Of a DNA stretch of 64,000 nucleotides, positions 1-64,000 are shown in pieces (position 1 is the stretch's first letter; each line of letters opens with the position of its first letter). Below the pieces are notes generated by a model. That model had not been told where the DNA came from. It was given only the letters and a program-made list of their open reading frames with translations, and did not search any database. The stretch comes from Aphrocallistes beatrix (Eukaryota; Porifera; Hexactinellida; Sceptrulophora; Aphrocallistidae). Position numbers and translations under genes: made by a program. Location: assembly GCA_963281255.1 (NCBI GenBank), contig OY725501.1, positions 2,457,674 through 2,521,673 of the forward strand. Direction: 5' to 3'.

Positions 1-291
1 GTTTAAAGGAAAAGTTTTTATCATAAATATTTCATGAGATATTAACCAAAAACTGAGACCTAAATTTGATGTGTCACTGCTAACTCATTTTGTGAAAATT
101 TATAATTTTAAACTTAAAAATGAAATACACCAACTCTCTTCTTTCCACTGGTATAATTATTTTTGATCTAGGACGAATACTTTTCGAGTTATAAGCGATT
201 AAGTGCGACTTCGAATCCGCTGCTAAGATAACACTCGTGCACACCATTAAGGAATCTTAGATATCAAATATGATAGAAATTGGACTGTTAA

Positions 292-352
292 CACTACCAT
301 ACATAGATCGTCATTATTAATAACAATGACGATCTATGTATGTATGGTAGTG
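292..352. repeat. Hairpin-forming inverted repeat
   Basis: Two arms running from CACTACCATACATAG into ATCGTCATT pair with their reverse complement on the other side of a short ATTAATAAC loop; one arm carries four extra bases. One arm recurs near 32213-32240 next to the same dispersed repeat, so this is the end of a repeat family and not a host site. Confidence 0.7.
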
Positions 353-370
353 TCGTACAATGATTTCTAT

Positions 371-500
371 TGTGATAGTGTAGTCGTATATGTTGTATAG
401 AAAAGGTGTTAAAAATTGTTTTCCATTTTTTGCAGAGGTGTGAAAATTTCGCTTAGATTTTCGAACTTAATCGTAGATCATCATTTGACACCTACATTCT
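371..500. repeat. Dispersed repeat
   Basis: The segment starting GTGATAGTGTAGTC and running through AGGTGTGAAAATTTCGCTTA to TTTGACACCTACAT recurs almost unchanged at 32240-32385, and its core again at about 36198-36245. It is an interspersed repeat of unknown class. Confidence 0.75.
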
Positions 501-1386
501 AATTTTCATATCAAATTGGTAGCAAGTAAAAAAAATAGTAAGTAAATCTAAAACTAAAATGCATGAAAAAATAAAGCAAGTAAACGGTTGGCAAAAGCAA
601 ATCCGTGCAACAATGTTGCCAGTTCTAGAATCCCTGATTGGTGGGTAATCAGTAACTTGAAAGACTAGTTATACTACAGTAGAACCTCTATTAGTGGGAG
701 AGGTCGGGCCAGTGAATGTATGATACCCCAATCGTAACTGCCATCAAATAGAGGCTAAGAATTGTGTTGTATCAATGTTGTATCAGTGTAATTAGTAATC
801 AGTACAAAATAGAGATAATATTATTAATGAAGCAGTATCACAATTATTAATTATTACATTTTTATGAAGGGACAAGGGAGTTATTTTCCCATCGCACCGA
901 GCATAGGATGTTGACCCCCATGAGAAAATGACCTTATCGATATATCGAAGGCGGTCGTTTCCTCATGGAGGTCAATTTTTCATGCAACAGCTCTGCATAA
1001 AAATTCTAGTATTTTGTACATGGTGCATACTTTTCAAAGGATCCGCCTTCTCAAAGTAAAAGCCCGAATGGAAGGCCCTTCACTCACCCCTGCTTCTATC
1101 CTTATTCTACACCTTCTGGACACTGAGAAAACAGATAATTAATAAATCTCAGCAAACTATAAAAATAAATGTACATAACAAATCTAATATTATTTATTAA
1201 ATAATTCAATTCAAGCTTATGCAAATCATGTAACAATATAGGATCTATTATTAAAAGTCATCTGCAACGAGAGAGAACTCGAAAATAATTAGAAGAGCTT
1301 TGAAAGACTGTACCTAGATGAGTTGAATATTAATGAATGACAATATGGATATTATAAGTATTAAGGAGTAGTTGCAGTACCTCAAG

Positions 1387-4300
1387 TTAAAAAATCCCCC
1401 CATAATCATAAGATGCCCCTCCTTCTGCCTCGTAGTTGGGTTCTCCTTCTACCTCGTAGTTAGGTTCTCCTTCTGTCTGGTAGTTAGGTTCTCCTTCTGC
1501 CTCTCTTCCTCCCGACTTAAGCAATTGTGCACCAGAGCGCTGAGAAATGTCAAGTGAGAACTCTGGTTGCGATTGAATCACGTCGTAATCAAAACTATCC
1601 GCGACGTCTCCCTCCACTGCATCGCTCTCACAGAAGTGAGGAAGTAGACTCCAGAAATCCTTGATGTGTTCTCTCCATTCATTCGTGGCTGTCTTACGCT
1701 GTTCCAACCTCTCAGCTAGCTTGCTGTTGATCTGGATCATGCAACTGAGGAAGTAATCGCAATTGTAAACATACCATTAATAACGAGACATGCGTGGAGA
1801 CACTAAAGTGTAACTGTAATAAGAAATACTATGGGGTAGTTTTTAGAAGTATTATACAGTAGTTTTCTGGATTTTTTCCATATATCGAAATACATATAGA
1901 GAATGCAACTGAAACTATATACATCCTTCTAAGGCATTTAATTAATAGGAATGCGTCATATGCATTTCATCAGTCCTAGTAATTTATTAAAATCACACAA
2001 TCATTACATGGAGAGGTATACCAAATGCCATACTTTCGACGTTTTGGGATTAACCAGTGTTTTTATGTTCATTATTTTGGTAGAAAACATTGTCCGAGTT
2101 CAAGGAATGATCATCCTTTACAATAGCATGCAGTGAACATCATACTCTTAGAAAGTTGCTGTGTTCTACTACATACTTGGTCTCTTTAGGCTCTCACCAA
2201 CACATGATATATAGACTTGTCTTAATTAATATCAAGTTACTTTCAGATAGGTTTATCATGGCTTCAAATCTAGCAGAGGATTCTCGCAAGGATGGAACAG
2301 AGGGGTGGATAGAAATTGAAGCACTCGACGGCCACAAATGCAGAATAGATATCAAAAAGTACTCTGAGACTACAGTCGATAAGCTCAAATCAACTCTTGA
2401 ATGGGAGTACGATTGTGAAAAGGACGAAATAAAGCTGATGATGCAACGGGGAGCAGTAAAATTAGACAATAGCAAAACCCTCGGAGACTACGGAGTACAA
2501 TGCGGAGACAAGCTCCAGATGACGCTAGCCATCCGAGGAGGTCTCAATCCAACAAGTAAGATTGATTTTGTGAACCTGACCAAATACAACCGGAACACTG
2601 ATCAGTTAGAAGGAGTAGAGAGGAGAGAGATCAAGCTAAGCGGACCAAGGTATCACGTCGTCGTGAAGGGGTTGAATTTCATAGCCATTTGCAAGACTGT
2701 CGGCTGCGTTGCTGTGAATGCCATTGTTGTAATTCAAGTAGGGATGCCAAAAGAAAACATAGATTTTAGTTATCAACTAGAAAATCTATCCTGTCCAGCA
2801 TGTAAAACGGAGATCCCAGCAGACGACTGCTTAGGAATGGGGATGCACATGTGCAAAGCTAGTGTCGAGTTGAAAACTGAAGAAAAAAAAGAAATGTACA
2901 CCATTGAAGCTGGGAACGAGTTCTTACAGATCATTTCAACTAAGAAGGAGGAGAAGATTGCATACCGCTACATCCGCATCAAGCTGTATGAGCTCAACAC
3001 TTTGATATAAGTATGGACTAAACCTGCATTGCATTATTACTATTCGCAATTTTATTATTTGACTATTGCTTAATAAAAATGTTTTAGAATTAATAAGATT
3101 TATGCCAACACTGACAAACATTGGTTATAGTAGTATACGCGAGTGTTTTAACCGCGTGGAAAAGTCGGATATATTTCGATGTTTGTTCTTCGAATCATTA
3201 AAAAAGTGCCCTACAGACGAGATGGGAGTGTGCTTCCACATACCGGAGTTGGTGACACAATATTTTGTGTTGTGTGACGAACTTAAGAATGTTCCAATAA
3301 AATTAGTATAGAATGCCATCGACTGGGGAACTTCAAACCCAACAAAATTATCACCATATCCAATATATCATATATAAATTATCCAATATCTACTGTATAT
3401 AGTAGACTGGGCCAACGAATTCAGAGAGCTAAATTTAACGGGCCATTTACTGATAAAAAAACGTTTCTAAAAAGACCCCATCTCCAGTAACTGTTACTAG
3501 CAGCCATGATCAGTAGTAGAAGTATTATTTTGTGCTTATATCTATTCAGATTTACTCTCCTTACCTATTCTAAATACGTAATTCTTGAGTACAAACCTTT
3601 GTAGAGAACCAATGAGGGATACATAATGTGCATTCTGAATTTGGTCAGGGAATAGTTGGATTACTTCGTCTGTGGCATCGTAGAATTGATAGTCAGTCAA
3701 AGTTTTCTTGATAAACTCCTGATTAAGCATAAATAATAATAAAAATATTGTATATCTCTGTGAATGGTCTTCAACATGGGCAAATTTCTTATAATACTGC
3801 TACTGCCCCTTCCACCTCAAAATGTAATGTTTTTTATTCGACCACACCTTGATGCGTTACGTAAAGTACGAACGGCCCATAAACATGTAGCACCATTTTA
3901 AAGGAGTAGTCACTATTTCAAACTTGAGTATCAGGCACACTTTTATCTATCTAAATTGTAGAAAAATCATGCAACATTTCAATGCAATATTTATTAGGGG
4001 CGTTTTATACCGTTGAAATAATACTGCCTGAGAATATCACACACGTATGCAAACCCCTAATCTTAGAGGAGAACAGTTGAAGCGAGTATGCTGTTACATT
4101 TTTCAAATTATTGTGATGGAAAGTTTAACGGTAATGAAGAATATATAACAAGACGGACCTGAGGAGTTTGTATAAAGGTTTGTTCACAATGCTGTAGAGT
4201 GGTTAGCAGCTGCTCTAACTCCTTCTTCGCAACATCAATACTCCTCAGTTTATCTAAATGAGGTATAAATAAAAACATACCAAATACAAATCCACCAATC

Positions 4301-7300
4301 TCTCACAGGTGATAAATCACATACAGCCACCAGTGACGTAGAAGTATAGTAGTCAGATTGTTTAATAATGTTAGCATTGCCCCATACTACTATACCTAGA
4401 GGTTGATATTTAGACATCAGAGTCAGGTTGTTATTTATTAATGCCACATGAAAAAGAAAGGCTAAATTCTACGTTTTTTGGGTCCTCTTTTGCTTGTCGC
4501 CCCACCTCTAGCTCTGGAGGTCGTACCCGGATCAGAACTGTCAGTCAGGTCGGTGCGAGAACTCCGAGAGCGTTTCTGGGGCTTGCTTAAACTGGAAGCG
4601 TACCCGATACCGGCACCCCTTCGCATTCCCCCGCGGGTGCGCAACTGAACCTTGGGGCCGGGTCTTCCTGACGGAGAGGTGGGTGGCGACCTCACGGAAG
4701 AGTTGGGGCTCATCTGAGAGGCTATCAAGTCGTCAGTCTGGTCATTAATCCGGCTGTAGTTGTCATCGTCGCTGCTGTCATTCAGGGACAGGGATAGGTC
4801 TGTCACTTCAGGGTTGTAGGCTATGCTCTCCAGCTCTTGCTTCACCTTAACTAAGTCCATGCTCTCACTGGATAGGCCAGGCCTAGACTCGATCTGGTTC
4901 TTGAATATCTGCAGAGATTTCTTCAAAGTTTGAGTAGAGTAATGTTCTATTGCTTTCGCCTCTTCCTTCACGACAAACTGCTCCAGATTCAATGATAATA
5001 AGTTGTTGTGAAATAGATTGAGTTCTTGGTCCAAAACTGAAGCTTGGAAAAGGTCAATTATGCTCTCTTCTGCAGTAACGTAGGGATCTTCAGGATCTAT
5101 CATAATTGACTCGTCCAATCCATCTTTTGACTTCCCTCTCCTCTTAGCTTTCTTTGAAAAGAGAACGACTTCACCAGGATTAGCAACTAGCTTGGAATAC
5201 TTGGCGCAGAATGTTCTCTTGATATTGTTGGCATTGTAGGAGTGGGGAGGAACATGGACCTTGATACGAAGCAAGGGTAATTTGGGATTGTCTGGGAATT
5301 TTGTTTTAACATCTTCTAGAAGATTGTCCATTTTAGCTGATATGTATTCACTGATCCCTTTATCATCAAACGCATCTACTCTATCCTCGAGGAATATTTC
5401 GCAAGGAGAGGGAAAGGGTCGGATGGAAGTGAGGACACGGGGTTCAATAGTGTATTTATTCCCTTTGATGTAGAGAAGTCCTACATTCTTATCCCCAGAC
5501 TCCCCCTCACTGAGACTCGTGGCTACGGTAGATCCAGGCTGTGTGATTGAGATATACCCATTTCCGACTGGGAAAGTAAATGGGACGATGTTATTGTCGT
5601 GCTCGTGTCCCCAGAAGACAAGGTCCATGAACGTGGGAATGAACTCTGGCTTCACATAACTCTTCTCGCCATGCTTCACGCGGTTCTGATGAAGAATTAA
5701 AAGGTTAAAAGCTTCCTCATGTGTCCTCAAGAAAGTCACGTTATTCTGGGAAAATGTTCTATACAACCGTTCATTTCTGACTGCGCCCAATCCGTAGAGA
5801 GCTAACTTGGTGATGCCCTTCTCTACCACTAAAGGATCGACTTCAATCTTGTCAATTTGATCAGATTTCCCGAAATAATTAACCAAGCCAGCAACCGATA
5901 GGAGGTTTATGACGGACAGATTTCCAGGTCCTGTGGGGTCGTCGTGATTTCCATGAATCGTGAAAATAGGAATGGAAATATTCAGGTTAGGATCCTCGTA
6001 ATTCATGAGTTCTCGCGAATCATTAGGAAATATAGAACGGAAAATCTTAACATCTCTACTTCCGAAACAATATTGCTTGATGAGAGACATGCACTTGTGC
6101 AGTGCAGATCTGCTTGGCTTATTTTCATGGAAGAGGTCTCCTCCCAGCAAAATCAGATCAACTTGTTCTTGTGAAGCGAGCATCAGAACCTCTTCGAAAG
6201 CGTCAAAGGAATCATCTCCCCGAATGAGATCTTCCTCCTCGAAGCCCAGATGGATGTCAGTTGCAATCAGGATCTTAATCGTGTCAGAGTCATGCCTCTC
6301 GTCCACTGGTCTCACTGTTTTATAATTGTCCCTCCAGGACATGCTACCCTACTCCAGCTGAGCTGAGAAAAATCGCAATAATATGAATAAGTACATTAAT
6401 AAGTCGAGTCACTTTAATGACTTTCGCATTTATGAGTAGCAAAATACAATTCCATAATCTAGTCTCAAATGAAAAAAAGTCAGTCAACATACTGATTGTA
6501 CAGCTCTAAAATAAATCAAACTAGGTGTGAAAATACGTATACAGGATAACCTTGATTATCCCAACTACTGGGATCGGGAAAAAGTGCTCAGATAATGGAA
6601 AATTCGGATAAACGAAGGTTCGGATACTGAGGAAAATAAGCTGTGGTGGGACCAGTCCTACTGTCGATAATCGAGGTTCCACTGAGAACATTCAGTGAAA
6701 CTTCTCCAATCAGTTCGCCCTGCTGACTGGCCTACAATGACCGTAAGAAGTGAACTAATTAAAGGGTTGAGTTAGCAACTGTATGCTACCTAATTTAATT
6801 TATTTAATTTTCGAGACTGTAGAATAATGACAGTATTAGAGGGGTGACGCTTGGAGGAGTTTTACTGTACTATATCAATATCTCATGAAATACAGTGGAG
6901 TCTCCGAATAACGGACAGAATGGGGACATGGTTTTGTCCGTTGTAGAGGGATTCCCGCATCTCGGAGAGTGCTTAACTAATACATTCGTATATGGTAAAT
7001 TCATTCTGTTCCTGTTTGTGTGGTGTGTAGGTTTGTCCGATTTTTGGAGGTCTATTTAGGAATACTCCACTGTATTAACAAGAGTGAGAAAATTGGTGAA
7101 ATATTCAATCTTTGAATCTCTATAATAATAATTATAGGAAAATGTGTGAATACATATAACGAAGACATAGAAATCGGATGTGATAAAATTTCATTAAAAA
7201 GGCTCCAAATCTAAATTATAATCGAATCTTACGTATATACCAAATTTAAAAAGAAATCGAGCTGATATATTTCGCAGGATCGCGTGGGAGGACGGACGTA

Positions 7301-7966
7301 GTACACTGTCCATATCATAAGGATATCTCCCTTCAGGAGCTTAGTTTAATATAACAAACACAAAAATATTTTCAGAAATTTCGGCAAAGGTTCATGAGGA
7401 TAAGTAAGAATACCTCCTTTAATAGAACATTATTTGCCAATGAATGCCATAGACACTTATAAACTATCACTGTGGTTTCGACTAATTTATTATTCTAATG
7501 CTTCTAATGTTTCTTAATAATTTCAATACGAAACAGGATCATTCCAAACGTTGAATACATTCTTGTAGAAAAAATCTAAAATGATGCTAAAAGAATTCTA
7601 GGTTCTGGTGTGTTTAAAAACATTTGAAAAGTTGAAATCATAATGATAGTTATAAAACAAAATGTAAACAATGATCAAAAACCTGTAAGTTGAGTTCCCA
7701 ACTGCTCAATTGTAGCAGCACATCCTGCATTCAGTGGAGTTTTCACACAATATGGTAGTTTGCAATAGTCGTAACTCCTCGAGTTGAATTTATTGAGGAA
7801 GAACTTCATACAGGAGAAAACAGTGTTGACTGTAATATCACCACCCAAAATATCCAATTGTTGACTAGAAAGCCTAATGAAAAAATTGATGAAGTAAATA
7901 AGAACTAAGGGTGCATAGTTCAAACTTTGATTAGACAAGTAATGCATACCTCCCAATCTCCTCCAT
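1387..7966 (-). CDS. THOC7: THOC7-like THO complex subunit, five exons (257 aa)
   Basis: Join (minus): 7966-7950, 7864-7683, 4253-4159, 3718-3597, 1744-1387. The total is 774 nt and every junction keeps phase with GT and AG ends. THOC7 belongs to the THO/TREX complex, which couples transcription to nuclear mRNA export. The call rests on a YDA..EVIQ..PDQ stretch in exon four that matches the human THOC7 YDALAKVIQHHPDR region, an N-terminal segment (about residues 10-35) with the same spacing as the THOC7 start, and predicted helical, coiled-coil-prone sequence before and after it. The C-terminal tail is acidic and carries three copies of an EGEPNY motif, unlike human THOC7. The first coding exon has only 17 nt, so the start is the weakest point. 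Two other genes lie in its introns: MRE11 (same strand) and a ubiquitin-like gene (opposite strand). Confidence 0.7.
2258..3010 (+). CDS. Ubiquitin-like domain protein with Cys-rich C-terminal domain (250 aa)
   Basis: Residues 17-95 read as a ubiquitin fold: a beta start (WIEIEALDGHKCRIDI), a helix (ETTVDKLKSTLEWE), then KLDNSKTLGDYGVQCGD, which matches the ubiquitin pattern around L50-D58. The domain ends in AIRGG at 91-95, like the processed ubiquitin tail. A second domain (about 125-205) carries C145/C150, C179-x2-C182, C191 and C199, probably zinc-binding. The ATG at 2258 was chosen because a 3' splice-like sequence (TTTCAGATAG) ends just before it and the upstream reading is not ubiquitin-like; the frame is open to 2156. 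AATAAA follows 62 bp after the stop. The gene lies antisense within the last intron of the THOC7-like gene. The function of the second domain is unknown. Confidence 0.75.
   Translation: MASNLAEDSRKDGTEGWIEIEALDGHKCRIDIKKYSETTVDKLKSTLEWEYDCEKDEIKLMMQRGAVKLDNSKTLGDYGVQCGDKLQMTLAIRGGLNPTSKIDFVNLTKYNRNTDQLEGVERREIKLSGPRYHVVVKGLNFIAICKTVGCVAVNAIVVIQVGMPKENIDFSYQLENLSCPACKTEIPADDCLGMGMHMCKASVELKTEEKKEMYTIEAGNEFLQIISTKKEEKIAYRYIRIKLYELNTLI
3066..3311 (+). other. Orphan reading frame, possibly an exon remnant
   Basis: An open frame of 81 codons starts just after the Ubl gene and overlaps its polyadenylation signal. The residues from about 20 onward (SIRECFNRVEKSD to the end) look protein-like, with mixed charged and aromatic residues, and the local GC content is higher than in the flanks. 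I see no domain, splice sites or start context. It could be a pseudogene piece or chance. Confidence 0.2.
3072..3077 (+). terminator. Polyadenylation signal AATAAA of the Ubl gene
   Basis: AATAAA lies 62 bp after the stop codon of the ubiquitin-like gene, at a normal distance for an animal 3' UTR. Confidence 0.6.
4433..4438 (-). terminator. Polyadenylation signal AATAAA of MRE11
   Basis: The reverse complement reads AATAAA 24-29 nt after the MRE11 stop codon. It shows that MRE11 has its own 3' end inside the THOC7-like intron. Confidence 0.65.
4462..6342 (-). CDS. MRE11: MRE11 double-strand break repair nuclease (626 aa)
   Basis: MRE11 is the Mn-dependent nuclease of the MRE11-RAD50-NBS1 complex, which senses and processes DNA double-strand breaks. 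All phosphoesterase motifs are present: D29/H31 in ATDIHLG, D69 in GGDLFHENKPS, N132/H133 in GNHDDP, H218 in LHQNR, and H246/H248 in WGHEHD. The capping, DNA-binding domain follows (about 290-460). The C-terminus (about 545-626) is rich in Arg, Gly and Ser, like the GAR-type tail of animal MRE11. The protein is a little shorter than human (708 aa). It is a single uninterrupted exon with its own stop and poly(A) signal, and lies inside the 3.4-kb second intron of the THOC7-like gene on the same strand. No lesion is seen, so it is probably the working gene and not a dead retrocopy. Confidence 0.97.
   Translation of the reverse strand: MSWRDNYKTVRPVDERHDSDTIKILIATDIHLGFEEEDLIRGDDSFDAFEEVLMLASQEQVDLILLGGDLFHENKPSRSALHKCMSLIKQYCFGSRDVKIFRSIFPNDSRELMNYEDPNLNISIPIFTIHGNHDDPTGPGNLSVINLLSVAGLVNYFGKSDQIDKIEVDPLVVEKGITKLALYGLGAVRNERLYRTFSQNNVTFLRTHEEAFNLLILHQNRVKHGEKSYVKPEFIPTFMDLVFWGHEHDNNIVPFTFPVGNGYISITQPGSTVATSLSEGESGDKNVGLLYIKGNKYTIEPRVLTSIRPFPSPCEIFLEDRVDAFDDKGISEYISAKMDNLLEDVKTKFPDNPKLPLLRIKVHVPPHSYNANNIKRTFCAKYSKLVANPGEVVLFSKKAKRRGKSKDGLDESIMIDPEDPYVTAEESIIDLFQASVLDQELNLFHNNLLSLNLEQFVVKEEAKAIEHYSTQTLKKSLQIFKNQIESRPGLSSESMDLVKVKQELESIAYNPEVTDLSLSLNDSSDDDNYSRINDQTDDLIASQMSPNSSVRSPPTSPSGRPGPKVQLRTRGGMRRGAGIGYASSLSKPQKRSRSSRTDLTDSSDPGTTSRARGGATSKRGPKKRRI
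6542..6690. repeat. Tigger/pogo-like MITE remnant
   Basis: Sequence resembling GATAACCTTGATTATCCC at the left and TAATCGAGGTTCCACTG at the right is the degenerate terminal repeat pattern of the pogo/Tigger-type MITEs in this window. It lies in the spacer upstream of MRE11. Confidence 0.5.
6893..7072. repeat. Short MITE with CAGTGGAGTCTCC ends
   Basis: The left end CAGTGGAGTCTCCGAATAA and the right end AATACTCCACTG are inverted and flanked by TA on both sides, as expected for a Tc1/mariner-pogo type insertion. A related copy with the same left end begins at 35973. Confidence 0.7.
7258..7378 (+). repeat. Interspersed repeat 3' segment (two copies)
   Basis: A stretch with CGGACG, TCCAT, CATAAGG, ATCTCCC and AGGAGCT followed by an A-rich tail recurs at about 35560-35650. 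The A-rich end suggests a SINE- or LINE-like 3' tail, but I cannot name the family. Confidence 0.45.
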
Positions 7967-7996
7967 ACTACTAAGCGAGACCTTTGCCGATTCACA

Positions 7997-8315
7997 TACC
8001 GTATTGCTTCGAATAAGCGCCCGGGCGCTTATTTATTTCGTGCACCCTTTAGACCCGGCGCTTATTTTTTTCTTTCGCTATTTTGACCCAGCGCTCTTTT
8101 TTTGTTTACTACATTGACTGGCACTTTTATTTTTGCCACAACTGAATGTTAGAGAATGTTAGTTCTATTAAAAAAGGATAATGTAATGTTTCAAAAAGCA
8201 CTTGTATGATGTTCAGAGAACTAAAATGCCCCGGCGTCCGACGCTTATTCGAGCCCCGGCGCTTATTTATTTCGCTCACCCTTTAGACCCGGCGCTTATT
8301 CAGGGAAATACGGTA
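7997..8315. repeat. MITE with TACCGTATT ends, next to the THOC7-like start
   Basis: Both ends carry inverted TACCGTATT followed by AATAAGCGCC. Inside, the module CACCCTTTAGACCCGGCGCT is repeated. It is 319 bp long and its left end lies only 31 bp upstream of the proposed start codon of the THOC7-like gene, so it forms part of that promoter or 5' UTR. Confidence 0.75.
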
Positions 8316-8864
8316 TTTAAAAATTTTTTTAGCCAATCCTGTATTTACTCAATGGACTTCGGTCTTATCCCTGGTCCTTTTTTAAAAATCTGTGAATTGG
8401 CTTTATATAACGAAGGTCACGAATATTGCTATTGCATGATAGAAATAACTATAATTTCCAAATATGCTATCAAATGCTGGATATAAGAGGAATAACAGTG
8501 TACGCATGTAAGAACAGGACATTGCCGAATGAAAGGAAAATAAAAATGAAGCAAACAACGAGTTGATGATTTATTATAGTTTTTATATTAAAAACAACCC
8601 ATTTCCCAAAGCACTTACAGCTAGATGCCAGGATATAATGTACATTAATTAATTATAGGGAAATGATGAAGTATAAATTGAAACTAGACTCTCTCGTTCT
8701 GGGAGGTGTCTTATTAGTGATCTATCTGTCATAGTTACTCTGATCCCAATCATGTCTTATGAAGCATAGGGGTTACAAGATTGTTAACTAGTAATAAAGC
8801 GAATTTTGGCAAATGGAAATTCCGTTGGAAGTGTCCTAGGGTTTTTGTCCTTTAGGTGAAAGAA
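8316..8864. other. Intergenic spacer
   Basis: AT-rich spacer between the THOC7-like promoter MITE and the 3' end of the RNF213-like gene. I see no gene or clear repeat in it. Confidence 0.4.
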
Positions 8865-8870
8865 TTTATT
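8865..8870 (-). terminator. Polyadenylation signal AATAAA of the RNF213-like gene
   Basis: The reverse complement reads AATAAA about 67 nt after the stop codon at 8937. It supports the last exon as the true 3' end of this gene. Confidence 0.6.
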
Positions 8871-8936
8871 ATAGGCTTTGAAATGCAGAGCAATAAACAC
8901 GTCAATCAACGATCATAAATAACTGATTATAAACTA

Positions 8937-10318
8937 TCAGTCAACTAACTCTATGAATCCAGCATTTACTAGTATTTCCCGAGGGTCCATTTCTTTTGAA
9001 GTCTGCTTCATCAAGAAAGCAGCGAGATCCATGTTCAATTCATTGTCCTCCTTACTCATCATGATTGAATTCTGAGAAATAATACATTAGATATTTACGG
9101 ATGTATAAAACCAAATTAAGTGGAAATATAATATAAATAATCTTAAATAATTTCGGTTCTTTACTTAGCTCTACCTGTGCCAGTCTCTGTAAGGTCTGTC
9201 TGAGAGCATTGAGCAGTCTACAGAAGTCTCTGTACTCCAGTGTGTGGAAGTGGTACTCTAAATTCTTAACTGTCGCATCTGAGAGAGGAGTCAGATATTC
9301 TTCGGACTGATCGGATAAGTAATTCTTCATTTGTGTAAGGAATTGTTGTAGATTGAGAGGACTATGGGAGAAGGTATTAAATAGTTCTCGTTCGTGTAAG
9401 ATTTACAATTTCAGAAATAACTCACTCAGGAATATTGGAGACGATTATTTCTTTGAATCTATACAGCTTATGCTTCAGGGTTGATTCGGTGTTGAACTTT
9501 GGCTTGGAAGCAATGTATTTCCAGAATATGTCCTGCTCCAGAGCATTCAGGTCGTAGGGACACGTGTCCCCCTCTTGAAATGGAGTGTAGGTAGTGCGGC
9601 TGCGAATCAATTCAAATATCTCAAGGGAGTTCTCGTTAATCTTATCCATCGAAGTCCTAATAGACATCAGCGGGAATTAAAAGCAATAAAAGTAACGTAT
9701 CGGAGAGATATTCCTTCTCCTTTGAGTTTATAAAGTTACTCAGCATTAAGTGACAGAAGAATTTAACAGTTGGCTTTAATCTAGGCCAGCGCTGTCCAAC
9801 AGGCGGCCCGCGGCCTTGCTTTGTGCGGCCCGCGTTGCCTGCTTCAATCTCCCCCTTTTTGCCCACTTTTAGACAAATTCTCCAAATTTTTCCATATCAT
9901 GCATCTCGTTTTCTCGTTGGTAGGGACATATGGCTGACAGACCATGGTCCTACCAATTCTTTTCAATAGATATCAGCTTCTATTGTTCACGATACAAATT
10001 GTCCAAAATGCCTCTATCCATACCCATCCCGAGTGCACGCCCCTGTATTGCGGCCCGCCACTAAATGGTATGAAGTAGTTGCGGCCCGAAGTAAATATAG
10101 TCGGACAGCCCTGATCTAGGCGAAGTTAGGTGAATTAAGTTCTCAGCAACTCACCAGTAGTGGTTAATCTCATTGGGAGTTAGGTCAGAGACGAAAGCAT
10201 TCCTCGTATTCTCTTCAGTAGGAGTAATGGTGGAGGTTTCCAATTCCAAGGAACGTAGCCAGGGTAGTGCCTTCTTGTTCTCTGCTACTGTTTCAAGAAA
10301 TTCATTTTGAGTGGTAAT
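8937..10318 (-). CDS. RNF213: RNF213-like exons 7-10 (C-terminal end)
   Basis: Exon 7 (10318-10155) follows exon 6 in phase 0 and ends ...INHYW split across a TG|G codon. Exon 8 (9656-9426) begins at TCTATTAG|GACTTCG. Exon 9 (9361-9175) follows CCCATAG and exon 10 (9071-8937) follows TTCTCAG. Together they give about 239 residues, mostly helical, ending ...FIELVD. A hAT-type MITE sits in the intron between exons 7 and 8. An alternative donor (CTA|GTAAATG) inside exon 10 was considered and not used, because no downstream exon fits its phase. Confidence 0.8.
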
Positions 10319-13300
10319 CTGAAAGGATTATAGTAATGGAATAGTACATACAGTAGAACTCGGTTAGTATGTGCTCGGGATAAGACGTACTTCGGCTTAG
10401 TACGTACTAATTTCTTTGAACCAAAATTCATTGATTATATAGATTCCCATGTAATATCAACTCGGTTAGTAAGTACTGTTTTCTGATTCCAGGAGGGGCA
10501 CGTCTAATCCGAGTTCTACTGCATATCCTTACTATTAAAACTCGATTAATGTGTGTGTATATATATATGTATATATATATCTCTCTGTAACGAATTGATT
10601 GAAGAAACTACCAGGCGTAGAAAGCTGATTTTTGGCATGTGGGAGTCTTTTGGCTATGGCTCCAGTAAGTTCTGAGCTCAGACGAAAATGTCGACTCATC
10701 ATGGAATTATGACGTCATTGTCACATTAAAAGTTAAGCAATACAGTTATTCGAGCATAACTCAGCCATTATAGGAGATAGAAAGCTGAAATTTTAATAGA
10801 ATCTGTATACTAACATATATGGTACATCTGTGGTACAACTCTCATCCAAATATGATGACTCATCACTCTGTTATGACGTCATCATTAAGTATCAAAATTT
10901 TTAAAATTGACAAATTTGGTGATTTTTCGTACGATATCGATTTTAAAACTAAGATGAACATATTTAGAGATGTTATCTCCATTATAATTAACCAATGTCA
11001 CCTCCAGGCGACCAAAGGGAGCCTCCGGCGGACACGAAGTGTCCGCCAGCCGCGCAGCGCAAGCAAGCGAAGCCCGCTTGTGTTTATTAAAGTGAACATT
11101 ATCAACTCACCAGGTCGTGTATGACTAGGTAGAGTGCATCAGATCCCACCTCTGATTCTTCACTCAGACTGAGCAGACGAATGAACTTGGTGTCATCTTT
11201 AAGCGGTCCGAACTTCTCTTCTCTCCTGATGGCAGCACAGGGACCAGATCCGATCAGTCCGCGACACACCTTGACATACTCGTTGTAGAAGTGGTGGATT
11301 CTTTCGTACAGATTCTGAATGTCCACATTAAAGAAGAGCTTGCACTTCTCTTTAATTTTAGAAATAACCTGATTTATCGTCTTAGTCTCGGCATCCTTAC
11401 GAGTAATGAAAAAGCTGAGATTGGTATGGAAGATGCGATACAGTTTGATCAAGTTCGGAATAAGAATTGAGCTAATCCGAAAGCGCTTTCTCTCAGAAAT
11501 AAATCTATGAAGGATGGCGAAGGTGTTGACAAAAGCTTCCGGGTCGGTATCAACAGGTCGACACGACTCGATGGTATGCTGGAGGTGAGAGAATGTTATT
11601 TCCGGCGGATACCACTTCCTGAACGAGATGACGTTATAGGAGAACTCGGAGATAACTTGCTGCTGGCTAGCAGTCCTAACGTCTGCACGTAGCTCTCTGA
11701 TTCGTCTCAAGTTCTCCTCGTATACTCTGGTGTGAATGAAGGACTCATACACCAGCACTTCCTTAGTGGACTTGAACAGAGTATGCTGTAGAGGACTGGC
11801 AGGCTCTAAAGCTAGTCTGTAGAAATCGTAGAAACAGCTGGTGAGGAACTCTCCTAGCTCCTCTTGGGTTAGCTGCCATCGCAGTTGCATATGCAGCCAG
11901 ATAGTACGTATTTGGCTCACGCAGTAATGCCTGACAGGCTTCCATTCTGAAAACAAGGCAGAGCTCACACTCTCACTCGCGTTCGGTTGAGAGATAAGGT
12001 TGACTGAGAGAGCGCCAAAGTTCATCAGCGTCATGAGGTAGAAAGAGTGCAGCGTGAAGCTCTTACGATCAAAACTGTAGTAGTCCGGACGTCCAAAACT
12101 GCCGTCCTCGTTCAGCTCACAGCCGCAGTCATAGCGGACAGCCGAGATGGGCTTGGGGTAGAGGTTGGAGACCACGTAGGTGTCGCGGAGGGTCTCGGTA
12201 TTGAGGAAGAAGGCGGAGAGGTGTGTTGTATCGTTAGGAAGAGCAATAAACACGGCGATCAGATTACTCAAGATATTCCTTAGGATCACATCATCTGGAT
12301 CCTTCTGATCCAAGGAGAAAAACTCGAACAGATAATCCTTCTTCTCACCTGTCTTCTCCTTCAGGTGAAGTTTCATCCCCTGCATCTCGTAGACAGGTGT
12401 GTCTGGATTAAGAGGTTCACTCTGTTCCATTGATCTCACCATCCTCTGAGGGTTGAGGAATGCTAACAGAATTCTCTTCTTTCCCTCACTTAGTTCCAGA
12501 GTTCCAAACCTTTTGGAGTCAATCGCTTGGCACAGCGGCTCACTGGAAATTCCTTTAAGGTAGAACTCCTGGTATACACCCAACCAGATGTAGAGACGTA
12601 AGTAAGGTATTTCCTGAGACTTCTCTACCAGATTAGAGAGCTCGTCTATTCTCTTCTTTGTCTCATCAGGACTGTCGGCAGATGCGATATAGCGCATGAG
12701 TTCGTAACACTCTTTGTAAGATTTGTATCTCTTGTCCTTGATATTAGTCACAAATGGGAATTGGGGGATTCTCTCTTTCTCTATTCTCTCTAGTTTGGAG
12801 ATGCACTTATACAGCCAGGGCAGTTCATCCTTGGATAGCTTGAGCTGCTCAAGATAGTTCTCAAAGATCTCCATTGATATGCACTTCTTAGAAATGAGAT
12901 AGAGCATGGTCCAACTGTGTCCCCCCAGGGCCCCTCCTCCGAAGTTGTGATCATCAATCTGCTTCTGTATCTCCACAATACAATCAGGATTCCGCTCTAT
13001 GTAGTGGAGGACAGTACTGGATGGGTTGGGTTTGAACTGCTTGGAGTAGGAGCGGAGAATTACTTGGAATAAAGCTTGCTTTTCAATTCGAGAGATCACC
13101 GTTTCTTCAGAATTCAATTCGTAACCTAGTTTGGTGGCGACTAGCTCAGTGAAGATTTTGAATATGTTGACAAGCTCTTTTTCTCCGTGTAGCTGGATCA
13201 GCCTGTCTAGAGCTATGTGGTAGTAGAGGTGTGCTAGAGGCTGCTTCAAGGTAGGTTGCGTCTCCGCAGAACATTTCATGAATTTCCCTCCCAGGTCGTA

Positions 13301-16300
13301 ATAGAAGGGAATGTAATCTGACGGTACCTTCACTGGGTGAGCTGATAGGAGCTCGTTGCCAATTAATTGTTTCACCTGCTTATTGAAAAGAGTAATGTCA
13401 TTCGACTTGTCTCCTTCCTCCTGGTCACTTGTGTTGGTTAGGAACCTGGTGATCAAGTACTGGAAGGACCTAAATGTTAAAAGTCCCGGTTCAATTAACT
13501 GATCGCTTCCCTCTTTTGTATCTTTCGACGTTTTTGAATGGGGATGACTGAAGTGTTTAACTGCGCTGCCCGACCACACGAACTGTCTGTTCGCACTACG
13601 CAGAATCCAGCAGATAATCTTCTCATCAATCTGTCGGTTCACCTCGATGTGATGATGCAGGACTCCCTCTGCGAACTCCGTCTTAAGTTCTCTTGTTATT
13701 TCTGGGCGCTTAATATCCTGGCACGTGCTGGTGATTTGTTCAAGTCCCTTGTTAAACACAGGAATCAATTCAAACTTTCCTTTAGGCTGTAATCTCACAA
13801 ATATTGCTAAATCAAAAGCATTTTTGAGGAAATCTGGACTGATGTGGTGGTGTTTTCCGACAAGGTAGAGAGAGTGAATGAGTGTGGACATGGATTTCTG
13901 ATCCTCTGGCAGGTTGTAGTCGAGTGCGTCCGGCTGTGAAGATCCGGACAGCTGGATGATAAGGTTGAGGTACACTGAGACCCAACTTTTGAATTTATTC
14001 AGATTAGGGCGAACCGAGATCCTCACCACACTGTCGTGCAGCATAGTGATGAAGTAGCTGTAGAGGGGAAGCGATCGCTGCTCGCCCTGTATCACTGACA
14101 TCATATTTGGATTTTGAATTGACTCCAGGAGTTCAGGCTGGCTGGCAAGTCTCTCCAGGGAAGAGAATATGAATAGCAACTTGCTAAAGTCAGGTGGATT
14201 GGAAAAAGACGAGACGTGTAACTTTAGCAGAGAACTAGCAATATCTTTCTGATCGAAGTCATACCCCCAGAAACGAATCAGGGTGATGAAGTTATGGCTG
14301 TGCTCTTGCTTCCAAAGCTGACTCGTAGATGAGAAGGATAAGTGTGAATAAGCAAAGTCTTCGAGGTAGGACAGCCACAGGTTTTGGTCTAGAATGCTCA
14401 TCGTAAATTTAATAAGCGGGTACTTGTCCATATTCCTGACGAGGTTCTCCATCAATAACTTGTTGAGGTCTTCTGACCCGGGCTTGTTGGCTCCCTGACT
14501 TGATTTAGCCTTAGTTGTGTTTATAGTCATGTTCTTGTTCACTTCTTGAATGCTGGACTGAATTGCGTTATCAAAGGCCCTGACGATATAGGAGGAGAAA
14601 GGGAATTTTGGTAGATGAACAACATTTTTCACTTGGGAATCTAAAATGTGTGAAATATTCTCAATTTCCTCAATGCTAGGCTTACTGATCAGTCGCAAAA
14701 TATCTTCGAACAGTTTCACATTTTCTTGATTGAAATCCACGTCTTGATTGGGATGGTCAAAGAGCACTTCCAGGTTTAGGCCCTCGTTGATCTTATAGGT
14801 CATGAGAGTGAGAAATGAGGTGAAAAGATTCCAGAAGCTGGTCACTACTAGGTCAGAAAGGCTGAGGTTGGAAAGGTTCTGAAAGATGGAGTTAGCGTAA
14901 TTGTGTATCTGTTTTTGTATGAATGTGTAATCAAAATAGGTGGTAAACATCTCACACATAATCTGGTAGATATCTGTTTTCACAAAAATAGACTCCATTA
15001 GTTTGGAGCGATCGTTATGGGTAATCGAGTTTGAGTTGAATATGCAGTGAATAGAAGTTCCGAAAATGATACGAGAGATAATATTGTCTGTGAGTGTGGG
15101 AAGTTTATCTGTGAGAGACTTCAGCATTGTGGTCTCTATTGACTTCAAGCTGTCCTTTTGGTCTAGAAGAGTGAGGGAGAGCCACTCCTGGATGCTGAGA
15201 GGGGAGTTCTCCTTGCTCTTCTGGAGGTTGTCTAGGTAGCAGTGGTCCCAGCCGTGCAGGAAATGCGCGGGATAGCGAGATAAGGAGGTTGCCCCGGTTT
15301 TGAGAGGGGTGCGGTTGAAGATAGTCGGCGGGTAGTGCAGCAGAATGACTACCAGTTTGTTGAGAGAGTAGTCTGCTCCGATCTTGGTGCTAGCGACGCT
15401 CTCCTCCTCGTCAATCATTATCCTCACGAAGTTGATTCTCTGTTGAGAGATGTGCTGCATGTCTGCTATGAAGAGGAGGACGCGCTTAGTTGGATGGTTG
15501 AAGAAGTCGCGTAGGATTGTCATGAACTGGTCCTGAGTCTTAATGGCGGACAACTTGAATAAACTGGTGTTTGACTCAGCTCTGCTCTCACCAGCCATGG
15601 GGATGAGTTCTTCGACATCTGCATGCACCGTGCTGGAGATAGACGGGTTCAAAGTGCTCGTGTACTCATTCGGGAGGGAGAGGATGAAGGAAGTGGTGCG
15701 TGTGTAGCAGATCAATTTAGTGGGTCGGGTCAGGTCCATATCTCTCGATTCATCTTGAAGCGCAACATACTTGGATACGAGCTTCTTGAACTCGAAGTGA
15801 TCCTGATGCACGAGGTAGGTCTGTTTGAATGTGTGACTCAGTTGATCAAACTTGACAATGAGAGCCTCGGGCAGGGCGAGTTGCAGCAGACGGACACAGA
15901 GGTACCTTATAAGGAAGTGTACGATCATTCCGATCACAAGACGCTCCCCAGGCAGTACCCTGAGGGGGAGCAAGTAGAGGAATTTCTCCTGAGCAATTTC
16001 TTCATCCATAGGGCCATTCTCCTTCATGAGAAGTTCTATGGCGTCGCTTAAAAACTGTTCAATGTTCTGTGGATTAGCTCGGATTACTTTGCTAAGATTT
16101 TCAACTTCAGAAGTAGACTCCGGCTCAATCTTAGAAGCGGTGGAGAGTATATCTGAAGCGATCTTGTTCCTCTCCTCCACTGGCAGGTAAATGAAGTTGA
16201 ATCCAGCTAGCTTCTTCAATTGCGAGAGCATAAGGTCTAGGTACTGATGAGATGGAGGGTAGGGTTTATTCATACCATCTTCCACTTCATCATCATCATC

Positions 16301-19300
16301 ATCATAATTTGCGTCAGGATCAATTGATTCATTAGGTTCAGACTGTCCCATGGACTTCAGCTTCTTTTTAATTGCTTCATAATCGAAACCTGGTTTCGGG
16401 AGCATGTCGATCAGGAGAGATTCTAAACTATCCTCTATGTTGCCATAGAATGTCTCAATCTTAACTGCTCTGATAAAATTTCTCACCTAGAAGAGAACAT
16501 AATATATATAGTAGAACTTACACATTTCGATCACTGTACTCTGGAATTCAGCTAACAGACTTTTTAGTGTGCTTCCTATACTAATATTATTTGAATTATA
16601 GATCCTATATATATATTCATATAGGTGCAAAGTTCTAAAGTGAGTGTTGGTGTCCGGCCGGTCGTCATTCCTCCCCTAGAAACCACTAAGAGTTTAAAGA
16701 TGACTTGGAATTATTCCTGAAGGTGGGACAGTATAGGAAGTTTGCACCTCACCTTTCGATTTTCAAAATCTGCTAAATCATATAATGATTTTCCGCTTCA
16801 AAACACTATAACTTTCAAACGTGTCGTAATTCGGACAAATATATATCCATTTGAAGGAATCGAGGTGTAATTTTGGTAAAATTATTCCCTTCGAAACTTG
16901 TCGGATCAAACCATAGACTCCTTTAATAAATAAGGACTGCAGGCGTTCAATCTCGGGTCTTGAGTCTTGGGTTCATTGTGTATTATTGATATCTCGTAAT
17001 CCGCTGAAGTTAGACATGGGAAATGCATACTTACTATTAACGAATTGATTGAAGAAATTGCCAGGCACAGAAAGCTGATTTTTGGCATGTAGGAGTCTTT
17101 TAGCTATGGCTCCAGTAAGTTCTGAGCTCAGACAAAATTGTCGACTCATCATGGAATTAGGGCGTCATTGCCACCTTTTTATAATTAGAAATTTCAGTTT
17201 TTCGGCTATAACTCAGCCTTTTTAGATGATAGAAGGCTGAAATTTTAATAGAACATGTATATTAATATAACTCACATATGACGCAACTATTATCAAAAAA
17301 GGATAACTCATAACTCTGTTATGACGTCATCGTCACGCATCAAAATTTTAAAAATTGACAAATTTGGTGATTTTTCGTGCGATATCGATTATAGCAGTAG
17401 GACAGACGTATTTAGAGATGTTATCTCTCACATAATTAATCAATGGTGACCACAAGAGCCCAAAGGGCGCCTCCAGCGGACACAAAGTGTCCGCCAGCCG
17501 CACAGGGCAAACAAGCGAAGCGCGCTTGTATATATATCTATATGTATATATATATCTGTAACGAATTGATTGAAGAAACTGCTAGGCGCAGAAAGCTGAT
17601 TTTTGGCATGTGGGAGTCTTTTGGCTATGGCTCCACTAATTTCTGAACTCAGCCCAAAATGTCGACTCATCATGGAATTATGTCGTCATTGTCACCTTTT
17701 TTATAAAGGTGAAATTTCAGCTTTTCGCCCATAACTCAGCCTTTTTATTAAGTGATGGAAGGCTGAAATTTTAATAGAATGTGTATATTAATATATCTCA
17801 CATATGGTACAACTATCATCAAAAAATGATGACTCATCACTCTGTAATGACGTAATCATTACGCATCAAAATTTTAAAAATTGACAAATTTGGTGATTTT
17901 TCGTGCGATATCGATTATAACAGTAGGACAGACGTATTTAGAGATGTTATCTCCTTTATAATTAAGCAATGTGACCCCAGGCGCCTGCAGGGCGCCTCAG
18001 GCGGACACAAAGTGTCCGCCAGCCGCGCAGCGCAAGCAAGCGAAGCGCGCTTGTAGATAAATAAATATACATTAATCGAGTTTTAATACAGTGGAACCTC
18101 CATAATCCGGCATTCAGTGGGAGACGAAAAAAATGTCGGATTAGCAAATTGTCGGATTATCGAATAACCTCCATAATCCGACATTTGTGGAAAATCAGCA
18201 AAATGTCGGATTATGGAGGTAAAATAAACTCCACAATCCGACAATATTTGACATACGAATAATTTGTCTGATCAAAGAGGTAAAATAACCCCTCCATAAT
18301 CCGACATTTTTTGATAGACGAAAAAATTGTCGGATTATACAGGTCGAATTTGCATTACTGGAAAATCATTAAATTGTCGGATTCCGGAATAGCGAGGTGT
18401 CGGATTATAGAGGTTGTTTTCTATAGAAAAACGATCCGTGAACAGAAATAATGTCGGTTTAGAGAAATGTCGGATTACAGAGGTGTCGGATTACGGAGGT
18501 TCCACTGTAGTAAGGATTCATTTCCCATGTCTAACTTCGCGGATTACGAGATATGTATCAATAAAACACTCAAGTTTCAAAACCCGAGATTAAACGCCCA
18601 TACTTAATAGAGCTTAGGAATGTATTACCAGTATATATAAATATGGTGTCAAAGTACTCATATCCGTTGTTAAAATTTAGAATAGTCGCCATATGATTGC
18701 GCAATTGGTTATATTTGTGACAAATTTACTGGTTTTTGAGGTCGTTTGGGGAAAATTTTTTCGCATAGAACCGAGATGTTAATGGGTAATTAATACGAAA
18801 AATTTGGAAATTTTCTATGGAATGTTGCTACATTCCAGTGTTGATATGGAAACGTGTTTTGGTCAGTTGGGTTATATCTTGAAAACCGCAAGAGCTAGAC
18901 ATTCAAATGTAATTCCGTTTGATAGTGAATAGATTATTTCCTATTAAGTGATAGTATAATTTATTTTTCTAAATTTAATGGTTTACGAATTATTAGACAA
19001 TTTATCGTATTGGTCACATTTGGCAATTTGTCGAATATCTCGTAAACCATTGAATTTAGACGTCAAAATTATATTATCGCTTAGTAGGAAGTAGTCAAGT
19101 CGCTATCAAATGGAATAATATTTGAATGTCTAGCTCTTGCGGTTTACAAAATATGACTCCGACTGACCAAGACACGTTTCCATAGCAACACTGGAATGTA
19201 GCAACATTCCATGAAAAAGTTTCAAACATTTCGTATTAATAACCCATTCACATCTCAGTTCTATGCTAAAAAAATTATTAAAAAAACACTTAGAAGTGCC

Positions 19301-22300
19301 CCTAAACGACCTCTGAAAACCAGTAAATTTGTCACAAATATAACCTATTGCGCAATCATATGGTGACTATTCTAATTTTTAACAACGGATATGAGTACTT
19401 TGACACTATATTTATATATACTGGTAATACATTCCTAAGCTCTATTGTGCTTTGTTAATGATTTAAGGCAGCTCATGTATTAGTTCAACCATCTTCTACC
19501 GCATCCCTAGTCCAAAATCCGCAAGTTACTGTGAAGCCTTATATGCAGTAGGCTATGATGATACCAATTACAGTCGAACCTGTCCATAACGGCCACCCAG
19601 GGGACTGGTCAAAATGGCCATTATATACAGGTAGGGACCATAATACAGTGTCAGATTGTAACAACGATGCAATGCAGTGACAATCTATAAATGTACTGGA
19701 CATCACTGATGTGCGTTACTACTTATGTTACTGATGCTAGAAACTACATCATCGTTCGGAATAGGGATCGCAATAAACACATGCATGTAGTTATAAACAT
19801 ATGGCCGTTGGGAAGCTGAGGGGAGTACCGGTCCCCCTAGTTTCATCCCTGGGCTACTGGACAGACTAGATACAGATCTAAATAATTTAATTATGATTAC
19901 CTGATTGATGGCAGATTTGACAATGATCTTCATGCAAGGTGGGAGAGCATCAATGGAAGCTTGCAGTAGGTCGTCTTGAGAAACGTGAAACTTCTCAAAC
20001 CTGTTCAAAAACGGCTGAGGAGCATCTTTGAGAAATGATTTATGTAAGTGCACAATACACTGAAAGTTAGGATCTACTCTACACGGTTTAGAGTGGGAAC
20101 CTATGGCGATATTTGCGTAATAGCGGCGGCCCTTATCATCCTCAACCTGTTTGTAGTTCTGGTTGAAGAGGTCATAGAAGTTTTCGTATATTTCATCCGC
20201 CTGCGAAAGAATGACAGTCTTCCCTTCAGATGCAGCATGCTTAATGGCAGATATCAGGATCACCTTCTGCAACTCTCCGTCACCTGGAAAGTCACTGCCA
20301 ATGAACATCCGTGTGTCTTCAATATTCAGGATATTGTAGTGGTACAGCAGTCGCGTGAGAGAGTCATCCTCACTCGGGTCTATGATCATCTTATACCGTA
20401 CCTCCACTAACTCTTCTTCTTCTCCGTCTTTGCTCCTCCGAGTCTGAGGACGGATGCTCCTGTCCGCTAAGCTCTCCCTCAGAATCTCTATGATAGTCCT
20501 AGCGTTCTCACCGTACACCTCCTCCGTAATGAACTCAGTGGCTACATTCTTGAAGCAGGATCTATCCTGTCCATTGAAGTTCCTCTCCACCGCCCTCAGA
20601 AGGTACTTCTCATCCTGGTGATCTCGGTTCCTGCGCAGGTAGCCGATCATGTGGATGAAATCACGGAGTCCGTAGAACTTGGAGTAGACAGCCTTGTCCA
20701 TCAGGTTTTTATAGGGTACACATATTCTAGAGATAAACTGCTGACTAGGCGTAGTGTGGTCAGTGCTCTTCGTAGATTTTAAGAAGCAGCCCTGCGCTAG
20801 AGTTTCTAAGTCGTCTTGCTGCTGGGGCCTGAATAGATTGATCGCGCGGTTACTCTTAGCAGCGTCTAGAATGTGGTTAGATATTGCTACGAAAGATACT
20901 TTAGGTCTATCCAGGAAATAGTGCAAAGCCTTCAGAGATTCGTGACTCTCTTCTGGCAGACCAGCTTCGTCCATAAACACAACCGAAAAAACTTTAAGTT
21001 CAGCTTCATCGTGTGTTTCCTGTCTCTTTATTGCGATTTTGAACACATTTTCGATTTCTGTCGAGGTAGAGCGTCGTGAGCATTGGTAGTAGTGAGGCTC
21101 CAATGCTGGAAACTTGGGATTGCGGAAATACTCTTTTGGAGACTCGGCACCCTTAATGTTACTGATGGCCAGATTGAAAGAGAGGGTTTTTGAAGTGCCA
21201 GGGGCTCCTACGATGATTAGTGGGATTTTGGACATTGTACAAATCAGTGTGGCAAACAAGTTTTCTTTCAAAGCCTTGGTTTTAGCAATGCCAGGTGGGA
21301 TCTTCACCACATTTACGAATCCATCCACATAGTTATTCAGAATCGCTACAAACTTTAGACCGAACTTAGTATCTAACTTTGTAGAGAATTCTTTCCGGAA
21401 GTGTTCATCCAACCGGAAGTAGTACACGAGCCCGATAGCGACAATCACCGACTCCTGAGTGATGTCGAGCTCATTTTTCTCATTCATCTCTCCACGCCTG
21501 ATGGAGTTCAGAAAATCCGTGATTTTGAACACACGCTGTATATCACGTTGGCTCACACAACTTTTGGATCGTATTTCGGCTTCCTCTTTTTCAAATCCAA
21601 CTTTGATTAGTTGGGATTTCGCGAATTTCCTCACCAATTTCTGAGCCTTAGCAATCTGTGCACTGATATTACTCAAATCGATCCCTTTGATCTTTTGTTG
21701 AATATGTGATACAGAGAACTTCTGCTGAATGTACTCGTGTTCCTGGTGCTTGTTAAGAGCCCCGTAGTCCCAGAGTATCCGGGAGAGGGTAGGGTGCAAC
21801 TTCCTCACGTAGTACCAGCCTAACACCCAATCTTCCACCTTCGTATCCACCTGCAAGGTGGCAGTTACGGAGCGGTGAGGGTTACACGCTGCTACAATGA
21901 ACACGTTATCTGGGATCTTCTCTCCGTCTATGTATCCGTCTATCACGATCTCTTTAAACAGCCCGAGGCAGGAAGAGGTGTTAATCTCGTCCAGAAAGAC
22001 GGTAACAATAGGAACTTGGATGGTATGGTCTATTGGCTTCTCTGATGGGATTAGAGGCTTTGAGAGCATTTCAGCTTTCTCAAAAATCTCAGTGAACTTG
22101 TACTTGATGTCAGTCGGCGTGAGAGCGGAGTGCACATTAATTTTAATGAAGGTCTCTATCGGCTTGGCTGACAGAAGTGCGATTAAGAACCTCGACGTGT
22201 TCTCGGGTGACTGGAACCTGATGGCCGTCTCAGCTATATGGTGGTCGATCAGAAAGAGGTTGAATGCAGGCATCCGACAGAATGTCTCGAGAGGGCGGGA

Positions 22301-25300
22301 GAATTCCTGATAAAGAATTTCGCAGGCCTTGAGAACTGAGTCTTCAGGAGGTTGTCTTCTTGCAGAAATCGCTTCGTTGAGACTGATCAGTGCTCCTAGG
22401 TTACCCGATTCGGGTTGGTTGGGTCCGCTGAATAGAATCTGGTCGATGTTCTTCTTAATGATGTCCATGATGGCGTCTACAGTTTTGTAGTAAGCTCGAT
22501 GGATGGTCTTATTCCACAGCTTAGACAGAAACTCGAGCAATTTGGTCTTCCCTACCCCAGTCTCCCCTACGATCACTACTGGATACCGACACATTCTGCG
22601 CTCGTGAATGTTCAGCATCTTCAGCAGGAAGTCGACCGTTAGCACGTACTCCTCCTCATTGATCAGCTCTGATATGGAGTCAGTGCTCTCGAGACTGAGA
22701 GCATGTGCTAGCAGCTCTTCGAGCTTGCTTCGAGTCCCCAGGTCTTTGAAGTTAGGCACGATAATTCCGAGCGTTTTGAAATCCTTTCTCAGCTCAGGAT
22801 CCAACATATTAGGATTGAGAGACAGGAATTTGATGGTGTGTCCACCCCCACTGGTATTGTATATCAGCTGCTGGTGTTCGTTTACGCTCCAGTCTTCTTT
22901 GCAAGAGGGATCACAAAATTTGTTGACTTCGAATATCATTATTCGCATCAGAGTCGAACCCAACTGCTTCGTATTGGTGAACACTTGTCTCTCATTATCG
23001 AATATTATCCCAGTCCCTGTATTGAAAGTAAAGTACGGCAGGTGTTCTAACACGTTACAACGGCGGAGCATATAGCGAACAAACAACTTCTGTAATATTT
23101 TCCTAGTTTGAACGTGCTCCTTCATGTAATTACCCAGTAAAAACGAACATTCTTGCTCATTCAGGTCTTTTTCTGTTGAAAATCTCACTGGAATCCTCTT
23201 TTTTTCATCGTAGAGGCGGTTTATTCCTCTATTTCTTCCTTTATCTTTATCTTTAGTTGCCTCAAAATCATAATACGCTTTGAGATACTTGCAAATCAAC
23301 TGGACGTCTTTATCTATCTCATATGGCACATCATAACCAATTTCCTCGTGTTTGCCTATCGTCTTGAAAATAGGAATCTCCAATTGAAATTCGGATAAAT
23401 TGTTTCGTGGATCTTCGTTCTTCGTTGGTCCTTCAGAACCAGTTTCCTTGCCTAGGAGGGAGGCTGGACGAGAGGGCACTTCAATGTACAGCTTCCAGTT
23501 CATGCCTGAGGGGACGCGGAATACGAGAGAGGAGCTGCTGTCCGAGATGTGATTGAGCACGAGGAAGTCGAAGAAAAACCAATTCACTTTACTCATCAAT
23601 TCGAGGTATTCAGAATAGTCTTTAGAAGCTTTGTCTTCTTGAAGCAGACAAGTGATTGTGAAATTGAAATAAATACACAATCCATGGGCATTCTCAAGTC
23701 TGATATTCTGGTTCATTTTCTCGATGATCGCAGGAACACTGAACGCCTCATTGATAGAGATAACCAGATGGGGACTGTCTTTTATCATGTTACGAATGTA
23801 GTGCGTTTTTCCATTTCCTTCAAGACCGTATACTAACTCAATCTTATCAAACACTAGGCTAGGAGGAAATGAGATCAGTTTATCAGGTGTAGTGGACACT
23901 TTAACTTTAACACCAGGCAGTTCGTGCAGGAGAGACTGTGCGGTCTCTATGTAATGGATCGGAGCAATGGACTGAGAGGGTTTCTGGGACTCGGCGATAT
24001 GCTTCATCGTGTGCTCCTGCAGCAGATTGGGCAGCTTGTTGACTTCAACTAAGGAATAGACAGGAGTGGTGAATACAGTGGTGCGATCGAGGAACAAGCT
24101 AAGCTCTTCAAAAGATGTGTTGGCATTACAGTGAAGCAACTGAAAACTTTCAATCTTTCTATTTTGGTAAATCTTCTGAATGAGGGATAAGACGTCTGAT
24201 TGGCTGAATCCGTAGGCGCGTTGGATTGTCTGACAAGCAAGTATCCTAGTACTATGCTTTTCTCTAAGAGTTTTTTTGGGAGTATGCACCTCATCCTGGA
24301 TTAATAATTCCTCTTTAAGATCTTTGTCCTTTACAAGAATAGTGATGATGGATGACATCACTTCAGCAGGCGAGACCAGAGTAGACCTACCTTCTAATTG
24401 CTTCTTCGCCGTGTTGAAAGATTCCAGTAGACTCGTTTCTATCATGCGAAAAATTCTAAAATCGTGGTTGAACAGAAAGCTAACCTGGTTCGCCGCTCGA
24501 TTCCAAGCCCTCGCTTCCATCAGAGAGACAGTAGTGATGATACGCTGTATCGGAAAGAAGAGGAGGTATTTAGTGTTCTGCTGAATTAGAGTATATCTCT
24601 CTTTCCATTGAGTGAGCAGAGTGGCACTCTCATCTAATATTTCCTTCAAATGATCCTTCGTAGTGCTACATCGTATGGGAATAACTTGCTCTTGGTACTC
24701 AGGGTGACCTAATGAGGAAAGTTCTAAATAAACTTCAAACAGTTTCCGCATAGTATTGTGGAAGTGTTGAAAGTCAGCGATGTTAGCAATCCGTCGCTCG
24801 CTGAGTTTGCTTTGTTCTAGGAAGCCCAACTTCCTTACAAACTCGTCAATTTTATCTGTGTTCATTTTCTCCCCGACTCGAGACAAAACAGATTCAAAGG
24901 TAGGTGGATTGGCATTCGGAAGTGCAGGAGAGGAAGGAACAGAGTGCGGGAGGTAGGAATCTCTACGGTTTTGATGGAGCGCAGCTATCTTAGTGGAAGC
25001 AGAATAGTTCAGAACAATGGAAGATGATTGTTTCCTTATTTTGAGGTTAGAATTGGGTAGGCTTGGCATGGATTCCAAATCTCTTTCTCTTTCCGGGTTG
25101 CCCAGTACAATTTCGTATTTTCCAGTGTCGAGGATATCTTGGAGCTGTTGAGACACGTTCTCGGTAGTCTCGCCTTCAGCTAGAATAAACCAGCGCCGAA
25201 TAAGCATGATGTTGTTGTTTACGGTTTTAAGCTGAGAGTATCCGGTCTCGGAGCCGATAGTCATGCTGGAGTATTGCTTGAGGAATTCCTTGAGAGACTG

Positions 25301-28300
25301 ATTCCTGTCGAAGAGAGGGAGCATGTAGATGAACGCGATGGAGAGGTGGCTTAGCACGGTATCATCGTAATCTTCATCTTGCTTCTCGGAAGTAATCAAG
25401 TTCACTTGATTGTAGAAACTTTCTCTATTCTCATGTAACTTCTTCTCACGAAGGAATTTATAGAACTCGACACTTTCGGTTAGAATAGGGAAGAGGAGAT
25501 AGCGTTGGATGGGCATATCGTTAGTCACCGCACTTACATTTGCAAGAATCGAAGAAGCCATGGAAATAGTCAAATTATTGCGATACTGCTCGTTCCTCAT
25601 CTTTCCAATAATCCCCTGCAACTGTTTGTAATCTTCAGAATTAATACAACTAGTCAATGTATACTGTTCGCATACATCTGTGATGTGGTGGAGGTAGTCA
25701 GCGATCTTGAGGAGTTGGAAGAGGTCCATCACTCCCAACTCTCCGCCCATTCGTTCTCCTAATGGAGCGAATTTGGTTATGTCAGCTTGTATCTTGGTGA
25801 AATCCAAAGATTCTAGCTTCAGGTTTTGGTTGATATTCTCTATTTCTGAATAGGTTGATTTGCCCTCACATATCCTGATTAGTAATTGATAGCAGTCAGT
25901 AAGACACTCAACAAACTGATCCATAGAGAGATATGGGACAGAGTTATCTCCCTTTAAACTGCCCAGTTTGTCCTGTTGACATTTGTGAAGACAGGCGGTG
26001 AATAGCACATTTTCTCTAAGAGCAAAGTGAGCTAAGAATTCGTGAACTGACGATTTTGAATTTTCAAAGAGCGGTAGGGAAAACATCTTGAAGCTGTCAA
26101 TGACTATTTGACAACGTCCGTTGAACTCATTCAACAGGATTCCCTCATTAGGAGTAATGCTAGGAATAAATACAATTTTGTTTTGTTTATTTCTGTGGTG
26201 CGCATTATGAATAGAAAATAGCATTTCGATTTCTCTACGAATTCCTTCAGGGACATTCGTTTGGTTTTCCTCGATAAATACTGGGAGGTACGTAAATTTC
26301 ATTTCATTCTCTATTTCAAGTTGAAGGAATAGAATCGTTCTCATTTCTTCAGTGATAGCACCAAAACTTTTCATCTTCTCCTGAATAACCTCTGTATCTA
26401 TACTGGGCAGGTGGCAATTCTTAAACAGTTGGTTCAGATTCTGTAAATTATTCACTATTTCCGTGTATTCCAACAGAGTACAGTTTCCCTGCATAATTCT
26501 TTCATGTTGCTTGTGGACGATGGAACTGCTTCTCTTGCAGTACTCTATAAAGCTGTTCAGGTTCTTGTCTTCCCAAGCATAGTCTTGGAATCCACGGAGC
26601 TTTTGGTCGAATTTATCATAGATAAACAACAGAGTTATGACCATATAAGGAAATTTAGAATATTCCAACCGGTCAAACCTTAAGCTTCTGCTGATTACAG
26701 AGAGAATCCTCCACAAGTAGTAGTGCTGATTAGAAGTCTTGAGTTGTTCTAGAGTTAGCTGCTGAGTTAGTTGATGAGAGATTGTCTCTAAAGATATAAT
26801 TAACGATTTACAGTATCTGAATTTGTCAGGAGAGGAGAGTAAGGACTGATCTGGAACAATAGCTCTGCACAGGGGATCCAATATTGTTACATGGAGAAGG
26901 GATGGAATTCTCAGCTTTGGAATTAAATCTAAGAGATGTAACAAATTCTCATGGATTTGAATATGCAAACTTCCTTTACACTCTCTCTCGACGACACTCA
27001 TGAAGCTAGGAATCTGTTTATTTTCTTTATCAGTTGGAACATACTCTTTCCCATATGCTGGTAAGTCAAAGTTCAAACAGTCACAAATGAATTCATAACC
27101 TGATTTGCGGAGTAAATATTTTTCAAATATTCTTTTGAGTGTAACAAATATGGATTTAGGAGGGTCCTTGATCGCGAATATTGTCTGCAATAAATCGTCC
27201 CATATCGCGTCTTTAAGATCTACCTTTGACGAGGGCTGATAGTTCATAAAATAATCGTAAATTGCAATTCTAGAGAGCAAATTTACAGAGAATCTTTTCA
27301 ATATTTCATGAAACATTACAATGTCATACCTGTGAGATTGTTTAACCACCATCGTGATCACCTCCTTCTTGTACTCTCTAATCCATGGTTTGATGAGAGA
27401 CTCAGGACTGGTCGGGATCTTAATCTGATCATAAAAGTTACGCATCAGAAGAGAAAATTCTTCAGGATTGTACACTTTTTGTTGGAAATAGTGAATAATG
27501 TTACCCAAAATAAGTCTGAAAATATCGAACCAATACTTCTTACACACCTCCAAACCAGATTTCTTATTCATTTCTTGTACATCCCTGGTACTAGCAGTGC
27601 ATGTTAACGTGGCTAGATTGGACATTATAATGCACATTATATGTACGCTAGCTTTGGGATTCTCTTGCACGAGGTAATCAAATGCTGCTTTCCTTGACCT
27701 CATGAACTCAGTTATAAAGAGTAAATAGTTAGAAATGAAATCTACAATTTCTGTCAATTCATATTCCCATCTTAGAATGAATTCGAGAACAATATTGAAG
27801 TTGTGAAATGTGAATGAATTCATGCTGGCAGATACCCATCTCATCAGGGTGGAGAGTAAGAATCTTTGTTCGAAAGAGAGACCTAGTTTCAGTCCAAACT
27901 CAATACCACACACTCTGACTGAATTAAGAGTAGAACTCTCAAAAACGGAGAGTTGGTCGTAATCTACATACTGAATGATATACTCGAACCATCTACTATG
28001 ACCAGGCATTTTGAAACATTGGTTGCACAGCACAATAACATTGTACCAGAGTAGTTTAGTTTCTAGCTCTTGCGGCTTATATATCTGTTTCATGTGATAG
28101 TGCTTGCTACCTGCCTTATGTGTACCAAAGAACTGAATGTTGAATAATTGAATCAATTCAAAATTGAGATTTTCAATCTTTCTGAGTTTAAATGCATTGT
28201 CTTGTGAAAAAGTTCCAAAATATCGTATGGAGGTCGCAATCACATCCGGTGGTACCTTGATAAATCTGTCTAATATGAATTCCATTGCTTCAAGTGCTTG

Positions 28301-29751
28301 GTTCTCTTTAGAATCTTTAGTGCTATCATAGAAGCAGTTAATTTCTGAGAAAATCATTAAGTATAACGGCCAGTCCACTTGAACGTGTTCGTTGAAAATA
28401 ACTTTGTTCTTTAAATATTTCGCAATCTTGTTGAGTATTCCCTATGCAAATATACACAATAAAATACTACATATTTAGATTAGACACCGCGCTTCGCTTG
28501 CATGCGCTGCGCTGCTGGCGGACACTTTGTGTTCGCCAGAGGCGTCCTTTGGACGCCTAGGCTCACATTCATTAATTATAAGGTAGACAACATCTCTAAA
28601 TAAAGTTTATCTTACTGTTAATCGAAACCATTCGAAAAATCATAAAATTTGTCAATTTCACAATTTTTGATGCGTAATGATGGCGTCATAACAGAGTGAT
28701 GTGTCACCATTTTATGATGAGTGTTTTATCATATTTGAGATATTATATAATTATATTAATACAGTACACCCTCGCTAATCCGAACAGCTCTGTGCCAATG
28801 ATCTAAAAAATCGTTCGGATTAGTGAATTTGTTCCGATTAGTGAAATAACACTAATTCAATGGGGTATTAACTATTAAAAAATTGAATTGTTAGAATATT
28901 AGGATAATATTTTGTTATAATTACTTCTTTAATGAGGTTTATCAATCTTATTGAAGTGTATAATATTATAAACTTTGATTTAAAGCATAGAGGCGAAAAA
29001 TATTATATTTCGGGTGTTCGGATTAGCGAGGGTGTACTGTATACACAGTCTATTAAATTTCATCCTTCTATAACTTAAAATGGCCGAGTTATAGTCGAAA
29101 AACTGAAATTTCTAACTATAGAAAAGGTGACAATGACGTTCTAATTCCATGATGAGTCAACATTTTCGTCAGAACTTAGTGGAGCCATAGCCCAAAGACT
29201 CCCACATGCCAAAAATCAGCTTTTTGTGACTGGCAGTTTCTTCAATCAATTTGTATATATATACAAGCGCGCTTCGCTTGCTTGCGCTGCGCGGCTGGCG
29301 GACACTTTGTGTCCTCCAGAGGCTCCCTTCGGTTGTCTGGGGTCACATTGATTAATTATAAGGGAGATAACATCTCTAAATACGTCTGTCCTACTATTAT
29401 AATCGATATCACACGAAAAATCACCAAATTTATCAATTTTTAAAATTTTGATGCGTAATGATGACGTAATAACAGAGTGATGAGTGATCATTTTTTGATG
29501 ATAGTTGCATCATATGTGAGGTATGTTAGTATACAGATTCTATTAAAATTTCAGCCTTCTATCTCCTATAATAGCTGAGTTATGCTCGAATGTATTGCTT
29601 AACTTTTAAAAATGTGACAATGGCGTCATAATTCCATGATGAGTTGACATTTTGCTCTGAGCTCAGAACTTGCTGGAGCCATAGCCAAAAGACTCCCAAA
29701 TGCCAAAAATTATCCTTCTGTGCCTTGCAGTTTCTTCAATCAATTCGTTAC

Positions 29752-29797
<46 letters not shown>

Positions 29798-32700
29798 TAT
29801 ACTATCCTTACTATTAAAACTCGATTAATGTGTATGTGTGTGTATATATATATATGTATATATACACTGCCTGAACAAAAGTATTCGTACATCCCATAAT
29901 TTCCCATATAAATAGTTATAATACTGATTTATTTAGCGAGTCAAGGTATTTAATTGGTAAGATATACGCTTAATTTGACTTCAAATTCGAATTCTCCATA
30001 TTCGAATTACCCACTTTATAAGCTTTTAACTTAATTACTCTCCTTCAAAATTAAGTATTTTCGGCATTTGCTACCCTATAGCACATATCACGAGTTATCA
30101 CCATTGTATATGATGGCATAAGTGGTACGATGTGGCACAGTCTGAGAATATTTAACCTTGTGGGAGATTAAAGGAGATTAATGAGTAATTCGAATTTGAA
30201 GTTAAATTAAGCCATAGCCTACTCTAATAATGCCTCACAGTAGACTGAAAATCATGGACTAGGGATGAAGTAATAGCCGAATGGATTAATACACGATTAG
30301 CCTAAAATCGTTAACCATGCAGAATAGGCATTAAGAATGTATTACCAGCATATATAAACATGGTATCAAAGTACATATATCCGTTGGAAAAATTCGATTA
30401 GTCATCATATCATTGCGCAACAGGTCATTTTAAGGACAATTTTAGCGATTTTCTAAGCTGTTTTAACCCTATTTCTAAATGGTATTAAGGTGTGATTTTT
30501 GTGTAGAACCAAGATTCGTACGAGTTGATTTGAAAAGTTTAGAATTTTTCAATGGAATGTTGTTACATTCCTGCGTTGCTATGGTAAATCATTTTGGTCA
30601 GTTTGGGCCATTTCGTGCAAACTGCAGGATATGGCTCAAACTGATCAAAATGCTTTACCATAGCAACGTAGAAATGAAACAACATTCCATTGAAAAATTC
30701 TAAATTTTTCAAATCAACTCGAACTAATCTTGGTTCTACACAAAAGTTTTTCCCTAATAACATTTAGAAGTTGGCTTAAAACAGCTCAGAATTTTGCCAA
30801 AATCGTGATTAAAATGACCTGTTGCGCAATGATATGATGACTAATCGAAATTTTGACAACGGATATATGTTATTTGATGTCATGTTTATATATGCTGGTA
30901 ATACATTCTTAATGCCTATCCTACATGGTTAACGATTTTAGGCTAATCGTGTATTAATCCATTCGGCTATTACCGCATCCTTGGTTATTTTACTGTGAGG
31001 CATTATTAGAGTAGGCTATGATTAAGCGTATCTCTTACAGATTAAATACCTTGACTCGCTAAATAAATCAGTATTATAACTATTTGTATGGGAAATTATG
31101 GGGTGTACGAATACTTTTGTTCAGGCAGTGTGTATATCTCTGTAACGAATTGATTGAAGAAACTGCCGGGCACAGAAAGCTGATTCTTGGCTTGTGGCAG
31201 TATTTTGGCTATGGCTCCACTAAGTTCTGAGCTCAGAGCAAAATGTCGACTCATCATGGAATTATGACGTCATTGTCACATTTTTTAAAAGTTAAGCAAT
31301 ACAGTTATTCGAGCATAACTCAGCCATTATAGGAGATAGAAAGCTGAAATTTTAATAGAATCTGTATGCTAACATACCTCACATATGATGCAACTATCGT
31401 CAAAGGATGATGACTCATCACTCTGTTATGACGTCATCATTACGCATCAAAAATTTTAAAAAATGACAAATTTGGTGATTTTTCGAGTGATATCGATTTT
31501 ACCACTAAGATGGACATATTTAGAGATGTTATCTCCCTTTTAATTGACCAATGTGACCCCAGGCGACCGAAGGGAGCCTCCGGCGGACACAAAGTGTCCG
31601 CCAGCCGCGCAGCGCAAGCAAGCGAAGCACGCTTGTATAAATAAATATATATTAATCGAGTTTTAATAGTAAGGATATATATAGGATATATAGATAGATA
31701 TATACACGCGCTTCGCTTGCTTGCGCTGCGGAGCTTGCGGACACTACGTGTCCGCAGAGTCGCCCGGCAAACCCCTAGAATTACTCAATCTAAACTATTT
31801 TGGGATTTTTTCCTTTATATATATATTGTAAACAAAGGTCAACGAATGATTTCTCATATGGATCCGAAAATATGATATTCGAAATCAACACCCATGAAAA
31901 CCCCATGTCAACCGTTTAAAGCAGGTTTCTAGCATATCTTTGAGATTTGTTTACTTTATGTATCTATTGTAAACAAAAGTAAACAAATTAATCATCAAAT
32001 TTACTCGAAAATATGATATTCGAAATCTACACCCCTGAAAACCCCATGTTAACCGTTGGAAGCTAATCTCTAGCATAATTTTCAAAATTCGTCAAATGGT
32101 GTGAAAATATGTATATAAAGGTGTGAAAATATGCACATAATCTTTTTTATTGCTATACACTATAATACATTTAAGATATCAAACATAAGTGGCTTTGAAG
32201 TATTATTAACAATGACGATCTATTGTAGTGTCGTACAATAATTTATATTGTGATAGTGTAGTCATTTATTTAGTATAGAAAAGGTGTGAAAAATTGTTTT
32301 CCATTTTTTTTGCAGAGGTGTGAAAATTTCGCTTAGATCTTAGAACTTAATCGTAGTCATATCATTTGACACCTACATGCCAATTCTTCAATCAATTCGG
32401 ACAAACAAAAAAATGTCGGTCGACAGACCGATAGTGCAGCTCCAGGAAGTGACTCGATGGAACACGAAATATGAATATCGGAATACATCGGGAAATACTC
32501 ATTTTAGGGCATTCTAAAATACCCAATAATAGCCGTTGAGAACTCGCTTTTAGCTCAAAATAAGAATTTTTCAAAAGGTGTGAAAATATGTATATAAACT
32601 TATGTAGTAACTCATAACATTTGCACATTACCACTTTCAAAGTGCGAAATTCAGAATCTACATATTAAAATATCCTATATTATCCGTTGAGAACTCGCTA

Positions 32701-35700
32701 TTAGCTTAAAATAAGATTTCTTTCAAAAGGTGTGAAAATATTTATATCAATATGTTAATAACTCATAAAATATTCATATTATTACTTTAAAAGTGTGAAA
32801 ATTGGAATCTACATATTAAAATGTCTTATATTAACCGTTAAGAACTCGCTTTTTTAAAAAGGTGTGAAAATATGTATATATCAATATGTTAATAACTCAT
32901 AAAATATTCATATTATTACTTTCTAAGCACGAAAATCGGATTCTACATGGTGAAATATCCTACACTAGTCGTTGAAATCTTACTTATATCATTAAACCAG
33001 GGGTTTTCAACCAGTGGGTCGCGACAGATTTTTTAGTGGGTCGCGGAAGGTGGGTACTAAATTATTTGAGTAACGAATATTCTCTTATTAAACATTTACA
33101 CAAACTAACTACTCTCGGTCTTGGAGTTAGTATTGAATTTCAATCAAATTTGGTTGTTGTTAGTGTCTAATTGTGAATTAGTAAACAATATTGTAATTAT
33201 ATACCAAGGTATTGATAAATGAAAGAATAGAGAAGACATATTGAAGTGTGATATTATAACTGATTAATTATTAGAACCTATGATAGTCAAAACCTAGTAC
33301 TCGTATACACAACTTTGTAATATATATATTCACATATTACATATGTGTTCATTAGCTTCTAAAAATATCTACATTTTCAATACTTCTTTTATTTTCAGTT
33401 AAATGGCAACAAAACGTGCTCCTAAGCGAGCAGCCTATTCAGATGATTATCTGAAATTTGGATTTACCAGTATCTTAACGGAAGGTATTGAAAAGCCACA
33501 ATGTGTGATATGTCTTAAAGTTTTATCTGCAGAGTCCATGAAGCCGTTTCAGCTTAGGAGACATTTCGAGAAGGAACATCCAACATACAAGGATCGAGAT
33601 GTTTCTTTCTTCCAAAGAAAATCAGATTCTGCAAAGAAATCCAGACTTGACACTACAGGACAGACATTTGTAAACATAAAAGCTGCAGTTGAAGCGTCAT
33701 ATGCTGTGTCACTCCGCATTGCAAAATCTAAGAAACCTCATACTATTGGTGAAGAACTAGTATTGCCTTGCACGAAAGACATTGTGCGTCTTATGATTGG
33801 TGCGGATGCAGTGAAAAAACTAAGTTCTTTGTCACTCTCTGATAATACTATCCAACGCAGAATACAAGAAATGTCAGATGATATAAAGAACCAAGTAGTG
33901 GAGCAAATTAAACAGTCACCTAGCTATGTTTTACAATTAGACGAGTCAACAGATGTTTCTTCTTGTGCTCAGTTGATGGTATATGTACGTTATATCCACA
34001 ATTGTGATTTCAAGGAAGAGTTACTCTTTTGTCAGCCACTTGATTCGCAAACACGTGGAATAGATATTTTCAACAAAGTGGACAATTTCTTTGTAGATGA
34101 AGGTCTTGATTGGCGAAATGTTGGTGCTGTTTGTACAGATGGAGCTCCTTCTATGTTAGGAAGTCATTCTGGTTTCCAGACGCGCGTCAAACAGATTGTC
34201 CCAGATGTGATAACTAATCACTGTATGATTCATCGTGAAGCACTTGCTGCAAAAACTTTACCAATCTGCCTAAATATAGTTTTGCAGGACGCGATTAAAA
34301 TAGTGAATTTCGTTAAAAATAGTGCTCTCAACACACGTCTTTTCAGAAATATTTGCTTAGAAATGGATGCAGTGCAAAAGAACCTATTGTACCACACTGA
34401 AGTTCGATGGCTTTCAAAGGGCAATGTGTTGAAACGTTTTCTTGATCTTAAAGATGAAATAACAGAATTTTTGAAACTCCAAAAGAAGACACAATGGCTT
34501 GATTTGTTCGGGGATCGAGAGTGGATTTCTAAACTTTGCTATCTCTGTGATATTTTTGAAAGACTCAACACTCTGAACCTCTCATTACAAGGCAAAGAAA
34601 GCAACATCATGGATTTCGTAGAAAAGCTTTCTGCCTTTCAAGAAATGCTTGATTTCTGGGGAAAGAAAATAAAAGCAGGTAGATTGGCAATGTTTTCTCA
34701 CCTTTGCAGCTATATTGAAGACTGCGAAACAACCATCAGCGAGCCTTTGAAAATTGACATTGGATCGCATTTGCATTCACTTAGAGAAGAATTTGAAAGA
34801 TATTTCCCAGAATTAACCAAATTTCAGTTTGCACTGGTTCGCAATCCTTTTCTTGTCAAAATGGATGACTGTATTCCTGAAAATGATGATGCTGCTCAGG
34901 AGGATTTTATCAAACTTGCAAATGACTCAGGAGCAAAGAATTTGTTTTCAAGGGTGAATTTGACAAGTTTTTGGAGTTCCATACTCATAAACTACCTAAA
35001 AGTGTCACAGATTGCCCTTAAGTTACTAATGCCATTCCCATCAACCTATCTTTGTGAAACGGCGTTTTCTAGCATGCTTGTGATCAAAACAAAGGCTAGA
35101 AATAGACTTGAGGTTGAGCCAGATTTACGCTGCTGTTTATCATTAACACAGCCAAGAATTGAAAGACTAGTAGATCAGAACATCAAAAATCACATTAAAA
35201 CTAATAAAATAAAATAAAGCAAGAATTAGTAATATATTCTATACATTAGGCTCAATTAATTATTAAAAGGTACTTAGAAAAAAATTTTGAGCTCATTATA
35301 ACACTGAGGGGTGGGACGCGAAGACTGCAAAATTTAGAAAGTGGGTCGTGGTCTAAAAAAGGTTGAAAACCCCTGCATTAAACAAAGCTTTGGGGTAGTG
35401 GTGTTAAAATATGAATATATACATATAAAAACTGGAAGTGATGAGATTTTGCGAAAAGATGTTGACGGTGCACATCTACACCATAATGAGATCCTACATG
35501 CGAAATTTGCTAAAAATCGGACTGTTAGATTTCGCAATAGCGCGCGTACGGACATACATACATACATACATACGGACGGACGGATGAGATACTCCGTCCA
35601 TGCCATAAGGGCATCTCCCTATAGGAGCTGCACTAAAAACAAAAAAATCCTAGCGTTTTAACATATACGTAAGATATATATATATATATATCGAGTCGAA

Positions 35701-38700
35701 CCTGCTATAACGGCCACTCTATATAACGGTCACCTGTCTACAGCGGTCACCAATGAACAGTCCCGTCCGAAATACCATAATATTGAACCTGTGTATAGCG
35801 GTCACCTGCTCAACGCGGCCAGCGGCTACCCTATCGTTGGTAAATTGGACGAAATTATCAATTCATTTTACCATCATGTGTTGTCATTTTACCAACACAT
35901 ATGCACAATACACAATGCATCTAATTTTTAAGTCTTCCGAATAGTGTTAAATTAACAACATATAATGGTACAGTGGAGTCTCCCAAAACGGACACTCCGA
36001 GAAGCGGACAACCCCCTACAACGGACAAACTTCGTGGCACGGATTGAATTTGCCAAGCATGTAATACTTAAGCAGTCTCCAGAAGCGGACAACTCCGAAT
36101 TCCGAACAACGGACAGGGAACTGGTCCCGAATGGCGTGTCTTAATGCAAAATTAACTCCCAAGAACGGACAACCTGAAACTGCACCGAATAATCTCGGCG
36201 AGGTGTGAAAATTTCGCTTAGATCTTCGAACTTAATCGTAGACTCATTATTATTTACCTGTGTGCCAAATTTCACATTTCTAGCACATCCCAGTTCCTCG
36301 ATCAATTCTGAACAAACAAACAAAAACATTGCGTTTTAATATATAAGATATATTTTATATATTAAAACACAATGGTTTTTGTGTTTTTGTTGTGTTTTTT
36401 TGTGCAGAATTGATTGAGGAACTGGGAGGTGCTAGAAATATGAAATTGGGCACACAGGTAAATAATAATGAGTCTAAGCAAAATCTTTACACCTCGCCGA
36501 GATAGGTGACAAATTTCACACAATTCTATTTCATATAAATGATTGAATACAGCTATTTTGAGTCTATAATTGATTGTTAAAAGTTATTTTATAATCGAAT
36601 TGATTGATCATACCATAGCCTACTGTATATAAGGCCTCACAGTAACTTGCGGATTTGGGACTAGGGATGCGGAGGAAGACCGTTGAACTAATACATGAGC
36701 TGCCTTAAATCATTTACACAGCACAATAGAGCTTAGGAATGTATTATCAGCATATATAAATATGGTGTCAAAGTACCCATATCCGTTGTTAAAAAATTGA
36801 TTAGTCACCATATGGTTGCGCAATAGGTTATATTTGTGACAAATTTGGTGATTTTCAGAGGCCGTTTAGGGGCACTTCTAAGTGTTTTTATTGTAAAATT
36901 TTTCGCATAGAACTAAGATGTGAATGGGTTAATACGAAAAATTTGGAATTTTTTCATGGAATGTTGGTATATTCCAGTGTTGCCATGGAAACGTGTTTTG
37001 GTCAGTTGGCGTTATATCTTGAAAACTGCAATGGCTACACATTCAAATGTAATTCCATTTGATAGCGAATATACTACTTCCTATTAAGTGATAATATAAT
37101 TTCGACCTCTAAATTCAATAGTTTATGAGATATTCGTCAAATTATCAAATGTGACCAATATGGTACATTGTCGAATATCTCATAAACTATTGAATTTAGA
37201 GGTCGAAATTATATTATCACTTAATAGGAAGTAGTATATTCGCTATCAAATGGAATTACATTTGAATGTGTAGCCATTGCAGTTTTCAAGATATAACGCC
37301 AACTGACCAAAACACGTTTCCATGGCAACACTGGAATGTACCAACATTCCATGAAAAAATTCCAAATTTTTCGTATTAACCCATTCACATCTCAGTTCTA
37401 TGCGAAAAATTTTACAATAAAAACACTTAGAAGTGCCCCTAAACGGCCTCTGAAAATCACCAAATTTGTCACAAATATAACCTATTGCGCAACCATATGG
37501 TGACTAATCAAATTTTTAACAACGGATATGGGTACTTTGACACCATATTTATATATGCTGATAATACATTCCTAAGCTCTATTGTGCTTTGTAAATGATT
37601 TAAGGCAGTTCATGTATTAGTTCAACGGTCTTCCTCTGCATCCCTAGTCCCAAATCCGCAAGTTACTGTGAGGCCTTATATACAGTAGGCTATGATCATA
37701 CATATAACACACTTTAATTGTTGTTAACAACCTGGACTGAAATTGGTTGACTATTCGAGTGTATAATAATCTTTAGTAATGTAAACTTTGTGGATTCAAA
37801 TTGACCTTACATTCAGGATTAGTTGACTTTATACGAAGTAAATTCTATTTATCACGAACCAAAATTTCTGCTACAGTTCACGAAAGCGATGTATTGTTTC
37901 TCTGGGTAACTCTGCGGACACACAGTGTCCGCAAGCCGCGATTATAGTGCAAGCACTATATTGTAGTATACGAATCCTTTAGTTCATTTAATAGACACAG
38001 TACCAACGAGAGCAACGTCTATTTTTGGTAAAATTCCAGTCGAATATTTGTTGGTAAATTGCATTGATTTTGTTGGTAAAATGAAGCATTCCCATCCATA
38101 AAGCTTAAAAGTATATTTAAACACCTCAGAAAATGACAAATTTGTCCTATATTTAGCCTATTACCAATAATATGATGACTCAACATTTTCCATGGAGGAT
38201 AATGTATTTTGATACCAGGTTTATATACTGGTAATATGCATTCTTAAGATCTAATGCATACTTAGGTCAGCGCGATATTCCAGTTATATAATTGAACATA
38301 CGTAGTGGAGTGCAACCTCTATAGGCGGGGATATGGCTATAACAATTCTCTCATCCATTAAAATTAACCTCATAAATTCCAGAATTTTGAGCTCAATCTC
38401 GATATAAATAATTTGAATGGAGGTAGTCAAATTATTTGAATGGAGAAAATTATTTGAATGGAGGTAGTCCACAACCCCAGGATCCGAGAGATTAGCATGG
38501 CACATTTGTAATTTACTAAACACTAAGAATTCGAAATTGATTATAGGTAGGTAGCATACAGTCCCTCCGCTTACTCGGGATTCATAGAGACTCGATATTT
38601 TGTCCAGATTAAGGGAGTTGCCAAATGATGCAGAGTCGACTGTAGTTGGAGGTTAATTCATTCAAACTACGACAGTTACTGCAAATATGATATGTGGTTC

Positions 38701-41700
38701 AAATTGCCCTTTCGGAAGATTAAAATTCAGAGAGCTTCTAAATTGGGTAATTCGAATGTGTAGATTTCTGTAATCATAATCAACCAATAATCAACCCCAT
38801 GTGTACTGTACAATATGCTAGATCATCAATTAAACTTACTCGAAGTTCTTTCTTTGATTGAGGTGAATACATAGTCACTTTCTGGTGCAAGAAATTAATC
38901 ATATAGGTGAATAAGTGTGGATTTTTACAAAGAACCAATGGAACTTGATCATGTTCTCTCTCCTTCGTGAAGAGAAGATTCTCCAGCGTATCTCCAATCA
39001 TCGTTTCAAAGTTCCCTTTAGAAAATGTCTCTGGTCCTAATTTAAGATAACATTGTTAATATAAATCAGTGACTTCCAACCTTTTGAGGACCGCGACCCA
39101 CTTTCCATTTTTTAGGGTTTCCGCGTACCACCCTAAGAATAGTGATCAAAATTGAAATACTCAATATGCTCTAAGTTCTACAAATAAATAGTAACAATAG
39201 CACACTTCAACTGTTTGATCCTTAAATTTTCTGGCAATACTGTATTATAACTACAATACAGTTGACCAATTTCATCATTAGAATATCTATAAGCGGTGTT
39301 TCCTCTGGTTTTCAGGTGGGAGGAAGTAGAAATATGGACTATAGACGGGAGGAGCATTCGATAATCAGTTTGGCCGAAGCGAATTCCAGGTGGATTATCT
39401 GGTGGGCAGGTAAGGTCCAAAGCAAATGATATTGATCATATTATTGGCTTTGATAGGAAGAATGTATCTAGAATTTTTTAGTGTGGGATAATAAAAATTT
39501 ACAAACAAATTTCAACACTTTGCATTGTAGGAATAAGACCTAAAATATTTTCAAAGTAGGAATAAGACCTAGATCCTTCGAAGTAGGAATAAGACCTAAA
39601 AACTGCTAAGTAGGAATAAGACCTAAAATATTTTCAAAGTAGGAATAAGACCTAGATCCTTCGAAGTAGGAATAAGACCTAAAAACTGCTAAGTAGGATT
39701 AAGACCTAAAATGCCACACAATACTCCACTTACGAATAAAAATGACACTTTCACACTCAATTGAACACTATTTCAAACCTAAAATGCTCACTTTTGCTCT
39801 CCCTCCAATTTTAGGTCTTATTCCTACTTCAGACGTTTTAGGTCTTATTCCTACTTCAGACGTTTTAGGTCTTATTCTTACTTCAGACGTTTTAGGTCTT
39901 ATTCCTACTTCAGACGTTTTAGGTCTTATTCTTACTTCAGACGTTTTAGGTCTTATTCTTACTTCAGACGTTTTAGGTCTTATTCTTACTTCAGACATTT
40001 TAGGTCTTATTCCTATTTCGAAGGTTTTAGGTCTTATTCCCACTTCAATTTTAGGTCTGTTGCATGAAAAAATGCCCCCCCCCCCCCCCCCCCGTGAAAA
40101 AATGCCCCCACCATGGATATTCTAAAGTATGCCAATGCTTATACAAAACATTTTAAATGCTATTTGGCTTCTATTCGTTTACTAAAGCATTGCAAATCAA
40201 CAAACTAGTCGTGTGAAGTAATAACAATGACTTTCATAAATGTATCGTATATAAATAGTATCAGCAATATTTAGTGTTAAACTCAAGAATATCCATGGTG
40301 GGGGCAATTTTTCACGCTAACTCCATGAAATTTTGCCCCCCCCCCCCATATTACATGAATATCCATGGTGGGGGCATTTTTTCACGGGGGGGGCATTTTT
40401 TCATGCAACAGGTCTTATTCCTACTTCAACTTTAGGTCTTATTCCTACTTCAACTTTAGGTCTTATTCCGATTCCCCCGTGTTCACTATTGGCGGTTTCA
40501 CTGTAATTCGATTATTGATGCGTCATGATGACATGATAACTTAATGACTCATTATTATTAATTTATGCTGGAATAATCGTTTGGAGAATAGGTTTTTGAT
40601 GGATACTTTAACCATATTTGAGAAACATTTTTTGCAAATCCCTAGCGACGGCAGGAATGTGACAACACTCTGATCTCTAAACTTGGAAAGAACCGTATCG
40701 AGTGACACCGTGGTTTTCTTGGCTATGTCCAGAGTTCGAATTTCCCTTCTTTAGGCGTAGCTTCTTTAGGCGTAAAATTTCTTATACTCAAATAATCATA
40801 GTTATCATGGTGTTTGGAGATTGTAGTAGTAATTCGAATATTCTCAATGATTTAAAAAAAGATTTTTTAGATTTTTCGAGTCTAAGACCTAGAACTGTGC
40901 TTTGTATGGTGAGTTTTATGGAGAAAATATGTGTCCTGGCACGCAGCGAAAATCGAGAATCAGGGCCACTGCTTCTGTAAAAAATGTCTCTATAATCGAT
41001 GTCCATGACGATTTAGCACCAGATACCTTTCATTCACCATTGAAATATTTCACATATCCATTGAATTCATTATCAGAAACGAGATAAATTTTTTTCACGA
41101 GTTCAAATTAGGTACATTGCAAAATCACCCAAAATGGCACTTTTTTCACATCACCAAAAATCTGATCCAAATGGTTCTCAATATATACTGATCTAAACGT
41201 CCTATATTTCTACAAATTTAGTGTTCGAGGAAAATGTGAGAGCTAATTTGTCCTAGAATTTGAAGACTCTAGAAAGATAATTTGAAAAGCAGTGGACCCT
41301 GAAAGTAGGGGTTTCTTTCAAAAAGGAGCTATCTCGGAGGTATATCTATAATAGCATTACAATCTGATAATGGAATGAGATAAAGTAACACTATAATATC
41401 ACTAACCACCATCATCAGAAAGCTTGTGGGAAGGGTAGGCATCGGATGTGGTTAGTTGCGAAGAGGACAGCTCCTCTGAAATAGTACACTCAACGTCGTA
41501 GGGATTGAGTAACAGCAGCTCCTTCAACTTAATCACGTCAGGGGACTTCTCTAAGAGGAACAAGAGAGGAGGGTGACCCTCTGACGTCATCTCGTCTACC
41601 GACATCTTCAACTCCTGTTCTGAAACAGTTCTACACACGCACAGAACTGCCAAGACACGATTCTTGGGGGAGAGAGTGGCCAGCGAGTTAGAGAGAGGGA

Positions 41701-44700
41701 GGCTGGTGCAGTCGAGTAGGAGCATCTTGTCTGTGTCCTCTAGCTCTTCAAAGTCGTCGAAGTCCCTCAGAGCTACCCACTCAGTCTCAGGCTTGAGGTC
41801 TCGGAGAGCAGTGAAGCTCACATGGTGCTGCTCAGGCTTGTTGGATAGTTTGACGTGAAGAGCTACACAGTAATGATCCGTGTGAATATGGATATTAATA
41901 GTACTTAAGTAATATCATTTATCTCCTCGAATCAAGTAAAACTGAGACTCATTCCACCGATGAAAAGAAGTCGGAACTAGAAAACAGTGAAATGGCAGAC
42001 GATGCTGATGAATCAATAACACCAGTGGCTCCAAGGGTGTCGATCCTGGAAGGGCGAAAGTATTTTTTCGCCCCCCAGCTTTCTCATATGCCTTAATGTA
42101 TTGATACATTTAAATTTAAAAAGGTTGTCGTCATTCGCTTTCTAAGTCTCAGGTCAGTTAGTACAAAAGTATCGTTTTATACTCCCAAACAATTGGAACT
42201 ATTAGGAGACAAATCTACCCTCAAATAACTTTGCCTCCTCCGCAATGTATTCTGAAATCAAATCGACACAAATAGTTCCGAACACTGGAGTGCAAGGTAT
42301 TCAATACAGATATCAAGAAGTATTACATGATGGGATTCACGTCACTAAGGAACGGACTATGCTGTTAACTAATAATGGGAAGGGAGCATTGAGTCATTGT
42401 AGGAAGGTATTCAATCCCAATGATGGAGAGGAGGCTTTTAGACATAATTCAACATAATCTTTTTGCCAAATTAAATTTAAGACACCAGTTTCGAACAGTT
42501 GATAGGAGTCATGGATACGAATATAAATATGTAAAGTAATCGTTGTTCATGTGGAAAGTAAAGATAGCGCATGCGCAATCTATTTTTAACACCTCATTTA
42601 ATATTTTTTTTTAAAAATGACCGTGAGTAGTCAAAAGAAATATTATGGATAAGAGACACCATTTCTAAATACTTCATCTAAATTCATTAATCTACTTACC
42701 CAAGTTGTATTCTTTCAGAATTTGGGATGCCATGTCTAGATCTTCATAATCAATGCTATTGAAAAGACAAAATTGTTATATCAGAACCCTGAATAGTAAC
42801 CAATACTTCGGTTTCTAAGAGGAGAAGTCAACTTTTTTAAGAGAGCAAAATAATAATCAAAATATATATTTTAAATGATTTTAAACGCTTATAAGCGACA
42901 AATATTGAAATTTATAGTCAAATTTCATACTCCTGCCAAAAAGTAACAAATTAAATATGGCTATTATAGAATATTACCGTATGGCATGGACTGTGAGGTA
43001 ATGACGCGTAAGTAGATATGTTCTTTGATGAAATTCACAAAAGTTATTCAATTTCATCAAATTCCGGGAATTTAGCATTAAAATAAAACTTAGCCTTGAA
43101 ATAATCGATTGAATTGATTGGCATTGAATACATGTTTGCACAACAATAACAACAGTTTTAACTTCACATTTCACGCTTTGATAGCTCTAATATGAGTACG
43201 TACTCTATAAACTTTACTTTTTTACTATTTATTAACATTTTTATTTCCCATCTCTGTCTAATGTCGATGCTACGGGCCTAATACTACATATGTGTAATGC
43301 ATACAAAATGCATACACTCACGAGCCTATCTAACTCATGAGTTACTTGATATAGTTCATAATTTCTATTGAAATTAGAGTATGAGATAATATCCTTTCTT
43401 TACAGGACCATCTATGACAACATATTTATTAGCAAAATTAGAGTTTTCTATGTAAAACTCAATCACCTCAACCGCATCCCTGGCCTGGTACAAAATTTTC
43501 ATCCTGATGACAGGCCTTGTACGTAGTAGAGCTGGCTATATATTGCTAGATTTCGATATCATAACTTGTTCGTAGACTCATCAGTTGAAACCTAAATATG
43601 TCATGGCCTTTCATAGCTCGATGACTTGCCAGTCATCATGAGTAAATCGTGTATTGTGCTTCACGACCTGCAGGGACCTGATTATTCACTTAAACTTTAG
43701 TTTTGCTTAAACTACCAAGTCAAAACTAAGTTCAAACTTAATTTTGAATTAGTTTTGCTTTGTGGATACTAACTTAGTTTCAAACTTAGTTTGAACGAAG
43801 TTTTGACTTAGTAGATTTAGCAAAACTTTTTTTTAAAAATTTTGTTTAATTTTCTTCTTTCAGATTTGTGAATACATGGAAACGGACTTCATGAACAACA
43901 AATATGCGTCCGATACAGAAAACATTCCAAACAGGTTACCAGCTCTCCCTCAATTAGGTCCATGTTACTATCCTGTGACTGAACAATGGCAAAAGGAGAA
44001 GTGCCAACTACTGGGAATTAGTTATGAAGAGTGCTTAGAACAACAGCCAGCACTAACCGGTTCTCTTCTGACTAAATTCATACCGTTGCGGACAGAAAAA
44101 ATCGGAATGGATGGGAATTGCTTCTTTAGGTGCATATCTAAGATTGTTTCTGGCACCGAAAAGCATTATGCCAAGCTTCGAGCCGAAGTCTGTAGATTTA
44201 TGGTGACTGATGGGAGATTAATTATCAAACGATATCTTAGGGCGATCAGCAAGGATGATTCCCCAGTCTCGTACTTGAAGAGGTCCGCCATGACAGAAGA
44301 TCACACATGGGCTTCTGATGTCGAGATAGTGGCCGTTCCTTGTATGTTGAACTCAGATATATTCATAGCCACGCAATTGCATGATGCTGCTAAACTGTGG
44401 AGAAAAACCATCTGGAATAAATATTCTGGCTGCATCAATTGTCCACGACATTCAACGTCTATATCCCTTTACATATACAATGTAAACTACAACCATTACG
44501 AATCAGTTGTTCGATTAATACTAAATGTATTTTAATACCACGAAATATATTTCATGCAAATATTTTTAAGGTTAACAACTTTTTGGATATAGAATTGAAT
44601 TTAGTAATTACTCGTATTTGTAAGGCTGAAATTTTAATAGAATACAAGCGCGCTTCGCTTGCTTGCGCTGCGCGGCTTGCGGACACTGTATATCCGCAGA

Positions 44701-45860
44701 GTCGCCCTGCGGGCGCCTGGAGTTACTCAATCTAACGTATTATTTACTTTATATAAATATTGTAAACAAAAGTTAACGAATAATTTCTCATATGAATCCG
44801 AAAATATAATATTCTAAATCTACAACCCTCAAAACCCCATGTCACTCGTTGGGAGCTACCCTCTAGCCTATTTTTATAATTTGTTTACTTTATGTATTTA
44901 TTGTGAACAAAAGTAAACAAAATAATTATCAACTTTACTCGAAAATATGAGTGTCCGCCAGCCGCGCAGCGCAAGCAAGCGAAGCGCGCTTGTATATATA
45001 CATAGTATATAAACATTAATAAGAGTTTTAATAGGATAAGATATGAAAAAAATATTCCACGAATGCTTGTTTGCAAATGCAATAACAATATTTCCTAAAT
45101 CCAAACAGTCTACAATTTCTGTTCAATTAATAGAATAGCTATTCGGTTAGGCTATAAATTCGTTGAAATTTTACGGGTACAAAATAATGATTAAAATGAT
45201 TACCTAGGGCTGGAAGCCACAAGGGTAATTATCTAAAAATGGAGATGGGCGGTTATCGATTGGGAATGAATTCTCAACTTTGATTAACTAAGTAATCCAA
45301 TTAATTAAAAGAGAACAATAAAATAGACGCAAGAATTACTAATTATTTGCAAAATACGACTCGCCGTGCTAAAAGAAAATAACATTCCTATGGATAATTA
45401 ATAAAAGCAATTGTCAATCTACAGTAATGAGCGAAGAGATACAGTAGAATTAAAACTTGGACATTACAAAGAGGTTGAAGGTAACAAAACTTTATTTTGA
45501 AGAAAGGAAGGAAGGAAAACGAATTGGACAAGTGCTAGGATCAGGGCCCTAGCTTGCCCCCCCCTAGCTACTCCACTATGTGGGAGACAGGTAGGGAACC
45601 ACTACACTAGACATCGCCGTGCTATTCATCATTCACCCGGTTCCACTGAAGAGAATCACCTCAACGAGACCCTTCTGAACTTTTCCCTTGCTTCCATGGG
45701 CTGACTCAGTTTCCTGACAGAATCCTGAGACGAGCCCTCCCACGTCTTGGCACGACGCAGTCAGTCTCTTACCGTTGCAATGCCGTTCTAGAGCAAAAAC
45801 ACAATATTTTTCGACAAGACACCAATTCGAAATAGAATATACTACATGTCTCCGCTCCAT
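8937..45860 (-). CDS. RNF213: RNF213 (mysterin)-like giant AAA+ protein, ten exons (5188 aa)
   Basis: Join (minus): 45860-45637, 42755-42700, 41862-41407, 39036-38840, 28441-19901, 16486-11111, 10318-10155, 9656-9426, 9361-9175, 9071-8937. The sum is 15567 nt and every junction agrees in phase and has GT and AG ends. RNF213 is a huge dynein-like AAA+ protein that in vertebrates ubiquitinates bacteria, lipid droplets and viral targets and binds ISG15. The call rests on two active-type AAA units with characteristic motifs (GETGVGKT with LDEIN; GAPGTSKT with MDEAGLPE), an ISNHILDAAKSNRAI stretch, a PCRVDPNFQCIV...NRFEKFHVS stretch, and overall length near that of human RNF213. An in-frame TAA precedes the first ATG. 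No RING or RZ zinc finger is visible. The name is by family; the E3 role is not supported by sequence. Confidence 0.88.
9787..10113. repeat. Non-autonomous hAT element (327 bp) with 8-bp TSD
   Basis: The ends are CAGCGCTGTCCAAC and GTCGGACAGCCCTG, typical of hAT elements, and are flanked on both sides by the same 8 bases, ATCTAGGC (9779-9786 and 10114-10121). GCGGCCCGC motifs repeat inside both ends. It lies in an RNF213-like intron, so it has not broken the gene. Confidence 0.9.
10351..10521. repeat. MITE with CAGTAGAACTCGGTTAG ends
   Basis: The left end CAGTAGAACTCGGTTAGTA and the right end AATCCGAGTTCTACTG are inverted. A second copy begins at 51942. The end sequence is of the pogo/Tigger kind. 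Confidence 0.7.
10524..11080 (+). repeat. Family A repeat, copy 1
   Basis: Non-autonomous element of about 550 bp. It begins ATCCTTACTATTAAAACTCG, carries AACGAATTGATTGAAGAAA near its start, two CGTCAT-rich segments, and ends with a GC-rich hairpin module (a GCGGACAC / GTGTCCGC pair, then GCGCAAGCAAGCGAAGC). Its end lies about 30 bp from the splice donor of the giant RNF213-like exon 6. Confidence 0.8.
11111..16486 (-). CDS. RNF213: RNF213-like exon 6: E3-module half without RING
   Basis: One exon of 5376 nt (1792 codons, phase 0 at both ends) follows the acceptor TTCTCTTCTAG. It corresponds to protein residues about 3159-4950, where vertebrate RNF213 carries the helical E3 module with RING and RZ zinc fingers. 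No C-x2-C pair occurs in the exon; the only close pair is DCGC, in a DCGCELNEDGSFGRP stretch. An acidic run (DDDDDEVED) lies near residue 65 of the exon. The rest is helical and rich in Leu. Several long antisense reading frames here are shadows. The unbroken length argues that the protein is under selection even without zinc fingers. Confidence 0.9.
16500..17035. repeat. RNF213-like intron 5, host repeat fragment
   Basis: The segment from about 16905 (AGACTCCTTTAATAAATAAG, then CAATCTCGGGT) to 17035 recurs near 51600-51670. Its reverse complement continues at 18515-18600, so the block 17036-18510 was probably inserted into an older repeat. Nothing else is recognised in 16500-16900. Confidence 0.5.
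17036..17530 (+). repeat. Family A repeat, copy 2
   Basis: It starts TAACGAATTGATTGAAG and ends with the GC-rich hairpin module (GCGGACAC, AAA, GTGTCCGC) and an AAGCGCGCTTG end. It lies head to tail with copy 3 in RNF213-like intron 5. Confidence 0.8.
17531..18086 (+). repeat. Family A repeat, copy 3
   Basis: Same order of segments as copy 2, ending GCGCGCTTGTAGATAAATAA and then ATTAATCGAGTTTTAAT, which is the inverted right terminal repeat of the family. Confidence 0.8.
18087..18507. repeat. Pogo/Tigger-like MITE (421 bp)
   Basis: The ends CAGTGGAACCTCCATAATCC and GGATTACGGAGGTTCCACTG are inverted and flanked by TA on both sides. The interior repeats ATGTCGGATTATGGAGG-like units about eight times, so the element looks built from copies of its own end. 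Confidence 0.85.
18602..19562. repeat. Family C long palindromic element, copy 1
   Basis: The left arm (AGCTTAGGAATGTATTACCAG onward) returns in reverse complement in the right half, giving a near-palindrome of about 0.9 kb centred near 19010. The left outer part is truncated. Related copies lie at 29866-31127, 36614-37693 and 59766-61963. Sequence after it (19572-19680) holds a further MITE end (CAGTCGAACCTGTCC). Confidence 0.8.
19901..28441 (-). CDS. RNF213: RNF213-like exon 5: AAA+ core
   Basis: One exon of 8541 nt (2847 codons, phase 0 at both ends; acceptor TTTGCATAG, donor CAG|GTAATCA) covers residues about 312-3158. The first two thirds form the helical arm and linker. A first P-loop-like motif, GLEGNGKT, lies near residue 1852. 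The second, GETGVGKT (about 2272), pairs with VFLDEIN (about 2461). The third, GAPGTSKT (about 2726), pairs with VFMDEAG (about 2801). A family-typical block with CRVDPNFQCIV and NRFEKFHV lies near 3109. Both main nucleotide sites look catalytic. The frame is open 21 codons upstream of the GTG that an ORF finder would choose, up to the acceptor. Confidence 0.95.
28487..29256 (-). repeat. Family A repeat, copy 4, interrupted
   Basis: Reverse-orientation copy starting with GCGCTTCGCTTGCATGCGCT and the GGCGGACAC hairpin. It is split by the TA-flanked MITE at 28762-29039. It lies in the long RNF213-like intron 4. Confidence 0.75.
28762..29039. repeat. MITE with CAGTACACCCTCGCTAATCC ends
   Basis: Inverted ends of about 24 bp (CAGTACACCCTCGCTAATCC and GGATTAGCGAGGGTGTACTG) are flanked by TA. 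It is nested inside family A copy 4 and is therefore younger than it. Confidence 0.88.
29262..29757 (-). repeat. Family A repeat, copy 5
   Basis: Reverse copy running from ACAAGCGCGCTTCGCTTGCT to ATCAATTCGTTACAG. It is followed by a (TA)n run of about 40 bases (29757-29797). Confidence 0.8.
29804..31677 (+). repeat. Family A repeat, copy 6, with both terminal repeats
   Basis: This copy shows the family borders best: left ATCCTTACTATTAAAACTCG and right CGAGTTTTAATAGTAAGGAT are inverted. Its TA-rich left part is split by the palindromic element at 29866-31127. Without the insert it measures about 610 bp. Confidence 0.8.
29866..31127. repeat. Family C palindromic element with CACTGCCTGAACAAAAG ends
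   Basis: The ends CACTGCCTGAACAAAAGTAT and ATACTTTTGTTCAGGCAGTG are inverted and resemble Tc1/mariner termini. Almost the whole 1.26-kb interior is one inverted repeat with its centre near 30610. The arms share AATGTATTACCAGCATATAT and GGTATCAAAGTAC with the other family C copies. It is nested in family A copy 6. Confidence 0.85.
31690..32120 (-). repeat. Family B repeat, copy 1 (shares the GC-rich end of family A)
   Basis: It begins with the same GCGCTTCGCTTGCTTGCGCT module and a GCGGACAC hairpin, but continues into a different body (TTACTCAATCTAA, TATTGTAAACAAA, ATTTCTCATATG). A second copy lies at 44640-45035. Confidence 0.65.
32240..32385. repeat. Dispersed repeat, second copy
   Basis: Near-copy of 371-500 (GTGATAGTGTAGTC ... 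AGGTGTGAAAATTTCGCTTA ... ACACCTACAT). Confidence 0.75.
32440..32995. repeat. Tandem repeat, about four diverged units of 130-150 bp
   Basis: Units repeat the order GTTGAGAACTCGCT, AAAAGGTGTGAAAATATG, TAATAACTCATAAAATATTC and ATTACTTT, then an AATC(T)ACATATTAAAAT segment. The hAT element at 32998 is inserted at its right border. Confidence 0.6.
32998..35375 (+). mobile_element. Complete autonomous hAT transposon (2378 bp)
   Basis: The terminal inverted repeats CAGGGGTTTTCAACC and GGTTGAAAACCCCTG bound an intact transposase gene. The 8 bases CATTAAAC stand directly on both sides (32990-32997 and 35376-35383), a perfect hAT target duplication. GTGGGTCGCG motifs repeat inside both ends. Intact ends, ORF and duplication indicate a young insertion. 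It lies in the 10.4-kb RNF213-like intron 4, in the opposite orientation to the host gene. Confidence 0.95.
33403..35217 (+). CDS. hAT-family transposase, BED zinc finger (604 aa)
   Basis: Cut-and-paste transposase of the hAT superfamily, of the Charlie/ZBED5-like kind. A BED-type finger is formed by C34-x2-C37 and H54-x4-H59. The RNase-H fold follows: an Asp in LQLDESTDVSS, an Asp in VCTDGAPSMLG, the HCMIHREAL and EVRWLSKGN blocks, and the C-terminal dimerisation segment with CETAFSSM and RNRLEVEPDLR, which includes the catalytic Glu. No stop or frameshift is seen. TTTATTTTCAG directly precedes TTAAATGG at the start, so an upstream leader exon is possible. AATAAA overlaps the stop. The full length and intact motifs suggest it may still be active. 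Confidence 0.95.
   Translation: MATKRAPKRAAYSDDYLKFGFTSILTEGIEKPQCVICLKVLSAESMKPFQLRRHFEKEHPTYKDRDVSFFQRKSDSAKKSRLDTTGQTFVNIKAAVEASYAVSLRIAKSKKPHTIGEELVLPCTKDIVRLMIGADAVKKLSSLSLSDNTIQRRIQEMSDDIKNQVVEQIKQSPSYVLQLDESTDVSSCAQLMVYVRYIHNCDFKEELLFCQPLDSQTRGIDIFNKVDNFFVDEGLDWRNVGAVCTDGAPSMLGSHSGFQTRVKQIVPDVITNHCMIHREALAAKTLPICLNIVLQDAIKIVNFVKNSALNTRLFRNICLEMDAVQKNLLYHTEVRWLSKGNVLKRFLDLKDEITEFLKLQKKTQWLDLFGDREWISKLCYLCDIFERLNTLNLSLQGKESNIMDFVEKLSAFQEMLDFWGKKIKAGRLAMFSHLCSYIEDCETTISEPLKIDIGSHLHSLREEFERYFPELTKFQFALVRNPFLVKMDDCIPENDDAAQEDFIKLANDSGAKNLFSRVNLTSFWSSILINYLKVSQIALKLLMPFPSTYLCETAFSSMLVIKTKARNRLEVEPDLRCCLSLTQPRIERLVDQNIKNHIKTNKIK
35385..35690. repeat. Interspersed repeat segment
   Basis: It contains a run of CATACATACATA and CGGACGGACGG and then the same CATAAGG...ATCTCCC...AGGAGCT segment and A-rich tail as 7258-7378. 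The interrupted sequence left of the hAT element may be its other half. Confidence 0.45.
35696..36175. repeat. Two MITE remnants with GTCGAACCTGC and CAGTGGAGTCTCC ends
   Basis: 35696-35830 holds repeated AACGGTCACC-like units after a GAGTCGAACCTGC end. 35973-36175 starts CAGTGGAGTCTCCCAAAACG and repeats AACGGACA-like units; it is related to the MITE at 6893-7072. The right ends are not clear. Confidence 0.55.
36614..37693. repeat. Family C long palindromic element, copy 3 (complete)
   Basis: About 1.08 kb, almost entirely two inverted arms of about 525 bp around a centre near 37157. The outer ends are CATAGCCTACTGTATATAAG and CTTATATACAGTAGGCTATG. No ORF of note lies inside. A transcript through it would fold into a very long hairpin. 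Confidence 0.85.
37694..38839. other. RNF213-like intron 4, repeat remnants
   Basis: 37912-37960 holds a GCGGACAC/GTGTCCGC hairpin piece of the family A/B end. 38100-38260 is a degenerate half copy of family C (ATACTGGTAATATGCATTC). 38560-38641 has ends ACAGTCCCTCCGCTTA and AGTCGACTGT, a MITE remnant. No gene is supported. Confidence 0.45.
38840..39036 (-). CDS. RNF213: RNF213-like exon 4
   Basis: The exon lies between CTTAAATTAG| and CGA|GTAAGTTT. In phase with exon 3 (G|GA) and exon 5 it reads PETFSKGNFETMIGDTLEN and then a stretch ending SPQSKKELR, which continues directly into GILNKIAKYL of exon 5. The following intron of about 10.4 kb is filled with transposons. Confidence 0.8.
39060..39430 (-). 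repeat. Degenerate hAT element 3' end with a partial frame
   Basis: The right end reads, on the minus strand, GTGGGTCGCGGTCCTCAAAA and then GGTTGGAAGTCACTG, like the hAT end at 35341-35375. An 80-codon minus frame (39420-39178) precedes it, with NTAYRYSNDEIGQLYCSYN-like residues. It may be a decayed end of a transposon gene. Confidence 0.4.
39530..40475. repeat. Inverted 17-26 bp satellite foldback
   Basis: On the left, AGGAATAAGACCTAAAA-type units are repeated (39530-39712). On the right, the reverse complement TTTAGGTCTTATTCCTACTT with a short TCAGACG spacer is repeated about nine times (39810-40050) and again at 40408-40465. Between the last two lies a second inverted pair (40055-40412) with GCATGAAAAAATGCCCC and C/G runs. 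Reading frames through this block only translate the repeat. Confidence 0.85.
40476..41406. other. RNF213-like intron 3, no gene seen
   Basis: AT-rich sequence. Overlapping frames at 40700-41090 lie on both strands and lack any recognisable motif; I take them as chance. Confidence 0.4.
41407..45860 (-). CDS. RNF213: RNF213-like exons 1-3 (N-terminus)
   Basis: Exon 1 (45860-45637) starts MERRHVVYSIS after an in-frame TAA four codons upstream and ends ILFSGTG, split in phase 2. Exon 2 (42755-42700) is 56 nt, IDYEDLDMASQILKEYNL. Exon 3 (41862-41407) follows GTGTAG and reads LHVKLSNKPEQHHVSFTAL onward, ending at GGTG|GTTAGT. All phases agree. I recognise no named domain here, and I do not see the starch-binding-like N-terminal domain of vertebrate RNF213. 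Exon 1 is the least certain; it lies 277 bp after the NLR stop codon. Confidence 0.7.
41930..42094 (+). other. Possible antisense mini-exon in RNF213-like intron 2
   Basis: A plus-strand frame reads ESSKTETHSTDEKKSELENS and then SITPVAPRVSILEGRKYFF before a TAA. Residue use looks like a real hydrophilic protein segment. No start or good acceptor is visible. Together with the next frame it may mark an unrecognised nested gene. Confidence 0.25.
42245..42457 (+). CDS. Candidate small protein (70 aa), unknown
   Basis: The frame starts MYSEIKSTQIVPNTG and contains IQYRYQEVLHDGIHVTKE. It looks more protein-like than the random frames nearby. It lies antisense in RNF213-like intron 2. I see no domain, signal peptide or polyadenylation signal. 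It could be an exon fragment of a transposon or host gene. Confidence 0.3.
   Translation: MYSEIKSTQIVPNTGVQGIQYRYQEVLHDGIHVTKERTMLLTNNGKGALSHCRKVFNPNDGEEAFRHNST
42756..43875. other. RNF213-like intron 1, left part
   Basis: No gene is seen. At about 43695-43830 AACTTAGTTT-like motifs recur in direct and inverted order just before the OTU gene. Confidence 0.4.
43876..44535 (+). CDS. OTU-domain cysteine protease (219 aa)
   Basis: OTU proteases cut ubiquitin or ubiquitin-like chains. The catalytic set is visible: D79 and C82 in GMDGNCFFRCIS, H207 in NVNYNHYESV, with WASDVEIVAV (145-154) in the place where OTU domains have W-A/G-D. The OTU fold spans about 68-215, so the protein is little more than the domain with a 65-residue N-terminal lead. 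CTTCTTTCAG stands just before the start, so a leader exon is possible. The gene is antisense in intron 1 of the RNF213-like gene. Small OTU genes of this type often occur in invertebrate genomes, some in transposons; no terminal repeats were found around this one. Confidence 0.88.
   Translation: METDFMNNKYASDTENIPNRLPALPQLGPCYYPVTEQWQKEKCQLLGISYEECLEQQPALTGSLLTKFIPLRTEKIGMDGNCFFRCISKIVSGTEKHYAKLRAEVCRFMVTDGRLIIKRYLRAISKDDSPVSYLKRSAMTEDHTWASDVEIVAVPCMLNSDIFIATQLHDAAKLWRKTIWNKYSGCINCPRHSTSISLYIYNVNYNHYESVVRLILNVF
44640..45035 (-). repeat. Family B repeat, copy 2
   Basis: It starts ACAAGCGCGCTTCGCTTGCT with a GCGGACAC hairpin piece, continues in the family B body (TTACTCAATCTAA, GTAAACAAAAGTTAACGAAT), and ends with the family A end GCGCAAGCAAGCGAAGCGCG and TAATAAGAGTTTTAATAGGAT. 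It is a mosaic with GC-rich modules at both ends. Confidence 0.65.
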
Positions 45861-46137
45861 TTTGTGCAATGCTTAAGTTCGGACAAGAGTGAATACTCTA
45901 CAGACTACGATGGACAAATTGAAACAGGTTTGTATGGTAGGAATAGCACATGTATCTTGTTCCATTTTACTCCATCCCGTGTCTATGTAGAACTAGACAT
46001 GAACTGAATTATAATACGAACATAGATACAAAGGAATTCTGGATAGTTTCTTACAACAAATACTAATAACGAAGTAAATAAGGGAACAGAAATGTAAACA
46101 ATATTCAAACATAAAAAATATTGTATCTTACATATTC

Positions 46138-49100
46138 TTACTGGAGGTGTTCAAAAAATTCCTGAGTTGTAACTTCAAGAGTTACAGAATATAGCTTTGC
46201 TGTTTGTTCAAGAAGTAGGGCGGGTTCGGGATTTGGTTCATAAAGTTTATTATATTCCAGGTTTAGTGTCTGCAGCTGTCGTAGAGTCGGTATGAGGTGT
46301 TTCAGAGGATCGCAACAGTTGGAATTGAGTTTACACGACCATAGTCCTAAGTACTGGATAGTAGGATGGCAGATGAGACCTCTACACATATGAAACAACA
46401 CAATTTCACCTAGCGGAACATTATATAGATCCAAATAGACTAAAGATCTGAGTCTACTCACTGCTGTACCGAGGAGAGTGACATCATCATGTTGTAGTGT
46501 AGTGTCGATTAGTCGAATATGTACTAAGTTGGTACATGTGCTTATTGAGCTGAAGAATTCATCCCAACGAGTTAGTCCAACTGTGTCTAAATGAGACAAC
46601 TCGAATCCTATCAGAGTGTGTTTGTTAGTGTTCAGGACTCGTAGTAAATCTTCGTGCACGATGGCTCTAGAGTATGAAAATAGACACAGGTATGTTAGTC
46701 CGGATAGATTGCAGAAATTAGGTAGTAGTGAGTATGTATCTCCTTCGTGCAATGTTATCTCTTGTAGATTGGAGAGTAGAGGGAGCAGTGTTCGTAACTC
46801 CTGTTCATATCCACTAGTCTCATAGAGGTGTAGACCGGTGAGCTGTGTGGTAGCAGGGCTGATGCAACTGGTGCGGCTAGACCACTGTTTAGGTTCTTGA
46901 AAGAACTTCTTCGGTGGTTGTTCCTGTACAGATTTGAAACGTGGAAGTAAAATTTGGTATTCTTTGGATTCGCTGGGAAGAAAATGTAAGTTATCAGCGG
47001 AATTCAATTGATTTCCTATTTCCTGAAGAAATTTAGGCGGAAATTTTGTATAATCAAAATACAAACTCGTGGATAGTTTGATAATTTGAGGATAGGATAC
47101 AGCTGAGTTACTGTATGTGAGGTCACACCATCTAAGTTTCAAACTAAGCTTAGTTCCAGTAGGGAGCTGAATCTCTTCCAGGACTTCACTGTAAGAAGAC
47201 AGAGTGTAAAAGTTTATGCCAAGTAACCTTACTGCTAAGTAGCGTAGGGAACAAGTATCCAGGTGCTCCAGTAAAGATCTGAACTGAGACGGAGATACAT
47301 GGTATGAATCGAAATATATTACTTGTATGGAACGGAGGAGACGTAGTGACTTTAAGAAACACTTCCACTCGTTAGGAGATATGGAATCATCAAAATAGAA
47401 GTATAGCGACGGAGGTAGGCAACGACGGAATTTTGTAAATGATTCATAAACCGATTCGGAGTCGCATTCAAAAAGCATTTCGGACAAAACTAAGAAATCC
47501 TGAGTTAGTTCCCTACAGCCTGAACATTCGAGAAATTCGTATTTATAGTTGAGTTGCCATACCGTTGGCATCTGGGTCATGTCAACTGTATTCGTTGGAA
47601 GGAATTTGTACAGGATGGAGAGATTCAATTCTGCATCGCCAGACAATAAACCGCACAAAAACCTCACCACCATCTTAAACATTGAAAAGTTGTCATTGGA
47701 GTTTACAATGTATCGAATGCTTAGGCATTGGTCCCTCCATGAACAATTGCGCAACCAGTATGCACCGACATACTCTTGAATGGTCAGGTGGGAAAAACAC
47801 CATACACGGACCACTTTGCCATGAGGGAGCTTCTTAATGTGCTCTTCTGCCAGGCCCAAGCACTGGCATGCCTGATCTACTCCGTCCACTTTAAGGAGGA
47901 TGTCCTTCGTGGAGGTCAGTTCTCGACTGGACACGCCGAGATAGGCTACCTCGCCGATCCGATGCAAACAATCCACTACATCTGGATGCATTTGGGGGAA
48001 CAACTTTTGTTTCTTGGCCAGGTGCTTCAAGTTCATCCGTGAGAGTTGTCGTCTGATGAGGTAACTGATCAACTCAGTGTAAAGGAGTGTGAGGGTGAAC
48101 GCGCTCACATTATCATTTTCACGGATAAGGGCTGCGAATAGAGAAGCATTTACTGGCACGAGAGAGAGCTGGTTTATATCATCGTGGAGGTAGATTAAAT
48201 CTATCAACTGATCAAGTTTCTCCTGTTCTCGCAGTTGGATACTGAAGTAGAGGTCTCGGTTGTCAGGAGAGAATCCGAGGACCTGATAAAAGCGATCGAT
48301 GCTGAGTTGGAAATTGGAGGAGATTGTTGTAAAAGCACCGGGACGGCTCGTCACGAGGATGGTGGAGGTTTTTAGGATTTTTCTCGTGAGGAGAAGGAAG
48401 AGGAGCGTTTGTTCAAAGGGTACTTCTTTGGTATACTCGTCGATACTGTCGATGATAATCAGAAGTCCTTCACCGTCTAAATCGACGAGATGTTTTGAAA
48501 GGTCTGAACGCCAGCTGGCATCGACTGGCATGGATAAGCAGAGCCAGGTTTGGATAAACTCCTCATTTATGCCAACAGACACTTTCTTGGTTTGCTCCAT
48601 TTGGTGCCATTCTGTGTTCCGACACGGAATGGAAACAGCGAAGGAAAATTGTGGAAGTTTGCTCTGGCCGAAACGAAGGCCTATCCTATGACAAAGAAAT
48701 GTCTTGCCGCAGCCAGGATTTCCGATGAGGCACCATATTTGTGGATTTGAGGGAAAATACTCACTTAATTCATCGTCAAAATCGACAGGTGTGATACCAA
48801 TTTCTTCGCTGGCGATTTTACGCATGAATTCGATTTCATTATATGTAGTCTCGTCTTCTGGATTTACTAATCTGGGCTCTTCTTTGATTATCGACAGAGG
48901 TACGAATACGGATTCGAGGTCTACCTTTTCTTCGTCATCAAGCATTTGCTGTACTTTCTTATTCTGAAGCTCTAGGTATTTCATGAGGAAAACATTCCAT
49001 TTGGCAATATCTTTCTCTAGCGAATTGACATGCTTCTCAAAGTTGGATGCCAAATCTGGAATTCCTGAAAACAACAGTTGGTATTTTTGCACGGATGTTG

Positions 49101-49590
49101 CAACGTCGTTTCGTTCAATAATTGTCAATAGTTGAGTCAACTTTGAGAGGTCTGAAGCTATATAACCTTCTTGAAGCAGTGATCTCAATTTGGCATCAAA
49201 AGTCAGGGAAGCATCAATTTTTCGATTAACGAGGAAAATTCCATCCCAATCTTCGCTACTAAGTGTATCCTTCAAAACTTTGACGAGGTTTTTGACTGAA
49301 ACTTCCTTTTCAGGCACAGTTTGTTTAATCGAATATTCTGAAGCCAACCAGGGATACTGTTTAGCTTTGTTTAGTAGATCGGCGCGACCGATCTCTTGCA
49401 AGCCTTCGTAAAAAACATTCGGATTATGTTCTCCCCAACTTTGCAATGTTGACAAGAGATTCACCCCACTTTTTATCTTTTCACCGAGGCCAGAAGGAAT
49501 GTTGAGGAGGTTTACGAGTTTTTGGACGTCTGGCGGCGATAATTGTTTGCCCAAGTAAATAAGATCCGATTGGGCTATGTCTTCTGACAT
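46138..49590 (-). CDS. NLR receptor: death fold, NACHT, LRR (1150 aa)
   Basis: Intracellular immune receptor of the animal NLR type. Residues about 8-88 look like a Death-superfamily domain (QLSPPDVQKLVNLLNIP, then LLSTLQSWGEHNP). A second helical segment spans about 98-215. NACHT follows with Walker A GNPGCGKT (290-297), Walker B LLIIIDSIDE (376-385) and sensor ILVTSRPG (411-418). A winged-helix motif FSHLTIQEYVGAYWL comes later, as in FLHLSFQEF of human NLRs. The C-terminal 450 residues hold irregular leucine-rich repeats. One uninterrupted exon; the usual NLR layout is complete. CTTTAGATTTTGGAAA before the start could hide a leader intron. It lies 277 bp upstream of the RNF213-like start on the same strand. 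Confidence 0.93.
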   Translation of the reverse strand: MSEDIAQSDLIYLGKQLSPPDVQKLVNLLNIPSGLGEKIKSGVNLLSTLQSWGEHNPNVFYEGLQEIGRADLLNKAKQYPWLASEYSIKQTVPEKEVSVKNLVKVLKDTLSSEDWDGIFLVNRKIDASLTFDAKLRSLLQEGYIASDLSKLTQLLTIIERNDVATSVQKYQLLFSGIPDLASNFEKHVNSLEKDIAKWNVFLMKYLELQNKKVQQMLDDEEKVDLESVFVPLSIIKEEPRLVNPEDETTYNEIEFMRKIASEEIGITPVDFDDELSEYFPSNPQIWCLIGNPGCGKTFLCHRIGLRFGQSKLPQFSFAVSIPCRNTEWHQMEQTKKVSVGINEEFIQTWLCLSMPVDASWRSDLSKHLVDLDGEGLLIIIDSIDEYTKEVPFEQTLLFLLLTRKILKTSTILVTSRPGAFTTISSNFQLSIDRFYQVLGFSPDNRDLYFSIQLREQEKLDQLIDLIYLHDDINQLSLVPVNASLFAALIRENDNVSAFTLTLLYTELISYLIRRQLSRMNLKHLAKKQKLFPQMHPDVVDCLHRIGEVAYLGVSSRELTSTKDILLKVDGVDQACQCLGLAEEHIKKLPHGKVVRVWCFSHLTIQEYVGAYWLRNCSWRDQCLSIRYIVNSNDNFSMFKMVVRFLCGLLSGDAELNLSILYKFLPTNTVDMTQMPTVWQLNYKYEFLECSGCRELTQDFLVLSEMLFECDSESVYESFTKFRRCLPPSLYFYFDDSISPNEWKCFLKSLRLLRSIQVIYFDSYHVSPSQFRSLLEHLDTCSLRYLAVRLLGINFYTLSSYSEVLEEIQLPTGTKLSLKLRWCDLTYSNSAVSYPQIIKLSTSLYFDYTKFPPKFLQEIGNQLNSADNLHFLPSESKEYQILLPRFKSVQEQPPKKFFQEPKQWSSRTSCISPATTQLTGLHLYETSGYEQELRTLLPLLSNLQEITLHEGDTYSLLPNFCNLSGLTYLCLFSYSRAIVHEDLLRVLNTNKHTLIGFELSHLDTVGLTRWDEFFSSISTCTNLVHIRLIDTTLQHDDVTLLGTAVSRLRSLVYLDLYNVPLGEIVLFHMCRGLICHPTIQYLGLWSCKLNSNCCDPLKHLIPTLRQLQTLNLEYNKLYEPNPEPALLLEQTAKLYSVTLEVTTQEFFEHLQ

Positions 49591-49865
49591 TTTCCAAAAT
49601 CTAAAGAAAAATAAACTAATATTTAAGCAAGTTCGGACGAAAATTGACTACCTGCACATAACGGCCATTTTCGCTAATTCCTTGGATGACCGTTATATAT
49701 TTCACTTTCCTACTTATACTACATGCAAACAAATAGGCTTAATTATGTCGCACCTTTAGTATGCATACAAACCGGTTTTTTTATGTCCCGCTTTTATGGA
49801 TTGCATGCATAATACTTTTCTATTGCGTGCCGCTATGTCCCGCTTAAATCACGGCAGGTTGCCAT

Positions 49866-50138
49866 GTATGATGTACATCTCTAAGTTGACTAATTCATTG
49901 AAAGATGAAGAATTATGAATTATTCAATCAATGAATTATTCAAAATCTCAAACATTAGTGCAGATTCTATGCTAATAATACAAATAATACAAGTGGTTAA
50001 AAGGTTGCTCATGTTATATACCTCTAATTTCTCATTGCTCAGTCCCTAAGCGAAATATCAAATATTTTTTTGATTATTTTAGTTTCAAATTTTGAGTAAT
50101 TCATTGATAATTCATGAATTAGTCAACCTAGGTACATT
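49866..50138. repeat. MITE with TTGACTAATTCAT ends
   Basis: The left end TAAGTTGACTAATTCATTGA and the right end ATTCATGAATTAGTCAACCTA are inverted, with AATGAATTATTCAAAATC and its complement inside. About 270 bp. Confidence 0.65.
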
Positions 50139-50442
50139 TCAATAATTTCATTGCCAAATGTCTGGATAAAATATTTTGTTTTCTAAATAGACCACAAAAG
50201 TACAAAAAATTTAAATATATGCTATATACATGTTTTCGATGTTAAATTTGGGATTTTCGTGGGGCGCGTAGATTTCGAATATTGCATTTTCCAATGTATA
50301 TCCATTTCCACATTGATCTGGTGTAACCAAAGATTTTAGTGACGGGGGGACACAGCATCCAGCTGGGGGTCTGGAGAGCGCTAAGCCCCCTAGTGGGGTA
50401 CTGGGGCTTCGCCCCCTGGAAGCTGACAACATTTATTGTATA

Positions 50443-50938
50443 ACAAGCGAGCTTCGCTTGCTTGTGCTGCGCGGCTGGTGGACACTTTGCGTCCGCCGGA
50501 GGCGCCCTTTGGGCGCCTGGGATCACAGTGATTAATTATAGGGGGGATGACAACTCTAAATACATCTGCCTTACTGTTAAAACCGATATCACTCAAAAGA
50601 TCATCAAATTTGTCAATTTATAAATTTTTGATGCGTAATGATGACATCATAACAGAATGATGAGTCATCATTTTTGGACGATAGTTGTATCATATGTGAG
50701 ATATATTAATATACATGTTCTATTAAAATTTCAACCTTCTAGCACCTAAAATGGCTGAGTTATGGTCGAAAAACTGAAATTTATAATTATAAAAAGGTGA
50801 TGATGACGTCATAATTCCATGATGAGTCGACATATTCGTATGAGCTCAGAACTTAGTGGAGCCATAGCCAAAAATCAGCTTTCTGTGCCTGGCAGTTTCT
50901 TCAATCAATTCGTTACAGATATATATATAATAAGGATA
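50443..50938 (-). repeat. Family A repeat, copy 8
   Basis: Reverse copy starting ACAAGCGAGCTTCGCTTGCT with a GTGGACAC hairpin, and ending ATCAATTCGTTACAG before a TA-rich run and ATAAGGAT. Confidence 0.8.
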
Positions 50939-52156
50939 TGCCCAGATTCATCGAAATTAGTGCATAATTTTAAATACTGCAATAAACAGCCCTTGATCTA
51001 AGAGACAATTAATGAATGCCCTTGGACTAAGTACTTTTAATAGCTCTAGAAAAAACTCAATTTGGTAACGGCATAGAAAAATAATTTATTAATCATGATG
51101 AGGAGAGAAGACAATACAAATCTCCAAAAATGATCGAGAAATGAGGATGAACTTTCAATTGCTCAAAATAAAACAGCGCATGCGCTAAATATTTTAAATA
51201 CCTCACCTGCTAGTAATAATTTAAACGAATTCAACTCACATGAGATATGTATGGATAGTTTCGAATAGATTCGTGTAAATTGCACTTGTCTTAGATCGTA
51301 TAAGATGAAAATGATTAGATGCGAGATCGTATTCAAATTCACTTCAAAATACAAACTCTTATACACTTTTACACTGCCTACAATAAGATTCAATTTCTCT
51401 ACACTGTCATAAGATATCTTAATAGCATGATTAAATATTAAAATGCTTATGGGGTCAGTTTTTTAGCGACAAATAATCAAGAAATGAAGAAATTTATAAG
51501 AACAAAGGATTAGTGTGAATGAGATCAGGATAGAGAAATAAATGCTCAAAAATCGAAGATTTGAGATTGTAGCGCTATTAAATATTAAAAATGGATTCTA
51601 ACCTTAGACTCCTTTAAGTAAGCACGATAGCCGTTCAATCTCGGGTCCTGGGTTCCATTGTGCATCATTGATAAAAATCAAAATTTATAATGGAATGCGT
51701 TACTTTTTCATAGCAACGATGGAATGTAACAGCATTCCATTAGAAATTTTCTTTTTCTAATGGAATGCTGTTACATTCCTTTTTTTTTGATCAACCCGTC
51801 CCCACCTTGATTTCCTTGGAAGCGTAACATCATCTTACCTAGACTTAAAAGACCAAGTCTCGATCTAGAGGCGCCGCGAGATTATTCCAACACTTTCTAA
51901 ACAGTAAACACAATTCACTGCACTAAATACTTTTGAAGTACAGTAGAACTCGGTTAGTACGTACTCGGGATAAGACGTACTTCGGCTTAGTATGTACTCA
52001 TTTCTTTGAACCAAAATTCATTTATTATATAGATTCCTATGTCAACTCGGTTAGTACGTACTTTTTATATGAAATCAGATTTGGTTATTCAGTAGTGCAC
52101 TGTAGTAGAACAATCCAAAATAATTATACGTATTTTAAAGAGGTGAATAACGGAGG
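50939..52156. other. Intergenic, MITE remnants
   Basis: No gene is supported. 51600-51670 repeats the fragment seen at 16905-16985. At 51730-51780 a short inverted pair (TGGAATGTAACAGCATTCC) occurs. 51942-52110 is a second, decayed copy of the CAGTAGAACTCGGTTAG MITE. Confidence 0.5.
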
Positions 52157-52159
52157 TAA

Positions 52160-52525
52160 CAAATAGTACCCAGATCATGATCCAATAGTACCCAGATCAT
52201 GATCCAATAGTACCCAGATCATGATCCAATAGTACACAGATCATGATCCAATAGTACACACAGATCATGATCCAATAGTACCCAGATCATGATCCAATAG
52301 TACACAGATCATGATCCAATAGTACACACAGATCATGATCCAATAGTACACAGATCATGATCCAATAGTACACAGATCATGATCCAATAGTACACAGATC
52401 ATGATCCAATAGTACACAGATCATGATCCAATAGTACACAGATCATGATCCAGTGTGGTACCTAGATCATGATCCGGTGTGGTACCTAGATCATGATCTA
52501 GTTTCATGATCTAGTTTCATGATCT
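52160..52525 (+). repeat. Left satellite array, ATCATGATCC units
   Basis: About 17 units of the form ATCATGATCCAATAGTACACAG, with CCCAG or ACACAG variants. Each contains the palindrome ATCATGAT. The inner units change to GTGTGGTACCTAG. Confidence 0.9.
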
Positions 52526-52730
52526 ATAGCAGCGGATCTGAACCTGGGGTGAATTCAAACTTGTCAAAAATGTTTACTAGAACCTTAATACAATTATTAG
52601 TTATTGTTTGTTTAGTTTTTTGGGATAATCGTAGCAATAATTATCATTAATTAATGACTAAGTTCAACAACATTGAGAGTGGTACATGAAACATCATGTT
52701 GACACCAAGGGGTACCCCTGATTCCCTGAA

Positions 52731-53275
52731 GCCCTCCGTCTGGGCTCAGAAACCTCTAAAAATCATACTTTCATCTTTTTCTGAAACAATTCGTCAACCA
52801 GAATAAAGCCATTATTTGATCCACTGTGTGACTTGAATGATGTTTAATATCATGGTAACTATAGATTTGTCAAAGTATACAAAATTCTTCCGAATTAGTG
52901 ACTTGACTTTTCGATTTTCCACAATACTCAGCAGAAATTTGTCTAATTTGTCCACAAAGGCTTTCCAAGCATATTTTGCATATTTAAACGCAATCAATTC
53001 ATTATATCGTATAGACCAATCATGATTAATAGTTGTATATTAATTTAAGACCTTCTAATATGTTTTACTTCAAGTAATAGTAACTATTCGCATGGTGTCG
53101 GACATGATAATTTCCCCCCATTTTTTAGAATTTGTTTAACTTCCATTATACTTATATATTATTTAGTATATATCCAGTTAATGTTGCATTTACTAGAAAA
53201 TCAGAATTATTTGCTCGTTGATTCGTTTCTTTATCCATTATTAATTCGAAAGCCCCAAGTCTTAAAAGCATGATA
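52731..53275 (+). repeat. Left inner inverted arm
   Basis: From GCCCTCCGTCTGGGCTCAGA to CTTAAAAGCATG this arm returns in reverse complement at 56540-57092, with a few differences. The mirrored 60-codon frames in both arms are the same sequence and need not be genes. Confidence 0.85.
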
Positions 53276-53873
53276 TTTGTATATTGTTGTAATTTTTCAT
53301 TAGGATTTGTTGAATAACTTGCCATATTGGAGCAAAGTTCAGTCAGTAGAAAATGATCGTATTATATTTAATCTGTTTTCTAATTTTAAAAGATTATTGT
53401 TCTGAATTTTTCTTGGGTATGCTGTATGCACAAGTATGTATCAGGGTTGGAATTTAACCCGGGTTAAATAGGTTTTGCCAAATAGGTTTTGCCCAGAATG
53501 CTATGGTTTTGCCCAGCCCAGTGGGTTAAACCCGGGTAAAACCCGGATTTAATTAGTTTAACCCGGGTTAAAACGGGTTTTATTGTCCAGAAACGGATTT
53601 TCCCAGTTATTGTCCTTGTTTTCAAATTCAACGATATAATTAATTATATAAGCGTACTTATTGTAAGAGGTGCATATCAAAATCTAATACACAAATGAAA
53701 AGCAAATCACCAGTCAAACTCCACTGAACCTCTCAATTCCCGATAACAGATTACCAATTTTGCTGGTTCTCTAAGTCTAATCTATTTCGAAGTTTGTTCT
53801 GGACTAAACAAAAGTTAGAAAATATCCGCTCAATTGAAGCATTTATGCGCCTCACCTTAGACCTTCTACTTTT

Positions 53874-53938
53874 CAGATAATTCGACCATGATTAAGGGAT
53901 ACATACTATGTATCCCTTAATCATGGTCGAATTATCTG
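53874..53938. repeat. Perfect 32-bp palindrome
   Basis: A 32-base arm starting CAGATAATTCGACCATGATT is followed, after one base (C), by its exact reverse complement. No mismatch is seen in the 65 bases. Confidence 0.95.
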
Positions 53939-54521
53939 TATTTATCGTATGTTTCAGAATTCTTATAGAATTCGATTAAATATTTACACTCTGTAGAATA
54001 TTTATCAGTGCGTGAATTTCTTCATCCACCCATTAGAATTTTTGTGCTTTCTGAAATAAAACTCAAATAATTAGTTTATTTCACTAAAATACAAATATAT
54101 TATCCACTTTGTATCATAATGTCATCATATCATTTAGAAGCAGTGAAAAATGTTTGTCGACTATGTTCTTCGAAAATTTTGAAACTCCAATCAGTTGATA
54201 TTATATCGCATATATCCAAAATAAAGTAATGGTACAATATCGATATAGAAAAGGAATTACCATATTCTCCAGAGGTTATTCCATTCCTTTCCATGTGTAT
54301 TGTGCAAATCATGTGTATCTGCTCTTCACAAACTCGAAATTGGCACTAGAAAGTCAAAGCCTCCTTGAGACATCTCCGATATAGATAACGAGGCAGCACA
54401 ATTCCGATAATTGCATTGTTTGTAAAATATACAAGGGTCAAAAAGGCGTTAAACGCAAAGCAGGAAATCCACTCATTGACTCAAATCCTCTTTCGCGAGC
54501 TAATCAAACCACTTGGGGAAT

Positions 54522-54972
54522 CAGGGGCGTCGGAACTGGGGGGTCTGCCCCCCCCCCCCCCACTTTTTTTGGTTTTTATTTGTTCATTTATTTGGGACTA
54601 TAAAAATAGTGTAATAGATTACAGCTATGTCGAAAACATTTTCAGACTGAAACTGTTGTAGAACCCTCCGCGTTCAATTAATTAGTTTTCAATTAGTTTT
54701 GAACAGTGTGTTTGGAGTCACACTTTTCTGTATAATTTAGTCTCATCACATTCAACTGAGGATTCAGAATCCGTATAGTATTTGTAATTTCAATCTTCAT
54801 ATAACTTCCCAATTCGTTAGTTTGTCCATATTTGGAAAATTTGTAATGAATGATCTTAATTAAACGATTTATTCAATTATTTATTTTCCTAAGATCATAA
54901 CATTATTTATTAAAACTTGTTTGAATTTAGGAATCGGCCCCCCCCACTTTAAATTTACTTCCGACGCCCCTG
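54522..54972. repeat. Non-autonomous hAT-like element (451 bp)
   Basis: The ends CAGGGGCGTCGGAA and TTCCGACGCCCCTG are inverted; the flanks CTTGGGGAAT and CTTGGGAT are similar, as for a decayed 8-bp target duplication. C-runs follow each end. Confidence 0.8.
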
Positions 54973-55039
54973 CTTGGGATAAGCAAACACTAGTTAAGTG
55001 TCGAAAATGCTTGTCCATAAAGAAAATTCATATATGTGT

Positions 55040-55185
55040 TGCAGTGTAAACGCGAGATTGGTGTATACGCGTGTACACCAGTGTGAACGCGTGTACACCA
55101 ACTAGCTGGTGTACACGCGTGTACACTGGTGTAAACCCGGTTTCCATTAAGTTTGATAATCTCGCGTTTACACCAGTGTAAACGC
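55040..55185. repeat. Palindrome-rich MITE, GTGTACACGCG units
   Basis: The ends CAGTGTAAACGCGAGATT and AATCTCGCGTTTACACCAG are inverted. The interior repeats GTGTACACGCGTGTACACCA in both directions around an ACTAGCT centre. Confidence 0.7.
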
Positions 55186-55254
55186 GAGTACCTATATAAT
55201 TAAATATTGTGGTTGATTTATTACTCTAAAATATGATATGATGAGGTACATTAA

Positions 55255-56345
55255 ATCGAAAAGGGCTTAGTGATACAGTTGTATCGACTATACTACGTCA
55301 ACGAGCAGCTTCTTCGATGTCCAATGTAATACCACTTCTTGGTTGTGGAAATATGCCGATGAAGATCAAAGTTCTCAAGCGGAATGAAGCTAATGAAAAT
55401 AATATTGTCACTCGAGATGAAATTATACAACTTCAACGAAAACTTAACTCGAAAGTGTTCAATTACACACAATATGCCAATTTATGAAGTACAAATGCTT
55501 GCGTACACCAAACACTCAATATACCCAAATCCTGAAAAAGGAGAATGTAATTGATTTATTAGAATCTTCGATCGTTGAACTAGAAGACAACAATGGCATT
55601 AAATCTCCTACCGAAGTCATCATATATTGTAATAATATTGATTACCTCCTAAACGAGTTGAAGAAATTCGTGGAAAACCAAGTCAACTAAGTCGTTAAGG
55701 TATTGATCATGGCCAGGGTTGGTTAAAAGTTGTCCTTAGCCCAATTCACGGTCTTCAGTTTGTCGGTAGTGTAAAAGGAGCATTAATAGTGGCAGTAGCA
55801 GATTGTATTGAAACTCCATTTAATATAGAGCAAATTATAGGGCTCCTTGATCTAACCTTAGACAACCAAATGATGTACAAACTTGTGATTTAAAAGTTTT
55901 GTGTCAGGTTCTAGGAATGAAATGTGGAAATGCTCGTTAGAAGTTTGGGAAGCTTCTTTACAAGAATTTCGAAAGGTTTATGTTGATATGCAACAAAGAA
56001 TAGCACAAGGTATTACAGAATCTGATCGATTGAGGCAGAGTTTGAGCATTTGAAATTGGAACCATCAAAAGACACATATATCAAAGCTCAGCAAATTATA
56101 ATCCATAATTTAATACCAAGTACAAAGTTTCACATACTACTTGACCATCTAGAGGAATTATTACTAACTGTAAATGCTAATCGAGCAGATTCACAACCTC
56201 TGGGCCTTGGATATTTCGCAGAATCAGTACTTGAATCATCTCATCGTTCGTTCAAGGAAGTTTAGGTCGCTTCAATGGAACAAACAAGGTCCTAAGAACT
56301 GTCGTTGAATTAAACGCACAAAGTATAGGGTAATCGTATAAGTAG
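55255..56345 (+). pseudogene. Decayed transposon gene, several frame breaks
   Basis: Protein-like segments appear in different frames: NVIPLLGCGNMPMKIKVL near 55330, a 68-codon piece (55484-55690), GWLKVVLSPIHGLQFVGS near 55720, IETPFNIEQIIGLLDL near 55805, and a 71-codon piece (56050-56265) ending PLGLGYFAESVLESSHRSF. The last resembles the PLG..SEQ..ES.H..F pattern of unclassified invertebrate transposon proteins. Stops and shifts between the segments show it is dead. The superfamily is not identified. Confidence 0.55.
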
Positions 56346-56539
56346 AAAAAAATATAAAGATAATCTAATACTTCAATAATGTACACATATCAAATATTAT
56401 GTATTCATTCATTGAGTAATCAGTGGTCATATGTACATATATTCACATCCATCTAACATTTCTTTGATCAATAGTAGATAAAAAGGAAATTTGAATTCTG
56501 AAAAAAAATATTATGTCCGATACCATGGGTATACTATAT

Positions 56540-57092
56540 ATTACTTGCTTTTAAGACTTGCGACTTTCGAATTAATAATAGATAAAAAACCGAATCAACG
56601 AGCAAACAATTCTGTTTTTATAGTAAATGCAACATTAACTGGATATATACCAAATGAAATATAAGTATAATGGAATTTAAACAAATAAAATTTCCCCCCC
56701 AAAAAAGGGGGAAATTATCATGTCCGACACCATGCGAATAGTTACTATTACTTGAAGTAAAACATATTAGAAGGTCTTAAATTAATATACAACTATTAAT
56801 CATGATTGGTCTATACGATATAATGAATTGATTGCGTTTAAATATGCAAAATATGCTTGGAAAGCCTTTGTGGACAAATTAGACAAATTTCTGCTGAGTA
56901 TTGTGGAAAATCGAAAAGTCAAGTCACTAATTCGGAAGAATTTTGTACTTTGTCAAATCTATAGTTACCATGATATTAAACATCATTCAAGTCACACAGT
57001 GGATCAAATAATGGCTTTATTCTTGTTGACGAATTGTTTTAGAAAAAGATGAAAGTATGATTTTTAGAGGTTTCTGAGCCCAGACGGAGGGC
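56540..57092 (-). repeat. Right inner inverted arm
   Basis: Reverse complement of 52731-53275. Confidence 0.85.
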
Positions 57093-57174
57093 GACATAAC
57101 GAGAGCAAATGATTTAAACGATCGATAAAATTTTGATTCTGCATACATCTACGTACATATATACTATCGAAAAA

Positions 57175-57489
57175 TTAACATAATTCATTGGTGTCTCTCC
57201 AAAGGATTGAAACTTCATTTTTCAGGTAGTGCTTGGTAAAGAGAGCCAACATTTCACGGTCAAGTTCCGGTTTACTAGGTTGTGTTGGCTTGTGGAAAGA
57301 AGTTATCAGAGATTGCCATATTTCATTTTGATGTTTCTCGGCAAAATTCTCGAATGGTTGGGCTCCTATTATATTCAATTTGCCTTTCCATGTGAAAGTA
57401 GCACCAATGGACTCTCCTGTGGTATTTGTGAATGTGTCAAGAGCCTTTTGAAGATACTGAAGAGCATTTTCCTTAGTAACTCGCGGCAT
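57175..57489 (-). CDS. Unknown 104-aa protein inside the satellite-ended element
   Basis: The frame starts MPRVTKENALQYLQKAL and has a regular mix of residues, including IGATFTWKGKLNIIGAQPF and KPELDREMLALFTKHYL, so it looks coding. It lies between the right inner arm and the right satellite array and has no mirror copy on the left. I do not recognise it. It may be an accessory gene of the element or a trapped host exon. Confidence 0.45.
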   Translation of the reverse strand: MPRVTKENALQYLQKALDTFTNTTGESIGATFTWKGKLNIIGAQPFENFAEKHQNEIWQSLITSFHKPTQPSKPELDREMLALFTKHYLKNEVSILWRDTNELC

Positions 57490-57654
57490 TAATTAACCAA
57501 AAACAATCAAAGAGAAGGGGTACTGTGATCTGAGATACAACTAAATTATGAAGAGAATAACCCCTAATTTATAGGACAATTAATTTAAACCTTGGGAGGT
57601 ACATCAACCATCATTTTTCAACTTGGGAGGCAGTTTATCAGATCAACAAGTCGG

Positions 57655-58275
57655 ATCATGATCTAGGTACCACACTGGATCATGATCTAGGTACCACACT
57701 GGATCATGATCTAGGTACTACACTGGATCATGATCTGTGTACTATTGGATCATGATCTGTGTACTATTGGATCATGATCTGGGTACTATTGGATCATGAT
57801 CTGTGTACTATTGGATCATGATCTGTGTACTATTGGATCATGATCTGTGTACTATTGGATCATGATCTGTGTACTATTGGATCATGATCTGGGTACTATT
57901 GTATCATGATCTGGGTACTATTGTATCATGATCTGTGTACTATTGGATCATGATCTGTGTACTATTGGATCATGATCTGTGTACTATTGGATCATGATCT
58001 GGGTACTATTGGATCATGATCTGGGTACTATTGGATCATGATCTGTGTACTATTGGATCATGATCTGTGTACTATTGGATCATGATCTGGGTACTATTGG
58101 ATCATGATCTGGGTACTATTGGATCATGATCTGGGTACTATTGGATCATGATCTGTGTACTATTGGATCATGATCTGGGTACTATTGTATCATGATCTTG
58201 GTACTATTGGATCATGATCTGTGTACTATTGGATCATGATCTGTGTACTATTGGATCATGATCTGGGTACTATTT
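57655..58275 (-). repeat. Right satellite array, GGATCATGATCTG units
   Basis: Nearly 30 units of GGATCATGATCTGTGTACTATT and variants, reverse complement of the left array but longer. Confidence 0.9.
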
Positions 58276-58279
58276 GTTA

Positions 58280-59763
58280 TATGGAATAACGATGTTTAGT
58301 TAGAATACAGATTGCATCTTGACAGCTGGTATGTGTCCCATGTGTCCTCACACTCTTTTTTTAACAATTTTGGAGATGACTTAAAATTATTGGGCACTCG
58401 ACTCTCCAATTGAATGATCCAATTGTGGGAATAAAATATAAATTCCTTGACTTTTTAGATGGAGGGGTATATTTAAATAGATATTATTACTTTTATTCCA
58501 CTTTATGATTTCAACGATGCTAAAAATGCAGCTGTTAATAGTAACAGAGCCTTTTAACTGTTAACAACAATTTTATATCTTTAACAACTATTGAAATAAT
58601 ATAATTTGCTACAGTACAATAAAGCAGGAACTATCAGATATAATGAGAATACAGTCGAAACTGTTTTTTTTCTTACACCGGGTTATTCTTACTTATCGTT
58701 TTTTCTTACTGTTTCAGAATATTTCTAGTGTAAAAAATTTCCATTGGCTTTTACTCACTATCGTTTTTTCTTACAGTTTGAACCTGTAAAGAAATAGTAA
58801 GAGAAACCCGGTTTCGACTTTATTTGCAATTGACAAAAAACAAGAGCAAAAAATATAGGAAACTTAAAATTTGATTAGTTCAATTTACTTATTAAAATTC
58901 TCTTAAACGATTAAATATAGTGGAACGTAATGTAGTGTAAACTTGTCTATTATTAGAAGTGATTTACAGACAATTACGAAAAATTCATTGTTTTATGCCT
59001 CTCCGAACAAACGTGACACAGTCCACATCCGAAAACCGGGGTAAGTCGGGACCAGAGCTGGGCGCCCCGGTTTTCGAGTGATTAGATGTACTGTATCAAG
59101 TTAGCATAGCTCGTGACAAAAACAAAGCATTTTAAGAGAAATAATCTTGGGTCCGTGTAAACTAGCATCCTCAATCATTATGCTATAGTAAGACCACTCC
59201 AAAAAGTGGTACGGCTCTCACATACCCGCCAAACCTGTTGTTCCACAACAGGTTTGAATAGTACTATATAGTACGTATGTACACACTACACAGTCAGTCT
59301 GTCACACATAGATATTACATTGATGACAGTAAAATGTGTACTTTGACTCTAATTCATCGTGGCACTCACACTCATAAATGATGTGTAATAACTTTTCATA
59401 CATTAAGCATACACAAATGGAATATTTTAAAGTAAAAACATAATTTTGCAAAGAAAAATATCATCCAAACTCGCCCCGGTTTCCGAGAGTAATTTGTGTA
59501 GGATACGACCATATTTTCCGGATACGCCCCGGTTTTCGGAAGTGGACTGTATTAGATCGGAAATTGTCACTTGCATCAATGTCGGAGCAGTACTTTTCCT
59601 CTCTTTCTCGTTTTCCTAGACAAATTTCAATTGTTTTGGAATTACCATTTACTTTAAACGAACTTTTCTGGTGAAGGGGAATGTTAACAATTTGAAGCAA
59701 CTTTCATGAGTGCAATGTTCATGAGTGCAATGCAGATATCCTATATATTCGTTGAAATTAGTG
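58280..59763. other. Intergenic with two MITEs
   Basis: 58652-58812 has inverted ends ACAGTCGAAACTG and CGGTTTCGACT with TTCTTAC-like repeats inside. 59019-59549 is a 531-bp MITE with ends CAGTCCACATCCGAAAACCG and CGGTTTTCGGAAGTGGACTG. No gene is supported; the 79-codon minus frame at 59461-59700 overlaps the MITE end. Confidence 0.6.
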
Positions 59764-59779
59764 TGCCCATAGCCTACTG

Positions 59780-61126
59780 TACAGGGTGTCCCATAATTAT
59801 TGTCGTATAGAATATTTTAAACTTCTGTTTATAGTATTCCTGGTTCGCTCTCTATATACTTTCTTTTCATGTGATATGTATTACTATGAATCAACTTTCG
59901 AATTGAAATAGAACCTTGTAATAAATTCCAATTGTTGCACGAGTTTGGACGATTTTATCATCGGAGTATAATTCTACCGAAATGGATGTCGTAAACTCGA
60001 AAGAATCACTGAGAAACAGGGCCGTTGGTATGATCATTGGTGGCATGCTTCAGAAAAATGTTGCCATGTGTCTGGATAAACCACTCAGAACAATTCAACG
60101 CTGGTGGGCAAGATATAGACGAGGAGAAGATCTTGGACATAAGCCTGGTGCTGGGCCTCCATCAAGAGTGTCGAGGGAAGCAAAAATTATTATGTCCAAA
60201 TCTCTCGGGAAAATCCGCAACTCGACTAGAAAAATCGCTACCAAATTGAAGAGAAAGGGTTACAATATCTCTAAATCGACAGTACATCGATATTTGAAGG
60301 TGACTCTAGGCGCAAATGCCTATAAAAGACCGAAAATTCCCAAATTAAGTGAGAAACAGATACAAAACCGTCTTAACTTTTGTATTGAAAGACAAAATTG
60401 GGACTTGGGGGAATGGAAGCGAGTCCTATGGAGTGATGAATCGCCATTTGAATTGTTTCACTCAACTTCAGCCCAGAATGACAGAGTTTGGTCAACTGAC
60501 AGCTCCGGAATATCACCTCGCGAAAAAGTTAAAAATCCCCCTAAAGTGATGGTCTGGGCGGTTATGAGCTATCGTGCTCTCTCAGAGTTACATTTCGTTC
60601 CGCCTAAACAGACAGTAACTTCTCAGTACTATACAGAAGAGGTATTGGAGAAATCCTATAGTACTGCGGTGAGTCGTTCTAGGAATACAGGGGATACTTT
60701 GACCAGGAAGTTATTACCAGACATGTCTCGAGCAATTTTCATGCAAGACGGTGCTCCTGCACACACCGCAAATCGGACACAGGAATGGTGCAGGAACAAC
60801 ATGTCTGGTTTCTGGGCCAAAGGAATATGGCCTGGCAACTCGCCGGATTTAAATCCGATAGAAAATCTGTGGAGTATTTTGCAGGAGAAGCTGAATGATA
60901 TGAAGTCCTCAACGAATCTCCAACAGTTATCGGCGAATCTCAAAGTTGCCTGGGCTAATATCAACCCCTCGATCCTGGAGAATTTAGTGGCTGGTATGCC
61001 AGCTCGTATTGCTAAATGCATACAATTGAATGGAAGATATATTGGTAAATAATGGTTAAGATCTGATACATTTAACCTATAATAAGACAACATAGAAACA
61101 TACGACAATAATTATGGGACACCCTG
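59780..61126 (+). mobile_element. Tc1/mariner-like transposon, full length (1347 bp)
   Basis: Inverted ends CAGGGTGTCCCATAATTATT and AATAATTATGGGACACCCTG (about 26 bp, apparently identical) enclose one intact transposase gene. TA is duplicated at both borders (59778-59779, 61127-61128). Near-identical ends and an unbroken ORF indicate recent movement. Confidence 0.95.
59982..61052 (+). CDS. Tc1/mariner-like transposase, DD37E (356 aa)
   Basis: Cut-and-paste transposase of the IS630-Tc1-mariner superfamily. The N-terminal 105 residues form two helix-turn-helix units (PLRTIQRWWARYRRG; ISKSTVHRYLK). Catalytic residues are D152 in LWSDESPF, D256 in MQDGAPAHTA and E294 in SPDLNPIENLW. The D256-E294 gap is 37 residues, unlike the 34 of classical Tc1 and mariner, and matches the known DD37E groups. 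No stop or shift is present. The start at 59982 leaves about 200 bp to the left end, normal for these elements. Confidence 0.95.
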   Translation: MDVVNSKESLRNRAVGMIIGGMLQKNVAMCLDKPLRTIQRWWARYRRGEDLGHKPGAGPPSRVSREAKIIMSKSLGKIRNSTRKIATKLKRKGYNISKSTVHRYLKVTLGANAYKRPKIPKLSEKQIQNRLNFCIERQNWDLGEWKRVLWSDESPFELFHSTSAQNDRVWSTDSSGISPREKVKNPPKVMVWAVMSYRALSELHFVPPKQTVTSQYYTEEVLEKSYSTAVSRSRNTGDTLTRKLLPDMSRAIFMQDGAPAHTANRTQEWCRNNMSGFWAKGIWPGNSPDLNPIENLWSILQEKLNDMKSSTNLQQLSANLKVAWANINPSILENLVAGMPARIAKCIQLNGRYIGK

Positions 61127-61963
61127 TATATAAGGCCTCAGAGTAACTTGACTAGGGATGCGTTAGAAGATGGTTGAACTAATAATTGAGCTGCCTTAAA
61201 TCATTAACAAAGCACAATAGAGCTTAGGAATGTATTACCAGCATATATAAATATGGTGTCAAAGTACTCATATCCGTTGTTAAAATTTAGATTAGTCAAC
61301 ATATGGTTGCGCAATAGGGTATATTTGTGACTAATTTGGTGATTTTCAGAGGTCGTTTAAGGGCACTTCTAAGTGTTTTTATTATAAAACTTTTCGCATA
61401 GAACTGAGATATGAATGGGTTAATACGAAAAATTTGGATTTTTTCATGGAATGTTGCTACATTCCAATGTAGCTATGGAAACGTGTTTTGGTCAGTTGGG
61501 CTTATATCTTGAAAACCGCGATAGCTAGACATTCGAAAGTAATTCCATTTGATAGCCAAGACTATTTCCTATTAAGTGATATTATAATTTATTTGTCTAA
61601 ATTTAATGGTTTACGAGTTATTAGACAATTTATCATTGGTCACATTCGGGAATTTGAATCTTGTAAACCATTTAATTCAGACGTCGAAATTATACTAAGA
61701 AGTGCCCTTAAACGACCTCTGAAAATCACCAAATTAGTCACAAATATACCCTATTGCGCAACCATATGGTGACTAATCTAAATTTTAACAACGGATATGA
61801 GTACTTCGACACCTATTTATATATGCTGGTAATACATTCCTAAGCTCTATTGTGCTTTGTTAATGATTTAAGGCAGCTCAATTATTAGTTCAACCATCTT
61901 CTACCGCATCCCTAGTCCCAAATTCGCAAGTTACTCTGAGGCCTTATTATAGTAGGCTATGGT

Positions 61964-63024
61964 GTGCCAAACATTTTAAGACACAATCAGTATTGGTAAA
62001 TTCTTGGTCATATTCAGAAGTGATTTATTGCAGAACAATTAACAATTACTAATAGAGAGAAATAAAATAGAGTCTATTTAAATTTTCCACTGCAGTCTAA
62101 ACGCACATCATTGCCGTCGGAAGCTCATAGAAAGTGATAATACCATTGTCACCAAGTAATCAAAAGTGTTAAGGCTCATCTACCTAATCGTCTATAGAAC
62201 TAATACAGTTTATTAAAAAAAAGTGGTAAGGCCATGGCATTACCAGCCGTACCGCTTCATATAGCTATGCAATTCATCACATTCTTCAGCGCCGAAACCC
62301 TATATATGTTCAAATGGGGGGCATTCCCCCCCCCCCAAATGAAACCCTACATTGCTACCCATATGCGATCCCAGAGTATAAAACCTGGTGCCGCCCCTGT
62401 CTCGATCCCATCTCCAACCTCGTCCTCTTAGCCAGGGCGGCATTGAGGGAGGCGGATAGGGCGCTCAAAGCCTTTTTTTCGGCGCCACATCTAGGCTGCT
62501 AGCCAACTACGTATATACGAATATGATGCATTTCACTGATCAAAATACAATAATGTAGCTGAAATACCAAGAGTTCTTACCGAATACGCAATTAGCTATC
62601 TCAGGTTTACCTCCTTTCTTAGTTTAATTTGGTATAGCAACACAAACTTGCAACATTTAGACTAATTATTGAAATTTATAATGCAAAAACTTTAAAACTG
62701 GCATCACAAGACTAAATTTCAGTGAAAATAGCCTCTCAGCTCTCACAGATAGAATAGGAGTATATGCAACGCCTCTACATTCTTGAGATAATGGTACGTG
62801 TAACACAAAGTATTGTGTCACCAACCAAATGGAAGCACACTCCCATGAGTCCCAACCCCTGTGAGGGATTCTTAATTTAATGTTAACTCAATAAAAATAG
62901 AAATTCTATAAAATTTAATTCTCAATCGAAGCAAAGCCTAACAAGAAAGTGATATTTCAAATTGCATGAAACGGAGTGATCTGTAATTAAATGCGCGGTG
63001 AAACATATTTCAATTGATTCGGGA
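61964..63024. other. Intergenic, no clear gene
   Basis: AT-rich spacer. 62230-62505 is GC-richer, with a C-run and two overlapping frames, one ending LARAALREADRALKAFFSAP. It may be a piece of a decayed gene, but no family is recognised. Confidence 0.35.
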
Positions 63025-63457
63025 TTAGGACGGCTTTATCCCAGCTGCTTCTTGCTGCTGCATAGCGACTAGCTTCTTCCCCACTTCCTCGTGGATCTCC
63101 ATGTACTTGGCTACACACCGGTCTATGCAGACAGTTTCTCCCTTCGTCAAGTCACTGTCGTGGTATTTGCTGGCGATGCACTTGCTGAAGCATGCGTTGG
63201 TTAACCTAAGCAGTAATACTGTTAAAACCGGATGTACAATTTATCATGTTCAATAACGCACCAGTAGAATGTGTTAATTAGTTATATCTATACGTATACT
63301 TGCTCATAGTGCATCGTAATGAAAAGTGTGCCTCCACCCTGCTGTATATCTATATACTATTGTTGTTTTAAGAAGAGAAATAGACTTACTTGTCGTACAG
63401 GTCTGACATCATCTCTAACTCCACAGATGCGAAGAGCTCAGCTTGTTTAGGATCCAT
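63025..63457 (-). CDS. TIMM10: Mitochondrial import chaperone Tim10, two exons (82 aa)
   Basis: Join (minus): 63457-63390, 63205-63025, 249 nt, with donor GACAA|GTAAGT and acceptor CTGCTTAG|G completing a Lys codon. Small Tim proteins carry membrane proteins across the intermembrane space of mitochondria. The twin C-x3-C motifs are present: CFSKC (about 28-32) and CIDRC (about 53-57). ELEMMSDLYDKLTNAC, KYHDSDLTKGE and AKYMEIHEEVGKKL follow the Tim10 consensus closely, which separates it from Tim9, Tim8 and Tim13. Length is normal (human 90 aa). The gene was too fragmented for simple ORF calling. A MITE lies about 160 bp upstream of the start. Confidence 0.95.
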
Positions 63458-63620
63458 GTCTTACTTTGGGACTGAAGTAAAGTGCTTAAACTTGAAAATC
63501 ACGTTTCAATCAAATGGGATGTTAACATGGACTATTCAGATTATTTAAATGCTAATTCAGCACCACTTCCTTCAGGGGCAGAGTGGTGGGGCAGGCCTTT
63601 AAAAGTTTAAAATCACAATA

Positions 63621-63774
63621 CAGTTGACTCCGCTTAATCGGGACGCTTTTATCCCGATTAAGCGGAGTTCCTGATTAACTGAGGAAATGTAGTATTAGCT
63701 TCTATGTATGGGAACCATTCCGTTCCTGGAGACTTGTCCCAATTCAGCGGTTGTCCCGATTAAGCGGAGTTGAC
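63621..63774. repeat. MITE upstream of TIMM10
   Basis: The left end CAGTTGACTCCGCTTAATCG and the right end CGATTAAGCGGAGTTGACT are inverted, and a third copy of the motif lies inside. TA flanks both sides. About 154 bp. Confidence 0.8.
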
Positions 63775-64000
63775 TATTTTGAAATCGCAAAATGAATTCT
63801 CGTAAAATAGTGATGAATCATTAAATGTATGAGATCGTATAAATAAAACACGAGAACGAGAAGTAAATAATTTGAAGACTTATCTTTGAAAATCAATGGA
63901 TACAATCTAAATAGGATATTACTCTAACGTCTTCCAACAACATAAAATAATTACTTCTAATCATTCCATTCTAGAATGCTGTGACGGTGAACTCCTACAA

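What the first reader, a model, noticed from the sequence alone, without database searches (positions are those of the whole stretch)
11111..16486. RNF213 homologue of full length without visible RING or RZ zinc fingers
The reconstructed protein has 5188 aa, near the human 5207, and the AAA3/AAA4 motifs are intact, yet exons 6-10 contain no C-x2-C pair at all. The E3 half is retained at full length and unbroken. Either the ligase chemistry was lost while the AAA motor was kept, another residue set does the work, or zinc fingers arose or were lost in this lineage.
Basis: partly seen in the sequence, partly recalled or inferred. Interest (0 to 1): 0.72.

Follow-up and report, generated by a model that had tools for sequence, protein, structure and literature searches.

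The report
RNF213 giants lacking ubiquitin-transfer fingers
The window carries an intact giant gene of the RNF213 immune-ligase family that keeps the ATP-driven motor but lacks both zinc fingers tied to ubiquitin transfer, and the same animal genome holds many more RNF213 relatives without the catalytic finger, so in this family the motor seems able to work without the ligase.

Summary
Observation confirmed. The exon at 11111-16486 (minus strand) follows an RNF213-type AAA exon in frame and is open for 1792 codons. Neither it nor the four tail exons of the model holds a RING or RZ finger. Two paralogues on the same contig share this exon (29% identity), also without either finger; dN/dS between them is 0.30, and the one whose AAA exon was read keeps the AAA3/AAA4 motifs. 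Their matching intron is 60 and 64 bp, leaving no room for a hidden exon. Stretches near both ends of the half match RNF213 E3 modules. The middle, where RING and RZ would lie, could not be placed. The genome also holds an orthologue-like RNF213 with RING and RZ, and 15 RNF213-type loci whose RZ slot lacks the zinc ligands: 18 of 28 loci found lack RZ. Best reading: ATP-switched RNF213 pseudo-ligases kept for a scaffold, coat or regulatory job. No structure prediction or RNA was available; species not named.

The parts
19901..28441 (-). exon with the RNF213-type AAA core (2847 aa in this exon)
   Evidence: phmmer to RNF213 PDB chains E 4.4e-61, residues 1928-1983 and 2146-2827; splice sites and frame
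22544..22567 (-). AAA3 Walker A, GETGVGKT
   Evidence: alignment to RNF213, motif scan, conserved in the paralogue L056
21980..22000 (-). AAA3 Walker B region, DEINT
21185..21208 (-). AAA4 Walker A, GAPGTSKT
20963..20983 (-). AAA4 Walker B region, MDEAGL
16487..19900 (-). intron between AAA and E3 exons, swollen by repeats; 60 and 64 bp in the paralogues L035 and L036
11111..16486 (-). single exon with most of the E3-module half, no RING and no RZ
   Evidence: open frame, splice sites, Pfam 0 hits, paralogues of equal architecture
14348..14824 (-). stretch homologous to the first part of the RNF213 E3 module (P0001 residues 555-713; the paralogue's matching part aligns with PDB chain residues about 3233-3459 of 4841)
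   Evidence: profile-profile score 35.0 against at most 23.0 in 16 column shuffles; paralogue to PDB
12101..12121 (-). C-E-L-N-E-D-G, holding C1456, the only invariant Cys in the C-terminal two thirds of the exon; its place relative to the RZ slot is not established
   Evidence: negative profile tests
10155..10318 (-). tail exon
   Evidence: splice sites, frame
9426..9656 (-). tail exon; together with the previous one matches a late part of the genome's RING/RZ-bearing RNF213 (blastp E 2.7e-4)
   Evidence: that part of the paralogue matches RNF213 PDB chains near their C-terminus
9175..9361 (-). tail exon, similar to a downstream stretch of L035/L036 (38% over 39 aa)
8937..9071 (-). last coding exon with TGA stop

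Best explanation
The gene encodes an RNF213-family protein whose AAA3 and AAA4 nucleotide-binding motifs are complete, and whose E3 half keeps recognisable RNF213 stretches near both ends but has no RING and no RZ. Since RZ supplies the catalytic Cys/His pair in mammalian RNF213, the protein should not transfer ubiquitin by the known route: it is a pseudo-ligase. Likely action (inferred): ATP binding and turnover in AAA3/AAA4 drives a conformational switch that lets it bind a target surface or build coats, or co-assemble with and regulate the RZ-bearing RNF213 paralogues. Shown: gene structure, homology of the AAA core and of two stretches of the E3 half, absence of both fingers, constraint between the paralogues, RZ ligands missing from 15 other loci. 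Inferred: ligase inactivity, ATPase activity, coat or regulatory role, immune context.
For: AAA homology and motifs. Two E3-half stretches above shuffles (35.0 against at most 23.0 in 16; 38.1 bits against at most 25.0 in 200; the second lies near the RNF213 C-terminus). No RING/RZ by Pfam or motif, with positive controls in the same genome. Two paralogues equally finger-less; dN/dS 0.30 between them, Fisher P 2e-10. Only 4 of 21 window Cys kept in the paralogue (19%; all residues 26%), at most 3 invariant C/H in 80 aa, fewer than one zinc site needs. Published: RZ carries the catalytic Cys/His dyad and ATP binding switches the E3 (PMC12075652, passages); RING is dispensable (PMC7311170, passages); RNF213 coats on T. 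gondii vacuoles need ATPase but not RZ (PMC11549300, passages).
Against: No expression, protein or structure data. The middle of the E3 half, where RING and RZ would lie, was not placed: profiles fail, and of three middle segments tried by hhalign two fall below their shuffles and one is slightly above (23.5 against 20.4) at a place I could not interpret. phmmer supports the C-terminal match only weakly (E 0.02). The CTD, where E2 docks in mammals, was not tested. The coat role is borrowed from a mutated mammalian protein on one parasite; on bacteria coats do need RZ. An unknown catalytic residue cannot be excluded.
Confidence: 0.6

Rival explanations
1. The C15 group branched off before the fingers were part of RNF213, so the state is ancestral and RING/RZ were gained later in RNF213 proper.
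For: The window AAA exon is far from vertebrate RNF213 (about 209 bits), while the genome's C16 copy scores 1153 bits. The three C15 genes have an intron-poor E3 half unlike the C16 copy.
Against: RZ ligands are missing from a still visible slot in 15 other loci of the genome, so loss is common here. Length after the AAA core (2050 aa) is close to that of an RNF213 chain in the PDB (2021). No outgroup was available.
Confidence: 0.2
2. Ubiquitin transfer persists with another residue, for example C1456 in the conserved C-x-L-N-E-[DE]-G loop.
For: C1456 is one of only four invariant Cys of the exon, in a conserved loop of its C-terminal third.
Against: Cys are less conserved than the average residue (4 of 21). 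The loop's place relative to the RZ slot has no profile support. No partner His was identified. (Odds lowered from 0.12 to 0.10 on checking: the C-terminal match lies ahead of the E2-docking CTD, so it does not speak for E2 docking.)
Confidence: 0.1
3. RING and RZ are encoded in exons that were missed.
For: The window intron 19900-16487 is 3.4 kb, its minus-strand frames hold five CxxC, and RNA was not available.
Against: The same intron is 60 and 64 bp in the two paralogues. Much of the window intron is repeats. The six exons join in frame without gaps. The genome-wide RZ search listed none on this contig, and pattern scans of 6301-33400 found no RING and no RZ-like C-x2-G-H except two near 30.4-30.8 kb.
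Confidence: 0.04
4. The gene is a decaying pseudogene.
For: Loss of catalytic domains.
Against: Open exons of 2847 and 1792 codons; the E3 exon open in all three members; dN/dS 0.30; Walker motifs kept in window and the one paralogue read.
Confidence: 0.03

Closest known systems
RNF213 (mysterin), vertebrate
   Same: AAA core sequence, AAA3/AAA4 motifs, order AAA then E3 half, homologous stretches near both ends of the E3 half, about 2000 residues after the AAA core
   Different: No RING, no RZ, so no catalytic Cys/His pair of the known kind; E3 half mostly in one exon; very distant in sequence
RNF213 of the same genome with RING and RZ (C16 pair; L026-L028)
   Same: One giant AAA exon, E3 half
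   Different: Keeps RING and RZ in separate small exons and matches vertebrate RNF213 at 1153 bits in the AAA exon
RNF213-type loci of the same genome without RZ (C1 and C6 clusters, 15 loci)
   Same: RZ absent
   Different: Their RZ slot is still visible as the same exon pair with the zinc ligands gone; the C15 group has no slot that I could recognise
Pseudo-E3s (BARD1, TRAF2; RING pseudo-ligases among TRIMs)
   Same: Ligase scaffold kept without activity
   Different: RING-type; not AAA giants
ZNFX1
   Same: Shares the RZ finger with RNF213 (PMC12075652, passage)
   Different: Helicase that has RZ; no RNF213-type AAA core (recalled)

Membership tests
RNF213 | RNF213-type AAA core with competent AAA3 and AAA4 motifs | tested here: met
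   phmmer E 4e-61 to RNF213 chains; Walker A/B intact
RNF213 | E3 module scaffold (E3-back, shell, core, CTD) | tested here: inconclusive
   A stretch at the start and one near the C-terminus match; the middle was not placed; CTD not tested
RNF213 | RING finger | tested here: not met
   positive control
RNF213 | RZ finger with Zn ligands and Cys/His dyad | tested here: not met
   positive controls
RNF213 | ATP-regulated ubiquitin transfer | not testable with these tools
   needs biochemistry
pseudo-E3 / pseudoenzyme | homologous to an enzyme but lacking its catalytic residues | tested here: met
   RZ and its dyad not found; homology
pseudo-E3 / pseudoenzyme | no catalytic activity | not testable with these tools
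   needs assay
dynein / midasin AAA giants | closest sequence match is dynein or midasin | tested here: not met
   9 of 10 PDB sequences hit are RNF213, the tenth is a chance-level hit at E 0.26; dynein Pfam models only below their cut-offs

The most novel reading that the evidence does not exclude
Ligase-free RNF213 is a large natural class: in this lineage the ATP-driven switch, and perhaps coat formation on intracellular targets, is the selected function, while ubiquitin transfer was dropped repeatedly (18 of 28 loci found without RZ, and RING homology found only in one gene pair), leaving a few complete ligases among many motor-only partners.
Probability: 0.3. Interest if true: 0.78.

Novelty: new variant of a known kind. 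Interest (0 to 1): 0.62.

Why it matters
It is open how far the AAA machine of RNF213 acts apart from its ligase. Natural RNF213 homologues that keep the motor without the catalytic finger, next to complete ones in the same genome, give a direct comparison. They would also tell which parts of the giant E3 scaffold have work to do other than ubiquitin transfer, which bears on moyamoya mutations that cluster in that scaffold (PMC7311170, passages).

Tried and rejected
Aligning by eye the loop P0001 1452-1475 with the RZ finger of paralogues (a 'GRP' seemed shared) was not upheld: profiles of the exons before and after RZ (23 and 17 sequences out of 25 pieces given) score the C15 half no better than shuffles, and the two C15 paralogues lack the 'GRP'. 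hhalign of other E3 segments: e3mid 15.2 and RINGpost 12.5 lie below their null maxima (23.4, 22.8); post2 23.5 lies slightly above its own (20.4, 16 shuffles) at P0001 1383-1444, as (1363-1444, score 26.7); I could not reconcile its place with the RZ exons and do not use it. For the C16-based profile I left out matches at E above 3, on the minus strand, with stops at E above 1e-4, and two others by hand. PDB search with the three-member profile gave three chance-level hits. NCBIfam gave nothing; PADLOC gave one weak AAA match, E 0.028. Relatives in viral and prokaryote contig collections: none confirmed. The weak C15:2974385 match lies in a frame with URGCP-like GTPase and VWA domains; the other weak one, C15:2955921, was not examined. 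The first hhalign run with realignment was uninformative; the pre and post sets failed and were rerun; a longer shuffle run timed out. A first gene model was off by one base at two donors, corrected.
Full report
What is there. On the minus strand an AAA exon (28441-19901) is followed by one long exon (16486-11111) and four small ones ending with a TGA at 8937. The internal junctions have AG/GT and the reading frame is continuous: 4877 aa from the start of the AAA exon, 2030 of them after it. Exons upstream of 28441 were not modelled. The AAA exon matches RNF213 chains of the PDB with E 4e-61 in two stretches (residues 1928-1983 and 2146-2827), the second reaching residue 3140 of a 5161-residue chain.

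No RING, no RZ. Pfam gives 0 families for the exon and for all 3 members of its group. The whole-genome scan with the RZ model lists 20 hits, none on this contig. Pattern scans of 6301-33400 on both strands find no RING, and only two RZ-like C-x2-G-H, near 30.4 and 30.8 kb, outside the modelled gene. Five CxxC lie in minus-strand frames of the large intron, none in a RING pattern. The absence of CxxC from the E3 exon is itself expected by chance (0.25 expected). The same Pfam library finds RING and RZ in single exons of paralogues.

Hidden exon. Much of the only large intron (19900-16487) is repeats: copies of a family that also lies at 10556-11087, and a fold-back element at 18606-19446. In the two paralogues the same intron is 60 and 64 bp by its splice motifs. 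A missed RING/RZ exon there is therefore unlikely.

The group. A search of the genome with this exon finds three loci, all on contig C15: the window and two others at 3.14 and 3.62 Mb. Each has it as one open frame (1769 and 1762 codons in the two paralogues), 29% identical to the window. The two are near copies, with dN 0.016, dS 0.054 and ratio 0.30. Between window and paralogue, 84% of synonymous sites differ while 30% of aligned residues are kept. Only four Cys are invariant (C197, C260, C511, C1456). Cys are kept less often (4 of 21) than residues overall (26%), and no 80-residue stretch holds more than three invariant C/H. So no shared zinc site is visible. AAA3/AAA4 motifs are kept in the one paralogue whose AAA exon was read (L056).

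Is it an RNF213 E3 half? Two places say yes. Residues 555-713 align with the first part of the E3 module of the genome's own RNF213 (score 35.0; 16 column shuffles reach at most 23.0). The tail exons align with a late part of the same protein (blastp 38.1 bits, E 2.7e-4; 200 shuffles reach at most 25.0; phmmer only E 0.02, still first). That late part matches RNF213 PDB chains at about residues 4397-4690 of 4841; the stretch shared with the window lies ahead of the CTD as numbered in PMC12075652, and the CTD itself was not tested. Between these brackets, where RING and RZ belong, nothing could be placed with confidence: exon profiles fail, and of three hhalign segments one is slightly above its shuffles at a place I could not interpret. 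I withdrew a by-eye placement of the RZ slot.

The genome around it. The C16 copy (L026-L028) is an orthologue-like RNF213: its AAA exon scores 1153 bits against vertebrate RNF213 chains, and its E3 exons match at E 8e-37 with RING and RZ aligned. Querying with its exon before and into RZ finds 28 places. I set aside three: the C7 frame, which carries RZ and which I take from recall to be ZNFX1-like, and two weak C15 hits (one lies in a GTPase gene; the other was not examined). Of the other 25, ten reach into the RZ finger. Fifteen (10 on C1, 5 on C6) stop before it. I fetched and scanned all 15: none has an RZ zinc-ligand motif in the slot exons. RZ-like patterns turn up elsewhere in 6 of the 15 pieces (L037, L043, L047, L048, L049, L052), outside those exons or broken by a stop. 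In 9 of the 10 C1 loci the exon still has a donor 32 codons after the FFPA motif, with other sequence where the finger should be, and the next exon keeps its H-V-L-G-D-P-F-like end in 14 of the 15 (not found in L048). One of the 15 has a TAG in the matched exon and may be dead. With the C15 trio this makes 18 of 28 RNF213-type loci without RZ. An AAA exon was seen for 9 places in the C1 and C6 clusters, 8 without a stop inside the match (which scored 16 of 70 candidates). The RZ-bearing loci vary too: of 8 second RZ halves read, all keep the catalytic-Cys position, while the His position is Tyr in two and Arg in one (in one other it is shifted by one), and one locus has Asp for the zinc-binding His (positions mapped by spacing from PMC11549300, passages, and the alignment). 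RING homology reached RNF213 loci only in the C16 pair, 2 of 7 hits, the other five being away from RNF213 loci, and a wide RING pattern hit 1 of 6 RNF213 regions and not L055; diverged RINGs elsewhere cannot be excluded.

Mechanism. In mammals RZ carries the catalytic Cys and its His partner, and ATP binding switches the E3 (PMC12075652, passages). RING is dispensable (PMC7311170, passages). Coats on T. gondii vacuoles form without RZ function but not without ATPase function, whereas coats on two bacteria need both (PMC11549300, passages). A protein with this AAA core and no RZ should thus be a pseudo-ligase that can still switch with ATP and perhaps coat targets or partner with RZ-bearing paralogues. 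The last step is inference.

Known before? RNF213 gene expansions are in print (bivalves PMC9993606, passages; salmon PMC12234341, passages), and pseudo-E3s are recognised in general (PMC13061254, passages; TRIM pseudo-ligases PMC11992055, listing only). The listings of searches showed no paper on RNF213 homologues lacking RZ; only open PMC papers are searched, the listings were capped, and most subscription papers are missing.

Limits. No structure prediction, no RNA, no named species, no outgroup. The genome search scores only the best candidates, so counts are lower bounds. 'Animal' is inferred from the gene content (RNF213, MRE11, hAT transposase, introns), not from a taxonomic search.

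Noticed in passing
G000 contigs C1 (8.10-8.46 Mb), C6 (0.54-0.68, 1.20 Mb): Clusters of RNF213-type loci, 15 in all, with the RZ slot visible but without zinc ligands; AAA exons seen for 9 places, 8 without stops inside the match.
   Followed up: partly
C4:1471116 (L021), C6:3218209 (L024), C6:2947291 (L053): RZ-bearing RNF213-type loci where the general-base His is Tyr, Tyr and Arg; the first also has Asp for the zinc His. They look half-way to losing activity.
   Followed up: partly
window 33403-35217 (+): Open frame of 604 aa resembling a hAT transposase (Pfam hAT match below cut-off).
   Followed up: no
window 4465-6348 (-): MRE11-like gene downstream of the RNF213-type gene (Metallophos and Mre11_DNA_bind).
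   Followed up: no
window 7675-7908 (-): Open stretch with an acceptor-like start and several Cys downstream of the stop at 8937; by eye its phase does not fit the last exon; unexplained.
   Followed up: no
window 10556-11087, 17006-18061, 18606-19446: Repeat family copies and a fold-back element beside and inside the gene's introns.
   Followed up: partly
L041 (C15:2971502-2977705): Open frame of 2068 aa with URGCP-like GTPase and VWA domains; recalls interferon-inducible very large GTPases.
   Followed up: partly
C7:4962256 (L002): RZ finger inside a 2031-codon open frame, probably ZNFX1-like (name recalled, not tested).
   Followed up: no
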